64,000 nt of DNA, from the NCBI RefSeq assembly GCF_003355155.1, contig NZ_CP031320.1:7717383-7781382 (forward strand). Direction: 5' to 3'. The notes below the pieces were generated by a model, which worked only from the letters and a program-made list of their open reading frames with translations, was not told where the DNA came from and made no database searches. This stretch comes from Streptomyces armeniacus. Lineage in GTDB: Bacteria > Actinomycetota > Actinomycetes > Streptomycetales > Streptomycetaceae. Positions 1 through 64,000 of the stretch are shown here, piece by piece (position 1 is the first letter of the stretch; each line of letters starts with the position of its first letter). The position numbers and the translations under genes are program-made.

Positions 1-2
1 GT

Positions 3-638
3 GTGACACCGAAGGACGCGCTCGCCCACCCCACCTGGGACATGGGCCCGGTGATCACCGTGAACTCCGCGACCCTGGTCAACAAGGGCCTGGAGGTCAT
101 CGAGGCGCACCTGCTCTACGACATCCCGTTCGACCGTATCCAGGTGGTTGTGCACCCGCAGTCGGCGATCCACTCGATGGTGGAGTTCACCGACGGCTCG
201 ACGCTGGCCCAGTGCGGGCCGCCCGACATGCGGCTGCCCATCGCGCTGGCCCTGGGCTGGCCGCACCGGGTGCCGGACGCGGGGCCGGTCTTCGACTGGA
301 CGCAGGCCATGTCGTGGGACTTCTTCCCGCTGGACGAGGAGGCGTTCCCGTCCGTGCCGCTGGCCTGCCACGTGGGGGCGCTCGGCGGCACCGCGCCCGC
401 CGTCTACAACGCCGCCAACGAGGAGTGCGTCGACGCCTTCCTCGCCGGCAGACTGCCGTTTACGGGAATTGTCGATACGGTCTCCGCTGTGGTCGGCGAA
501 CACACCGGGGAGAGCACGGCGCAGGGCGCCTCCGAGGGAACCGGCCTGACCCTGGACGATGTCCTGGAGGCCGAGGGCTGGGCGCGCACCCGCGCCCGTG
601 AGCTGGCGGCCCGGGCCGTAGTGGAGGCGCGCGCATGA
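3..638 (+). CDS. dxr: 1-deoxy-D-xylulose 5-phosphate reductoisomerase, 3' part
   Basis: C-terminal half of IspC/DXR, which makes 2-C-methyl-D-erythritol 4-phosphate from DXP with NADPH in the MEP isoprenoid pathway, in the cytosol. The opening residues ([14 protein letters not shown], then [18 protein letters not shown]) are the conserved core of the family around the metal and substrate site; the rest is the C-terminal helical domain. The frame is open at the left edge, so the GTG at position 3 is internal and the start lies outside the window. The stop overlaps the next start as ATGA, so rseP is translationally coupled. dxr-rseP-ispG is the usual actinobacterial order. Identification is secure; only the missing N-terminus limits the call. 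Confidence 0.95.
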
Positions 639-1939
639 CGACGTTCATGACCATCCTCGGCATAATCGTCTTCGTCGTGGGCCTGCTGTTCTCGATCGCC
701 TGGCACGAGCTCGGCCATCTCTCCACCGCGAAGCTGTTCGGCATCCGGGTGCCGCAGTACATGGTGGGCTTCGGCCCGACGATCTTCTCCCGGAAGAAGG
801 GCGAGACCGAGTACGGCATCAAGGCGATCCCGTTCGGCGGCTACATCCGCATGATCGGCATGTTCCCGCCCGGCGACGACGGAGCGCTGCGGAAGCGCTC
901 GACGTCGCCCTTCCGGGGGATGATCGAGGACGCGCGCGCCGCCGCGTTCGAGGAGCTCCAACCGGGCGACGAGAAGCGGCTGTTCTACACGCGCAAGCCG
1001 TGGAAGCGCGTCATCGTGATGTTCGCCGGGCCGTTCATGAACCTGATCCTGGCTGTCGTGATCTTCCTCGGCGTGCTGCTGACCTTCGGCGTCAACACGA
1101 CCACCACCACCGTCTCCAGCGTCTCCGAGTGCGTGATCCAGGCGTCCGCGCGCACCGACAAGTGCACCGAGGGCGCCAAGGACTCCCCGGCGAAGGCCGC
1201 GGGCATGCGCCCCGGCGACAAGATCGTCGCGTTCAACGGCGAGCCCGTCGCCGAGTGGGACGAGCTGCAGGCCGACATCCGCGACACCATCGGGCCCGCC
1301 ACCCTCACCGTCGAGCGGGACGGGCAGCGCAAGATGCTGCACGCGGACCTGGTGGAGAACCAGGTCGCGAAGTTCGACGGGCGCGGCGGCTACGTCGAGG
1401 GCGAGTACGTCACCACCGGCTTCCTCGGCTTCACCCCGGCCAGCGGGATCGTGGAGCAGTCGTTCCCGCAGGCCGTGGACCGTATGGGCGACATGATGGT
1501 CTCCGGCGTCGAGGCCCTGATCGACCTGCCGTCCAAGATCCCGGACCTGTGGGACGCCACCTTCGGCAACGCCGAACGCGAACAGGACTCGCCCATGGGC
1601 GTCGTCGGCGCGGCCAGAGTCGGCGGCGAGGTCTTCTCCCTCGACATCCCGCCCGAGCAGCGCGTCGCGACGATGCTGTTCCTGGTCGCCGGATTCAACC
1701 TGTCGCTGTTCCTGTTCAACATGCTGCCGCTGCTGCCCCTCGACGGCGGGCACATGGCCGGCGCGCTGTGGGAGTCCGTACGCCGGAACGTCGCCCGCGT
1801 CTTCCGCCGGCCCGACCCCGGGCCGTTCGACGTGGCACGGCTCATGCCGGTGGCGTACGTGGTGGCGGGCGTGTTCGTCTGCTTCACGCTGCTGGTGCTG
1901 ATCGCCGACGTGGTGAACCCCGTACGGCTGGCGGGTTGA
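635..1939 (+). CDS. rseP: Site-2 membrane metalloprotease RseP/RasP family
   Basis: 434-residue intramembrane zinc protease of the M50 family, expected to cleave membrane-bound anti-sigma factors or signal-peptide remnants. The HExxH motif (HELGH) lies at about residues 24-28 inside the first membrane segment. A PDZ-like domain follows at about 180-250 ([17 protein letters not shown]), and the second catalytic helix carries [12 protein letters not shown] near residue 365, with a final membrane segment at the C-terminus. Length is normal for the family. The ATG overlaps the dxr stop by 4 bp. A strong hairpin follows the stop, so the dxr-rseP unit may end there before ispG. Confidence 0.95.
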
Positions 1940-1944
1940 CCCCG

Positions 1945-1982
1945 TATGTCGCACCCCTCCACGGACGGAGGAGTGCGACATA
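1945..1982. terminator. Hairpin between rseP and ispG
   Basis: A 16-bp stem (1945-1960 against 1967-1982, 15 of 16 pairs) encloses a 6-base loop just 6 bp after the rseP stop. There is no T-run, as is normal for terminators in such GC-rich genomes. It may end dxr-rseP transcription or attenuate read-through into ispG; which of these is inference. Confidence 0.6.
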
Positions 1983-2064
1983 CACACCGGTCTTGTGGCG
2001 TAGTCTCGGGGCCGGAGCCCGTCGATCTCGGGACCTCGATTCACACCATGGGGTTGCACGCACG

Positions 2065-2254
2065 ATGACAGCGATTTCGCTCGGAATGCCGGACGTACCG
2101 ATCAAGCTCGCGGACCGCCGCGTGAGTCGGAAGATCCAGGTGGGGCCGGTGGCCGTGGGTGGTGACGCGCCGGTGTCCGTGCAGTCGATGACGACGACGC
2201 AGACCGCGGATGTGGGTGCGACGTTGCAGCAGATCGCGGAGTTGACGGCGTCGG
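2065..2254 (+). pseudogene. ispG: 4-hydroxy-3-methylbut-2-enyl diphosphate synthase, 5' fragment
   Basis: First 63 or so codons of IspG/GcpE, the iron-sulfur enzyme that converts MEcPP to HMBPP in the MEP pathway. The N-terminus ([19 protein letters not shown], then [20 protein letters not shown] and [10 protein letters not shown]) is typical of actinobacterial IspG. After TAS the family sequence (normally GCQIVRVACP) is lost and the frame runs into DNA that is antisense to tatD. The break coincides with the start of a 121-bp duplication. ispG is essential in organisms that rely on the MEP pathway, so a true deletion is unlikely and a false join is the simpler explanation. Confidence 0.9.
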
Positions 2255-2637
2255 ACCCTGTGTTGTCCATGCGGGGCAGTCGCGGCCCGCCGCTCAGTAG
2301 CCGAAAGCGCGCGCCGTGTTGGCCGCCACGTGCTCCGCCAGCGCGTCCTCCGTCATCCCCTTGACCTCCGCCATCCCCCGCTCCGCCCGCGCCAACCGCT
2401 CCGTACGGCACGGTGGCTCCCCTGAGATTGGCTCACTGCGCACACTCCACCCGCGACGGCATACCGGCGGGCGGGAATGTAGCGGAGAGAAGGTCACTCT
2501 CCAAAGTCGTACGATCACCCTGTGTTGTCCATGCGGGGCAGTCGCGGCCCGCCGCTCAGTAGCCGAAAGCGCGCGCCGTGTTGGCCGCCACGTGCTCCGC
2601 CAGCGCGTCCTCCGTCATCCCCTTGACCTCCGCCATC
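2255..2637. repeat. 121-bp direct repeat flanking a 141-bp spacer
   Basis: Positions 2255-2375 and 2517-2637 are identical over 121 bp. The right copy is the real 3' end of tatD; the left copy repeats the last 27 or so tatD codons and abuts the broken ispG. The spacer (2376-2516) looks like the sequence that would naturally follow tatD. On the minus strand the order is therefore tatD, start of next gene, tatD end again, ispG fragment, which is the pattern left by a misjoined read or contig. Confidence 0.9.
2376..2436 (-). pseudogene. Possible 5' fragment of an rpfB-like secreted protein gene
   Basis: Reading minus from the GTG at 2436 gives about 20 codons (VSQSQGSHRAVRSGWRGRSG) before the frame meets the duplicated tatD end. 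In Streptomyces the gene after tatD is commonly a resuscitation-promoting-factor-like protein with ubiquitin-like/G5 domains and a basic N-terminus of this kind. An SD-like GGAG lies farther upstream in the tatD-proximal spacer. Only position and composition support the call; the domains themselves are absent. Confidence 0.35.
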
Positions 2638-3398
2638 GCCCGCAGGGTGACGGGAATGAGATACGGCGCGTTGGGCCGTCCGCGGTACGGCGCCGGGGTG
2701 AGGAAGGGCGCGTCGGTCTCCACCAGGACCAGTTCGGGCGGCGCGACAGCGAGGGCGTCGCGCAGCGGCTGCGCGTTCTTGAAGGTCACGTTCCCGGCGA
2801 AGGACATGAACCAGCCGTGCGCGGCGCACACTCCGGCCATCTCCGCGTCGCCGGAGTAGCAGTGGAACACCGTCCGCTCGGGGGCGCCCTCCTCCGCGAG
2901 CACGCGGAGGACGTCCGCGTGCGCGTCGCGGTCGTGGATCACCAGGGCCTTGCCGAGCCGCTTCGCCATCCCGATGTGCGCCCGGAACGACCGCTCCTGG
3001 GCGGCGCGCCCCTCCTCGCCCGTACGGAAGTGATCGAGGCCCGTCTCGCCGACGCCGAGCACCTGGGGCAGCGCGGCCAGCTTCTCGATCCCGTCGAGCG
3101 CGGCGTCGAGCGCGTCCGCGCCGCCGTCGGCCGCGATCCGCGGCGCCTCGTTGGGGTGCAGCGCGACGGTGGCGTGCACCGCGTCGTACGCGGCGGCCGT
3201 CTCGGCGGCCCAGCGCGAACGCTCCAGGTCGCAGCCGACCTGGACGAGCGTCTCCACGCCGACGGCCGCCGCCCGCGCCACCGCCTCCTCGACCGTCGGG
3301 TCCTGCATGTCGAGGTGGGTGTGCGAGTCGGCGACCGGCACCCGGAGCGGTACGGGTGCCGGCGGCGGCTGCGCGGGCGTCTGCGGGGATTTCGGCAT
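2556..3398 (-). CDS. tatD: TatD-family metal-dependent hydrolase
   Basis: 280-residue TatD-type deoxyribonuclease of the amidohydrolase superfamily. It keeps the metal-binding HxH (DSHTHLD, about residues 24-30), the GETGLDH segment, the VIHDRDAH and VFHCYSG histidines and the ETDAPFLTP aspartate motif, so it should be active. The ATG at 3398 was chosen because the family core begins shortly after it; the same frame stays open far upstream but that part has no family resemblance. Its stop region is duplicated on the left (2255-2375). Enzymes of this family trim DNA 3' ends and are linked to DNA repair and turnover; the physiological role here is unproven. Confidence 0.93.
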   Translation of the reverse strand: MPKSPQTPAQPPPAPVPLRVPVADSHTHLDMQDPTVEEAVARAAAVGVETLVQVGCDLERSRWAAETAAAYDAVHATVALHPNEAPRIAADGGADALDAALDGIEKLAALPQVLGVGETGLDHFRTGEEGRAAQERSFRAHIGMAKRLGKALVIHDRDAHADVLRVLAEEGAPERTVFHCYSGDAEMAGVCAAHGWFMSFAGNVTFKNAQPLRDALAVAPPELVLVETDAPFLTPAPYRGRPNAPYLIPVTLRAMAEVKGMTEDALAEHVAANTARAFGY

Positions 3399-3531
3399 GA
3401 CCGCGATGGTAATTCGGCGCCCCGTGCGGTGTCGCCGCCGGCCGGGGTACCCGTATCCGGCGTGACGGGTGCTGTGCGGTGGTGCTGTGCCGTGCGGTCT
3501 GTGCTGTGCGGTGCCCGTGCCGTGTGTGCGG

Positions 3532-3831
3532 TCAGCGTTTGGACAGGGCCTGTTCGGCGTTGGCCACCCGCCCCGAACGCATAATGCGCAGCACGTGCCC
3601 GTCACAGTTGACGCATGTGGGATTCGTGAGCGGTGAGGGAACTCGGTGGCCTTCCGTGTAATAGGTCACGAAAGGCTTTCCGTCCGGGGGCACGTGGTGC
3701 TCTATGTCGTAGGTCTGCTCCCAGCCGTAACCGCACTTCATACAGGCGAAGCTGTACGCTTCGTGAACGGTTCCGGCGCCTCCGCCGGTGCCACCTGCCG
3801 TGCCTCCGCCAGTGCCGCTGCTGTCCTTCAT
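3532..3831 (-). CDS. Small zinc-ribbon-like protein of unknown function
   Basis: 99 residues. A flexible Gly/Thr-rich N-terminus (about 1-22) leads to a compact domain with two CxxC pairs, CMKCGYGW near residue 30 and CVNCDG near residue 73, which looks like a zinc ribbon. Between them is an acidic and aromatic segment (YDIEHHVPPDGKPFVTYYTE). The ATG at 3831 follows a purine-rich GGGAG site. It lies between rsmI and tatD on the same strand. The family appears conserved in Streptomyces, but I know no assigned role; it could bind nucleic acid or a protein partner. Confidence 0.75.
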   Translation of the reverse strand: MKDSSGTGGGTAGGTGGGAGTVHEAYSFACMKCGYGWEQTYDIEHHVPPDGKPFVTYYTEGHRVPSPLTNPTCVNCDGHVLRIMRSGRVANAEQALSKR

Positions 3832-3975
3832 CCCGGCTCCCTTCCGAGCAGTGGACCCACACCCAGTGGACTCCTCCGCCGGAGAAAACGCAGCTGTCTT
3901 CCGCGCAGTTGGGGCAGATTTGGTCCGGCTATAGGGAATGCGTCCCGCTCTGCGGCTCAGGCTTTACTTTTCACC

Positions 3976-4896
3976 TTAGTCCTTTTGCCCGCCGCTTGAC
4001 CCGCCCGTCCCGTTTCCGGGCCCGCGGTCGTCTACCGGCTCCCGCTTCGCCGCCACCACCGCGTCGAAGACGTCCCGCTTCGGCACCCCCGCCTCCCGCG
4101 CCACCGCCGCGATCGCCTCCTTGCGCCGCTCGCCCGCCTCCTCGCGCACCGCGACCAGCCGCGCCAGCTCGGCGGGACCGCCGCCGCCCGGCCCGTACGG
4201 CCCCGACGCGGGCGCGCCCTCGACCACAACGGTGATCTCGCCCCGTACGCCGCCCGCCGCCCACTCCGCGAGCTCTCCCAGGGGGGCGCGCCTGACCTCC
4301 TCGTACGTCTTGGTCAGCTCCCGGCACACCGCCGCGCGCCGGTCCGTGCCGAAGACCTCCGCCATCGCGGAGAGCGCGTCGGCGAGCCGGTGCGGTGACT
4401 CGAAGTAGACGAGGGTGCGCCGCTCGTCCGCGGCCTCCCGCAGCCGGGACAGCCGTTCGCCGCGCTTGCGCGGCAGGAAGCCCTCGAAGCAGAAGCGGTC
4501 CACCGGCAGCCCGGACAGCGCCAGCGCCGTGAGCACCGCGGATGGTCCCGGCACCGCCGTCACGCGTACGCCGTGCTCCACCGCCGCGGCCACCAGCCGG
4601 TAGCCGGGGTCGGACACGGACGGCATCCCCGCGTCGGTGACCAGCAGCACCCGCGCGCCCTGGAGGAGCGCCTCGACCAGCTCTGGCGTACGGGCGGCCT
4701 CATTCCCCTCGAAGTACGACACGACGCGGCCCGACGGGCGTACGCCCAGCGCCTGGGTCAGCCGCCGCAGCCGCCGGGTGTCCTCGGCGGCGACGATGTC
4801 CGCGCCGCCGAGTTCGGCGCCGAGGCGCGGCGGGGCGTCGTCGGTGTCGCCGATGGGAGTGCCTGCGAGTACGAGCGTTCCGGAGTCCACCGGCAC
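3976..4896 (-). CDS. rsmI: 16S rRNA (cytidine1402-2'-O)-methyltransferase
   Basis: 306-residue RsmI, a tetrapyrrole-methylase-fold enzyme that 2'-O-methylates C1402 in the 16S decoding site using SAM. The N-terminus GTLVLAGTPIGD, the AAEDTRRLRRL segment, YFEGNE, LVTDAGMPSVSDPGYRLV and AVPGPSAVLTALALSGLP are all family landmarks. The C-terminal helical part carries KRDVFDAVVAAK. GTG 4896 is the chosen start because the family core begins five residues later; a GTG at 4890 is possible. It is divergent from pmt with only about 50 bp between starts, so the two promoters must overlap; this head-to-head pair is usual in Streptomyces. Confidence 0.95.
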   Translation of the reverse strand: MPVDSGTLVLAGTPIGDTDDAPPRLGAELGGADIVAAEDTRRLRRLTQALGVRPSGRVVSYFEGNEAARTPELVEALLQGARVLLVTDAGMPSVSDPGYRLVAAAVEHGVRVTAVPGPSAVLTALALSGLPVDRFCFEGFLPRKRGERLSRLREAADERRTLVYFESPHRLADALSAMAEVFGTDRRAAVCRELTKTYEEVRRAPLGELAEWAAGGVRGEITVVVEGAPASGPYGPGGGGPAELARLVAVREEAGERRKEAIAAVAREAGVPKRDVFDAVVAAKREPVDDRGPGNGTGGSSGGQKD

Positions 4897-4949
4897 ATCC
4901 TCGCAGCGGCAGTCCGCGCGCACCCGGCGCGGTTCCCTACGATGTGCCC

Positions 4950-6797
4950 GTGACGACCAGTGACACCGCCCCGGACGTCGAGCGCGGACGTACGGGCGCG
5001 GGCGACGCGCCCTCCTGGCAGCTGCGGCTGCGCCGGTACGGCTACGTGGCCCGGCCGCGGCCCGGCGTGACGGAGCGGCTGGAGCCGCCGTACGCGCCTC
5101 CCTCGCCGCGGCTGGCGGCGCTGTTCGGCTTCTCGCCGGACGCCGCCGGGCGGTTCGCGCGGTGGGCGGCGTGGGGCGGCCCGGCACTGGTGGCGCTGGT
5201 CGCGGGAGTGCTGCGGTTCTGGCGCCTGGGCTCGCCGCACGCGGTGATATTCGACGAGACGTACTACGCGAAGGACGCCTGGTCGCTCTACCAGCACGGC
5301 TACGAGGGCCACTGGGCGGAGAACGCGAACAAGCTGATCCTCGCCGACCCGCAGAAGATCCCCCTCTCCGACGACCCCTCGTACGTCGTGCACCCTCCGG
5401 CGGGCAAGTGGGTCATCGGGCTCGGGGAGTGGCTGTTCGGGCTCGAACCGTTCGGCTGGCGCTTCATGACCGCCGTGCTCGGGACGCTGTCGGTGTTCCT
5501 GCTGTGCCGCATCGGGCGGCGGCTGTTCCGCTCCACCGTGCTCGGGTGCCTCGCGGGCGCGCTGATGGCGGTGGACGGGCTGCACTACGTGATGAGCCGG
5601 GTAGCGCTGCTCGACCTGGTGCTGATGTTCTGGGTGCTGGCGGCGTTCGGCTGCCTGCTCGTCGACCGGGACAAGGCGCGGGCACGGCTGGCGGCGGCGC
5701 TGCGGAGGGACGCGGAAAGCGAAGCCGTACGGCACTCGACGGACGCACCGTCCGACTCCGTACGGCACTCGGCGGACGCACCGTCCGGGCACGCACCGTC
5801 CGAGGCCGGTCCGGACGCTCCCGGTGAAGAGGCCGCGTCCGGTGTCACTCCGACCCCCGACCCCGGCATCGCCGAGCGGCTCGGCCTCGGCTGGCGCCCC
5901 TGGCGCCTCGCCGCCGGCGTCTGCCTCGGCCTCGCCTGCGCGACGAAGTGGAACGGGCTGTACATCCTCGCCGCGTTCGGCGTGCTCACCGTCCTGTGGG
6001 ACATGGGCGCGCGCCGTACGGCCGGTGCCGGGCGCCCCTTCCTCGCGATGCTCCGCAGGGACGCGCTGCCCGGCTTCGCGTCGCTGGTGCCGGTGGCGCT
6101 CGTCACGTACGTCGCCACCTGGAGCGGCTGGTTCGCCACCCAGGGCGGCTACTTCCGGGACTGGGCCGAGAAGGAGGGCCAGGCAGGTTCCTGGGGCTGG
6201 CTGCCGGGGCCGCTGCGCAGCCTGTGGCACTACGAGTCGGAGGTGTACGACTTCCACGTCGGCCTCACCTCCGGGCACACGTACGAGTCCAACCCGTGGA
6301 GCTGGCTCGTCGTCGGCCGCCCCGTCTCGTACTTCTACGAGTCGCCCAAGAACGGCCAGGACGGCTGCACCGCCGCCGACGGCTGCGCCCGCGAGGTACT
6401 CGCGCTCGGCACGCCGCTGCTGTGGTGGGCTGCCTGCTTCGCGCTGCTGTACGTCCTCTACCGCTGGCTGTTCCGGCGCGACTGGCGCGCGGGCGCCGTC
6501 CTGTGCGGAGTGGCGGCCGGCTATCTGCCCTGGTTCCTCTATCAGGAGCGGACGATCTTCTACTTCTACGCGGTCGTCTTCCTGCCGTTCCTCTGCCTCG
6601 CGCTGACGATGATGATCGGCGCGCTCGCCGGACCGCCCGGCGTGACGGAACGCAGGAGACTCGTCGGAGTCGTCGGCTCCGGCGTTCTGTTCCTGCTGAT
6701 CACGTGGAACTTCATTTATTTCTGGCCCCTTTACACAGGCCAGGCCATCCCCACCGACGACTGGCAGCAACGGATGTGGCTGGACACGTGGATCTGA
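4950..6797 (+). CDS. pmt: Protein O-mannosyltransferase (GT39 family)
   Basis: 616-codon polytopic membrane protein that should transfer mannose from polyprenyl-phosphate-mannose to Ser/Thr of exported proteins on the outer membrane face. The catalytic acidic pair sits in the first extracytoplasmic loop (IFDETYYAKDAWSLYQHGY, about residues 96-114). Some ten hydrophobic segments follow, and the C-terminus ends near TDDWQQRMWLDTWI as in the family. A cytoplasmic linker at about residues 255-300 holds a tandem repeat (RHSTDAPSDSV, RHSADAPSGH) that looks recently expanded. GTG 4950 is preferred; GTG 4944 is two codons upstream. Divergent from rsmI. Confidence 0.93.
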   Translation: MTTSDTAPDVERGRTGAGDAPSWQLRLRRYGYVARPRPGVTERLEPPYAPPSPRLAALFGFSPDAAGRFARWAAWGGPALVALVAGVLRFWRLGSPHAVIFDETYYAKDAWSLYQHGYEGHWAENANKLILADPQKIPLSDDPSYVVHPPAGKWVIGLGEWLFGLEPFGWRFMTAVLGTLSVFLLCRIGRRLFRSTVLGCLAGALMAVDGLHYVMSRVALLDLVLMFWVLAAFGCLLVDRDKARARLAAALRRDAESEAVRHSTDAPSDSVRHSADAPSGHAPSEAGPDAPGEEAASGVTPTPDPGIAERLGLGWRPWRLAAGVCLGLACATKWNGLYILAAFGVLTVLWDMGARRTAGAGRPFLAMLRRDALPGFASLVPVALVTYVATWSGWFATQGGYFRDWAEKEGQAGSWGWLPGPLRSLWHYESEVYDFHVGLTSGHTYESNPWSWLVVGRPVSYFYESPKNGQDGCTAADGCAREVLALGTPLLWWAACFALLYVLYRWLFRRDWRAGAVLCGVAAGYLPWFLYQERTIFYFYAVVFLPFLCLALTMMIGALAGPPGVTERRRLVGVVGSGVLFLLITWNFIYFWPLYTGQAIPTDDWQQRMWLDTWI

Positions 6798-6950
6798 ACA
6801 GCCCCGCGCCCGCCCCGAATTGAGCCATGGAAACTCCGTTTCGAGCCTCGAAAGGGTGACTCCGGGGCACAGGCCGTCACTTCCGTGCTCTATGGTGCCT
6901 CGAGACCCTCGGCCAGGCGGGCGGAGGCGGGGTGGAGGTTCAGAATTCGG

Positions 6951-8675
6951 ATGCGTGACAGCCAGCGGATGGCGGTGCTCGGCGGAGTCGCCGCCGTCGT
7001 CGTGGGAGCCACCGGTTTCGGTGTGTACGCCCTCGTCGGAGGCGAGGAAGAGAACAGCGGCGACAAGGGCAGCGTTTCGGCTGCCGCGGACGGCAAGAAC
7101 TCCGACGAGGTCGAGACGGGGCCGCCGTCCGCCGAGGAGGTCAAGGAAGCCTCCAAGAGCTTCCTCGAGGCGTGGTCCTCGGGCGATGCCCGTAAGGCCG
7201 CCGCCGTCACGGACGACAAGTCCGCCGCGCTCAAGGCGCTGACCGCGCTCCGCAAGGACGCCAAGGTGTCCAAGGTCGCCGTCACCCCGGGCACGCCGCG
7301 TACGCCGGCAGCGACGAAAGCCGATAAGACCGACAAGACAGCCAAGAGTGACAAGGGCGACACGGAGGCCGAAGCCACCGCGTCCGAGGTGCCGTTCAAG
7401 GTCACCGCGCAGCTCGCGTACGGGGAGCGGCGCGACGCGTGGTCGTACGACTCGGCGCTCCAGGTCGTACGGGACAAGAAGACCGGCGACGCCGTCGTCG
7501 GCTGGGAACCGTCCGTGCTGCACCCCAAGCTCGAGGACGGCCAGACGGTGAAGACCGGCGAGGCGGGCACGCCGCCGATCAAGGCCGTCGACCAGAACGG
7601 CACCGAGCTGTCCAAGTCGGACCACCCCTCGCTCAGCGGAATCCTCGACGACCTCCGCAAGCGGTACGGCGCCAAGACGGACGGCACCCCCGGCATCGAG
7701 ACGCGCATCGTCGACGCCAAGGGCAAGGACACCGGGACGACGCTGCGCACCCTGACCAAGGGCACGCCCGGCACCCTCAAGACGACGCTGGACCTGGACG
7801 TGCAGAAGGCCGCAGAGGCGGCCATCGCGGACAAGCCGAAGGCGTCGGTCGTCGCGGTCAAGCCCAGCACCGGCGAGATCCTCGCCGTCGCCAACTCGCC
7901 CGCCAAGGGCTTCAACACGGCGCTCCAGGGCTCGTACGCGCCCGGCTCCACCATGAAGGTCATCACCGGCGCGATGCTGCTGGACAAGGGGCTGGCCGCG
8001 CCGGGCAAGGCGCACCCGTGCCCCAAGTACTTCGAGTACGGCGGCTGGAAGTTCCAGAACGACGACAAGTTCGACATCAAGGGCGGCACGTTCGCGCAGA
8101 GCTTCGCGCGCTCCTGCAACACCGCGTTCATCAGCCAGGCGCCGGAGCTGGACGACGACTCGCTGACCAAGGAGGCCCGCGACGTCTTCGGCATCGGCCT
8201 CAACTGGCAGGTCGGCACGAGCACGTTCGACGGCCAGGTGCCCGTCCAGTCCGACGCGCAGATGGCCGCGTCGCTGATCGGGCAGGGCAGCGTACGGATG
8301 AACCCGCTGACGATGGCGTCCGTGTCGGCGACCGTGAGGTCCGGCGAGTTCAAGCAGCCGTACATCGTGTCGCCGTCGCTCGACGACCGCACCCTCGCGA
8401 AGGCGCCGCGTTCGATGAAGCCGCAGGTGGTCAGTGACCTGCGGGCGTTGATGAAGACGACGGCGACCGGCGGCACCGCAGCCAAGCCGATGGCCGGGCT
8501 GAGCGGCGACTTCGGCGCGAAGACGGGCTCGGCGGAGGTCGGCGGCCAGAAGAAGCCGAACGCGTGGTTCACGGCGTACCGCGACGACATCGCCGTATCG
8601 GCCGTCGTCCCGGCCTCCGGGCACGGCGGCGACTACGCCGGGCCGGTGGTCCGGAAGGTGCTGGACGTCGGCTGA
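6951..8675 (+). CDS. Penicillin-binding transpeptidase with NTF2-like domain
   Basis: 574-residue peptidoglycan DD-transpeptidase anchored by one N-terminal membrane segment (about residues 8-26, MAVLGGVAAVVVGATGFGVY). An NTF2-like MecA_N-type domain follows at about 55-170 with a Lys/Asp/Thr-rich insertion, then a dimerisation-like region and the transpeptidase domain. The three catalytic motifs are present: STMK (PGSTMK, near residue 340), SCN (SCNTAF) and KTG (KTGSAEV). ATG 6951 was chosen because the membrane segment follows directly and GGAGGTT lies upstream. A low-affinity class-B-like PBP for late cross-linking or sporulation septation is the likely role. It stands alone between pmt and ybaK. 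Confidence 0.92.
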   Translation: MRDSQRMAVLGGVAAVVVGATGFGVYALVGGEEENSGDKGSVSAAADGKNSDEVETGPPSAEEVKEASKSFLEAWSSGDARKAAAVTDDKSAALKALTALRKDAKVSKVAVTPGTPRTPAATKADKTDKTAKSDKGDTEAEATASEVPFKVTAQLAYGERRDAWSYDSALQVVRDKKTGDAVVGWEPSVLHPKLEDGQTVKTGEAGTPPIKAVDQNGTELSKSDHPSLSGILDDLRKRYGAKTDGTPGIETRIVDAKGKDTGTTLRTLTKGTPGTLKTTLDLDVQKAAEAAIADKPKASVVAVKPSTGEILAVANSPAKGFNTALQGSYAPGSTMKVITGAMLLDKGLAAPGKAHPCPKYFEYGGWKFQNDDKFDIKGGTFAQSFARSCNTAFISQAPELDDDSLTKEARDVFGIGLNWQVGTSTFDGQVPVQSDAQMAASLIGQGSVRMNPLTMASVSATVRSGEFKQPYIVSPSLDDRTLAKAPRSMKPQVVSDLRALMKTTATGGTAAKPMAGLSGDFGAKTGSAEVGGQKKPNAWFTAYRDDIAVSAVVPASGHGGDYAGPVVRKVLDVG

Positions 8676-8833
8676 CGCGCGCAGCGGCGGGTGTGGCGGG
8701 GCGGAACGGCCGTACGCGGCCGGGCCGCCCCGCTGTTGCGTGTCGGGCGCTGCGCGGCGTGCGCCGCCCGGACGTACGGTCACGGCGGGAAACGCTTCGC
8801 GGCGCCCGTACGCGGGCCGCTAGCGTGACCCGT

Positions 8834-9319
8834 ATGACCTCACCCTCCGCCGCCCACCCCCGGTTCGCCGCCGCACTGTCCGCACTCGGTCTCGACGACG
8901 TCGAGGTCCGCTCCTTCCCGGACGCGACCCGTACGGCCGCCGAGGCCGCTGCCGCGATCGGCTGCGAGCTGAGCCAGATCGTCAAGTCGCTGGTCTTCGA
9001 GGCCGACGGCGTCCCGGTGCTCGTACTGATGGACGGCGCCTCCAGGGTCGACGTGGAGCGGGTACGTGCCGAGCTCGGCGCCGAACGGGTCGGCCGCGCC
9101 GACGCCCGCGTCGTACGCGACGCCACCGGCTACGCGATCGGTGGCGTACCCCCCTTCGGGCACACCACGCAGCTGCGGGTGCTGGCCGACCGCCGCCTGC
9201 TGACGCACGGCACGGTGTGGGCCGCGGCGGGCACGCCGCACACCGTCTTCGCGATCGAGCCGAAGGCGCTGGTCGCGCACGCGGGCGGCACGCTCGCGGA
9301 CGTACGCGAGGCGGGCTGA
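8834..9319 (+). CDS. YbaK/EbsC aminoacyl-tRNA deacylase-domain protein
   Basis: 161 residues with the YbaK/ProX fold: SQIVKSLVFEADG carries the conserved lysine near residue 48, and GYAIGGVPPFGH is the diagnostic substrate-pocket loop, followed by DRRLLTHGTVWAAAGTPHTV. Members remove mischarged amino acids (Cys or Ala) from tRNA-Pro in trans. ATG 8834 opens directly on the family N-terminus. Substrate cannot be read from sequence. The next gene is an EamA permease 180 bp downstream; the stretch between has no gene. Confidence 0.9.
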   Translation: MTSPSAAHPRFAAALSALGLDDVEVRSFPDATRTAAEAAAAIGCELSQIVKSLVFEADGVPVLVLMDGASRVDVERVRAELGAERVGRADARVVRDATGYAIGGVPPFGHTTQLRVLADRRLLTHGTVWAAAGTPHTVFAIEPKALVAHAGGTLADVREAG

Positions 9320-9500
9320 GCGCGCCGGCCGCCGCCGCGCGCGCGGCGCGGCCGACGCCACACACGGGAGGCGACGTGCGTACGAACGTGCTCCGCGCGC
9401 GCGGAGGCGCCGCCGTTGCATACGGCGTCGCATACGGCAGCGCTTCCGGTGCGCACGGTGGTGTCTCCGGTGCGCGCGGCGGTGCCGTACGGGTGTCACT

Positions 9501-10427
9501 GTGACGCCGCTGGTCGCCGCCGCCGTGCTGGCCGCCGCGGTGACGCACGCCGGGTGGAACGCGATCGCGCACGGCATCAAGGACCAGCTCGTCGCCTTCT
9601 CCCTGATCGGCGCCGCCGACCTGGTGTGCGGCGCGGCGGTCGCGGCGTACGCCCCGCTGCCCGCCGCGGGCGCCTGGCCGTACCTCATCGCCTCCGTACT
9701 GCTGCACATCGGCTACCAGGCGCTGCTGATGCGCTCGTTCCGGCTGGGCGACTTCGGGCAGGTCTACCCGATCGCACGCGGCACGGCGCCGCTCGCGGTG
9801 ACGGTCCTCGCGCTGGTCTTCGTCCACGAACGCCCCGGCCTGTGGCAGACGACGGGCGTCGCGGTGGCCTCCGCCGGTCTGGTCGGAGTGGCGCTGTGGG
9901 GCATACGGGGGCGCGCGGGCGACGTCCGTACGGGTGCCGATCCGGGCGCCGATCCGGGTGCCAATCCGGGTGCCGAGGCCGGTGCCCGCGCCGCCGCCAG
10001 GCCGCAGACGGCCGCGCTGCTCGCGGCCGTCGGCACAGGCCTGGCCATCGCCTCGTACACGGTGGTGGACGGCATGGGCGTACGCGCCTCCGGTTCCGCG
10101 CTCGGCTACACCGGCTGGCTCGTCGCCCTGATGGGCCCGTGCATCCCGCTGTACGCGCTCGCCGTCCGCCGCCGCGCGCTGCTCGCCCAACTCCGCCCGG
10201 TGGCCTGGAGGGGCCTGCTCGGCGGGGCGCTGTCCACGGCGGCGTACGGGCTGGTGCTGTGGGCCCAGACCCGCGCCCCGCTCGCACCGGTCGCGGCGCT
10301 GCGCGAGACGTCGGTCATCGCGGGGGCGGCGATCGGCGCGCTGTTCTTCAAGGAACGCTTCGGCGCCCCCCGCATCGCCGCCTCGGCGGTCCTGGCGCTG
10401 GGCATCGCCCTGATGCTCACAACCTGA
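9501..10427 (+). CDS. EamA/DMT-superfamily permease
   Basis: 308-residue integral membrane protein with ten hydrophobic segments in two EamA repeats. The first repeat opens THAGWNAIAHG; the second ends in SVIAGAAIGALFFKERFGAP, the usual DMT closing motif with a positively charged KERFG. The central loop (about residues 145-165) is a tandem ADPG/ANPG repeat encoded by near-identical 12-bp units at about 9937-9975. Family members export amino acids, nucleosides or metabolites; substrate unknown. GTG 9501 is chosen as it starts the first membrane helix. Confidence 0.88.
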   Translation: MTPLVAAAVLAAAVTHAGWNAIAHGIKDQLVAFSLIGAADLVCGAAVAAYAPLPAAGAWPYLIASVLLHIGYQALLMRSFRLGDFGQVYPIARGTAPLAVTVLALVFVHERPGLWQTTGVAVASAGLVGVALWGIRGRAGDVRTGADPGADPGANPGAEAGARAAARPQTAALLAAVGTGLAIASYTVVDGMGVRASGSALGYTGWLVALMGPCIPLYALAVRRRALLAQLRPVAWRGLLGGALSTAAYGLVLWAQTRAPLAPVAALRETSVIAGAAIGALFFKERFGAPRIAASAVLALGIALMLTT

Positions 10428-10788
10428 CCCCACCCGCCCCCCACCGCGGGCGCCACGGCAACGCCGGGCGACCCGACATGCCGTACCGCACGGCGGTCCC
10501 GAAGAGGCCGCCGGCCCGGACGCGCCCCGGATAGAGGCTCGGCGCCGCGACCGCACTGCTCCACCAGGTGACCGTAGTGGGCTCGCGGTCCCGCGACGTG
10601 GCCAGCGCGGTCACGCCGTACCTGGAGCGCGGCGGCTAGTGGGACGCGGACTGCCTCCTCGAAGGGATGGGCGGCGGACGTGTCCTGGCGCTTCCTGCGT
10701 CGCCACTGAGGTGGCCCATGTTCCGCTGTTGAACACGTCTGGGTCGCCGCCCGTGTAGCTCTCCGCGCCGAGCCGCAGCACCTGCGCG
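10428..10788. other. Intergenic stretch with possible gene remnants
   Basis: No complete gene is recognisable. On the minus strand a frame from ATG 10895 down through 10611 gives a plausible protein-like N-terminus (MLLTTTTPVPAGIDRFDRER, then VKRHFGDDGELP and DPDVFNSG) that decays into low-complexity sequence after about 60 residues. I do not recognise it. A stop-rich segment at about 10640-10735 separates it from the EamA side. This may be a decayed gene or another unmarked join. Confidence 0.4.
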
Positions 10789-11589
10789 GTGTCGACGCCC
10801 GGCAGTTCACCGTCGTCGCCGAAGTGCCGCTTGACCCGCTCCCGGTCGAACCGGTCGATGCCCGCGGGCACCGGCGTGGTCGTCGTTAACAGCATCCCTG
10901 CTCGTACCGTCTCCAGCGCCGCGCCCAACCCGCCCCGCCCCGTACGCGCCCTCGCCACGCCCACCTGGGCGATGCTGGCCGTGACGCTGGTCTGGCTGGT
11001 GGCGCACTTCTTCTACGCCGTCTCCGTCGACTCGGCCCTCGGCGACATGCCCTCCGGGTACTCGCCCGACTACCACCCGGACTACGGCGACATGAGGGAC
11101 GTCGGCCAGCTCTTCGAGGCCTTCCGGGCGGTCATCTTCCTTGCCACGGCGATCCTCTGGGTGCTGTGGTTCGGACGGCTGCGCGCGAACGCGGAGGCGT
11201 TCGCGCCGGGCCAGCTGCGCTACGAGCCCGGGCTGGCGTACGGCGTCTGGTTCATTCCGATCTGCAACTTCTTCATGCCCAAGCAGATCGCCAACGACAT
11301 CTGGGGCGCGTCCAAGCCCGCACCGCCGGGTCACTGGTACGGCGGCCGCCTGCCCGCGCAGCGCGGGCTGCTGAACGGCTGGTGGACGACGTGGGTGATC
11401 TCGTTCTTCTTCACGTTCGTGAGCTCGTGGGAGAGCTGGTACGAGGACGGGACCGTCGAGGGCGCGAGCGAGACGCTGGCCGTCACCTTCTTCAGCGACC
11501 TGCTCATGATCACGTGCGGCATCCTCGCGATCATCATGGTGCTGCGGCTCACGCGGTGGCAGGAGGACCGCATCGCGGGGCACGGCTGA
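10789..11589 (+). CDS. DUF4328-family membrane protein
   Basis: C-terminal 205 residues match DUF4328 membrane proteins: an N-terminal helix (MLAVTLVWLVAHFFYAV), a second helix (ATAILWVLWFGRLRANAEAF), the signature GVWFIPICNFFMPKQIANDI, WWTTWVISFFFTF, and a last helix ending VLRLTRWQEDR. The function of the family is unknown. The start is uncertain: the frame is open from ATG 10789, but the first 45 codons look like antisense of the possible remnant on the other strand. ATG 10858, GTG 10873 or ATG 10972 are alternatives; the domain needs at least residues from PPRPVRALATP onward. Confidence 0.8.
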   Translation: MSTPGSSPSSPKCRLTRSRSNRSMPAGTGVVVVNSIPARTVSSAAPNPPRPVRALATPTWAMLAVTLVWLVAHFFYAVSVDSALGDMPSGYSPDYHPDYGDMRDVGQLFEAFRAVIFLATAILWVLWFGRLRANAEAFAPGQLRYEPGLAYGVWFIPICNFFMPKQIANDIWGASKPAPPGHWYGGRLPAQRGLLNGWWTTWVISFFFTFVSSWESWYEDGTVEGASETLAVTFFSDLLMITCGILAIIMVLRLTRWQEDRIAGHG

Positions 11590-11628
11590 ACGGCGGCTCC
11601 CCTGCTGTCCCCCGCGGGGGAGCTTCGC

Positions 11629-12099
11629 TCACACCTCCGCTTCGAGCCGCGCCGCCAGGTAGCCGTCCAGGTCCGGGCGTTCCGCCGCGTACACCTCGCG
11701 CAGCCACGCCCGCCGTTCGAAGTCCGTGACGGCCAGCTCGTACGTACAGGCCGCCAAGCCGCCCGTCAGCGGCCGGAGTTCACCCGCCGGGTCGGCGAGG
11801 TCGCCGCCGAACGGCAGGTGGTGGAGCAGGTTGCCGTTCGCCCACCAGTCGACGAGCACCCAGGTGCCGTCCGCGCCGTCGTGCACGGTGAGGAACGCCG
11901 CGCCGTGGCGGCCGTCCCCTCCCGGTTCGCGCGGCAGGTGCTGCGCGGCGGTGGCCTTGGCGGCGGTGACGAGGGCGGGGCGCGGCAGTTCGGCCGCGGC
12001 GGCGATGCCGTACACCTTCACGCGCCAGCCGCCGTGCTCCCAGAGTTCAAGGAAGCGGATGGGCCGGGTCCGGTAACTGGCGCCCGCGAGAGACCTCAT
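11629..12099 (-). CDS. Hypothetical protein, uncharacterised actinobacterial family
   Basis: 156 residues, no signal peptide or membrane helix. Visible features: RTRPIRFLELWEHGGWRVKV at the start, then HGAAFLTVHDGADGTWVLVD, WWANGNLLHHLPF and ACTYELAVTDFERRAWLREV. Trp-rich and compact, it resembles small conserved Streptomyces proteins of unknown role. ATG 12099 is preferred over ATG 12147 because the sequence upstream is Arg/Gly-rich filler. It is divergent from a TetR gene and the shared 130-bp region has a repeated GAGCGCTC palindrome, so it may be the regulator's target. Confidence 0.75.
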   Translation of the reverse strand: MRSLAGASYRTRPIRFLELWEHGGWRVKVYGIAAAAELPRPALVTAAKATAAQHLPREPGGDGRHGAAFLTVHDGADGTWVLVDWWANGNLLHHLPFGGDLADPAGELRPLTGGLAACTYELAVTDFERRAWLREVYAAERPDLDGYLAARLEAEV

Positions 12100-12179
12100 A
12101 CGTGACCGTTCCTTCCATCCGCCCCGTCCCCACCGGCCGTTCGGCACAGGCGCGAGGGGTGCCGCGGTCCTTTTCAGTG

Positions 12180-12204
12180 GAGCGCTCGTTATATTAGAGC
12201 GCTC
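12180..12204. promoter_or_regulatory. Tandem palindromic operator upstream of tetR
   Basis: Two GAGCGCTC palindromes (12180-12187 and 12197-12204), each followed by GT, are spaced 17 bp start to start across an AT-rich core (TTATATTA). They lie 27-51 bp upstream of the TetR start and 80 bp from the divergent gene. Symmetry and placement fit autoregulation by the adjacent TetR protein; that is inference. Confidence 0.65.
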
Positions 12205-12230
12205 GTCATACTCCGTGCTACGTTCGGCTC

Positions 12231-12848
12231 ATGTCAAGGCTGTCAGGGCAGGGCAAGGGGCCGGGGCCGGCGGACGGCAGCCGCGTCCGGCTCATCCGGG
12301 CGGCGAGTCGGCTGATGGCCCGGCAGGGCTACGAGGCCACCGTGGTCAAGGACATCGCGCGCGAGGGCGCGGCCCCGATGGGATCGTTCTACTACCACTT
12401 CCCCGGCGGCAAGGAGCAGCTCGGAGCCGCCGCACTGCGCCAGGGAGGCGCGGAGGTCGGCGAGTTGTTCGCCCAGGCCATGGCCCCACACGGACAGCCC
12501 GCCGAGGCGGCCGCGGCCTGCGCGACCGTACTCGCCGACCGCCTCGCGGCGGCCTCCTGGCGGGACGGCTGCCCGGTCGCGACGACGGCGCTGGAGACCA
12601 TAGGCCGCTCGGACGCGCTGCAGCAGGCGGCGGCCGAGGCGTTCGACGGCTGGCAGCGGGTGATCGCGGAACACCTGCGGCGCACCGGGCTCCCGGACCG
12701 TACGGCGGACGAACTCGCCGTCAGCGTCCTCGCGATGATCGAGGGCGCCGAGATGATCGCCCGCGTCCAGGCGTCGCGGACACCGTTGGACGCCGCGGCG
12801 GCGGCGCTCCGTACGCTCGTCGGCGCGGCCAGCCCGTCCGGCGATTGA
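12231..12848 (+). CDS. TetR/AcrR-family transcriptional regulator (LmrA/YxaF-like)
   Basis: 205 residues. The N-terminal helix-turn-helix is at about 22-65 (LIRAASRLMARQGYEATVVK, then GSFYYHFPGGKEQLGAAALR, the classic F-YYHF-x-KE recognition region). The C-terminal ligand domain resembles the LmrA/YxaF group with WRDGCPVATTALE. It should be a dimeric repressor released by a small molecule. The likely target is the divergent hypothetical gene and itself, through the GAGCGCTC pair. The last codons and stop are inside an intergenic repeat unit (12836-12852). Confidence 0.9.
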   Translation: MSRLSGQGKGPGPADGSRVRLIRAASRLMARQGYEATVVKDIAREGAAPMGSFYYHFPGGKEQLGAAALRQGGAEVGELFAQAMAPHGQPAEAAAACATVLADRLAAASWRDGCPVATTALETIGRSDALQQAAAEAFDGWQRVIAEHLRRTGLPDRTADELAVSVLAMIEGAEMIARVQASRTPLDAAAAALRTLVGAASPSGD

Positions 12849-12941
12849 GGACGGCCCTCGGCCACGGAATCCCTACACGGGACCACTGGCCCCGACCACC
12901 CACCAGCCGTGGCCGCCCCGGTCCGTCCTCGAACGCCGGAC
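12836..12941. repeat. Inverted pair of a Streptomyces REP-like intergenic unit
   Basis: The 17-base unit at 12836-12852 (GTCCGGCGATTGAGGAC) pairs with its inverse at 12925-12941 (15 of 17). I know this GTCCTCAA-CGCCGGAC unit as a common intergenic repeat in Streptomyces. The first copy supplies the tetR stop codon. It probably acts as a terminator or is a non-coding miniature repeat. Confidence 0.65.
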
Positions 12942-13027
12942 GGGGTTGGGGCGCGTCCGCTGTGGCGAGGTGGTCGCATGGTGAGACGGTCATTCTCAGG
13001 ATGCGGGATCGTCGTTAGCGTGGCCGC

Positions 13028-13858
13028 ATGTCCGACAACACGCAGGGCGCCGTATACACGCACGGCCATCACGACTCCGTGCTCCGCTCGCACCGTTGGC
13101 GTACCGCCGCGAATTCCGCCGCGTATCTGCTGCCCGAGCTGCGTGCCGGGCAGGCCGTGCTGGACGTGGGGTGCGGGCCCGGGTCCGTGACCGTGGATCT
13201 CGGGCGGGCGGTCGCGCCCGGCGGGCAGGTCACCGGCGTGGACGCCGCCGAGGCGGTCCTCGGCCAGGCCCGCGCCCTCGCGGCCGAACGCGGGCTGGAC
13301 AACGTCCGGTTCGCCCCCGCCGACGTGCACGCGCTCGGCTTTCCCGACGGCTCCTTCGATGTCGTCCACGCGCATCAGCTGCTGCAGCACGTCGGCGACC
13401 CGGTGGGCGCACTGCGCGAGATGCGCCGGGTGTGCGCGCCGGGCGGGGTCGTGGCCGTACGGGACTCGGACTACGCCGGGATGACCTGGTACCCGCGGAT
13501 CCCCGCCCTGGACGACTGGCTCGACCTCTACGAGCGCGTCGCCCGCGGCAACGGCGGCGAGCCCGACGCGGGCCGCCGACTGCACGTGTGGGCGCGCCGC
13601 GCCGGCTTCGCGCCGGAGGACGTCACCGCGACGTCCAGCACCTGGTGCTTCAACTCCCCCAAGGACCGCGCCTGGTGGAGCGGCCTGTGGGCGGAGCGTA
13701 CGGTCGCGTCCGGTTACGCGCGGCTCGCCGTGGCGGGCGGTCACGCCACCGAGGCCGAGCTGCACCGGATCGCGGACGGCTGGCGGGAGTGGGGCGCGGA
13801 CGGCGACGGCTGGTTCTCCGTCCTGCACGGCGAGATCCTCTGCCGGGTGGGGGCGTAA
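13028..13858 (+). CDS. SAM-dependent methyltransferase (UbiE/COQ5-like)
   Basis: 276-residue class I methyltransferase. Motif I is VLDVGCGPGSVTVDL (about residues 42-56), the acidic ribose-binding residue follows in VTGVDAAEAV, then FAPADVHALGF and FDVVHAHQLLQHV (motif II region) and REMRRVCAPGGVVAVRDSDY. The C-terminal half (WYPRIPALDDWLDLYERVAR) is the substrate part and matches unassigned Streptomyces small-molecule methyltransferases. ATG 13028 is chosen for its fit with the family N-terminus. No neighbour indicates the substrate; the genes around it are a TetR regulator and a sortase-like gene on the other strand. Confidence 0.9.
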   Translation: MSDNTQGAVYTHGHHDSVLRSHRWRTAANSAAYLLPELRAGQAVLDVGCGPGSVTVDLGRAVAPGGQVTGVDAAEAVLGQARALAAERGLDNVRFAPADVHALGFPDGSFDVVHAHQLLQHVGDPVGALREMRRVCAPGGVVAVRDSDYAGMTWYPRIPALDDWLDLYERVARGNGGEPDAGRRLHVWARRAGFAPEDVTATSSTWCFNSPKDRAWWSGLWAERTVASGYARLAVAGGHATEAELHRIADGWREWGADGDGWFSVLHGEILCRVGA

Positions 13859-13906
13859 CAAGAGCGTGCGCGGGCGCTCGACGTACTCGGCGGCGGTCGG
13901 GGCGGT

Positions 13907-14686
13907 TCAGCCCGCGGCGTCGGAGCCCACCAGATGGGCGGAGACGACCATGCCCAGCCGGGCCGGCTCGCCCTTCTTCGCCGGGGAGGCGTCGGCGACC
14001 AGCCGGAGCTGGGGGTCGTCGGTGGCGCCGTACACACGCTTGTCGGGGTAGCGGACCTGGGCGTAGCGCTCGATCCGGTCCACCTCGAAGTGGGCCGTAC
14101 GGCCGTCCGCCCGGTGTACGTCGATCCGCGCGCCGGGGCGCAGGCCCTCCAGCCGGGCGAGGGCGGCCGCGGTCTGCTTGCCGCCGCCCTTCGCGTCCTT
14201 GTCGCCCTTCGCGTCCTTCTTGTCCTTCTCGTCCTCGTCCTTCGCGGCCTTGCGGGCGGTGCCGTCCAGGCGGCCGACGAGCAGTGCCGGGCCGCGTTCG
14301 CCCGGCGCGGGGCCACTGCGGGACCAGGCGACCTGCGTGGCGCGGGCCTTGGGAGGTACGGGCGGGCCGCCGTCGGCGGCGGTGTCGGCGGTGAACACGG
14401 CGGCGTCGGTGCCCGTACGGGCGATCCGCAGCCGTTCGGGAGCGGAACGCGGCAGGGCGGGGGCCGCGCGGTCGCCGTCCGTACGGATGCCGTTCCCGGC
14501 ATCCGGGGGCGGTTCCGCACCGGAACGGGCGTCGGCGGCGGAGGTGCCCGCCGCGTCCGTACTGGCGTCGCTCCCGTCGTCGGACGCCAGCTGGCCGAGC
14601 ACGACGGTGAGCAGGACGGCGGCGACTGCCGTCGCCGCCTCCAGCCGCCGGCCCAGCGTGGCGCGCCGCTCGTGCCGCGTGGTCAC
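13907..14686 (-). CDS. Class F sortase-like protein lacking catalytic Cys and His
   Basis: 259 residues: N-terminal membrane anchor (about 15-33), Asp/Ala-rich linker, then a sortase beta-barrel. Class F landmarks are visible (PGERGPALLVG, LRPGARIDVHRADG, FEVDRIERYAQVRYP, VYGATDDPQLRLV). Two active-site positions are changed: the family GHVD motif reads GRLD, and the LITCGG cysteine segment reads LVADAS. The protein has no cysteine at all. It also holds a charged Lys/Asp insertion (KDEDEKDKKDAKGDKDAKG, about residues 145-165). It therefore cannot be a normal thiol transpeptidase; a binding or scaffold role with the overlapping upstream gene is possible. Not an obvious frame error: the frame is intact throughout. 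Confidence 0.8.
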   Translation of the reverse strand: MTTRHERRATLGRRLEAATAVAAVLLTVVLGQLASDDGSDASTDAAGTSAADARSGAEPPPDAGNGIRTDGDRAAPALPRSAPERLRIARTGTDAAVFTADTAADGGPPVPPKARATQVAWSRSGPAPGERGPALLVGRLDGTARKAAKDEDEKDKKDAKGDKDAKGGGKQTAAALARLEGLRPGARIDVHRADGRTAHFEVDRIERYAQVRYPDKRVYGATDDPQLRLVADASPAKKGEPARLGMVVSAHLVGSDAAG

Positions 14687-15468
14687 GGCTCGCCCCCGTC
14701 CGCCGTCGTGGCGCGGCGGTCGCCAGAACGGTCGCGGCGCACGGTGAGGACGTAGCCGGCGAGCCCGGCGGTGGCCAGTCCGCCTCCTATGGCGAGCGCG
14801 GCGTTGCCGACGCCGCCTCTGCCGTCGCGGGCAGCCGCGGCGCCCTGCTCGTCCTCCCCCTGGTCCGCGGAGTCCCGCAGGGGTGTCGCCGGGCGGTCGT
14901 CGGGGCGGACGCCGCCGGTGTGGGCGAAGGAGGCGGTGAGGGACTCGGTGGCGCTGCAGTTGGCAGTGACGACGTAGCGCTGGCCCGGCCGCAGACCGGA
15001 CTTGACGACGGCGCGCGCCACGGCGTGCGCACCCGAGGGACGCGCCTCGGAGGGACGCGCCCCGGAGGGATTCGCCTCAGAGGGACGCGCTTCAGAGGGA
15101 CGCGAATCAGACGGACGCGCCGCGGCGGAACGCGCTTCGGAGGGACGCGCCTCCGAGCCGTGTGCACCACGGTCGGGGACCGGGCCCGAGAGCGAGCCCG
15201 TCGTCGTCCCGGCGGCCGGGCGAAGCTTCGCCGCGGACGTGAAGGCGGGCGAGTAGACGGTGCCGCCGCGGCCGTCGCTCTCGCAGTCGGCGCGGATGTC
15301 CACGGGCGTGCCGGCCGCCGCCGACGCGGGGTCGAGCCGCAGCCCTTCGCCGGGCGCGGTGCCGTCGCCCGCGGGCAGCGCCGGGGCGGCGGGGCCGAAC
15401 ACGAGTGCCGCGGTCGCGGCGGCCAGGGAGCAGGCGCGGAGCGTGCCCGCACGCGTGGTCGGAGTCAT
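14683..15468 (-). CDS. Secreted, membrane-anchored repeat protein paired with sortase-like gene
   Basis: 261 residues. Signal peptide at about 1-32 (LAAATAALVFGPAAPALPAG), an extracellular beta-like region with Cys 61, then a tandem repeat of the unit PSEAR/PSDSR/PSGAR (about residues 100-150, encoded by 15-bp repeats at about 15030-15165). After that comes a second domain with VTANCSATESLTASFAHTGG and a C-terminal membrane segment (AALAIGGGLATAGLAGYVL) with a basic tail. There is no LPxTG-like motif. The start ATG of the sortase-like gene overlaps its stop, so the two are co-translated. A cell-surface partner of the sortase-like protein is likely; activity unknown. Confidence 0.75.
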   Translation of the reverse strand: MTPTTRAGTLRACSLAAATAALVFGPAAPALPAGDGTAPGEGLRLDPASAAAGTPVDIRADCESDGRGGTVYSPAFTSAAKLRPAAGTTTGSLSGPVPDRGAHGSEARPSEARSAAARPSDSRPSEARPSEANPSGARPSEARPSGAHAVARAVVKSGLRPGQRYVVTANCSATESLTASFAHTGGVRPDDRPATPLRDSADQGEDEQGAAAARDGRGGVGNAALAIGGGLATAGLAGYVLTVRRDRSGDRRATTADGGEP

Positions 15469-15575
15469 GCGTCCATGCGATCAGCACATTCCGGTCACCG
15501 CACGCGCAACGCCGCCCATCGGGTGGCCGGTTGCGCCACCCGTTGCCCGTACGACCCGAACGGCCCGCAGCGTCG

Positions 15576-15679
15576 CGTACGCCCTGTACGGCTGCCGGTG
15601 GCCGTACAGGGCGTACGAGTGCGCCCTGCGCGGCGGCCGTACGGGCACACGCCCTACAGGCACACCCGTACGGCCGCCG
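15576..15679. terminator. Two adjacent perfect hairpins downstream of the ABC permease gene
   Basis: Stem 1: 15576-15591 with 15602-15617 (16 bp, loop 10). Stem 2: 15631-15645 with 15665-15679 (15 bp, loop 19). Both are perfect and built on CCGTAC. They lie just beyond the permease stop in the direction of transcription and before the next minus-strand gene, so they probably insulate the two units. Confidence 0.65.
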
Positions 15680-15702
15680 CGCCACCCGTACAGGGCGCGC
15701 CG

Positions 15703-17361
15703 CTACTTCGTCTCCAGGTCGCGCCGCCGGAAGCCCGCCAGCCCCAGCGCCACCAGCGCCGCGGCCAGCGCGGTGAGGATCAGCACCGGTGTCCAGCGCA
15801 TCGACTCCGCGGGCAGCGCCGGGACGTGCCCGAAGGGGGAGATGTTGTTCATCCAGCCCGGGAAGTCCAGGATCTTGCCGAGGTAGCCGACGACGAACGC
15901 GTATACGGGCAGCACCCACGACGCCACCGTCGCCCGCGGCAGCCAGCCGAAGAGCACCGCCGCGACGCCGACCGTCACCCACAGCGCGGGCGCGTACGCG
16001 AGCGGCGCGACCAGCAGGTCGAGGAAGAACCCGGCGTCGCCCGTGGCCGCCGCGCCCGCCGCCCCGAAGCCGAGCCCGGCCAGGGCCAGCACCACGACGC
16101 CGCCGAGCATCGCGACGGTCAGGTGCGCGCCCGCCCAGCGGCTCCGGGACAGGCCGGTGGCCAGCAGCGGTTCGGCGCGCCCCGAGGTCTCCTCGGACTG
16201 CGGGCGGAGCGCCGCCATCACCGCGTACACGGCGGCGACGACCGCGAGCACGATCATCACGGTGGACGCGAACGACTCGGCGACGTTAGCGCCGCCGACC
16301 TTCTGTACGGCCTCCCTGAGCTCCTTGACGTCCTCGATCATGTCCTCGGCGTCGCCGAGGATCGAGCCGTACATCACGCTCAGGAGCAGCAGCCCGGCGC
16401 CGAATCCGGCGAGCATGCCGCGGTGGAGCCGTACGGCGAGGCCCAGCGGACGGGCCAGCGCGTCGGATGCCACCGGGCTGCCCAGCCGGGTCGCGCGCAG
16501 GCCGGCGCCGACGTCGCGGCGGGTGCTCAGCCGGTACGCCACCGCCGTCGTCGCGGCGGCCAGGGCCAGCGCGAGGAGCAGCGGCCACCAGCGGTCGTCG
16601 ACGTACACGTACGTGCGCTGCGCCCAGCCGATCGGGGACAGCCAGCTCAGTGCGCCGTTGCCGACGTCGCCGGAGGCGCGCAGCGCGTACGCCGCCCCGA
16701 TCACGGCGAGCGCCATGCCGGACGCGCCCCGCGAGAACTGGCTGATCTGCACGGTGATCCCGGCGACCGCCGCGAAGACGAGGCCGACGGCGGCGTGCGC
16801 GGCGCCGTACAGCAGCGAACCGCCCCAGGTGACGTCCTCCGTACCGGAGGCGCCGAGGCCGACGGCGATGAGCAGCGCCAGTACGGCGTTGGCGACCGCC
16901 GCCGTCCCCAGGGCGGCCGTCAGGTGCGCGTGCCGCCCGACGACGGCGGCGCGTACGAGTTCGGCGCGGCCGGTCTCCTCCTCCGTACGGGTGTGCCGGG
17001 TGACCGTCAGGACGCTCATCAGGCCGACCATGATGAGGACGAAGCCCAGCATCTGGTGGCCCAGCATGGCGCCGTAGTTGTAGTCGTCCAGGTAGCGGGC
17101 GGGGCCCGTCATGGCGAGGCCGGCCGGGCTGTCCATCGTCTCGCCGACGGACTTCCGGTCGGCGGGCTCCGGGTACTGCGACGTGAAGCTCGACAGGGTG
17201 CCGACCGTGCCGAGGAAGAGGGCGCCGATCCAGACGGGCAGCCGTACGCGGTCGCGCCGCAGGTTGAACCGCAGCAGCGTGCCCGTACCGGTGAGCGCGT
17301 GGCGCTCGCGTGCCTCCGCGCGCGCGGGCGGCGATTTGCGGGCGGCGGCGGTGGCGGTCAT
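15703..17361 (-). CDS. ABC-2 type exporter permease, two-repeat form
   Basis: 552 residues, about 12 membrane segments arranged as two homologous halves of six, as in large Streptomyces exporter permeases. Each half contains an [21 protein letters not shown] motif: [17 protein letters not shown] near residue 130 and [19 protein letters not shown] near residue 390, which is the cytoplasmic coupling segment. The start ATG overlaps the ATPase stop (ATGA), so the pair is one operon. The substrate is unknown; with a divergent GbsR/MarR gene, export of a drug-like compound is a reasonable guess. Confidence 0.9.
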
Positions 17362-18419
17362 CGCCCGCCTCCGGAGGACTTGCGGGTGTCCGTGGCCGCC
17401 GGGCCGTCGCCGTCGCCGCTGTCACTGCCGCTGCCACTTCCCGGGGAGCTGTTTTCGCTCCCTGGGGAGCCGTTTCCGGCGCCGACGACGTCGCCCTGGT
17501 CGTCCACGGCCACGCCGTTCGCGTCGAGGGCGTCGCCGTAGTGGCGCAGCATCAGCTCCTCCAGCGTCGGCGGGTGGCTGACCAGGCTGCGGACGCCGCT
17601 GTCGAGGAGGGTGCGCACCGCGCGGTCCAGCTGCGGTCCGTCGACGGCGAAGTGCACGCGGCCGTCCGTACGGCGCACGTTGTGCACCCCTTCGAGCTCG
17701 TCGAGGCCGGTGACGGGGCGCTCGGTCTCGGCCTCGATGGTCGTACGGGTCAGGTGCCGCAGCTCGGTCAGCGTCCCGGACTGCACGACCCGGCCGAGCC
17801 GTACGATGCTCACCCGGTCGCACAGCTTCTCGACCTGGGCCAGGATGTGGCTGGACAGCAGCACCGTCTTCCCCGCGGCCTTGGCCTGCTGGATGACGTC
17901 CTGGAAGACGACCTCCATCAGCGGGTCGAGCCCGGCGGTGGGCTCGTCGAGGAGCAGCAGTTCGGCGTCCGAGGCGAGCGCGGCGACGATGGCGACCTTC
18001 TGCCGGTTGCCCTTGGAGTAGGTGCGGCCCTTCTTGGTCGGGTCCAGGTCGAAGCGCTCGAGCAGCTCGGCACGGCGTCCCTGGTCGAGGCCGCCGCGCA
18101 GCCGGGCGAGCAGGTCGATGGCCTCGCCGCCGGTGAGATTGGGCCAGAGCTCAACGTCGCCCGGCACGTACGCGAGCCGGCGGTGCAGCTCGACCGCGTC
18201 GTACCAGGGGTCGCCGCCGAGCACGCTCGCGGCGCCCGAGTCGGCGCGCAGCAGACCGAGCAGGACGCGCAGGGTGGTGGACTTTCCGGCGCCGTTGGGC
18301 CCGAGGAATCCGTGCACCTCGCCGGTCCCGACGCGCAGGTCGAGTCCGTCGAGCGCGCGGGTTCGGCCGAAGGACTTCGTCAGTCCGGATACCGAGATGG
18401 CAGTGGTGGCCTTGGTCAT
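17358..18419 (-). CDS. ABC exporter ATP-binding protein
   Basis: 353 residues. Walker [10 protein letters not shown] (about residues 38-46), Q-loop, signature [18 protein letters not shown], Walker [14 protein letters not shown] and the switch histidine in [13 protein letters not shown] are all present, so it should be a working ATPase. A C-terminal extension of about 100 residues ends in a Gly/Ser/Asp-rich tail. The ATG at 18419 lies about 7 bases after a good -10 sequence, so the message may be leaderless. It is co-transcribed with the permease downstream and divergent from a GbsR/MarR regulator. Confidence 0.93.
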
Positions 18420-18426
18420 GAGGCCG

Positions 18427-18474
18427 AAGCTACGCTTCCTTCAGAAATTTGTGAAGTTAAGGAAGCGTTAGGAT
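18427..18474. promoter_or_regulatory. Shared operator and divergent promoters, ABC exporter / GbsR
   Basis: A perfect 10-bp inverted repeat, ACGCTTCCTT (18432-18441) and AAGGAAGCGT (18459-18468), with an inner TTCA/TGAA pair, fills the gap. On the minus strand TTCACA (18455-18450) and TAGCTT (18432-18427) are spaced 17 bp, a good sigma-70 promoter for the exporter. On the plus strand TAGGAT (18469-18474) is a fair -10. A dimer bound here would cover the exporter -35. Confidence 0.75.
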
Positions 18475-18508
18475 CATCCGGGTACGCGTGAACTGGGGAG
18501 ATGCTGAA

Positions 18509-19027
18509 GTGGTGGGTGAACAGGACAGCCAGGGTCGGCGGACAGAGGACTACGACGACCGCGTCTCCCAGTTCGTCGAACGCTTCGCCGGAGACCTCAC
18601 CGAGGCGGGCATGCAGCGCATGGCCGCCCGCGTGTTCGCGTGCCTCCTCGCCTCCGAGCGCGGCGCGCTGAGCTCCGCCGAGCTCTCCGAACGGCTCCAG
18701 TGCAGCCCGGCCGCCGTCTCCGGCGCCGTCCGCTACCTTTCGCAGGTGCACATGATCAGCCGGGAGCGGGAACCCGGCTCACGCCGCGAGAGCTACCGGC
18801 TGCACCAGGACATCTGGTACGAGACGTTCACCAATCGCGACGCCCTCCTCAGCCGCTGGACGGCCACACTGCGCTCGGGCGCCGAGTCCCTCGGCACGGA
18901 CACTCCCGCGGGACGGCGCGTGCAGGAGACCACCGAGTTCTTCGACTACCTCAAGGACGAGCTCGGCAGCCTGCTGGAACGCTGGCGCAAAGACCACGAG
19001 GACGGGCCCTACCCGTCCCGGGACTGA
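18509..19027 (+). CDS. GbsR/MarR-family transcriptional regulator
   Basis: 172 residues with a winged helix at about 35-95 (ACLLASERGALSSAELSERL, then CSPAAVSGAVRYLSQVHMI and EREPGSRRESYRL for the wing). The C-terminal helices (TEFFDYLKDELGSLLERW) should form the dimer. GTG 18509 is preferred: GGGGAG at 18495-18500 gives an 8-base spacing; GTG 18488 is seven codons upstream without a site. Its position head to head with an ABC exporter, with an inverted repeat between, makes it the likely repressor of that exporter. It ends 35 bp before an adapter-marked join. Confidence 0.88.
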   Translation: MVGEQDSQGRRTEDYDDRVSQFVERFAGDLTEAGMQRMAARVFACLLASERGALSSAELSERLQCSPAAVSGAVRYLSQVHMISREREPGSRRESYRLHQDIWYETFTNRDALLSRWTATLRSGAESLGTDTPAGRRVQETTEFFDYLKDELGSLLERWRKDHEDGPYPSRD

Positions 19028-19062
19028 GCCCGGCCGTACGCCCCGCCCCGCCCGGCCGGCCC

Positions 19063-19090
19063 CTTATACACATCTGCCGCTGCCGCCGCA
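19063..19090. other. Sequencing-adapter sequence (Nextera type) at a contig join
   Basis: CTTATACACATCTG at 19063-19076 is an exact match to part of the Tn5 mosaic end CTGTCTCTTATACACATCT and the following adapter base. The continuation CCGCTGCCGCCG matches the read-1 adapter tail ACGCTGCCGACG except for two A-to-C changes. It separates a regulator gene block from the middle of an NRPS A domain. Natural DNA would not be expected to hold this order. Confidence 0.9.
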
Positions 19091-19104
19091 GGCGTAGCGG
19101 AAGC

Positions 19105-24977
<5,873 letters not shown>

Positions 24978-24981
<4 letters not shown>

Positions 24982-25199
24982 CGAACCCGTTCGAGAACCC
25001 CGAGGGCAGCTACTCCGTGCTCGTCAACGACGAGGGCCAGCACAGCCTGTGGCCCGACTTCGCCGACGTCCCCGCGGGCTGGACCCCCGTACACGGGCCC
25101 GGCCCGCGCCAGGACTGCCTCGACTACATCGAGGCCCACTGGACCGACCTGCGGCCCCGGAGCCTGGCCGGCGGCCGGCCGGGTCCGTCCGCCGGCTGA
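24978..25199 (+). CDS. MbtH-like NRPS accessory protein
   Basis: 73 residues with the family signature: [29 protein letters not shown] and the invariant tryptophans, ending near [15 protein letters not shown]. MbtH proteins bind adenylation domains and are needed for their folding or activity. The ATG overlaps the NRPS stop (ATGA), so it is coupled to the upstream synthetase and probably serves its A domains. Usual length. Confidence 0.96.
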
Positions 25200-25327
25200 G
25201 GGCGGGCCTCCGCTACTGCGGAGTACGGGATTCCGGATGTCCCCCTCCAGGGGGGTGAACTACGGGGACGGCGGACGTACGGTGGGAGCACAGCCTGTCC
25301 GTGGCGTGACATCCCAGGTCGAAGGGG

Positions 25328-25738
25328 ATGGTCTCGATGTACGACGCGATCGGAATCGAGGTCCGGCCCACCGCCTCCGGCGACTGCCGGGTGACCGTGG
25401 CGGGAGAGCTCGACGTGTGCAGCGCGCCTGCCGTACGCACCGCTCTCCGCGATGCCGTCAGCAGACACGACAGGGTCGAGGTCGACTGCGCGGGCCTCCG
25501 CTTCTGCGACTGCGCGGGGCTCAGCGCGCTGCAGTCCGCCGCCCACGCGGCCCGGACCGCCGGCACCGAACTGCGGCTGTACGCGGTCCCGCAGGCGCTC
25601 GCGCGGCTGCTGCGGCACTTCCGCATCGAGGGCGTGTCGGTCGCCGGACAGCCACCGCCCGGCGCGCGTCCCGACGTGCCGCCCAGCCGCCGTACACGCG
25701 ACCCGACGGCGACGCCCGCGACCGCCCTGCTGCGGTAG
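25328..25738 (+). CDS. STAS-domain protein (anti-anti-sigma factor type)
   Basis: 136 residues. The STAS fold covers about 1-105: VTVAGELDVCSAPAVRTALR, VEVDCAGLRFCDCAGLSALQ and RLYAVPQALARLLRHFRI. In classical antagonists the motif DxxxxxFxDSSG carries a phosphorylatable Ser; here it reads DCAGLRFCDCAGL, with Cys in place of the first Ser, so regulation by Ser phosphorylation is doubtful. The tail is Pro/Arg/Thr-rich. ATG 25328 or ATG 25337 may be used. It follows MbtH by 128 bp but no functional link to the NRPS is evident. Confidence 0.85.
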   Translation: MVSMYDAIGIEVRPTASGDCRVTVAGELDVCSAPAVRTALRDAVSRHDRVEVDCAGLRFCDCAGLSALQSAAHAARTAGTELRLYAVPQALARLLRHFRIEGVSVAGQPPPGARPDVPPSRRTRDPTATPATALLR

Positions 25739-25879
25739 CGGCCCCGCGGCCGCCCCCGCGGCTGTCAGCCCGCCGCCCCCGATGTCGTGTGCCCGCCCGT
25801 TTGACGGAAACCCCTACGGTGCCGGCGGCACCGCCGCCGGCCGGTCCTGGTTCCGACCCGGGAAGGGCAGGCGTCACGG

Positions 25880-27193
25880 TTGTCTGTGCCGGATGTGGTG
25901 TACGTCGTGCTGGGCTGTGGCGCGCTGGCGGCCGCCGTCCTGCCGCGAGTGGTCTCCGGGCGGCCGCTGTCGCTGCCGCTGGTGTTCCTGCTCGGCGGCC
26001 TGCTGGTGTACCTCCTGAACGTGCCACTCCCCGAGGTCGACCCGGTGGAACAGCGGGTCTGGGTACTGCACACCACGGAGCTGTGCGTCATCGTCTCGCT
26101 GATGGGCGCCGGCCTGGCGATCAACCGCCCCTTCGGGCGGCGGACCTGGTCCTCCACCGGCCGCCTGCTCGGCATCGCCCTGCCGCTGACCGTTGCCGCC
26201 ACCGCCGTCTCCGCCTGGCTGCTGCTCGGCTGGCCGCCGGCCGCGGCGCTGCTGCTGGCGGCCGTACTGGCGCCGACCGACCCCGTGCTCGCCGCCGAGG
26301 TACGGGTCGGGGAGCCCACGGACTCCGCGCACGACGAGGACGAGGTCCGCTTCTCCCTCACCAGCGAGGCCGGCCTGAACGACGGGCTGGCCTTCCCCGT
26401 CGTCTACGCGGCCCTCGCACTCGCCGCGGCGGCCGGCGGCGGCTGGTCCGCGTCCTGGATCGGCGAGTGGGCGCTGGTCGACCTGGCGTACAAGTCCGGC
26501 ATCGGCGTGGTGGTGGGCCTGCTGGTCGGCCGCCTGCTGGGGCGGATGTTCTTCCGCTCCCGGTGGCCGGCGCTGCGGCTGTCCGAGTACCGGGAGGGGT
26601 TCGTCGCGCTCGGCGCGACCTTCCTCTCGTACGGGGCCGCGGAGCTGCTGCACGGCTACGGCTTCCTGGCCGTCTTCGCCACCGCCTGCAGCATCCGGGC
26701 CGCCGAGCGCTCGCACGGCTACCACCTCGTGCTGCACGAGTTCATCGAGCAGGTCGAGCGGCTGTTCACGGCATCCCTGCTGTTCCTCCTGGGCGGCTAC
26801 GTCGCGCTCGGCGGCCTGTCGGAGCTCACCTGGCAGGGCGCCGCTGTCGGGCTGCTCCTGCTGCTGGTGATCAGGCCGGCCGCCGGCTGGGCCGCCCTGC
26901 CGGGCAGCCCGGGCGGACCACGTGAGCGCGTCGCGACCGCCGTCTTCGGCATCCGCGGCATCGCCTCGCTGTTCTACGTCGCCTACGCGCTGAGCCAGGA
27001 CGACTTCTCCGGGCTCGGCCCGGAGCTCTGGGCCGTGGTCACCTTCACCGTGCTGAGCTCCGTCGTCCTGCACGGCATCGCGGCCTCCCCGGTGATCAGC
27101 CGCCTCGACTGGCTGCGCCAACGGCGCGCCCGCCGCGCGGGGCGCACCCGCCCCGACCCGGGGGACGGCGGCGCGCCGGACGAACGCCTCTGA
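25880..27193 (+). CDS. Na+/H+ antiporter, CPA1/NhaP type
   Basis: 437 residues with about 12 membrane helices. Diagnostic motifs are LAPTDPVLAAEVRVGEP (the TDP unwound helix) and SLTSEAGLNDGLAFPVVYA (the ND pair that binds the ion), followed by ATAVFGIRGIASLFYVAYAL near the end. It should exchange protons for Na+ or K+ at the cytoplasmic membrane. The start is TTG 25880 with a purine-rich site 8-9 bases before, or GTG 25886. The basic C-terminus is short, with no regulatory domain. The next 50 bp lead into an NRPS scrap, so its downstream context is not trustworthy. Confidence 0.9.
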   Translation: MSVPDVVYVVLGCGALAAAVLPRVVSGRPLSLPLVFLLGGLLVYLLNVPLPEVDPVEQRVWVLHTTELCVIVSLMGAGLAINRPFGRRTWSSTGRLLGIALPLTVAATAVSAWLLLGWPPAAALLLAAVLAPTDPVLAAEVRVGEPTDSAHDEDEVRFSLTSEAGLNDGLAFPVVYAALALAAAAGGGWSASWIGEWALVDLAYKSGIGVVVGLLVGRLLGRMFFRSRWPALRLSEYREGFVALGATFLSYGAAELLHGYGFLAVFATACSIRAAERSHGYHLVLHEFIEQVERLFTASLLFLLGGYVALGGLSELTWQGAAVGLLLLLVIRPAAGWAALPGSPGGPRERVATAVFGIRGIASLFYVAYALSQDDFSGLGPELWAVVTFTVLSSVVLHGIAASPVISRLDWLRQRRARRAGRTRPDPGDGGAPDERL

Positions 27194-27244
27194 GGGGCGG
27201 GGCGCGGCGCCGGAGGCGCCCTGCGCCGGTCCCACGGCGCCCCG

Positions 27245-27478
27245 GACCGCACCGCGTACGGGGGCACCGGCCTGTCAGCGGGGGCCGTACGCGCCCTGCG
27301 CGCCCAGGTCGCGGCGGTGCCGGAACTGGCCGCGCGGGTGGAGCTGCGCGCGCAGCAAGCGCACGACACGACGGGCCTGCCGGAGGGCTGGTTCGACACA
27401 GTCGTGCTCAACTCCGTCGCCCAGTACTTCCCGGGCCCCGGCTACCTCACGGACGTGCTCCGCGCCGTCTCCGGACTA
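27245..27478 (+). pseudogene. Fragment of an NRPS N-methyltransferase domain
   Basis: In frame the stretch reads GGTGLSAGAVRALRAQVAAV, PELAARVELRAQQAHDTTGL, then FDTVVLNSVAQYFPGPGYLT and DVLRAVSGL. This is the core of the SAM-dependent N-methyltransferase domain inserted between motifs A8 and A9 of NRPS adenylation domains (FDTVVLNSV-QYFP is diagnostic). Both sides are missing: upstream is non-NRPS DNA after the antiporter stop, downstream the frame stops at 27478 where LAPGG should follow. It is a chopped piece, most likely another join. The bases at its right edge (CTAAGAGACCG, 27474-27484) resemble the end of the Tn5 mosaic end. Confidence 0.8.
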
Positions 27479-27530
27479 CGAGAGAGGTTTCCCTAAGAGA
27501 CCGCACCGGCACCTCTGGTGGTAACCCCGT

Positions 27531-28529
27531 ATGTCTCCTGCCCTCCCCCGCCCGGACCAAGGCCCGGGCTCCCGCTACACCGCCCGCGCGACGACCACAC
27601 GCCGCCGCCCGCCAACTGTCGTACGGCGGAGGGACGTCGCCGCGCTGGCCAGTCGCCTCACCCCTCGCGATACGTGGCTCGCGGCTATGGTCCACGAGCA
27701 CCGTGTCCTGACCACCCCTCAGATCGGCCGCATCGCGTTCGGGGCGTCCCGCACCGCGCAAAACCGCCTGCGCGCTCTGCACCGCATGGCCGTCCTCGAC
27801 TCCTTCCGCCCGCTCGTCCAGACCGGCTCCGCACCGGAGCACTACACGCTGGGGCCGGCCGGCGCAGCCCTGCTCGCCGCCCACGCCGGAGTGGAGACCG
27901 CAGCGCTGGGCTGGCGCCCCACCCACACCGGACGCATTGCCTACTCCCCCTGGCTCGGCCACGACCTCGGCGTCAACGACCTCCTCACCCGCCTCACCGC
28001 ACGGGGCCGCGACGCCCCGCACGCCGGACTGCCGTTGTGGCTCTCCGAGAACTCCTGCGCCCGACGCTGGGGCGACATCGTCCGGCCCGACGCCTACGCC
28101 CACTGGAGCGACCACGGCGCGCTGCTCCCGTTCTTCCTCGAGTACGACACCGGCAGCCAACCCCTCGCCCGCGTCGACGCGAAACTGCCCGCCTACGCCG
28201 CCTTCACCGCCGCCACCCACGCCCGCCCCGCACTCCTCATCCACACCCGTACCGCCTCCCGCGAAGCCGCCCTACGGCGTCGCCTCACAGAGACCGCGCG
28301 CCAACTCGCCCTGCCCGTGGCGACCGCCTCGGCCGACTTCACCACCACCAGCCCATGGGGCAACTGGTGGACCCCGCTGACCACCACCACACCCCGACTC
28401 ACCCTGGCCGAACTCGCCGCCCACTGGCCCGACCTGAGCCCCGCCCCTGGGCTGGAACCCACCGACGCCGACACCCCGCTCACGCTCCCCGTGCCCCCGC
28501 TCGCACCACCCGCACAGGGACGGGTGTGA
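27531..28529 (+). CDS. Replication-relaxation family protein
   Basis: 332 residues of the Replic_Relax family. An N-terminal winged-helix region (TPRDTWLAAMVHEHRVLTTP, then RIAFGASRTAQNRLRALHRM) precedes the conserved body with HTLGPAG-like YTLGPAGAALLAA, LGHDLGVNDLLTRL, and RPDAYAHWSDHG, ending with the FFLEYDTGSQPL acidic motif. These residues (GHDLGVN, RPDAY, EYDTG) resemble a restriction-endonuclease-like metal site. Such proteins are encoded on plasmids and conjugative elements and are thought to aid relaxation at the origin; the mechanism is not established. ATG 27531 follows a GG-rich leader; the stop overlaps the next GTG. Confidence 0.88.
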   Translation: MSPALPRPDQGPGSRYTARATTTRRRPPTVVRRRDVAALASRLTPRDTWLAAMVHEHRVLTTPQIGRIAFGASRTAQNRLRALHRMAVLDSFRPLVQTGSAPEHYTLGPAGAALLAAHAGVETAALGWRPTHTGRIAYSPWLGHDLGVNDLLTRLTARGRDAPHAGLPLWLSENSCARRWGDIVRPDAYAHWSDHGALLPFFLEYDTGSQPLARVDAKLPAYAAFTAATHARPALLIHTRTASREAALRRRLTETARQLALPVATASADFTTTSPWGNWWTPLTTTTPRLTLAELAAHWPDLSPAPGLEPTDADTPLTLPVPPLAPPAQGRV

Positions 28530-29449
28530 GCACGTTCGCCAGGATCGGCACCGGCCTCGGCTGCTCGCTCGTCGCGCTCACCCTCTTGTCCGCCGTGCTC
28601 GCCACCGGCCTGCCGCCCGACCTCACCTCCACCGCAGGCGGTACGGAAGCGCCCAGCCGCCACGCCCGCAAGGACATCCCCGGCCCCTACCTCGCGCTCT
28701 ACCGACGCGCCGAACCCGAGTGCCCCGGCCTGTCCTGGACGGTCCTGGCCGCCATCGGAAAGGTCGAGACCGACCACGGCCGACACCCCACCATGCGCTC
28801 CCCGGCAGGCGCACTCGGACCGATGCAGTTCCTCCCGTCCACCTTCCGCGAGTACGCCCACCCCGTCCCGCCCGGCGGCAAAAAACCCGCCACTCCCTGG
28901 GACCCCGTCGACGCGGTGTTCGCCGCCGCACGGCTGCTGTGCGCGAACGGCGCGAAGCACGGAAAGAACCTCGAACGCGCCATCTGGCACTACAACCACG
29001 CCGACTGGTACGTCCGCAAAGTCCTGCGCATCGCCGACTCCTACACCACTACCCAACCCGCCTCCGGCGCGGCCGAGACCGCCCTCGCCTTCGCCCGCTC
29101 CCAACTCGGCACCCGCTACGTATGGGGCGGCAACGGCGCGAAGGACGGCGGCTTCGACTGCTCGGGCCTGACCAAGGCCGCCTACCAGGCAGCCGGAATC
29201 AATCTCCCGCGGACCGCGGAAGCGCAGTACGACGCCACGGTCGAAGTCCCGCGCGGGCAGCCCCTCAAGCCCGGCGACCTCCTCTTCTACGGCCGCCCCG
29301 GCAACCTCCACCACGTCGGCCTCTACGCCGGGAAGGGCCGGATGATCCACGCACCCCGCCCCGGCACCCGCATCCGCTACGAGGCCCACCGCTACCGGGG
29401 CCACGACTTCTACGCCGCCACCCGCCCCACCGCCCGGAGCCACCGGTGA
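28526..29449 (+). CDS. Bifunctional lytic transglycosylase / NlpC-P60 endopeptidase
   Basis: 307 residues, exported. N-terminal hydrophobic signal (about 8-30), then an SLT-like lytic transglycosylase domain (about 55-165) with catalytic Glu in AIGKVETDHGRH, GALGPMQFLPSTFREYA and AIWHYNHADWYV. The C-terminal NlpC/P60 domain (about 185-305) has the catalytic Cys in GGFDCSGLTKAAY, His in LHHVGLYAGKGRMIHAP, and YVWGG. It cleaves both glycan strands and stem peptides to open a local hole in the wall for the transfer apparatus. It is coupled to the preceding and following genes by 4-bp overlaps (GTGA). Confidence 0.93.
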   Translation: MSTFARIGTGLGCSLVALTLLSAVLATGLPPDLTSTAGGTEAPSRHARKDIPGPYLALYRRAEPECPGLSWTVLAAIGKVETDHGRHPTMRSPAGALGPMQFLPSTFREYAHPVPPGGKKPATPWDPVDAVFAAARLLCANGAKHGKNLERAIWHYNHADWYVRKVLRIADSYTTTQPASGAAETALAFARSQLGTRYVWGGNGAKDGGFDCSGLTKAAYQAAGINLPRTAEAQYDATVEVPRGQPLKPGDLLFYGRPGNLHHVGLYAGKGRMIHAPRPGTRIRYEAHRYRGHDFYAATRPTARSHR

Positions 29450-30201
29450 ACCCTCCGGCAGCCGAGATCGAAAAGCTGCTGCACCGCCTGACCATCCTGC
29501 TGTGCGCCGTCGGTGTCCTCGCCCTGACCTTCACCGCGGTCAACGTGACCCTCTTCGCCTCAAGTCGAGACGTGCCCCTGCCGATCGCAGTCCTGCTCGA
29601 TCCGATGCTCGCCCTCACCCTGACCGCCGTCCTGTACGCGGACTCCCGGCTCGCCGCCTGGGGCCTGCGCCCGCCCACCTGGTCCACAGCACTGCGCTGG
29701 TGGGCCGGCGCCACCGCCGCCGTCATGAACACCTGGGCCTCACTCTGGCCGGACGGCCACATCGGCTGGCCCCACCAAGCCGACCCCGCAGCCGTACTCC
29801 TCCACCTCGCCCCCTGCCTCCTCCTCGTCGGCCTCGCCGAAGCGATCGCCGCCTACCGCAGACTCCTCACCGAGACACGCAACCCCAACCCACAGCCCGT
29901 AACCGCACCCCGCCCGGAACCACCCCCACGATCTGTCGAACCACCACTGCACCCCGCACCTCACACCGCACCCGGAGGCGACCTCACCCGCGACGACGAA
30001 CTACTCCTCCGCGCCCACGCCCTCGACGCCGCCGTACGCACGCGCACCGGACACCCCGTCAGCATCCGAGAGCTACGACGCCAACTGCACCTCGGACAGG
30101 ACCGCGCCCGAGCACTGCGCACCCGACTCGACGCGGCGCTCCCCGACGACGCCACCGCACCCGACCCGCACCCGGAAACCTCTCTTGACCAGGGACGATA
30201 G
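29446..30201 (+). CDS. DUF2637/SpdB-like membrane protein with C-terminal HTH
   Basis: 251 residues. Four hydrophobic segments occupy about 10-130 (LTILLCAVGVLALTFTAVNV; AVLLDPMLALTLTAVLYADS; ALRWWAGATAAVMNTWASLW; VLLHLAPCLLLVGLAEAIAA), the arrangement of DUF2637 proteins. A Pro-rich linker then leads to a cytoplasmic helix-turn-helix-like end (VSIRELRRQLHLGQDRARAL). Related proteins in Streptomyces plasmids are spread or transfer genes. GTG 29446 overlaps the previous stop. Role in intramycelial spread is inferred from family and position. Confidence 0.8.
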   Translation: MNPPAAEIEKLLHRLTILLCAVGVLALTFTAVNVTLFASSRDVPLPIAVLLDPMLALTLTAVLYADSRLAAWGLRPPTWSTALRWWAGATAAVMNTWASLWPDGHIGWPHQADPAAVLLHLAPCLLLVGLAEAIAAYRRLLTETRNPNPQPVTAPRPEPPPRSVEPPLHPAPHTAPGGDLTRDDELLLRAHALDAAVRTRTGHPVSIRELRRQLHLGQDRARALRTRLDAALPDDATAPDPHPETSLDQGR

Positions 30202-30367
30202 CCGCTTGACATCACGCCGCGATCGAGCGTCCATGGTCGTCGGCGAACCGGGAACCACCGCGATGCGCACGCGCCCCGCCACGCCACCCGCGCCCGCCCC
30301 GTACGGGCGGCGCACCCCGGCCGGGGACCCCACCACGACCCAACACGATCCGCAGTGAGGTTCCCCC

Positions 30368-31222
30368 ATGACAACCACCGAACACCGCACCCGACCGCAC
30401 CCCGACCCCGTACCCGACGCACTCACCGGCACCCGCGCCAAGATCTTCGAAGCGCTCACCGCACACCCCGGCAGCACCACCGCCGACCTCGCCCAGACCG
30501 CGGCGGTCGGCCGTTCCACCGCGGGCAAGGCGCTGACGGCCCTTGAAGATCAGGGCTTGGCGGTACGCGAACCCGGCGACCGCACCCCCGGACACCGCAC
30601 CCCGGACCGGTGGCGCCCCGCCCCGCACACCGCACCCGACACCCCGCACCCGGCCAACGAAGCGAACAACGCAGCCCCGGGGCAGGAAGACAACGCAACT
30701 CCAGCATCAGCAACCAACGACGAGCACGCCGACACCACCGAGAGCCACACCACGCCCCAAGGCGACGACGCACCGGCGGCCCGGGGCAACGATGAGAACC
30801 CCGACGGTCCGACGCATCCCGACCAGGACCCGAACCACGGCGAGTCCACGTCGGCAGCTACGGAAGCGCAAGAGGATGGCTCAGTGGAAACGCCGGGAGC
30901 ATCACCAACGGCGGCACCATCCGGCACGGAAGACGAAGCACCCTCAGAGGCACACCGCACGACGGGCCACCCTGTCGCCCCGACACCAGTGGCGAAGCCA
31001 GGCAGGCTCCAGCCAGGCGCACTCCGGGAGATGGTCGTCGCTCATCTGCAGGCCAATCCCGACACCGCGTACACCGCCACCGGCATCAGCCGCATCATCG
31101 ACCGAAGCTCCGGCGCCATCGCCAACGCCCTGGTGAAACTCACCGCCCAGGGCACCACCCGCCAGGTGAGCGACGCACCCCGCCGCTACCAGTACACAGC
31201 ACGCGGTCCCCAGGAGAACTGA
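30368..31222 (+). CDS. Protein with two winged-helix DNA-binding domains
   Basis: 284 residues. The N-terminal wing (about 22-68; AKIFEALTAHPGSTTADLAQ, then VGRSTAGKALTALEDQGLAV) and C-terminal wing (about 222-278; LREMVVAHLQANPDTAYTAT, SSGAIANALVKLTAQGTTRQ) are MarR/HTH-like. They are joined by about 150 residues of acidic, Ala/Thr/Asp/Glu-rich, probably disordered linker. Two DNA-binding heads on a long tether suggest bridging or co-operative binding of repeated sites, perhaps to control the element or organise its DNA; that is inference. ATG 30368 follows GAGGTT. A perfect hairpin closes the operon 8 bp after the stop. Confidence 0.8.
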   Translation: MTTTEHRTRPHPDPVPDALTGTRAKIFEALTAHPGSTTADLAQTAAVGRSTAGKALTALEDQGLAVREPGDRTPGHRTPDRWRPAPHTAPDTPHPANEANNAAPGQEDNATPASATNDEHADTTESHTTPQGDDAPAARGNDENPDGPTHPDQDPNHGESTSAATEAQEDGSVETPGASPTAAPSGTEDEAPSEAHRTTGHPVAPTPVAKPGRLQPGALREMVVAHLQANPDTAYTATGISRIIDRSSGAIANALVKLTAQGTTRQVSDAPRRYQYTARGPQEN

Positions 31223-31230
31223 CCACAACT

Positions 31231-31275
31231 GGTGAGGGGGTTGCCCGGCACACTGTGCCGGGCAACCCCCTCACC
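31231..31275. terminator. Perfect 20-bp stem hairpin ending the conjugative-element operon
   Basis: 31231-31250 pairs without mismatch with 31256-31275 around a 5-base loop (CACTG). It begins 8 bp after the stop at 31222. GC-rich stem, no T-run, bidirectional in form. It separates the element operon from the WXG100/Rhs pair. Confidence 0.85.
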
Positions 31276-31390
31276 ACGTCGAACGTGAGCAAGTCATGCC
31301 GCCGGTGGAACGACCCCCGCGACCGCGTCCGGCCAACCTATGCGTATACCGTTGATGACTGACCGTAGACCAAGTCCGAGGGGATGAACC

Positions 31391-31813
31391 GTGGGGGACG
31401 GCAAGGAAGTACTGGATATATCCACCAAGGATCTGAAGTCGGCTGCGCCGACGTTCCGGACCCAGAGCGGTGAACTGCTCAAAGCCGCCACGACGTTGGG
31501 GGCGAAGCTCGATGCGCTGGGGCAGCCGTGGGGCGGGGAGGAGCAGGTCAAGGAGTTCGCCGAGAAGTACACGGCGCAGCGTTCGTCCATCGAGAGCGCG
31601 GTGTCGGTTCTTGTTCAGGGGCTGGCGAGTATTCACGCGGCGATGGCGGATATGTCCGATGGGCACGTGGACAACGAGGACGCGATCCGAGGCATGTTCA
31701 ACAGGCAGGAGACGCCGGACTGGCTGCCGTCTCAGCGGGAGTGGCATCCGCCGATGGCGGCGCCGCAGGCGCAGGCGCCTGGTCCGTCTGAGGGTTCTGG
31801 TCCGACCGGCTGA
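31391..31813 (+). CDS. WXG100-like protein
   Basis: 140 residues; about 1-105 form two long amphipathic helices separated by a PWGG turn (LGAKLDALGQPWGGEEQVKE), the shape of ESX/WXG100 substrates in which WxG is often replaced. The C-terminus is a Pro/Gln-rich tail. GTG 31391 follows AGGGGATG. The stop codon overlaps the ATG of the Rhs gene by one base, so the two are made together. Such small proteins partner large toxin proteins for type VII export. Confidence 0.8.
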   Translation: MGDGKEVLDISTKDLKSAAPTFRTQSGELLKAATTLGAKLDALGQPWGGEEQVKEFAEKYTAQRSSIESAVSVLVQGLASIHAAMADMSDGHVDNEDAIRGMFNRQETPDWLPSQREWHPPMAAPQAQAPGPSEGSGPTG

Positions 31814-34800
31814 TGGGGGCGTTCGAGGAGGCCAAGGAATGGCTGATCGAATCGTTCGGGATGTGGTGGCCGGACGCGGATGAGGGCAAGTGCCGTCAGG
31901 CCGCGGACGCGTGGCGGGAGTTCGCCGGGTCGGTCGGTGAAGTGCGCCGTGCGACGGACGGCAAGGCGAGCGCGCTCATCCACAACAACAAGGGTGAGGC
32001 GATCGACGCCTTCGAGGTCTTCTGGCACCGCTACTACCACAAGGAAGCGGGCTGGCTCTGGGACCTGGAGAAGGCAGCGCGTGCGATGGGCAAGGCGCTG
32101 GATGAGTTCGCGGACGCGGTCGAGAAGGCCAAGCACGACATCGACGTGCAGATCTCGATCAACGCGGCGGTGATCGCGGCGGGTATCACGGCGGCGTTCT
32201 TCACCGCGGGGCTGGCCAGCGGGGCGGCGGCGACCGCGGCTGTGGCAGTCACGGAGGCCGCGACGGCGTGCGGGGTGGCGCTGTCCGCGACGGCGGCGAG
32301 CATCGTCGGTGGGGCCCTGACCGGTGTGGTCTTCGGCGGTGTGGAGTCGGTGGTGCTGAACCTCGCGGTGGCGCAGCCGATGCAGATCCAGGCCGGTCTC
32401 CAGGACGGCTACAGCCTGGACCAGGCCAGCAAGGCGACGCGGGACGGAATGGCCTACGGCGGCGTGTTCGGCGGCGCTTTCGGGCCGTTCCTGAAGAACC
32501 AGCCGTTCAACGGTGTGCGGCTGCCGCAGAAGTTCTCTCTCCGTCCCAACGGGGGCGCGGATCTGGCGGCGGGTTCGCGTCCGCCGAAGGGTGTGCGGGC
32601 GGACCTGGACCCGATCGATGTGGCCACGGGCACGATGCTGCTGCCGCAGACGGATGTGGAACTGCCGGGCGCCCTGCCGCTGGTCTTCGAGCGCACGCAC
32701 CTCTCCTCTGTACGGGTGGGGGGCTGGTTCGGGCCGAGTTGGGCCTCCACCGTGGACGAGCGGGTCCAGATCGATGCCGAGGGTGTGGTGTTCGCGGCAG
32801 CGGACGGGATGCGGCTGGTCTACCCGGTGCCCACCCCCGGCGAGCCGACGCTGCCGGTCGCCGGCCCTCGGTGGCCGCTTTGGTGGGACGGGAAACCGGA
32901 CGGGGCACTGACGATCACCGATCCGGCCGACGGCACGACCCGCACGTTCGCCGATCCGGTGCCCGCCGCCGACGGGGTCCTGGACCTGCCGCTGGCCTGG
33001 AGGGAGGACCGTAACGGCACGCGGATCGACATCGACCGCAACGAGGCAGGCGCGCCGGTCGCCATCCGGCACTCCGGCGGCTACCACCTCGCGGTGGAGA
33101 CCGAAGGCCCCCGCGTCACCGCACTCCGCCTCCTGCACGAGCCCCCGCCCCCGTACGACCCCGCACAGCCATGGCGCGAACCGCCGGGCACGCTGCTCGC
33201 CCGCTACGGCTACGACACAGCAGGCCACCTCAGCGAGGTCGTCAACTCCAGCGGCAACCCGCTGCGCTTCACCTACGACGCCGAGGGCCGCATCACCTCC
33301 TGGACCGACCGCAACGACACCTCCTACGGCTACATCTACGACACCCAGGGCCGCGTCGTCCGTACCGAGGGCAGCGGCGGCTTCCTGACCGGCACCCTCG
33401 CCTACGACGACGACGCGCGGCGCGTCACCGTCACCAACTCCCTCGGCCACACGCGCGTCTACGAGCACGACGACAGCTTCCAGATCACCGCCGAGACCGA
33501 CGAGCTGGGCCACACCACCCGCACCACCTGGAACGCCACCGGCACCCAGCCCACCTCGGTCACCGACCCCCTGGGCCGCACCACCCACTACACCCACGAC
33601 GACACCGACCACCCCACCCAGGTCACCCTCCCCGACGGCTCCACCGCCCACGCCACCTACAACGCGCTGGGCCTGCCCCTGGAAGTCACCGAACCGGGCG
33701 GCGCCCACTGGTCCCACGCCTGGGACGAACGCGGCAACCTCCTGACCACCACGGACCCATCCGGCGCCGAGACGACCTACGCGTACGACACCTCAGGCCA
33801 CCTGGCCACCGTCACCAACGCGTTGGGCCGCACCCGCCGCATCGCGTGCGACCCGGCGGGCCTGCCCGTCGCGGTCACCGACGAGCTGGGCCACACCACG
33901 ACCGTCACCCGCGACCCGCTGGGCCGCATCACCGCCGTCACCGACCCCTGCGGCAACGTGACGACGATGGGCTGGACCCCGGAGGGCAAACCCGCCTGGC
34001 GCGAACTGCCCGACGGCGCCCGCGAATCCTGGACCTGGGACGCGGAAGGCAACCCGCTCACCCACACCGACCCGGCCGGCAACACCACGACGTCCGAGTA
34101 CGGCCCGTTCGACCGGCCCACCCGGCGCAAGGACCCGGACGGCAGCGAGTTCGCCTTCGCCTACGACGCCGAACTCCGTCTGACCCAGGTCACCAACCCG
34201 CACGGCCTCACCTGGGACTACACCTACGACCCGGCCGGACGCCTCACCACCGAGACCGACTTCAACGGCCACACCCTCACCTACGCCCATGACCCGGCCG
34301 GGCAGCTGCTGAGCCGCACCAACGGCACAGACCAGACGCTGACATACGCCCACGACGCCCTCGGACGAGTCACCAGCTCCCGCACGGAGACAGGCGACGA
34401 GATCGCCTACGCCTACGACGCAGCCGGGCATCTCCAGCGCGCCGTCGGCCCGGAGTCCGACCTGACGTGGGAACGCGACGCGCTGGGCCGCGTCCTGACG
34501 GAAACGGCCGACGGCCACCGGGTACTGCGCTACGAACGCGACCCGCTGGGGCGCGTGATCCGGCGGACCACACCCGCCGGCGTCACCTCCGGCTGGACGT
34601 ACGACGAGGCAGGCCGCCCTGCGCGCCTCGCAGGTGACCACGGCGCCCTGGACTTCACATACGACGCCGCGGGCCGCGAAACCTCCCGCCACCTCAGCGA
34701 CAACCTGACCCTGACCCAGACCTGGGACGCGGCCGGCCAGCTCAGCGCCCAGTCCCTCACCCACCACCCCGAAGGCGCCCGAACGCTCCTCCAGCACCGC

Positions 34801-35700
34801 GCCTACGCCTACCGGCCGGACGGGCACCTCACGGAGATCCGCGAACTCGCCACCGGCACCCGCCGCTTCGACCTCGACCCACAAGGCCGAATAAGCCGGG
34901 TCAGCGGCCACGCATGGCAGGAGTCGTACGCCTACGACACCCTGGGCAACCTCACGAGCACGGCCCGTCCGGGCGCTGCCGATGCCACGCACGAATTTGC
35001 GGGCACGCTCCTGCACCGCGCAGGCCGTACGACATACGAACACGACGAGGCGGGCCGCCTCACCGGCAAGACCCGAAAACTCCTCAACGGACAGACCCTC
35101 ACCTGGACCTACGCGTACAACGCCCGCGACCAGCTCACCGACGCCACCACCCCAGACGGCGAACACTGGCACTACACCTACGACCCGCTCGGCCGCCGCA
35201 CCAGCAAGCAGCACCTCTCCGAGACCACCACGGACACCTGCCGTACGACCTTCACCTGGGACGGCACACGCCTCGCCGAACAGACCACCCACGACGGACA
35301 CGCCAGCACCTGGGACTACACCCCCGGCACGCACACCCCGCTCACGCAGACGGACCACCGCATCGCCGTGAGCGAGGCCGGGGCATCACCCCTCGCCCAA
35401 TTCGCCCTGGCAGCGACGCCGGACGACGCCCCGACGTTCTACGCGGTCATCACCGACCACATCGGCACTCCCACCGAACTGGTCACCCCCGGCGGCCACA
35501 TCGCCTGGCAACACCGCACCACCCTCTGGGGCACGCCGCTACCACATCAAGCCAAACTCTCCCCATCCGACGCCCACTGCCCGCTCCGCTTCCCCGGCCA
35601 GTACGCCGACCCCGAAACCGGCCTGCACTACAACTACTTCCGCTACTACGACCCCGAAACGGCCCGCTACCTCACCCCAGACCCCCTCGGCCTCACCCGG
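31813..35700 (+). CDS. Rhs/YD-repeat polymorphic toxin, C-terminal toxin missing
   Basis: About 1296 codons of real Rhs. Residues 1-115 are a helical WXG100-like leader; about 115-185 are hydrophobic and Ala/Gly-rich. A DUF6531 segment starts near 265 ([14 protein letters not shown]). YD repeats run from about 465 to 1200 (many xxYxYDxxGRL units), then the Rhs core end [19 protein letters not shown]. In this family the variable toxin tip follows DPLGL. Here the frame instead enters DNA that is antisense to cysC and goes on open to 37266 with no toxin-like sequence. So the toxin and immunity genes are lost at a break near 35700. The open continuation is an artefact of GC-rich antisense frames. 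Confidence 0.88.
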
Positions 35701-35963
35701 GCCTTCACGCCGTGCGAGGCCAGCAGTTCGGCGACGAAGCCGATCCGCCGCACGTTGGTGTCCCGGTCCTCGGCGGAGAAGCCCAGCCCGGCGGAGAGGA
35801 ACGTGCGGATCTCGTCCCCGTCCAGTACCTCCACCCGGTGCCCCTGCCCCGCCAGCCGCCCGGCCAGCGCCCGCGCGATCGTCGTCTTGCCCGCACTGGG
35901 CAGACCCGTCAACCACACCGTCGCACCCCGCTCCAGGGCGGGAATCGCCGTATTCGTCGTCAT
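35701..35963 (-). pseudogene. cysC: Adenylyl-sulfate (APS) kinase, 5' fragment
   Basis: First 87 or so codons of APS kinase, which makes PAPS from APS and ATP. P-loop [20 protein letters not shown] is intact at about 19-38, followed by [20 protein letters not shown] and the conserved [18 protein letters not shown]. The family continues with VLVPVIAPY-type sequence, but here the frame switches to Rhs antisense after GVKA. ATG 35963 lies 7 bp after the upstream glycosyltransferase stop, so it is the last visible gene of a sulfation operon. The truncation falls at the Rhs break and is likely a false join. Confidence 0.92.
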
Positions 35964-35970
35964 TGCCTCG

Positions 35971-37173
35971 TCATCGTCCTCGTTCGGATCCGCCGGACCG
36001 TCCCGTGAGCAGTTCGGAGAACAGACTCTCCCACTGCGGGTGCACCTCGGCGGGAGCGTAGTCCTGTGCCGTCCTCAGCGCGGCCGTGCCCAGCTTCTCG
36101 CGCAGCTCACGGTCGCCCATGAGCCGGCTGAGGGCGCCGGCCAGCGCCTCGGTGTCCTCGGCCGGTACCAGAATCCCCTCCTGCCCGTCGGTCAGCACGT
36201 CGGACGGGCCGGTCGGGCAGTCGAAGCCGACCACCGGCAGCGCGTGCGCCATCGCCTCGATCATCACCATCGGCAGCCCCTCGAAGCGCGAGCTCAGCAC
36301 GTACACGGACGCCTTGGCCAGCTCGTCGTCCAGGTGCGAGGTGTGCCCCATCAGGAAGACGTGGTTGTAGAGGTGCAGCTCCTCGATGAGGGCCCGCAGC
36401 TCCGCCTTGCGCTCCCCGACGCCGAAGATCCGCAGCTGCCAGTCGGGATGCCGTTCGATCACCTGGCGGAACGCCGGCAGCAGCAGGTCGAAGCCCTTCT
36501 GCGGAAAGAGCCGCCCGGCGGCGAGGACGACCTTCGAGTCGTAGTCCGCGGGCCGCTGCTCCAGCGAGTGCACGGCGTTCGGGATGCGGACGACGCGGGT
36601 CCGGGGCAGCAGGGCGGCGTACTCGGCGCGGTCGCGCTGGGTGAGGACGGCGACCGCGTCGAACTGCGGGTAGTGCTCCGCGATGGCCTTGCGCACGTCC
36701 GCGCGGTGCACGGAGAGGTTCATGTGCTCCTGGGCGACCCGTACCAGGCCGCGCGGCGCGTACCGCGCGGTGAGGATGTTCAGCGCGGGCCGCGTGCTGA
36801 CCAGCACGTCGCCGGTGACTTCCCGCAGATAGCCGGCCACGACCTTCTCCACGTACCGGTTGAAGTAGCGGACGCCGAACTCGCCCGCCGGGACGTGCTC
36901 CGGCCGCGTCCGGGCGAGTATGGCGTCGCGCCTCGCGCCGAGCGCCGCCTTCCAGCCGCCCGACCGGGTGCCGGCCTCCGCCGTACGCTCGTCGATCAGT
37001 GCGGTCACCCGCACCCGCGGGTCGAGCGGGAAGCGGACCTCGTCGCGGTGCCGCAGCACGCTGACGATCTCGATGTCGTGGCCCGCGGCGACAAGGGAGT
37101 TGGCCTGGTTCATGACCGTACGGATCGTGCCGCCCGTGCCGAAAGCGTGCAGCAGGAGATAACGGATCCTCAT
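35971..37173 (-). CDS. Family 4 glycosyltransferase
   Basis: 400 residues of GT-B fold. N-terminal domain opens [20 protein letters not shown] with a Gly-rich acceptor-binding loop. The C-terminal domain has [40 protein letters not shown] and the E-x7-E donor motif in [23 protein letters not shown] 37173 overlaps the preceding gene's stop (TGATG) and a downstream cysC follows by 7 bp. It probably adds a sugar to a surface polymer or secreted glycolipid which the same operon then sulfates. Acceptor unknown. Confidence 0.9.
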
Positions 37174-37649
37174 CAGCCGACCCATTCCGGGCGTTCGATT
37201 TCCCAGGAGTGCGGTCCGATTTCACCGGGCACGCATTCGACCGAGAGATTGTCATTTACCGTGTAAAAGGGTCTGACCACGGTGGCGTCTTCGTCGCTCG
37301 TCACCGACTGGGCGGGATAGACCATGATTTTCTTCTTGCCCTTGATGTCGTCCAGGTGCCGCCCGGCGCGCAGCCGCAGCTCGCCGGGGCCGGGCCCGGA
37401 GGACAGGTGGAGGTCCCACGTCGCCGCGGGCAGCCCGTCCAGCGCGAGATCGTCGACCGGCAGGGAGGCGTCGAAGCGGACGCCGTCCAGGGGGGCGTCG
37501 TACCGCAGCTGCTCGCCCCCCTGGTTCCGTAGGACGAGCAGCAGCTGCCACACCCCGGTGCCAGCCGGGGTGTGGCCGTGCAGCTCGCCCACGAATCGGA
37601 TGCGTCCGTCGCGCGGCCACACCTGCTGGATCTCCGCGTGTGGCTTCAT
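37173..37649 (-). CDS. Unknown protein between sulfotransferase and glycosyltransferase
   Basis: 158 residues, no signal or membrane segment. The sequence looks all-beta: alternating segments such as RIRFVGELHGHTPAGTGVWQ, LLLVLRNQGGEQLRYDAPLD, ATWDLHLSSGPGPGELRLRA, then IMVYPAQSVTSDEDATVVRP and FYTVNDNLSVECV. It resembles a beta-sandwich found next to glycosyltransferase and teichoic-acid-like genes in Streptomyces, but I cannot name it. The start overlaps the sulfotransferase stop and its stop overlaps the glycosyltransferase start, so it is fully embedded in the operon and probably acts on the same polymer. Confidence 0.75.
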   Translation of the reverse strand: MKPHAEIQQVWPRDGRIRFVGELHGHTPAGTGVWQLLLVLRNQGGEQLRYDAPLDGVRFDASLPVDDLALDGLPAATWDLHLSSGPGPGELRLRAGRHLDDIKGKKKIMVYPAQSVTSDEDATVVRPFYTVNDNLSVECVPGEIGPHSWEIERPEWVG

Positions 37650-38545
37650 TCGGTACGGGCGCCCGCCCGGTCACCGTCGTACCCCCAGGCGGCGCAGATC
37701 TCCCGGAGGTTGCGCGGGATCTCCGACGGGTCGGGCAGCTCGCGGCCCGGCTGGACGCTGCCGGAGCGGATCTTCTCGCGCCAGTCGCCGAGGCCGCGCT
37801 GCAGGTCCTTGCTCGGGCGCTTGCCGTATTCCAGCAGGTCAGGCTCCCATTCGAGGCCGAGGAAGGAGCAGATCCCCTTTATCGTGGCCTCCGGGTCGGC
37901 GGTGAGCTGCTCGTACCGCACGGTGTGTCCGGACAGTCCGCCGCGGGCCCGTTCGACCGCCTTCATGTAGCGCAGCGCGTCCTCGGTGGCGACGTCGAGG
38001 GGGCGCTTCTCCGGGTCGGACTCGTGCCAGGAGCGGGCGATGGAGGCGGGGTGGCGGAGCAGGAAGATGTACCGCGCGTCGGGCCAGCAGGCCGCGATGC
38101 GCTTCCAGACGAAGGCGTTGCTCGGGGTCTTGTCGACGATGAACTGCTTGCCGCTCTTGACGACTTCGCGGTGCATGACCCGGTCCCACAGCAGGTGCTC
38201 CAGATCGGAGGTGTCGAGCCCGAGCACCTCCATGGACCGTTTTGCCAGGGTTGTCTGGTAGCCCACCGTCAGGCGCCGCATGTGCAGTTCGTGCGGCGCG
38301 TGCAGCTGGGAGTGACCGTCGAGTAGTACACGAAGGAGTGTCGATCCCGAGCGCACCGGGGACATGATGAAGACCGGCTGCCGCAGGAGCCGGTCCAGTT
38401 CGGGGTTCTCGGTCGGCCGGAAGTCGGCGGGTTTGGGGCGCGCCGCTTTCTGCTGTACCGGCGGATCACCCTGCTTGGACACCCTCCGGAGTTCCATGCC
38501 GGTGGTCCTGCGCAGGGTCGAGTTCACGGTCCGTCGGAAGTTCAT
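37646..38545 (-). CDS. PAPS-dependent sulfotransferase
   Basis: 299 residues. The 5'-phosphosulfate loop is FIMSPVRSGSTLLRVLLDGH (about 58-77) and the 3'-phosphate-binding region is RYIFLLRHPASIARSWHESD. The likely catalytic/base residues are in the HELHMRRL segment and FIVDKTPSNAFVW. It should transfer sulfate from PAPS to a hydroxyl on a carbohydrate or lipid. cysC, three genes downstream, supplies PAPS. ATG 38545 coincides with the predicted transcription start, so the mRNA may be leaderless. The N-terminal 35 residues are basic and not part of the fold. Confidence 0.92.
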   Translation of the reverse strand: MNFRRTVNSTLRRTTGMELRRVSKQGDPPVQQKAARPKPADFRPTENPELDRLLRQPVFIMSPVRSGSTLLRVLLDGHSQLHAPHELHMRRLTVGYQTTLAKRSMEVLGLDTSDLEHLLWDRVMHREVVKSGKQFIVDKTPSNAFVWKRIAACWPDARYIFLLRHPASIARSWHESDPEKRPLDVATEDALRYMKAVERARGGLSGHTVRYEQLTADPEATIKGICSFLGLEWEPDLLEYGKRPSKDLQRGLGDWREKIRSGSVQPGRELPDPSEIPRNLREICAAWGYDGDRAGARTE

Positions 38546-38581
38546 CGTTGAAGGCTAGGCACCAGGCAAAAAGTCGGTCAA
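38545..38581 (-). promoter_or_regulatory. Promoter of the sulfation operon, leaderless type
   Basis: Minus strand: TTGACC (38581-38576), 18-base spacer, TAGCCT (38557-38552). Seven bases on is the A of the ATG at 38545. This predicts an mRNA starting at or next to the start codon, a known mode in Streptomyces. There is no Shine-Dalgarno sequence. Confidence 0.65.
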
Positions 38582-38603
38582 GCCGCGAACTCTTAGGAAT
38601 CTC

Positions 38604-39716
38604 TTAATACCTGGCGGCGGGCAGAGTCACCTCGAAACGGCAGCCGCCCGGCACATTCCGTACGGCGGCACGGCCCGCGTGCGCCTCCACGATCCCCCGT
38701 ACGATCGCCAGCCCGAGTCCCGCTCCGCCGGGCGGCGTACGGGCGTTGGTGCCGCGCCAGCCGGTGTCGAAGACCCGCGGCAGGTCGTCCGCCGGGATGC
38801 CGCCGCAGCCGTCCGTCACCGACAGCACCACGGCGTCGGCCTCGCGGCGGGCGGAGACCGCCACGGTGCCGTCGGCGGGCGTGCGGTGGATCGCGTTGAC
38901 GAGGAGGTTGGCCAGCACCCGCGTCATCTCCTTGCCGTCCACCTCGACGGGCACGGCCTCCACACCGTCGTCGGCGAGCCGTACGCCGCGTTCGGCCGCG
39001 AGCGGGTCGGCGCCCGCGATGGCGTCGCTGACCAGGTCGTAGGCGGAGATGCGGGTCGGGCTCAGGGACAGCGAGCCGGCCTGGATGCGGGAGAGCTCGA
39101 AGAGGTCGTTGACCATGGAGGAGAGCCGTTCGACCTCGCCGCGGATCTGCCGGTGGTAGCGGGCCGGGTCGTCGGCGATGCCGTCCTCCAGCGCCTCCGC
39201 CATGGCCCGCAGCCCGGCCAGCGGCGACCGCAGGTCGTGCGAGATCCAGGCGACCAGCTCGCGGCGGGACTCCTCCAGGGCCCGCTCCCGTTCGCGCGAG
39301 GCCGCGAGCTTGCCGCTGGTGTCGTCCAACTGTCGGGCCAGCGAGGCGAGTTCGGCGGGCATCGGCGCGCTCGGGCGGGCGAAGCCGCCGCCGTCGCCGA
39401 GCGTACGGGCGGCCTGCTCCAGGGCGCGGTGGCCGCCGATGAACCAGCGGCCCAGCAGCAGCGCCGTCACCGTGGACGCGGCGGCCGCCACCGCACACAC
39501 CATCGTCACCACGGTCAGGTCGTGCGAGGACAGGAACATCGCCCAGGCCACCGACAGCGTGCCCGCCAGCATCGCGCCGACCGCCACCGCCGTCAGCACC
39601 GCCAGCGACACCGCCACCGAGCGGCGGCGCAGGACGCGCAGCGCGAGCGCGCCGGCGAGGCCGACGGCCGCGGCGCCCATCCCCGCGTACAGCGCGATCA
39701 GCAGCAGGTCACGCAT
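38604..39716 (-). CDS. Two-component sensor histidine kinase
   Basis: 370 residues. Three or four N-terminal membrane segments (about 5-110) with almost no extracellular domain, so it may sense inside the membrane. HAMP-like linker, then HisKA with H-box WISHDLRSPLAGLRAMAEAL (phosphorylated His near 163), and ATPase boxes N (LANLLVNAIHRTP), G1 (VTDGCGGIP) and G2 (GGAGLGLAIV). It overlaps the response-regulator gene by 8 bp, so the two are one operon and partners. Input signal is unknown. The N-box has IHRTP where many kinases have IKYTP, as in other Streptomyces BaeS-like kinases. Confidence 0.93.
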   Translation of the reverse strand: MRDLLLIALYAGMGAAAVGLAGALALRVLRRRSVAVSLAVLTAVAVGAMLAGTLSVAWAMFLSSHDLTVVTMVCAVAAAASTVTALLLGRWFIGGHRALEQAARTLGDGGGFARPSAPMPAELASLARQLDDTSGKLAASRERERALEESRRELVAWISHDLRSPLAGLRAMAEALEDGIADDPARYHRQIRGEVERLSSMVNDLFELSRIQAGSLSLSPTRISAYDLVSDAIAGADPLAAERGVRLADDGVEAVPVEVDGKEMTRVLANLLVNAIHRTPADGTVAVSARREADAVVLSVTDGCGGIPADDLPRVFDTGWRGTNARTPPGGAGLGLAIVRGIVEAHAGRAAVRNVPGGCRFEVTLPAARY

Positions 39717-40509
39717 CGGGACCGCCGCCGTCCGTGCCGGTGCCGCCGTCGCCTGAGGTGGTTCCGCTTCCCGTTCCGGCCGCCGGATCGGCGGGGGTGT
39801 CCGGGTCGCTGCCGGTGGCGTCGCCGTCGAAGCGGTACCCGACGCCCCACACCGTATTGATCATCCGGGGCCGGGCCGGGTCCGCCTCGATCTTGTGCCG
39901 CAGCCGGCGTACGTGCACGGTCACCGTGGACAGGTCGCCGAAGTCCCAGCCCCACACCGCCGACATCAGCTCCTCGCGGCTGAACGCGTGCCCCGGGTGC
40001 CGCAGGAAGTGCGCCAGCAGGTCGAACTCGCGCAGCGTCAGCGCGAGCGGCCCGCGCGCGTCGGCGACCGTACGCGCGCCCGGGTCCAGTGTGATGCCGC
40101 CACCGTGCAGCAGCGGGCCGTCCGCGGCGGAGGCACCCGCGCGGCGCAGCACCGACTCGATGCGCAGGACGAGCTCGCGCGGGCTGAACGGCTTCGTCAC
40201 GTAGTCGTCGGCGCCGATCTCCAGGCCGAGGATGCGGTCCTCCTCGTCGCCGCGCGCCGTCAGCATCACCACCGGCACGGGCCCGCGCGCCCGCAGGCGC
40301 CTGCACACCTGGAGCCCGTCCAGGCCCGGCAGCATCAGGTCGAGCACGACGAGGTCGGGCGGCGCCGCCTCGGCGCGCTCCAGCGCGCCGGGACCGTCGC
40401 CCGCGCGGTCGACCGTGAACCCGGCGCGGTCGAGATAGCCCGCGACGACCTCCGTGACGGTCGGGTCGTCGTCGACGACGAGGATCCGGCGGGGCGGTGA
40501 CTGCTGCAT
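39709..40509 (-). CDS. OmpR/PhoB-type response regulator
   Basis: 266 residues. Receiver domain about 8-122: acidic pair in ILVVDDDPT, phospho-Asp in VVLDLMLPGLDG, Thr in VVMLTARGDE and Lys in YVTKPFSPREL. C-terminal winged helix about 140-235 with FDLLAHFLRHPGHAFSREEL and TVTVHVRRLRHKIEADPARP, then INTVWGVGYRF. A Gly/Thr/Asp-rich tail of about 30 residues is appended. ATG 40509 is the start; it is the first gene of the regulator-kinase unit and divergent from the glycosyltransferase gene at 40634, which it may control. Confidence 0.95.
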   Translation of the reverse strand: MQQSPPRRILVVDDDPTVTEVVAGYLDRAGFTVDRAGDGPGALERAEAAPPDLVVLDLMLPGLDGLQVCRRLRARGPVPVVMLTARGDEEDRILGLEIGADDYVTKPFSPRELVLRIESVLRRAGASAADGPLLHGGGITLDPGARTVADARGPLALTLREFDLLAHFLRHPGHAFSREELMSAVWGWDFGDLSTVTVHVRRLRHKIEADPARPRMINTVWGVGYRFDGDATGSDPDTPADPAAGTGSGTTSGDGGTGTDGGGPDA

Positions 40510-40633
40510 ACGGCCGAGTTTCGCAGGTATCGGCGTACCGGTCGCCGCCGTGCGGGGGCGGAGCGGGCGATGTCCGTGTTTCGTAAGGAGCCAAGATCCC
40601 ATTAGTCCGTTTTGCGTTCGTAGGGTGTGGGAG

Positions 40634-41299
40634 ATGACCGACATCCAGCCTCCGTACGGGGACCTCGTGCTCCCCTGCCTCAACGAGGCCGAGGCCCTGC
40701 CCTGGGTTCTGCAACGGATCCCGGACGGCTGGCGCCCCCTCGTCGTCGACAACGGCTCCACCGACGGCTCCGCGGAGATCGCCCGCGCACACGGCGCGAC
40801 GGTGGTGCACGAGCCGCGCCGCGGCTTCGGCGCCGCCTGCCACACCGGGCTGCGGGCCGCCACGGCGGAGCTCATCGCCTTCTGCGACTGCGACGCCACG
40901 CTCGACCCGGGCGAGCTGTCCCGGGTCGCCGCGCCCGTACGGGAGGGGGCCGCCGACCTCGTACTGGCCCGGCGCAGGCCCGTCACGCGCGGCGCGTGGC
41001 CGATGCACGCGCGCGCCGGCAACCGCGCCCTGTCGCGGATGGTGCGGCGGCGCACCGGCGTACGCCTGCACGACCTGGGGCCCATGCGCGTCGCACGGCG
41101 CGAGCCGCTGCTCGAACTCGCCCTCACCGACCGGCGCAGCGGCTACCCGCTGCAGATAGTGGTGCTCGCCGCCGACGCGGGCTGGCGCATCCGCGAGACC
41201 GAGGTCGACTACCTGCCGCGCAGCGGCGCCTCCAAGGTGACCGGCACCTGGCGCGGCACCTGGCAGGCCGTACGGGACATGCGGGCGGTGCTGCGGTGA
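40634..41299 (+). CDS. Family 2 glycosyltransferase (dolichyl-P-sugar synthase-like)
   Basis: 221 residues of GT-A fold. The N-terminus LVLPCLNEAEALPWVL and VVDNGSTDGSAEIARAHGA hold the nucleotide-sugar site; FCDCDATLDPGEL carries the DxD-like metal motif. YLPRSGASKVTGTWRGT is the conserved end region of polyprenyl-phosphate glycosyltransferases. No membrane helix. It is the first gene of a plus-strand run with DUF2064 and methyltransferase genes coupled by GTGA and TTGA overlaps. This set occurs together in many Streptomyces, beside a molybdopterin oxidoreductase, but the pathway is not known. Confidence 0.88.
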   Translation: MTDIQPPYGDLVLPCLNEAEALPWVLQRIPDGWRPLVVDNGSTDGSAEIARAHGATVVHEPRRGFGAACHTGLRAATAELIAFCDCDATLDPGELSRVAAPVREGAADLVLARRRPVTRGAWPMHARAGNRALSRMVRRRTGVRLHDLGPMRVARREPLLELALTDRRSGYPLQIVVLAADAGWRIRETEVDYLPRSGASKVTGTWRGTWQAVRDMRAVLR

Positions 41300-42057
41300 C
41301 CGGCGCCGAGACGGGGGGCGGCGCCGGTCCGGCCGGTGAGACGACGCTGCTGGTGCTCGCCAAGGAGCCGGTGCCCGGCCGCGTCAAGACCCGGCTCACG
41401 CCCCCGTACACGCCCGAGCAGGCCGCCGGTCTCGCCGCTGCCGCGCTCGCCGACACCCTCGACCTGGTCGCTGAGGTGCCCGCGCGCCACCGGGTGCTCG
41501 TACTCGCCGGACGGCCCGGGCCGTGGCTGCCGGACGGCGCCGGTGTCGAGGTCGTACCGCAGGCCGCCGGCGGTCTGGACGAGCGGATCGCCGCCGCGTT
41601 CGCGCTCTGCGACGGGCCCGCCCTGCTGATCGGCATGGACACCCCGCAGCTCACCCCGGATCTGCTGCGTCCGGTGACCGCGCCGGACGGCTGGACCGGC
41701 TGCGACGCGTGGTTCGGGCCCGCCGCCGACGGCGGGTTCTGGGCGCTCGGACTCGCCGCGCCCGACCCGGAACTGGTGCGCGGCGTGCCCATGTCCGACG
41801 CGCGCACCGGTGCCGTACAGCGGCGCAGGCTGGTGGACGCCGGGCTGGCCGTACGCGACCTGCCGGTGCTGCGCGACGTGGACACCGCACGGGACGCGGC
41901 GGAGGTCGCGGGAGTGTGCGGCGCCGCGCCGGGTGCCCCGTACGGGAGCGGTGCCCCGTACGGGGGCAGTGGCGCGTACGCGGGCGGCGGCGGGCATCCC
42001 GGCGGCGCGCGGTTCGCGGCGGCGTACGCGGAACTCCAGCGGGCGGTGGCCCGTTGA
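41296..42057 (+). CDS. DUF2064/TIGR04282 glycosyltransferase-like protein
   Basis: 253 residues. LLVLAKEPVPGRVKTRLTPP is the diagnostic N-terminus (nucleotidyltransferase-like GT-A fold); LIGMDTPQLTPDLL and WFGPAADGGFWALGL are the other conserved blocks, and LRDVDTARDA ends the domain. A repeated Gly/Tyr/Pro segment (APYGSGAPYGG, about residues 215-232) is an added low-complexity tail. The start GTG overlaps the glycosyltransferase stop. Presumed to act on the same sugar phosphate as its neighbour; biochemical role not established for the family. Confidence 0.88.
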   Translation: MTGAETGGGAGPAGETTLLVLAKEPVPGRVKTRLTPPYTPEQAAGLAAAALADTLDLVAEVPARHRVLVLAGRPGPWLPDGAGVEVVPQAAGGLDERIAAAFALCDGPALLIGMDTPQLTPDLLRPVTAPDGWTGCDAWFGPAADGGFWALGLAAPDPELVRGVPMSDARTGAVQRRRLVDAGLAVRDLPVLRDVDTARDAAEVAGVCGAAPGAPYGSGAPYGGSGAYAGGGGHPGGARFAAAYAELQRAVAR

Positions 42058-42767
42058 GCGCGCCGTCCGTGCCCTCCGGGCCCGCCGCCGCGCCCCCTGC
42101 CGCGCCGCCCGCACCCGCCGCCGTCGCGTGGCACGCGGACCCGTACGCGGAGGCACTGCGCTCCGGACGCGGACCGCTTTTCCTGCGCCGTACGGACGGC
42201 TGGCTGCTGCCCCTCGAGGTCGAACGGTGGTGCGCCCGGGCGGACGCCGCGGACCTCACCGTGCTGCGGCGCTGTTCCGGCGCCGTACTGGACATCGGCT
42301 GCGGACCCGGCCGCATGGTCGCCGCGCTGGCCCGGAAGGGCAGTCCCGCGCTCGGCATCGACACCTCGCCTGCGGCGGTCGCCCGTACGCGCCGCCGGGG
42401 CGTGGACGCGCTGTGCCGCTCCGTCTTCGAGACGCTGCCGGGCGAAGGGCGCTGGGGGAGCGCGCTGCTGGTCGACGGGAACATAGGGATCGGCGGCGAC
42501 CCCGCCGCGCTGCTGGTCCGCGTCGGTGAACTCCTCGCCCCCGGTGGCCTTCTGCTCGCGGAGGCCGCGCACGGCGACGCGCCGCACGCCGACGTGGAGG
42601 AACGGGTCGAGGTGCGGCTCGACGACGGCAACGGCGGGCACGGGCCCGCGTTCCCGTGGGCCCGGATAGGCGCCGCCGCACTGCGGCAGCGCGCGGAGTC
42701 GGCCGGCTGGTCGGTGACGGCGCAGTGGACGGCACGGGGGCGTTCGTTCCTGGCCCTGAGCCGGTAG
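42054..42767 (+). CDS. Class I SAM-dependent methyltransferase
   Basis: 237 residues. After a Pro/Ala-rich leader, motif I is VLDIGCGPGRMVAALARKGS, then LGIDTSPAAVARTRRRGVDA, and the motif II-III region LLVDGNIGIGGDPAALLVRV with LLAPGGLLLAEA. The family-specific part FLRRTDGWLLPLEVERWCAR precedes motif I. TTG 42054 overlaps the previous stop (TTGA); GTG 42069 is the alternative. It is the third gene of the glycosyltransferase unit and likely modifies the same product. Confidence 0.88.
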   Translation: MSAPSVPSGPAAAPPAAPPAPAAVAWHADPYAEALRSGRGPLFLRRTDGWLLPLEVERWCARADAADLTVLRRCSGAVLDIGCGPGRMVAALARKGSPALGIDTSPAAVARTRRRGVDALCRSVFETLPGEGRWGSALLVDGNIGIGGDPAALLVRVGELLAPGGLLLAEAAHGDAPHADVEERVEVRLDDGNGGHGPAFPWARIGAAALRQRAESAGWSVTAQWTARGRSFLALSR

Positions 42768-42836
42768 GTGGGGCAGCGCCCCACCGGGCTCTGTCCGGTG
42801 GGGCGTTGGCCGCGGGGGCGGCGGCGCGTACGGGGG

Positions 42837-43382
42837 TCAGCGGCGCCGCGCCCGCCCCCGTACGCGCCGCCGCACGGCACGTACGGGGACGGCAAGCAGC
42901 GCGCCCAGCGCGCGGCAGCCGGACGCCAGACGCGCCCGGTACGCGGGCGCCCTGGCGGCCAGCAGCACCAGCGTGACCGCGAGCGTCACCGCCAGCAGCA
43001 GCCGCCAGTTCGCGGCGTAGTCGAGGGGCAGCGCCGTCGGGTTGCGGCCCTGGCCCTGCCGCAGCAGCACGGGCAGCGCGATCAGCGTCAGGCAGCCGCC
43101 GACGACGAACGCGCCGCGCAGCACGCCGTAACCGGAACGGAGCCCGCCCTCCGGCGCGTTCCGCGACGCGTCCCCCCGGCGTCTCCCATGGGCCCAGCGC
43201 AGCGCCGCCCCCGCCAGCAGCACCAGCGGCACGAGCAACCCGTCGTGCACCGCCACCGCGCCCGCGAGCCACAGCAGCACCTGCGGCACCGTGTCCTCGC
43301 GGGTCTCCGTGACGAGGAGCCAGCCGCCGGTGCCCAGCAGCACCGCCCCCGCCGTCCCCAGCATCCAGCGCAGCGCGGTCAC
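42837..43382 (-). CDS. Small polytopic membrane protein
   Basis: 181 residues with four hydrophobic segments (MLGTAGAVLLGTGGWLLVT; TVPQVLLWLAGAVAVHDGLL; VLRGAFVVGGCLTLIALPVL; LLLAVTLAVTLVLLAARAP) and a very basic C-terminus. Unknown function, but such genes sit directly after molybdopterin-dependent oxidoreductases in Streptomyces. GTG 43382 overlaps that gene's stop (GTGA), so the two are co-translated and probably work together at the membrane. Longer upstream starts would lie inside the oxidoreductase gene. Confidence 0.8.
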   Translation of the reverse strand: MTALRWMLGTAGAVLLGTGGWLLVTETREDTVPQVLLWLAGAVAVHDGLLVPLVLLAGAALRWAHGRRRGDASRNAPEGGLRSGYGVLRGAFVVGGCLTLIALPVLLRQGQGRNPTALPLDYAANWRLLLAVTLAVTLVLLAARAPAYRARLASGCRALGALLAVPVRAVRRRVRGRARRR

Positions 43383-43548
43383 TTCAGCACCTCGATCCGT
43401 GCGACCCACTTCGTCTGCAGCACGCCCGGCCGGTTCGGCGCGATGATCCGCGCCGGATAGCCGTGATCGGCGCTCAGCACGCGCCCGTTCACCCGCAGAG
43501 CGAGCAGCGTCAGCGGGTCACGGGCGTACGATGGGCCCGACCCGCGTG
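43379..43548 (-). CDS. Molybdopterin-dependent oxidoreductase, 3' end only
   Basis: About 55 residues remain: PSYARDPLTLLALRVNGRVL, SADHGYPARIIAPNRPGVLQ, TKWVARIEVLK. DHGYP-RIIAPNRPG is the C-terminal signature of sulfite-oxidase/YedY-like membrane oxidoreductases that use molybdopterin. The 5' part is cut by adapter-like DNA. It would have been the first gene of the unit with the membrane protein. Too little is left to judge cofactor residues. Confidence 0.85.
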
Positions 43549-43599
43549 CCCGTCGGCCCAGCGTGAGGGGGCAAGGGTGGGATGGGTATACGAGACCGG
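43549..43599. other. Degraded Nextera adapter at a contig join
   Basis: GATGGGTATACGAGACCGG (43581-43599) aligns with the Tn5 mosaic-end strand GATGTGTATAAGAGACAG with three substitutions, all toward G or C, and one extra base. Upstream, CGTCGGCCCAGCGTGAG (43551-43567) resembles the adapter head CGTCGGCAGCGTCAG. Translated it gives M-G-I-R-D-R, against M-C-I-R-D for the adapter. It separates a molybdoenzyme gene from a PKS. Confidence 0.8.
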
Positions 43600-46500
43600 T
43601 CCACGACGGCGTCCGCCACCGCGGACGCGCCCGTACGGCAGTCCGCGCTCGACGCCGTACTCGACGGGGCCGCGGCCGTCCTCGGCTACCAGTCGGCGGA
43701 CGCGGTCGAGAGCACCCGTACGTTCAAGGACCTCGGCTTCACCTCCGTCACCGCCGTCGAGCTGCGCGACCGGCTGAACGTCCAGTTCGGCGTGCGGCTG
43801 CCGTCCAGCGCGCTCTTCGACCACCCGACGCCCCTCCGCCTCGCCCGCCGGATCGACACCGAGCTGGACGGCGGCGAGCAGGAGCAGCGGGACGGCGAAC
43901 GCGCGGACGCCGTGCACTCGCACGACGAGCCGATCGCCATCGTCGCGATGGGCTGCCGCTTCCCCGGCGACGTCCGTACGCCCGAGGACCTGTGGCGCGT
44001 CGTCCGCGACGGCGTGGACGCCGTGTCCGACTTCCCCGTCAACCGCGAGTGGGACCTGAACGCGCTGTACGACCCCGACCCGGAGCGTTCCGGCACCAGT
44101 TACGTGAGCAAGGGCGGTTTCCTGCACGACGCGGGCGAGTTCGACGCCGCGTTCTTCGGGATCTCGCCGCGCGAGGCGCTCGCGATGGACCCGCAGCAGC
44201 GGCTGCTGCTGGAGACCTCGTGGGAGACGCTGGAGCGCGCGGGGCTCGACCCGACGTCCGTACGGGGCAGCCGTACGGGCGTGTTCGTCGGCGCGATGGC
44301 GCAGGACTACGGGCCGCGGCTGCACCAGGGCGGCGAGGACGTCGAGGGGCACGTGCTGACCGGTACGACGACGAGCGTCGCGTCCGGGCGTATCGCCTAC
44401 ACCCTGGGCCTGGAGGGCCCCGCCGTCACCGTGGACACGGCGTGCTCGTCGTCGCTGGTGGCGCTGCACATGGCGGTGCAGGCGCTGCGCAGCGGCGAGT
44501 GCTCGATGGCGCTGGCGGGCGGCGCCACCGTCATGTCCAGCCCGGGGATCTTCGTGGAGTTCAGCCGTCAGCGGGGTCTGTCGCCGGACGGCCGGTGCAA
44601 GCCGTTCGCGGCGGGTGCGGACGGTACGGGCTGGGGCGAGGGTGTCGGTGTGCTGCTGCTGGAGCGGCTGTCGGACGCGCAGCGCAACGGGCACCAGGTG
44701 CTGGCGGTGCTCAAGGGTTCGGCCATCAACCAGGACGGCGCCTCCAACGGGCTCACGGCACCGAACGGCCCGTCGCAGCAGCGCGTCATCCGCGCCGCCC
44801 TCGCGAACGCCGGACTGGAGCCGGGCGACGTGGACGCCGTGGAGGCACACGGCACCGGTACGACACTGGGTGACCCCATCGAGGCACAGGCGCTGCTCGC
44901 CACCTACGGGCAGGAGCGGGACGCGGACCGGCCGCTGTGGCTCGGCTCCCTGAAGTCGAACGTGGGTCACGCGCAGGCCGCCGCCGGAGTCGGCGGCGTC
45001 ATCAAGATGGTCGAGGCCCTGCGGCACGGCGTCCTCCCGAAGTCCCTGCACGGGGAGGAGCCTTCGCCGCACGTGGACTGGTCGTCGGGCGCCGTACGGC
45101 TGCTGTCCGCGGCACGCGCCTGGGACAGCGACGGTGACGGTGACCGCCGTACGCGGCGCGCCGCCGTGTCGTCGTTCGGCATCAGCGGCACCAACGCGCA
45201 CGTGATCCTGGAGGCCGCCGCCGAAGCCGCCGAACCGGCCGCCCCCGGAACACCCGGGGACGAGATCGACGAGAGCGGCGAGAGCACGGCCGCCGAGGTG
45301 CCGTGGCTGCTCTCCGCCCGCAGCGCCGACGCGCTCAAGGCACAGGCGGAGTCGCTGCTCGCACACCTCGACGCGGCGGCTCCCGCGCCGCGCCCCGCCG
45401 ACGTAGGGCACACGCTGCTCACCGCGCGCGCGGCGCTCGATTTCCGGGCCGTCGTCACCGGCGCCGGGCAGGACGAACTGCTCGCCGGGCTGCGGTCGGT
45501 GGCCGCCGGACACGTCGACGCGGTCGCCACGGAGCACCGCCGCGGTCCGGTGTTTGTGTTCCCGGGGCAGGGGGCGCAGTGGGTCGGGATGGGCCGTGAA
45601 CTCCTCGGCAGCAGCCCCGTGTTCGCCGCGCGCTTCGCCGAGTGCGACGCGGCGCTGGCCCGGCATGTGGACTGGTCGTTGTCGGGTGTGCTGCGGGGTG
45701 TGGACGGTGCTCCCGGTTTTGACCGGGTGGATGTCGTGCAGCCCGTCCTGTGGGCGGTGATGGTGTCCCTCGCCGAGGTGTGGCGCTCCTACGGTGTGCA
45801 GCCTGCTGCCGTTGTCGGTCACTCGCAGGGTGAGATCGCCGCCGCCTGTGTCTCCGGTGCGCTCTCTCTCGAAGACGGTGCTCGTGTGGTGGCGTTGCGG
45901 AGCCAGGCCATCACCGCTCTGGCAGGCCGTGGCGGCATGGTGTCCGTCGCGCTGCCCCGTACGGATGTCGAGGAGCTGATCACCGCATGGAACGGCAGCC
46001 TGTCCGTCGCCGCCGTCAACGGGCCGTCCGCGGTGGTGGTGTCCGGTGATGTGGCCGCTCTGGACGCCCTTGTGGAAACTTGCGAGGAGCGGGACATCCG
46101 CGCCCGCCGCATCGAGGTCGACTACGCGTCGCACTCCGCGCACGTGGAAGGCATCAGCGAAGCGATCCTGACCGCCCTGGCGCCGCTGGAGCCCCGGGCG
46201 GCCGAAGTGCCGTTCTTCTCCACCGTGACCGGCGACTGGCTGGACGCGGAGGCGCGTCTCGACGGCGCGTACTGGTACGCGAACCTGCGGCACACCGTGC
46301 AGCTGGAGCCCGCGGTCCGCAGCCTCGTGGAGGCGGGCCACCGCGCGTTCGCCGAGATGAGCCCGCACCCCGTGCTCACCATGCCCGTGCAGGACACCGC
46401 CGAGGCCGCGGGCGCCGAAGTGGTCGCCACCGGCACCCTCCGGCGCGGCCAGGGCGGCCTCGCCCGGGTCCACGCGTCGCTCGGCCAGCTGTGGGCGCAC

Positions 46501-49500
46501 GGCGCGTACGTGGACTGGGCGCCGGCGTTCGCCGCGCACCGACCGGCGCTGGTGGACCTGCCCACGTACCCCTTCCAGCGGCAGCACTTCTGGCTCGCGG
46601 CGGACAGCGCCGACCGTACGGTGGCCGATCCGGTGGACGCGCAGTTCTGGGAGACCGTCGAACGGGAGGACCTGGAGGCGCTGGCCGGCACCCTCGGCAT
46701 CAGCGACCCCAGCTCCCTCGGCGAGGTGCTGCCCGCGCTGTCCTCCTGGCGGCGCGACCGCCGGCAGCGCGGCACGGCCGACTCCTGGCGCTACCAGGCC
46801 GTCTGGCGGCACCGCCCCGAGCCCGCCGCGGGCACTGTGTCCGGCACCTGGCTGCTCGTCGTGCCCGAGGGACACGAGGACTCCGCGCCCGTGTGCCAGG
46901 CCGCCGAGGCGCTGCGCGCGGCCGGAGCACAGCCGTACGCGCTCTCCGTCGGCCCCGCGGAGGCCGACCGCGAACTCCTCGCGAAGCGGCTGCGCATAGC
47001 GGACCACGGGCCGGAACTCGTCGCCGGAGTACTGTCGTTCACGGCGCTCGACGAGTCCCCGCTGCCCGGCCAGCCCGCCGTCACCACCGGCCTCGCCGTC
47101 ACCCTCGCGCTCGTGCAGGCGCTCGGCGAGGTCGCGCTCGACGCGCCCCTGTGGTGCCTGACGAGAGGCGCGGTCGCCGCGGGCGACGAGGCAGCGCCGT
47201 ACGCGCCCGCGCAGGCCGCCGTATGGGGGCTCGGGCGCGTCGCCGCGCTCGAACACCCCGACCGCTGGGGCGGCCTGGTGGACCTGCCGCCGTCCGGCAC
47301 GGACGCGGGCGCGGACTCCGGCGCGGAGACGGACACCGCGGGCCTCGGCGGCGCCGCGGAGGAGCGTACGCGGGCCCGGCTTGCCGCCCTCCTCACCGGC
47401 GACGGCGGCGAGGACCAGCTCGCGATCCGCGACTCCGGTGTCTACGCGCGCCGCCTCGTCCCCGCCCCCTGCGGCCCGCACGCGGCCCCCCGTACGTGGC
47501 GCCCGCGCGGCACCGTCCTGGTCACCGGCGGCACCGGCGCGCTGGGCGCGCGCGTCGCGCGCTGGCTCACGCGCGGCGGCGCCGAGCACCTGGTGCTCAC
47601 CGGCCGCCGCGGCGACGCCGCCCCCGGAGTGGCGGAACTGCGCGCAGAGCTGGCGGAGCAGGGCGTCGGTGTCACCGTCGCGGCCTGCGACGTGGCTGAC
47701 GCGGACGCCGTACGGGCGCTCGCCCGGCAGCTGGCGGACGACGGGCACACCGTACGGTCCGTCGTACACGCCGCGGGCGTCAGCCAGTTGGGCACCCTCG
47801 ACGAGGCCGGGCCCGCCGACCTGAGCGCCGCACTGAGCGGCAAGGTCAGCGGCGCGCGGCACCTGGCCGAGGCGTTCGGCGGGGACACGCTCGACGCCGT
47901 CGTCTACTTCTCCTCCATCTCCGGCACGTGGGGCGTCGCCGACCACGGCGCGTACGCCGCCGCCAACGCCGCGCTCGACGCGTACGCCGAACGCCACCGC
48001 GCCGGCGGCCTGCCCGTGCTGTCCGTCGCCTGGGGCCCCTGGGCGGGCGGCGGCATGATCGCGGAATCGCTGCAGGATGTGCTGCGGCAGCGCGGCGTAC
48101 CCGTCATCGACCCGGACACCGCCCTCACCGGGCTGCAGCAGGCACTCGACAGGGACGACACGGTGGTGGCGGTCGCGGACGTCGACTGGCAGCGGTTCGG
48201 CGGCGTGTTCACCTCCGTACGGCCCAGCAGGCTGCTCGACGAGATCCCCGCGGCACAGGCCGCCGCCGACGACGGCCAGGGCAAGGCGGAGCCGTCCGCG
48301 CTCCTGCGCGAACTCGCCGGACTCGACGAACGCAGGCGCGCCGCACGACTGCTGGCCCTCGTACGCGAACAGGTCGCCTCCGTGCTCGGCCACGCCGACC
48401 CGGCGGCCGTCGACCCGCAGGGCTCCTTCAAGGAGCTGGGCTTCGACTCGCTGACGGCCGTCGAGCTGCGCAACCGGCTCAACACCGCCGCCGGCCTCAA
48501 GCTCGCCGCGACCGTCGTCTTCGACTACCCCAACGTCAAGGCACTCGCCGGGCACCTCTCGGTCAAGCTCGGCGGCGACACGGCGACCGCAGCCGGCGCC
48601 GCCGTACGGCCCGCCGCCACGGCACCGGCCGCGGACGACGAGCCCATCGCCATCGTCTCGATGAGCTGCCGCTTCCCCGGCGGCGTACGGTCCCCGGAGG
48701 ACCTGTGGCGCGTCGTACGCGACGGGGTGGACGTCATCTCCGACTTCCCGGCCGACCGGGGCTGGGACCTGGACGGCCTGTACGACCCCGACCCGGACAG
48801 CACCGGCAAGAGCTACGTGCGCAGGAGCGGATTCCTGCACGACGCGGCCGAGTTCGACGCCGCCTTCTTCGGGATCTCGCCCCGCGAGGCGGTCGCGATG
48901 GACCCGCAGCAGCGGCTGCTGCTGGAGACGTCCTGGGAGGCGCTGGAGCGCGCCGGGCTCGACCCGGCGGCGCTGCGCGGCTCGCAGACGGGCGTGTACG
49001 TCGGGATGACCGACCAGGAGTACGGCACCCGGCTGCGCAAGGCCGCGGGCGAGGCCGAGGGCTACCTCGCGACGGGCGCGGTCGGCAGCGTCGCGTCCGG
49101 CCGCATCTCGTACACCCTGGGCCTGGAGGGCCCCGCGGTGACGGTGGACACGGCGTGCTCGTCGTCGCTGGTGGCGCTGCACATGGCGGCGCAGGCGCTG
49201 CGCAACGGCGAGTGCTCGATGGCGCTCGCGGCCGCGGTGATGGTGATGTCCGACCCGTCGCAGTTCATCGCGTTCAGCCGGCAGCGCGGCCTGGCACCCG
49301 ACGGGCGCTCGAAGCCGTTCGCGGCGGCGGCCGACGGCTTCGCCCTATCCGAGGGCGCGGGCGTCATCGTGCTGGAGCGGCTGTCCGACGCGCAGGCGAA
49401 CGGGCACACGGTGCTCGGCGTCGTACGGGGCTCCGCGATCAACCAGGACGGCGCCTCCAACGGCCTCACGGCACCGAACGGCCCGTCGCAGCAGCGCGTC

Positions 49501-51282
49501 ATCCGCGCCGCCCTCGCACAGGCGGGGCTCTCCGCGCGCGACGTGGACGCGGTGGAGGCACACGGCACCGGCACCAAGCTGGGTGACCCGATCGAGGCGG
49601 AGGCACTTCTCGCGACGTACGGCGAGGAGCGCGGCCCGGAGCAGGAGCCGCTGTGGCTCGGCTCGGTCAAGTCCAACATCGGTCACGCGCAGACCGCTTC
49701 GGGCATGGCCGGGATCATGAAGATGGTCCTCGCCATGCGGCACGACCTGCTGCCCGCGACCCTCCACATCGACGAGCCCTCGCCGCACGTCGACTGGTCC
49801 TCCGGCACGGTGGAGCTGCTGTCCGAAGCCCGCCCGTGGGAACGGAACGGGCACCCGCGCCGCGCGGGCGTGTCCTCCTTCGGCGTCAGCGGTACGAACG
49901 CGCACCTGATCATCGAGGAGCCCCCGGCGGCGGACACGACAGCCGACGCAGACGCAGACACCGACGCTCCGGTCCAGCGGGCCGGTGGCCCGCTGCCGTG
50001 GATGCTGTCCGCCCGTACGGGCGAGGCGCTGCGGGCGCAGGCGGAGCGGCTGGCCGCGTACGTGGCGGAGTCCGGTGCGGGCGCGGCGGACGTCGGGCAC
50101 TCGCTGGCCGTGGCGCGTACAGGGCTGGAGCACCGTGCGGTGGTGACCGGCGCGGACACCGGCGAACTCCTCGACCGGCTGCGCGCGGTGGCGCGCGGCG
50201 AGATGCCCGCAGGCGTCACCGTGGGAGTGGACGAGACTTCGGGCGAGGACACGGGCGTCGTGTTCGTGTTCCCGGGCCAGGGCGCGCAGTGGGTCGGCAT
50301 GGGCCGCGAACTCCTCGACAGCAGCCCGGTGTTCGCGGCACGCTTCGACGCCTGCGAACAGGCCCTCGAACCCTTCGTGGACTGGTCGCTGTCGGGTGTG
50401 CTGCGGGGTGTGGACGGTGCTCCCGGTTTTGACCGGGTGGATGTCGTGCAGCCCGTCCTGTGGGCGGTGATGGTGTCCCTCGCCGAGGTGTGGCGCTCCT
50501 ACGGTGTGCAGCCTGCCGCCGTTGTCGGTCACTCGCAGGGTGAGATCGCCGCCGCCTGTGTCTCCGGTGCGCTCTCTCTCGAAGACGGTGCTCGTGTCGT
50601 CGCGTTGCGGAGCCAGGCCATTACGGCGCTGGCGGGTCGTGGCGGGATGGTGTCGGTCGCGCAGCCGCGTACGGATGTGGATGGGCTGATCGCCGCGTGG
50701 GAGGGCCGTATCTCGGTCGCCGCCGTCAACGGGCCGTCCGCGGTGGTGGTTTCCGGTGACGCGGACGCTCTGGATGAGCTCATGGTGACGTGTGAGCGGC
50801 GGGAGATCCGCGCCCGCCGTATCGAGGTGGACTACGCCTCCCACTCCGCTCACGTGGAGGAGATCCGTGAGGCGATCCTGACGGCTCTGGCGCCGTTGGA
50901 GCCCAGGACTCCTGCGGTGCCGTTCTTCTCCACCGTCACCGGTGACTGGCTGGATGACGACACCCGTGTGGATGCCGAATACTGGTACACCAACCTGCGC
51001 CACACAGTGCAGCTCGAGCCCGCCGTACGGTCGTTGATCGAGGACGGACGCCGGGTGTTCGCGGAGATGAGCCCGCACCCCGTCCTCACCATGCCCGTGC
51101 AGGACACGGCCGAGGCGGCGGACGTGGACGTCACGGTCACCGGGACGCTCCGGCGCGACGAGGGCGGTCTCGACCGCTTCTACACCTCGCTCGGCCACCT
51201 GTGGGCGCACGGCGTACAGGTGGACTGGGCCCCGGCGTTCGCCGCGCACCTGCCCGCCGTCGTGGATCTGCCGACGTACCCC
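43600..51282 (+). CDS. Modular type I polyketide synthase, internal part (ACP-KS-AT-KR-ACP-KS-AT)
   Basis: 2561 codons, cut at both ends. By position: ACP 43640-43870 (DLGFTSVTAVELR, phosphopantetheine Ser present); KS1 43926-45210 (active Cys in DTACSSS; HGTGT; NVGHAQ); AT1 45550-46480 (GHSQGEIAAA, YASHS); KR 46800-48080 (GGTGALGARVA, Tyr in HGAYAAAN); ACP 48340-48560 (LGFDSLTAVELR); KS2 48640-49920; AT2 50255-51200 (YASHS). Both ATs carry the RVDVVQPVLW and YASH motifs of methylmalonyl-CoA specificity. The KR has Trp in GTWG and His five residues on, without LDD, which predicts an A2 alcohol. No DH or ER. The end at VDLPTYP stops just where the PFQRQHFW post-AT motif should come. Confidence 0.93.
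45671..45930 (+). repeat. Near-identical tract shared by the two AT domains
   Basis: This 260-bp part of AT1 recurs at 50381-50640 in AT2 (offset 4710) with only a handful of mismatches, mostly at the ends. Its codons favour T and G in third position (GGT, GTG, CGT, GCT), unlike the C-ending codons before and after. It covers the RVDVVQP to GHSQG region. It looks like a gene-conversion tract, or a collapsed repeat. Confidence 0.85.
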
Positions 51283-51324
51283 TCAACTCGCGTCAGAGGC
51301 GTCAGAGATCGGTGTGTCTAAGAG
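51283..51324. other. Degraded Nextera adapter at a contig join
   Basis: On the minus strand the sequence runs CTCTTAGACACACCGATCT then CTGACGCC, against CTCTTATACACATCTGACGC of the adapter: same order with a substitution and small insertions. Translated minus it reads L-L-D-T-P-I-S-D-A-S-D, close to L-L-Y-T-S-D-A-A-D from the adapter. The PKS stops on one side and the Wzc-like gene loses its stop codon on the other. Confidence 0.65.
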
Positions 51325-52986
51325 CCCGCTCGCGGGCCGGGCCGGCTGCCTGCGCCGCGCCCCGGCCCCGGACCCGCCCCCGGGCCCGGCGCCCGAACCG
51401 GCAGCCCTCTCACCGCCCTTCCCGTCCCGCGTCTCCGCCGTCCCGTACGAGTGCAGCACCGCGCCCAGCAGGATGCCGCCCGCGCCGACGACCAGCTCCC
51501 GTACGCGGCTGAGGTCGTCGCGCCGCACCTCGCGCGGGTCGCAGACCACCAGGACGCCGTCGACGCGGTCGGTCAGCGCGATGGCGTCGGCGTACGAGAG
51601 GACGGCGGGCGCCAGCACGACGAGTACGGAGTTGCGCGCGTCCGCCTGGCTGATGAGCTGCGTCGCGGCCGCGGAGGTCAGCGCGCGCGGCACGTTCCGT
51701 ACGCGGTGGCCGGGCACGAGGTCGAAATAGCCGGACTCGCCCGCGTCGATGGGCACGCGCCGCCCCGTCGGCCAGCCGGTGGTGCTCTGTTCGGGGGCGC
51801 GTGCCCAGCCGGGCCGGCCGCCGTCGGCGTGGTGCAGCTGCTCGGTGAGGCTGGGCGTCCGCAGGTCGGCCTCGATCAGCAGGACGTCCTTCCCCATCTC
51901 CGCGAAGGACGCGGACAGGTTGACGGACGCGGCGAGCGCCGTCTCGATGCTGCCGCGCGGTGCGACGACCAGCAGCCGGCGGCGTTCCGCGAACGCCTCG
52001 TCGTAGGCCAGCCGGAAGGCGACCGAACGGTACTCCTCGGCGAGCCTGCCCTCGGCCAGCAGCACGTCGGGGTGCCCGCGCCTGGTGCGCGGCAGGGTGC
52101 CGAGGACGGGCGCGCGCAGGGCCCGTACGACGTCGCCCGCGGAACGTACCGTCGGGTCGAAGACCAGCCGTACCCACGCGGCGAGCATCCCCACGCCCGT
52201 GCCGACGGCCGCGCCGAGCCCCAGCAGCAGCAACAGCCCCGGCCCGGCCGGGGACTTGGGCGGGGTGGCGGCCGAGACGACGTTGCCGGGGGTGGTGTCG
52301 AGGGCTTCGAGCTTGCTGATGTTGCTGTTGATCTCGGCGATGTTGCCGACGACGGACGAGTGCGAGGACAGCGACGAGTCCAGCACGCGCCCGTCCGGCA
52401 GCCCGCTGATCTCCTCGGCGAGCCGGTCGCGCTCCTTGAGCAGCGGGGCGCGCTGCTGCTTGTACGAGACGACCATGTGGTCGATCTGCCGGTCGGTGTC
52501 CCACTGCCGGTTGTCGAGGTACGCCTGCGCGAACGCGTTCGCGCGCTTGGCCGCCGTCTTCGGGCTGTCGGCGGTGTACGCGAAGCGCAGCACCACGGTG
52601 TTGGGCGGGTTGGTGACCTGCAGGTCGCGGGCGAGGGCCAGCGCGCTGCCCGGAGTGCGGGACTCGCCGAGCTTCTTCGCGGCGCGTTCCGCGACGACCT
52701 GGCTCAGCGCGGTGCGCCGCTCGGAGCCCATGCTGAGCTCCGTCTTGCCGGAGCTGCCGTCCGCCAGCGGGTCGGCGCTGCCGGGGCGGAGCGTCACCTC
52801 GGTCGACGCGGAGTACGAGTCGCCGCCGGAGATGCCGAGCCAGCCGCCGCCGAGCAGCCCGAGGAGCAGCCCGAGTGCGATCAGCAGCCGGTAGCGCAGG
52901 AGTTGCCGGAACTGCTCGCGCAGCAGGTCGGGTTCGTCGTACGCCTGCACGGCACGGGTCTCCTCCCGTGCACCGCCGTCCTTCAT
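51325..52986 (-). CDS. Wzz/Wzc-like polysaccharide chain-length protein with defective P-loop
   Basis: At least 554 residues, 3' end lost. N-terminal membrane segment at about 32-50 (LLIALGLLLGLLGGGWLGI), a large periplasm-facing Wzz-type coiled region, and a second membrane segment near 265-290 (GPGLLLLLGLGAAVGTGVGM). Then a cytoplasmic domain of the bacterial tyrosine-kinase/ParA fold: LLVVAPRGSIETALAASVNL, DVLLIEADLRTPSL (Walker A'-like), DGVLVVCDPREVRRDDL. The Walker A GxxxxGK(S/T) is replaced by PRGSIETAL with no lysine, so ATP hydrolysis is doubtful. The Gly/Arg-rich C-terminus has no tyrosine cluster. It is coupled to a glycosyltransferase (ATGA). Likely regulator of export or length of a surface glycan. 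Confidence 0.85.
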
Positions 52987-54329
52987 GCCTCCGCCCCCCT
53001 CTGCTCCCTCTGTACGGGTCTCTGCCCGGCTCCGGGCCCGGACCCGGCCCCGGAGCCGTGCGCAGGCCCGGAGCCGTGCGCGCCGCCCCGTACGGCGTGC
53101 TCCGCCAGCGCCTCGTCGAGCAGCGCGGTGATCCGGGCGAGGCCCGCGGCGCGGCTGAGATGGGACTCGACGTAGCGGGGGCCGTGCGCGCCGAGCGCGC
53201 CGGCCGCGTCCGGGTCGGCGGCCAGGGCGCGTACGGCGGCGGCGAGCGCGGCCGGGTCCTCGGGCGGCACCAGCCGGCCCGCGCCCGAGCGGCGTACCTC
53301 CTCGGCGGTGCCGCCGCCGTCGGCGACGGACGCGAGGACGGGGCGGCCCGACGCGAAGTACGAGGTCAGCTTGGACGGCACGCTCATGTCGAGCACGGAC
53401 GCCCGCTGCGTGACGGCGAGGACGTCGGCGGCGGCCAGCACGTCCGGGAAGTCGCGCGTGGCGGCGGACGGCAGGAAGTCGACGTTGGGCAGCCCGTCGG
53501 CGAGGGCGCTCAGCCGGGCGCGCTGGTTGCCGTCGCCCATCAGCACGATCCGCAGCTCCGGGTCCAGGCGTGCGGTGTCGATCAGCACGTCGAGTCCCTG
53601 CTTGAGGCCCATGTTCCCGGAGTGCAGCACGACGGTGCGGCCGTCGTCCCAGCCGAGCCGCGCGCGGGTCACGGCGCGCGGCTGCGAAGGGCCGGACACG
53701 TGCGACCAGTTGGGCACGAGCCGTATTCGCTCCGGCGGCACGCCCATGGCCGCGACCTTGTCGACGAAGCTCTCGTGGATGACGCCGGTGAGCGTCGCGG
53801 CGCGCAGCACGCGCCGTTCGACGGCCGCGGCGGCGGAGGCGGCGCGGTCGCCGCCGCGGATGCCGCTCTGCGCGGCGGCCGCGCCCATCAGGTCCTGTAC
53901 GACGGGCACGAACGGGACGCCGTGCCGCCGCGCGAGGCGCGCCCCGAGCAGCCCGCCCGCCAGGCTCGGCAGCTGGGCCAGCACGGCGTGCGGCGGCCCG
54001 TCCGTACGGGGCGGCGCGAGGACGCCGTGCGCGAGGATCGACGCCTCGTACAGCGCCCGCCGTACGGCGGTCTGCCGCGGCGGAACGGTGTGCCGCCTGC
54101 GGTGCACGCGCACCCCCGCGCGGTCCTCGACGGTGCGCCACACGCCGCGGTAGGCGGGCGAGGTGCGCCAGGCCGGATAGTGCGGCAGCCCGGTCAGGAC
54201 GTGCACCTCGGCGTCCGCGTCGGCGGCCCAGTGCTCCGCGATCTGTGTGGCGTACGGGCCGATTCCGGCCTGTTCCGGCGCGTAGTTGGTGGACACGAGC
54301 AGCAGACGCCGCCCAGGCTGCACCGCCAT
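52983..54329 (-). CDS. Family 4 glycosyltransferase (WcaI/WbuB-like)
   Basis: 448 residues. N-terminal LLLVSTNYAPEQAGIGPYAT is typical of the WcaI group that adds sugars such as fucose or N-acetylfucosamine to lipid-linked oligosaccharides. VVLHSGNMGLKQGLDVLIDT, LRIVLMGDGNQRARLSALAD and LDMSVPSKLTSYFASGRPVL (donor site with SK-x-xSY in place of the strict E-x7-E) are all in place. ATG 54329 has GGGGGAGGGG just upstream; ATG 54350 is less likely. The stop overlaps the Wzc-like gene's start, so both belong to one polysaccharide unit. The C-terminus ends in a Gly/Ser repeat. Confidence 0.9.
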   Translation of the reverse strand: MAVQPGRRLLLVSTNYAPEQAGIGPYATQIAEHWAADADAEVHVLTGLPHYPAWRTSPAYRGVWRTVEDRAGVRVHRRRHTVPPRQTAVRRALYEASILAHGVLAPPRTDGPPHAVLAQLPSLAGGLLGARLARRHGVPFVPVVQDLMGAAAAQSGIRGGDRAASAAAAVERRVLRAATLTGVIHESFVDKVAAMGVPPERIRLVPNWSHVSGPSQPRAVTRARLGWDDGRTVVLHSGNMGLKQGLDVLIDTARLDPELRIVLMGDGNQRARLSALADGLPNVDFLPSAATRDFPDVLAAADVLAVTQRASVLDMSVPSKLTSYFASGRPVLASVADGGGTAEEVRRSGAGRLVPPEDPAALAAAVRALAADPDAAGALGAHGPRYVESHLSRAAGLARITALLDEALAEHAVRGGAHGSGPAHGSGAGSGPGAGQRPVQREQRGAEA

Positions 54330-54530
54330 AACGGTTCCCCTCCCCCTCAATTCCCCCGATCAGCACTTTAGCGGTATGGCGCACAACATCCACACAACTT
54401 GACTCTGCCGTGTTCTCCTTGTGGTTGGATCGGCGTCATCACTGAGCCCGCAGCGACGGGCCGAGTCGCCGGCGGCCCCTGGTGCCGCCGGGTTCACCGA
54501 GTTCGCTGAGTTCCGTGGGGGGAATGGCGG

Positions 54531-55073
54531 ATGAGTCAGATCGTGGGCTACGCGCCCGGAGCGTACGACCTGTTCCACGTGGGGCATCTGAACGTGCTGC
54601 GGCACGCCCGCGCCCGCTGCGACTACCTCGTCGCGGGCGTCGTCTCCGACGAGATGGCCGAACGGGCCAAGGGGCGGCCCCCGGTGGTGCCGCTCGTGGA
54701 GCGGCTGGAGATCGTCCGCAGCATCCGCTTCGTGGACGCCGCGTTCGTGGAGACGGTGCCGGACAAGCTGGAGACGTGGCAGCAGATCCGGTTCGACGTG
54801 CTGTTCAAGGGGGACGACTGGCGGGGCACGCCGAAGGGCGACAAGCTGGAGGCCGACTTCCGTACGGTCGGCGTGGACGTCGTGTACTTCCCGTACACCG
54901 TGCACACCTCCAGCACGCAGCTGCGGCGCGCGCTCGACGCGCTGGCGGGGGCGGCGCCCAACGGGCAGGCGGCCGCCGGGGGTTCGGCCGGCACGCCGGC
55001 GGGCGGGTCCGCCGGTGGATCCGCCGGGCCGGTCACGCCGCTCGCGGCGCGGACAGTTCCCGGAACCACTTGA
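54531..55073 (+). CDS. Cytidylyltransferase-fold nucleotidyltransferase (TagD/RfaE-like)
   Basis: 180 residues. The HxGH nucleotide-binding motif is in YAPGAYDLFHVGHLNVLRHA (about 6-25), and the ISSTxI-like signature is HTSSTQLRRALD near 124-135; VLFKGDDWRGTPKGDK lies between. This is the family that makes CDP-glycerol, CDP-ribitol or ADP-heptose; the actinobacterial form next to a CDP-alcohol phosphatidyltransferase probably makes a CDP-polyol. A 40-residue Gly/Ala-rich tail follows. Its 3' end overlaps the converging phosphatidyltransferase gene by 41 bp. Confidence 0.9.
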   Translation: MSQIVGYAPGAYDLFHVGHLNVLRHARARCDYLVAGVVSDEMAERAKGRPPVVPLVERLEIVRSIRFVDAAFVETVPDKLETWQQIRFDVLFKGDDWRGTPKGDKLEADFRTVGVDVVYFPYTVHTSSTQLRRALDALAGAAPNGQAAAGGSAGTPAGGSAGGSAGPVTPLAARTVPGTT

Positions 55074-55770
55074 TCAGGAACGCCACCAGGAACAGCACAT
55101 GGGCGGCGAAGAACGCCGTGTAGCCGCCGAGGAACAGCCGTTCGCTGCCCAGCAGCAGGAACACGGCGCAGAAGACGCCGTAGTCGACCGGCAGCAGGGC
55201 CAGCGAGCGGGCGAGTGGCGGCGCGGGCGGCGGCCCGTACGGCGCGCTGCCCGGCGCCGGGCGCGGCCGCAGCTTGTCCGTGAGCAGCCCGCCGAAGAAG
55301 ATCAGCACGGCGGCCAGCTGGAACGCGAGCGGCAGCAGCAGCCAGCCCTCGCCGGGCAGCTCGTGGAAGCGGTGGAGGGAGATCAGCACCGCCGAGTGCA
55401 GCGCCGTGATCTTCGCGCAGTCCACGACGTGGTCCAGCCACTCCCCCGCCGCGCTGCTCTCCCCGCGCAGCCGCGCCAGCTGCCCGTCCGCCGAGTCGAA
55501 GGCGAAGCCGATGGCGAGCGCCGCGTACACGCACACGGCCAGCGGCCACGACGGCCGCCCGGCCGCCAGCGCGGCGATGCCGGCACCGCTGAAGGCGGCG
55601 CTGACCAGGGTGACCTGGTTCGGTGTGAGCCCCAGCCGGTACGCGGCGGCGGCGAGTACGCGGCCGGCTGGCCGGTTGAGGTAGCGCGAGTAGAGCGAGA
55701 CGCCCTTCGCCGTCTTCTGCGCACCGCGCAGTGCGCGCAGCGCCGTGCCGAATTCCCTGCGTTGCGTCAC
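55033..55770 (-). CDS. CDP-alcohol phosphatidyltransferase
   Basis: 245 residues, integral membrane. The complete catalytic motif D-G-x2-A-R-x8-G-x3-D-x3-D is present: DGQLARLRGESSAAGEWLDH followed by VVD (about residues 92-114). Several hydrophobic segments surround it (LVSAAFSGAGIAALAAG; AAVLIFFGGLL; GGYTAFFAAHVLFLVAFLI). It should couple a CDP-linked head group to an alcohol acceptor. With the converging cytidylyltransferase, a phosphoglycolipid or phosphoglycan head group may be made. GTG 55770 is the start; the frame upstream is open but antisense to the lipoprotein gene. Confidence 0.92.
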   Translation of the reverse strand: MTQRREFGTALRALRGAQKTAKGVSLYSRYLNRPAGRVLAAAAYRLGLTPNQVTLVSAAFSGAGIAALAAGRPSWPLAVCVYAALAIGFAFDSADGQLARLRGESSAAGEWLDHVVDCAKITALHSAVLISLHRFHELPGEGWLLLPLAFQLAAVLIFFGGLLTDKLRPRPAPGSAPYGPPPAPPLARSLALLPVDYGVFCAVFLLLGSERLFLGGYTAFFAAHVLFLVAFLIKWFRELSAPRAA

Positions 55771-55945
55771 AAGCCCCCCAGCTCTCCGCCCCGATGCGCC
55801 GGAATGATGCCACATGCCCCGCAGTACGCCGTACGCCCGTCCCCACGGCCGCCCGCCCCGGCGCCCGCCCCGGCGGCTGTACGGCTCCGCGCACCGGTAT
55901 GGTTTCGAACCTCGGAAGTCTGTGGGAGGACGTGGGAGGCCCAGG

Positions 55946-56917
55946 ATGAAAGCCCGGTTGCTGGCGGCGACGACGACCGCGGCGGTCCTCAGTGCCACGT
56001 TGTCGGGATGCATCACCGTGCACGGCGAGGACGCCGTGATCCCGGCGGTCGGCAAGGGCGAGGCCAGGAAGGTCCTCGACGAGTTCACCGCCGTCAACAA
56101 CAAGTCCAACAAGACGTACGACGCGGGCCTCAACGCCACCGTCGAGGCCGGCGCCCTCGGCGCGATAGACCAGGCGGGCCTGAAGTCGCGCAAGAAGGTC
56201 CACCCCGAGGGCAACGACGACTTCGATCCCCTGAAGTTCAGCGACTCGCGCTTCCTCATCCCCAAGCAGGCGGGCTGGCCGAAGTTCTTCGTCGCCGACA
56301 CCAAGAGCAACCGCGGCTCCGACGGCCGCTGGTTCCTCCTCTTCCAGCGCGACAGCGCGGACGCGAAGTGGAAGGCCACGTACCTCGCCGTGCTGGACCC
56401 GGCGGACACCCCGGAGTTCGCGGTCGGCAAGGACGGCTACGCGAAGGCCGTACCGGACGTCGGAGGCGGCGAGAAGCTGGCCGTCGAACCGGACAAGATC
56501 AGCAAGGCGTACGCCCGCTACCTCCAGGAGGGCGAGGGCGAGTTCGCCGCCGGCGCGCACACCAGCAAGTGGCGCGAGGAACGCGAGAAGACCGCGGAGA
56601 AGCCGGGCGTCCGTACCGAGTGGGCGGACACCCCGGCCGTACCGCCGCAGTTCGCCCCGTTCGGCCTGCGCACGAAGGACGGCGGCGCGATGCTGTTCTT
56701 CGCCACGCACCACCACAAGAAGCAGACGGTCGCGGAGGGCTACACGCCGCAGGTCAAGGACCCGTATGTGAAGGCCCTGATGACGGGCACACCGAAGAAG
56801 TCCCTCACGTACGTACGGGTCTCGGAGCAGGCGGTGACGGTCCCGCCGGCGAAGAAGGGCGGCGAGATCACGTTCCTCAGCCGCATCGCGGGCCTGACGT
56901 CGGTCAAGGCGGAGTAG
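55946..56917 (+). CDS. Putative lipoprotein of unknown function
   Basis: 323 residues. Type II signal peptide with lipobox LSATLSGC (lipid-modified Cys near 22). The mature part is Lys/Asp/Glu-rich, starts GKGEARKVLDEFTAVNNKSN, and has KFSDSRFLIPKQAGWPKFFV, GRWFLLFQRDSADAKWKATY and FAPFGLRTKDGGAMLFFATH as conserved-looking blocks. Similar lipoproteins occur across Streptomyces without known function. ATG 55946 follows GGGAGGCCC. It is divergent from the phosphatidyltransferase gene with 175 bp between starts. Confidence 0.82.
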   Translation: MKARLLAATTTAAVLSATLSGCITVHGEDAVIPAVGKGEARKVLDEFTAVNNKSNKTYDAGLNATVEAGALGAIDQAGLKSRKKVHPEGNDDFDPLKFSDSRFLIPKQAGWPKFFVADTKSNRGSDGRWFLLFQRDSADAKWKATYLAVLDPADTPEFAVGKDGYAKAVPDVGGGEKLAVEPDKISKAYARYLQEGEGEFAAGAHTSKWREEREKTAEKPGVRTEWADTPAVPPQFAPFGLRTKDGGAMLFFATHHHKKQTVAEGYTPQVKDPYVKALMTGTPKKSLTYVRVSEQAVTVPPAKKGGEITFLSRIAGLTSVKAE

Positions 56918-57025
56918 CCGGTCGGGGTCCGCGCGGGGTGCGGCCCGGCGTCCCCCTCGACCGCCCCTGCGGACGGCGTGAAATCGGTGGCCCGCGGCCC
57001 CGGTCGCGTGGCAGCGTGCGGCGGC

Positions 57026-57772
57026 ATGGCTGACGGCGTGTGGAACGAGCAGGTGGCGCGGGGGTACGACGAGGCGTCCGCGGACATGTACGCGCCCGAA
57101 GTCCTGGACCCCGCGGTCGACTTCCTCGAACGCCGCACGGCTCCCGGAACGGACCGCGCCGCCGCCCTGGAGTTCGCCGTGGGGACCGGCCGCGTCGCGC
57201 TGGCGCTGAGCGCGCGTGGCGTCCGTACGGCCGGGATCGAGAGCAGCGAGCCCATGGCACGCGAGCTGGGCGGGAAGCCCGGCGGCGGCGATGTGCCCGT
57301 CACCGTCGGGGACATGACGACGGCGCGGGCCCCGGGCACGTACGGCCTGGTGTACCTCGTCTACAACGCCATCACCTGCCTCCTCTCCCAGGACGACCAG
57401 GTCGCGTGCTTCCGCAACGCCGCGCGCCATCTCGCTCCCGGCGGCCGGTTCGTGATCGAGGTCTTCGTGCCCGAACTGCGGCGGCTGCCGCCGGGCGAGA
57501 CCGCGCGCCCGTTCCACATCGGCACCGGCCACCTCGGCTTCGACACGTACGACGTGGCCAACCAGCGGGTGGTCTCGCACCACTACACGATCGCGGACGG
57601 GCAGTGCACGACGTTCCTCTCACCGCACCGCTACGTGTGGCCCGCCGAGCTGGACCTGATGGCCAGGCTCGCCGGCCTGGAACTGGCCGAGCGGTGGGCC
57701 GACTGGCACGAGGCGCCGTTCACCTCGTCCAGCCGGTCGCACGTCTCGGTCTGGCGGAAGCCGCCGCGGTAG
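57026..57772 (+). CDS. Class I SAM-dependent methyltransferase
   Basis: 248 residues. Motif I reads ALEFAVGTGRVALALSARGV, then AGIESSEPMARELGGKPGG, VGDMTTARAPGTYGLVYLVY and NAARHLAPGGRFVIEVFVPE. The C-terminus (RYVWPAELDLMARLAGLELA, ERWADWHEAPFTSSSRSHVS) is the end typical of a large Streptomyces group of unassigned methyltransferases. ATG 57026 is preferred; ATG 56978 adds a basic stretch without family match. It lies alone between a lipoprotein gene and a broken DUF6973-like gene. Confidence 0.88.
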   Translation: MADGVWNEQVARGYDEASADMYAPEVLDPAVDFLERRTAPGTDRAAALEFAVGTGRVALALSARGVRTAGIESSEPMARELGGKPGGGDVPVTVGDMTTARAPGTYGLVYLVYNAITCLLSQDDQVACFRNAARHLAPGGRFVIEVFVPELRRLPPGETARPFHIGTGHLGFDTYDVANQRVVSHHYTIADGQCTTFLSPHRYVWPAELDLMARLAGLELAERWADWHEAPFTSSSRSHVSVWRKPPR

Positions 57773-57782
57773 CCGCCGCGCC

Positions 57783-58212
57783 GTGCCGGGACCCTGGGAG
57801 CGGGACCGCCGCGTTGCCAGCCTGAAGCCGTCGTGTCCACCTCCGCCGAAGTACGGCGCGGACTGGACCGAGAAGTACACCCTGGCCCACGAGGCCATCC
57901 CCGGAAACCCGCCCGAGCGGGAGTCCATGGACCTGCACAACAACGAGGTCGGCAGACGGATCGCCCAGGCCCACCCCGACGCGAGCGAAGAGGAACTGGC
58001 CGACCTCGTCGAACAGGCCGTACGCGACGGCGAACATGGTCGTGATTCCCGGGGGCGGCGGCCGCCTGGCCTTCAGCGACGAGATCGGGCCCGGCCAGAC
58101 AGGCGACCCCTCCCTCCCCGCCCCCGAGAAGGGGCAGGACCCGGAGTCGGGCTCGACGGACAGCGGCGGCTCCGGCAGCGCACAGGACAGCGGGGCGGGG
58201 AGCGGAAGTTGA
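57783..58212 (+). pseudogene. DUF6973-like gene, truncated and frameshifted
   Basis: The first frame gives GADWTEKYTLAHEAIPGNPP, ERESMDLHNNEVGRRIAQAH and EEELADLVEQAVRDGE, matching the conserved part of DUF6973 proteins. After GAA at 58032-58034 an extra C (58035) breaks the frame; ATG GTC at 58036 resumes it as MVVIPGGGGRLAFSDEIGPG and runs to TGA 58212 through a Gly/Ser/Pro tail. The N-terminal part of the family is missing too. Either a real mutation or a single-base sequencing error. The overlapping lipoprotein gene is the usual partner. Confidence 0.7.
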
Positions 58213-58733
58213 GGCGCGTTGTGGGAAGCAGGCTGACACGCGGTCCGGGACGCGGACCGGGACGCGGACCGGGACGCGCGCTGATCGCGGCGGGCACCGC
58301 GGCCGTACTGCTGTGCGGCGGGGCGTGCGCGGGCAGGGAGGACCAGGTGAGCGACTCGTATCAGGTGGGCGACGGTGCGGGCGTGGCGCACGACAGGGAA
58401 CTGTCGGAGAAGCTCCGCGACCTGAGCGGACGCGGCGGGACCGCGAAGCTCGCCGATCTCACCGAGTTCGCCTGGGAACGGGTGCACGTCTTCAGCGAGG
58501 GCGCGTCGGCGGGGGACGTCGAGCGGACGGCGGGCGAACCGGTCCTCGGCGGCGAGTTCTACTACGACGCGGGCAACCTGCTCGTGTTCGAGTACAACGG
58601 CCGGGTCTCGAAGGCCGTTTCGGTGGTGCCCGACCTCCTGGTCATGGACGGCAAGCGCACGTGTGACGCGGGCACGGTCCTGAGGCCGCAGTCCGCCACG
58701 CGGCCGGCGACGCTGAAGCTGACGGAGACCTAG
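58209..58733 (+). CDS. Small lipoprotein downstream of the DUF6973-like gene
   Basis: 174 codons from TTG 58209 (TTGA overlap with the previous stop); GTG 58221 is an alternative. Basic N-terminus with a tandem RGPG repeat (encoded by 12-bp repeats, about 58231-58270), then a hydrophobic core and lipobox ending LLCGGAC. The mature domain has DRELSEKLRDLSGRGG, TEFAWERVHVFSEGASAGDV and EFYYDAGNLLVFEYNGRVSK, a compact alpha/beta protein I cannot name. Position suggests it works with, or protects against, the DUF6973 protein; this is a guess. An IS481 end begins at its stop codon. Confidence 0.75.
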   Translation: MRRVVGSRLTRGPGRGPGRGPGRALIAAGTAAVLLCGGACAGREDQVSDSYQVGDGAGVAHDRELSEKLRDLSGRGGTAKLADLTEFAWERVHVFSEGASAGDVERTAGEPVLGGEFYYDAGNLLVFEYNGRVSKAVSVVPDLLVMDGKRTCDAGTVLRPQSATRPATLKLTET

Positions 58734-58893
58734 GTGTATTGATCATGAGCGTTGTTGACACTGGCCGGTCTTGATCACGGCGAAGACCTCCGGTGTGGTG
58801 GAGGTGTCTAGGCTTCACCGCACACGGAGGTCTTCGTGTCCCACCGTAATGCCCGGCTGACCGTTCACGGCAGGAGGATCCTGGTCGAACGCG
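58734..58893 (+). mobile_element. Left end of an IS481-family element, truncated
   Basis: The end sequence TGTATTGATCATGAGCG at about 58735 is followed by TGTTGACA, and a transposase frame opens at GTG 58836: [19 protein letters not shown], the start of IS481-family transposases. The frame breaks after 19 codons, where NRPS sequence begins. IS copies are frequent contig ends, so the cut is likely an assembly join within the element rather than a real deletion. Confidence 0.85.
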
Positions 58894-58894
58894 G

Positions 58895-61800
58895 CCGTTG
58901 GTCGAGATGCCTGCGGTGTCGGCGGATGCGTTGGCGTATGTGATGTACACGTCGGGTTCGACGGGTGTGCCCAAGGGTGTGGCGGTCACGCATCGTGCGG
59001 TGGTGGGGCTGGCGCGGGATGCGCGGTTCTGCGGTGGTGCGCACGAGCGGGTGCTGCTGCATTCCGCGCAGGCCTTCGACGCGGTGACGTATGAGATGTG
59101 GGCGCCGTTGCTGGGCGGGGGCACGGTGGTGGTGGCGCCGCCGGGGAAGCTGGACGCCTCCGTCCTGGCCGACGTGGTGGCGGAGCACGGTGTGAGTGCC
59201 GTGTTCCTGACGGCGGGGCTGTTCAGGGTGGTCGCGGACGAGCGGCCCGACTGCCTGTCCGGTGTGCGCGAGGTGTGGACGGGCGGGGAGGTGGTCTCGC
59301 CGGCCGCCGTGGAGCGCGTACGTGCCGCCTGCCCGGGATTGCAGGTGGTGGATGTCTACGGGCCGACGGAGACGACCACTTTCGCGACGTGCTTCCCGAT
59401 CCCCGAAGGCCCTGTTCCGGGGTCGGTGCCGATCGGCCGTCCGATGGACGGTATGCGGGTCTACGTGCTGGACGGGGCGCTGCGTCCCGTGCTGCCGGGT
59501 GTGGCGGGGGAGTTGTACATCGGTGGTGCGGGCCTGGCGCGCGGCTACGCCGGGCGTCCGGCCCTGACGGGTGAGCGCTTCGTGGCGTGCCCGTTCGGGG
59601 AGCCCGGTGAGCGGATGTACCGGACCGGGGACGTGGTGACGTGGGGTCCGGACGAGGGCCTGGTGTTCCAGGGCCGCGCCGACTCCCAGGTGAAGATCCG
59701 CGGCTTCCGCATCGAACCCGCCGAAATCCAGGCCGTGCTGGAGTCGCACCCCGGCGTCGCCCACGCCGTCGTGATCCCGCACGAGAGCCGCGGCACCGGC
59801 CGCGGCAAGCAGCTCGTGGCGTACGTCGTGCCCGCCGGCACCGGCGACCCCGGCACCCGCCCCAAGGACAGCAACTTCGGCGCCATCGCGCTCGATTCGA
59901 GCTTCGTCGTCGGCGACCTGCGCGAGTTCGCCGCGGGGCGCCTCCCCGGCTTCATGGTCCCCGCCTTCTTCGAGGTGCTGGAGGAACTGCCGCTCACGGC
60001 GAACGGCAAGCTCGACGTCGCCGCGCTCCCCGAGCCCGAGATACGCGGCGCCGTCTACCGCGCACCCCGTACGGACGCCGAGGAGACGCTCGTCTCCCTC
60101 TACGCCGAGGTGCTGGGCCTGGGCCGCGTCGGCATCGACGACGACTTCTTCGCCGTCGGCGGCGACAGCATCCAGTCCATCCAGGTCGTCTCCCGGGCCC
60201 GCGCCCAGGGCCTGGAGATCGCCTCCCGCGACGTGTTCGAGTGCCGTACGGTCGCCGAGCTGGCAGAGGTCGCCGAGGCGAACCGGCAGGCCGGAGCGCC
60301 GCCCGTGCTGGAGGAACTGCCCGGCGGCGGCACCGGCCCGATGCCGCTGCTGCCCGTCGCGGAGTGGGTCAAGGACTGGGGGCCGGGCTTCGACCGGTTC
60401 CTCCAGACGATGGTCCTGGAGTTGCCCGCCGGCATCGACCGTCCGGGACTGGCCGCGACCCTCCAGGCCGTACTGGACCGGCACGACCTTCTACGGTCCC
60501 GGCTGGACGCCCCCACGGACGAAAGGGCCGGCCGGCTCGTCGTCGCACCGCCCGGCTCGGTCACCGCCGACGGCCTGATCCGGCACGTCGCCTGCGACGG
60601 CCGCTGGGACACGTACGAGTGGCGCAGCCTGCTGCTGGACGAACTCGACGCGGCGGCCGTACGGCTGGACCCCGCGGGCGGCGTGATGGCGCAGTGCGTG
60701 TGGTTCACGCCGCCCGATCCCGCCGAGCCCGGGCGGCTGCTGCTGGCGCTGCACCACCTCGTGGTCGACGGCGTGTCCTGGCGCGTCCTCATGCCCGACC
60801 TGGCGCGTGCCTGGCAGCAGGTACGGGCGGGCGGCGCGCCCGAGCTGCCCGAGGTGCCCACCTCCGTACGCCGCTGGGCGCACGCCCTCGCGGACGAGGC
60901 CGCGGCCCCGGCGCGCGTGGCGGAACTCCCGCTCTGGCAGGCCGTGGTGGACGGACCCGACCCGTTGCTGGGCGCGCGGCGCCTCGACCCGGCCGTCGAC
61001 ACCCGGGCCACCACCGGGAAGACGTGGGTGCAGCTGCCGCCGCAGGTCACCGAGGCGCTGCTGACCGCCGTGCCCGCGGCGTTCCGCGGTGGTGTCAACG
61101 ACGGGCTGCTCGCCGGGCTGGCCCTCGCGCTCGCCAAGTGGCGCCGCGAGCGCGGCGTGGACGAGTCCTCGGCGCTCGTACGGCTGGAGGGCCACGGCCG
61201 CGAGGAGGAGGCGGTTCCGGGCGCGGACCTGTCCCGTACGGTCGGCTGGTTCACCAGCGTCTTCCCGGTGCGCTTCGACCTGGCCGGGCTGGACCTGGAC
61301 GAGGCGTTCGCCGGCGGCCGCGCCGCGGGCGAGGCGGTCAAACTGGTCAAGGAGGCACTGCGGGCGCTGCCCGACAAGGGCCTCGGCTACGGCCTGCTGC
61401 GCTACCTCAACCCCGGGACCGCCGAGGTGCTGCGGCAGCACCCCCTCGGCCAGGTCGGCTTCAACTACCTCGGCCGGTTCTCGGCCGCCGCCGACATGCC
61501 CGAGGAACTGCGCGGCCTCGGCTGGACCCAGGCCCCGGAGGCCGCCGGCATCGAGGAACTGGCCGAGCTCGACGCCGCCCAGGACCCGCGGATGGCCGCC
61601 GCGGCCGAACTCGACATCAACGCCTCCGTCACCGACACCCCCGAAGGCCCCCGGCTCGGCGCCCTGTTCACCGCGCCCGCCGGTGTGCTGACCTCCGAGG
61701 AGGTACGAGAGCTCACCCGGCTGTGGTCCGACGCGCTCGCCGGGCTCGCCCGGCACGTCGCCGCCCCGGACGCGGGCGGGCTGACGCCCTCCGACGTGCC

Positions 61801-64000
61801 GCTGGTGTCCGTCAGTCAGGACGACCTGGAGGCGTGGGAGGAGCGCTACCCCGGGCTCCAGGACGTGTGGCCCGCCACCCCGCTCCAGTCGGGGCTGCTG
61901 TTCCACTCCCTGCTGGAGGACACCGACTTCGACCCGTACCAGGTGCAGTACACCCTCCATCTGTCCGGACCCGTCGAGCCGGAGCGGATGCGGGCCGCCG
62001 GGCAGGCGCTGCTCGCCCGGCACCCCAGCCTGCGGGCCGCGTTCGTACCGGACTTCATCGGCGACCTCGTACAGCTCGTCCTCGGCCGCGTCGAACTGCC
62101 CTGGCAGCACATCGACCTGAGCGGCCTGCCCGACGGCGAGCGCGACCCCGCCTTCGAGCGTGTCCTGCAGGACGACCTCGCCGCCCACTTCGACCCCGCC
62201 GAACCACCCATGTTCCGGCTGACCCTGGTCACGACCGGGCCGGGGCGGGCCGAGCTCGTGATCACCGCGCACCACGTCCTGTTCGACGGCTGGTCCGTGC
62301 CGCTGATCATGCAGGACCTGCTGCGGCTCTACGCGTCCGAGGGCGACCCCGCCGCCTGGCCGCGCGTACGCGGCTACCGCGACTTCCTCACCTGGCTCGC
62401 CCGGCAGGACTCCGCCGAGTCCGCCCGCGCCTGGCGGCGTGAGCTCGCGGGCGTCACCGAGCCCACGTCCGTACTGCCCGAGTCGCCGGCGGGCGGCGAG
62501 GGCGGGCGGGCCGGCCTCGGACAGACCGGCATCGGACAGGTCGACGTGCCGCTGTCCGGCGAGGACTCCCGGGCCCTCTCCCGGCGCGCCGCCGAGGTGG
62601 GCGTCACCGTGAACACCGTCGTGCAGGGCGCCTGGGCGACGCTGCTGGGCCAGCTGAGCGGCCGGCAGGACGTCATGTTCGCCTCCACCGTGTCCGGGCG
62701 GCCGCCCGCCGTGCCCGGCGTGGACTCGATCGTCGGGACGTTCCTCAACACCATTCCCGTACGCGCCCGCTGGTCGTCCTCCGACACCTTCGCCGACCTG
62801 CTGTCCGGCATCCAGGAGCGGCAGGCGGCGCTCATGGACCATCACCACTACTCGCTGACGCAGATCCACGAAGCCGCCGGGCTGGACGCGCTGTTCGACT
62901 CCATCGTCGGCTTCGAGTCCTTCCCGATGAACCACGCGGGCCTCAGCGAGGCGAGCAAGGCGGCGGGCATCACGATCAGCGGGATACGGCTGTTCACCGC
63001 CACCCACTACCCACTGACGGTGATGGTCTTCACCGACTCCGACACCCGGCTGCGGCCCGCGCTCCAGTACCGGCTCGACACCCTCGACAAGGAGGCCGCC
63101 GAGCTCCTCGCGGCCCGGTTCGGCACGATCCTCCGGCAGATCGCCCACGACCCGGGCCACCGGGTGAGCGCCGTCGACGTGCTCGCACCCGGCGAACGGG
63201 AGCGGCTCGGCGAACGGCAGCACGGCCCCGCCGTGCCCCTGCCGGAGCGCACCGTGCCCGAGCTGTTCGCGGAGTGCGCGCGGCGCGACCCGGAGGCCGT
63301 CGCGGTCACGGCGGGGGACGTCGTCCTCGGCTACGGGCAGGTCGCCGAGGCCGTGGACCGGCTCGCCGGCCGGCTGCGGCGGCACGGCGCAGGGCCCGAG
63401 AACGTCGTCGCGGTCGCCCTGCGGCAGCCCGTCGACCTGGTCGTCGCCACCCTGGCCGTGCTCACGTCGGGCGCCGGCTGCCTGCCGCTCGACCCCGCAC
63501 ACCCCGCCGCGTACCTGCGCCGCGTCCTGGACGACGCCGCGCCCGCGGCGGTCCTCACGGACGCCGCCACGGCCGCCGTCCTGCCGGAGGGCGTGCCGCG
63601 GCTGCTGCTCGACGGACCGGAGCACGACCCCGGGCACGGACCCGTGGACACCTCCGGGCACGACCCCGCGTACGGCTCCGTGGACGAGCCCGTGCCCCCG
63701 GCGCCCGCCATGGGTCAACTGGCCTTCCTCTGGTACGCGTCCGGCCACCCCGACGGCGCCCGCCCCGTCGCGTACACCCACCGCGGGCTTCTCGCGGCGG
63801 CCGTCGCCGCGGGTGCCGAGCAGCCCGAACGGGCCGCCGTCCCGCTGGGGATGGGCCCCGGGCTCGGACCCGACGTGTTCGCCACCGGGCTGTGTACGGC
63901 CCTCGCCGCCGGCCGCACCCTCGAACTGGGCACCGCGGCACCCGCCGCGTCCGCCGCCCCGGCCCGCGTCGCCGGCACCACGACGCCGCCCCCGCGCGGC
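58895..64000 (+). CDS. Non-ribosomal peptide synthetase, internal part (A-T-E-C-A)
   Basis: 1702 codons, open at both ends. A domain from motif A3 on (58900-60030; [49 protein letters not shown]); carrier [15 protein letters not shown] (60140); epimerisation domain (60330-61760; [36 protein letters not shown]); condensation (61840-63170; HHVLFDGWS), probably D-residue accepting; then a second A domain start (63230-64000) whose A3 motif is degenerate ([18 protein letters not shown]). The pocket of the first A domain reads D-A-Y-F-W-G-V-T-F, like aliphatic (Val/Ile-type) codes. The core codons up to 59690 use more G/T third bases than the rest. Confidence 0.92.

Follow-up and report, generated by a model that had tools for sequence, protein, structure and literature searches.

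A read-through Nextera adapter inside a single-contig Streptomyces genome marks a join between pieces most likely concatenated in order of length

Concatenated drafts, or pseudo-chromosomes, in which one record is made from many contigs, are a known practice, and k = 127 de Bruijn graphs yield contigs that share ends of k bases. Drafts can also carry the Nextera read-through adapter at their contig ends; of 392 genomes sampled from the genus (the present genome, G000, included), 38 contain a mosaic end with no more than one mismatch, which makes untrimmed adapter at contig ends a common feature of drafts. In the other drafts of the genus, among the matches listed, the reverse copies lie mostly within 132 bases of a contig start and the forward copies far inside, which we take to be near the far contig end. 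Reverse mosaic ends were also seen deep inside long contigs at G245:C22:48965-48983 and G341:C245:638750-638768, which are possible further false joins. Here we analysed a stretch of 64,000 nucleotides (the window), bases 7717383-7781382 of a single contig of 8,083,249 bases. Its adapter copies are like those of the drafts in sequence and orientation, but they are internal, lying inside one contig because contigs were joined, on the reading set out below. The pieces share k-base ends as the contigs of a SPAdes-like k = 127 assembler do, but are shown as one uninterrupted sequence; and the record, like a pseudo-chromosome, holds many contigs, but their order follows length instead of a reference and no N spacers separate them at the window joins. 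No published description of the record was found among the matches listed, and a mate-pair-scaffolded Nocardiopsis genome (PMC5477326) is unrelated to it.

An error-rich Nextera read-through adapter occupies positions 19057-19097 of the window on the forward strand (CGGCCCCTTATACACATCTGCCGCTGCCGCCGCAGGCGTAG), with the mosaic end at 19057-19075, the i5-side tail at 19076-19089, and the index at 19090-19097. Thirty-four of the 41 bases equal what we take to be the Nextera read-through template (mosaic end, i5-side tail, and index) with its 8-base i5 index, compared with a maximum of 26 of 41 anywhere in the window for shuffled templates, and none of 500 shuffles equalled 34. The initial annotation had read exact adapter or Tn5 mosaic-end sequence here, and this identity stands: CTTATACACATCTG is exact at 19063-19076, and the core 13-mer CTTATACACATCT has its sole site of the window here within 2 mismatches, with a chance expectation of 0.03. 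At 19057, where the alignment of the 19-base mosaic end begins, CGGCCC stands in place of CTGTCT. The 12 bases after the exact core, CCGCTGCCGCCG, differ from the adapter letters, presumably ACGCTGCCGACG, by the two A-to-C changes that had been claimed, and the thirteenth and fourteenth bases add one more. All seven mismatches of 19057-19097 to the adapter replace A or T with C or G. The index AGGCGTAG directly follows the tail at 19090-19097 and is 1 base off AGGCTTAG, the index that fits the other copies best; in these the fifth base is near-even (T 31, C 28, n = 73). Beyond the index, a spacer of six bases remains before the next piece (19098-19103, forward strand), three of which match the start of the P5 sequence by eye; P5 or P7 sequence is present in many other copies of the genome. 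The 28 bases first reported are the better-preserved portion of a longer feature: the core and the tail had been read correctly, but the size had not, since the feature covers 19057-19097 with the index. The adapter is real sequence of the record, but on this evidence it is no part of the organism; it is an artefact, not biology.

The mosaic end occurs within 3 mismatches at 92 places of the genome (41 forward and 51 reverse), with 0 for the reversed-pattern control, and the i5-side and i7-side adapter stretches occur at 49 and 13 places, respectively, with 0 for each reversed pattern. The copies were analysed in the last 400 kb and in sixty 4-kb stretches centred on listed sites, where 95 copies scored at least 24; a few listed three-mismatch places (for example 2232532, 2417686, 3518152, and 5384407) fall outside this set. 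They mismatch the adapter at 517 of 3,156 letters (10 of these being N), most commonly by T>C (124), A>C (95), and T>G (59); because the copies were chosen at a score of at least 24, the true mismatch rate exceeds this value. Mismatches of this kind would be produced by error-rich read tails. The majority letters after the i5-side adapter are AGGC, T or C, TAG, and then the P5 sequence GTGTAGATCTCGG, and those after the i7-side adapter are GGAC, C or T, CCT; the copies continue into P5/P7 sequence, and many reach poly-A. Of 17 candidate i5 indexes, the one that we take to be S508 gives by far the best fit (189 mismatches over 73 copies; next 359), and among 10 candidate i7 indexes, presumably N705 fits best (74 mismatches over 21 copies; next 121), both candidate sets being those assumed by us. 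The individual copies are noisy, with an exact S508 in 6 of 74 i5-side copies; the window copy, which was excluded from the i5 fit, has 1 mismatch to S508 and 4 to the next best index. The copies have a single noisy index pair in common, which points to one library. In all 14 pairs of neighbouring copies less than 400 bases apart, a forward copy is followed by a reverse copy, the order expected if the forward copy closes one contig and the reverse copy opens the next.

The last 400 kb of the contig contain 174 exact repeats of at least 40 bases, of which 61 measure 127-131 bases (33 of 127, 16 of 128, 5 of 129, 5 of 130, and 2 of 131), while all the lengths of 100-120 bases together account for 7. 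This spike at 127-131 bases lies at the inferred piece ends, which share k-base overlaps. Over the same 400 kb, the spacing of the places with evidence falls from an initial 9.0 kb to roughly 0.5 kb towards the end; missing boundaries show as multiples, and repeat copies that are off a piece end account for some smaller gaps. When repeat ends alone are used in the last 43 kb, the longest non-increasing chain of lengths (6 bases of tolerance, boundary skipping allowed) has 22 steps and closes with 524, 493, 483, 422, 420, 382, 370, 339, 311, and 307 bases; 100 shuffles of the gaps gave a maximum of 15 and a mean of 9.5. Across the whole contig, the rank correlation of gap with order is -0.88 over 81 distinct adapter places. 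A first, greedy spacing test gave 58 violations of 82 against a shuffled mean of 65.4 (minimum 4) and no separation; being uninformative, it was replaced by a model of non-increasing piece length, with a tolerance of 3% plus 250 bases that was picked after the spacing had been seen. The observed order is accommodated by 283 pieces (285 to 534 when the first gap is divided into two to five), whereas none of 2,000 shuffles needed fewer than 4,677. Piece lengths that never rise along the record are thus what the chain test and the piece-count model returned, and the greedy version gave no signal. Some N runs occur between joins, six of them (47 to 4,334 bases) in the last 400 kb and none inside the window. 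N runs also lie in or beside some adapter places, a part of which may therefore sit in scaffold gaps and not at sorted joins.

We infer about eight joins in the window. At 2254|2255, a join without adapter, a 128-base repeat ends at 2254, and the relatives' matches cover 13-2252 and restart at 2480 elsewhere. The piece that starts at 2255 is headed by two direct 127-base copies, 2255-2381 and 2517-2643 (99.2% identical). A further join probably lies within 10418-10726, its exact place not found, where the relatives' matches end at 10417 and resume elsewhere at 10727; the length order predicts 10679 or later, and no adapter-like sequence was found at 10418-10726. To the right of the 19 kb adapter, a weak adapter-like stretch at 27472-27503 (reverse strand) is near the join place predicted by the length order, and at 35698|35699, without adapter, an RHS gene stops and a 128-base repeat begins at 35699. 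A corrupted adapter at 43566-43600 (reverse strand) heads a PKS piece and contains the ATG of the PKS ORF (43582), another at 51283-51322 (reverse strand) follows a 131-base repeat that ends at 51283, with the join placed at 51283|51284, and at 58892|58893 two 127-base repeated words abut with no adapter and nothing between them. The RHS-repeat protein of 31813-35698, truncated by the join, has DUF6531 and a WXG100-like N-terminus. The stretch 58731-58892 is repeated at 8042157-8042318 (99.4%) and 8069083-8069226 and by eye is like an insertion sequence end. In gapped alignments, the numbers of 2,000 random window stretches that score as high as the adapter are 2 for the site at 19 kb, 16 at 51 kb, 22 at 43 kb, and 199 at 27 kb; the score of 27 points at 19 kb equals the background maximum, so the 2 matches are probably the site itself. 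At the remaining four join places, no adapter score exceeded the background of the 2,000 stretches. The piece lengths from 19104 onward, taken by hand, are about 8.37, 8.22, 7.86, 7.72, 7.61, and 7.41 kb. The long mechanical ORFs that run over joins, at 18640-24981, 31813-37266, and 43582-51321, are chimeras.

The left piece at 19 kb ends with the ABC-2-type membrane protein of an exporter (15703-17361, reverse strand; PF12698 at 25.3 bits, under the curated cut-off of 31.6), the exporter ATPase (17358-18419, reverse strand; PF00005), and a MarR-type regulator (18488-19027, forward strand). The regulator is complete with a stop codon, in agreement with its first description as an intact gene. 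The start of the NRPS gene (19111-24981, forward strand), in which condensation, AMP-binding, and carrier domains are each represented by two stretches, is removed by the join; the gene had been described as beginning in the middle of an A-domain, and we read the same, since the start of the frame appears by eye as mid adenylation domain and the best condensation-domain match runs from residue 371. An MbtH-like protein (24978-25199, forward strand) follows in the NRPS piece. The first 127 bases of this piece (19104-19230, forward strand) are repeated exactly at 8073970-8074096 (reversed), and 19102-19230 equals 8078032-8078160 exactly over 129 bases. Over the longer stretch 19102-19692, the identity to 8078032-8078622 is 95.8%, and this near-identical A-domain fragment may explain the assembly break at the NRPS start. 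A 71-base word of the piece start has three occurrences in the genome, and a genome-wide search with it for the missing NRPS start or the true left neighbour found neither: the other two copies are one end of a piece of ~254 bases and the head of another short piece, and neither resembles the incoming neighbour.

The gene order in relatives was compared on both sides of the joins. In three complete genomes of the genus, G007, G015, and G013, the block 13-2252 maps to 7.82, 5.78, and 6.27 Mb and the block 2480-10417 to about 1.07, 3.26, and 3.79 Mb, respectively, so that the two are megabases apart in all three; adjacent pieces are far apart in relatives at the joins 2254|2255 and 10418-10726. 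The exporter-regulator block 15702-19001 maps to 9.77 Mb in G007. Loci were pulled in by the exporter ATPase (the best 80 of 217 relatives, mostly Streptomyces), and in 75 of these 80 the regulator is beside the ATPase, with 69 of the 75 extending more than 1.5 kb past the regulator. The exporter-MarR pair at 15703-19027 is a widespread actinomycete unit by this count. In the same best 80 loci, the NRPS has one match near the exporter ATPase, of 28% identity and on the far side, and none of six relatives' loci matches 19002-30000 beside the regulator (matches of more than 120 bases, with 4-10 kb past the regulator compared). No counterpart of the NRPS was placed in the relatives, where the best matches are A-domain paralogues of 69-73% identity. 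Searched separately, the exporter/MarR and NRPS pieces were found joined in none of the relatives compared, and the NRPS itself was placed in none of them. Because blocks within one inferred piece also map apart (13026-13849 from 15702-19001, and 35699-35928 from 38613-42761), the gene order supports the joins without proving them alone.

The stretch at 19 kb is almost certainly a read-through adapter tailing one short-read contig, with the contigs joined longest first into the 8.08-Mb sequence. At this site and along the contig we see an adapter with a shared index, the 127-base overlap signature, and shrinking spacing, together with the relatives' gene order at two neighbouring joins. A draft assembly of about 283 or more pieces, concatenated in order of length, is the most likely origin because of the shared index pair, the k = 127 overlaps, and the spacing that shrinks along the whole contig. 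Where a DNA fragment was shorter than the read length, sequencing would have run on into the Nextera adapter and index of that fragment. The error-rich read tail, the probable source of the mismatches, would have been left untrimmed, and a k = 127 de Bruijn assembler, presumably SPAdes-like, would have kept it on a contig end. The contigs would then have been strung together from the longest to the shortest into one sequence with no N at the window joins, by a concatenation that may have been deliberate or scripted. The MarR/exporter piece would run to 19056, with the adapter to about 19103, and the NRPS piece would begin at 19104; the one precedes the other only because they are adjacent in length. 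The chimeric contig proposed by the initial annotation is borne out by the adapter with its shared index, the 127-base overlaps, and the falling piece lengths (283 against at least 4,677 pieces). The false join before the NRPS is confirmed, but its extent had been understated, with about eight joins in the window and a contig that behaves as a concatenation throughout. Since the pieces look glued in length order, the genes that flank the 19 kb adapter should not be taken for true neighbours, and the earlier advice stands: no link should be drawn between the NRPS piece and the piece with the ABC exporter and MarR gene.

A correctly ordered scaffold with a misfilled gap would instead keep the exporter and the NRPS as true neighbours, with the NRPS start replaced by adapter. 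The N runs or the two face-to-face adapters at some adapter places are as in half-filled gaps, but the adapter places track the falling piece lengths across the whole contig, the single NRPS match in the best 80 of 217 loci is of 28% identity and on the far side, none of the six relatives' loci matches 19002-30000 beside the regulator, and two neighbouring window joins fail the gene-order comparison, which makes a misfilled gap very improbable. Even less credible is a genuine Tn5-type insertion that left a scar in the organism: the mosaic end is a recognition sequence of the Tn5 transposase, but what comes after it is the library tail and index and no transposon, and the paired copies less than 400 bases apart leave no room for one. 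Chance resemblance in GC-rich DNA, which could supply the six of 41 bases ahead of the exact core and several tail bases that are G or C, has a negligible probability given the 13-mer expectation of 0.03 at 2 mismatches, the 0 of 500 shuffled templates, and the reversed patterns absent genome-wide. All three were rejected on this evidence, in favour of the concatenation of adapter-tailed contigs by length.

A second candidate, G012, came from the adapter sign. This single contig of 9,034,319 bases from the same genus contains 162 mosaic-end copies within 3 mismatches (74 forward and 88 reverse; control 1). Its last 394 kb include exact repeats of 127 bases (12) and 128 bases (8) among 77, and 51 adapter copies scoring at least 24, with 0 forward-reverse pairs within 400 bases at this threshold. 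Both genomes are single contigs with adapters and a 127-base spike, but their index pairs differ: that of G012 is about TC[CT]AC[CT]C[CT] and TAGGC[CA][TC]G, and these indexes may be S504 and N706.

The completeness of 100 and contamination of 0.31 of the present genome give no flag for concatenation. An internal adapter, a repeat-length spike at k, and a falling boundary spacing form a simple screen for false single-contig genomes. It seems somewhat probable that Streptomyces-like genomes of one Nextera plate were turned, as a batch, into length-sorted pseudo-chromosomes that are now single-contig species representatives, and that more exist than the present genome and G012, the latter on weaker evidence. 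In the present record, the false exporter-NRPS cluster is eliminated, and readings of synteny, operons, and gene clusters are valid only within one piece, about 7-8 kb in the window. If such a batch exists, the gene clusters, operons, and gene-order claims that cross the hidden joins of its genomes would be chimeric.
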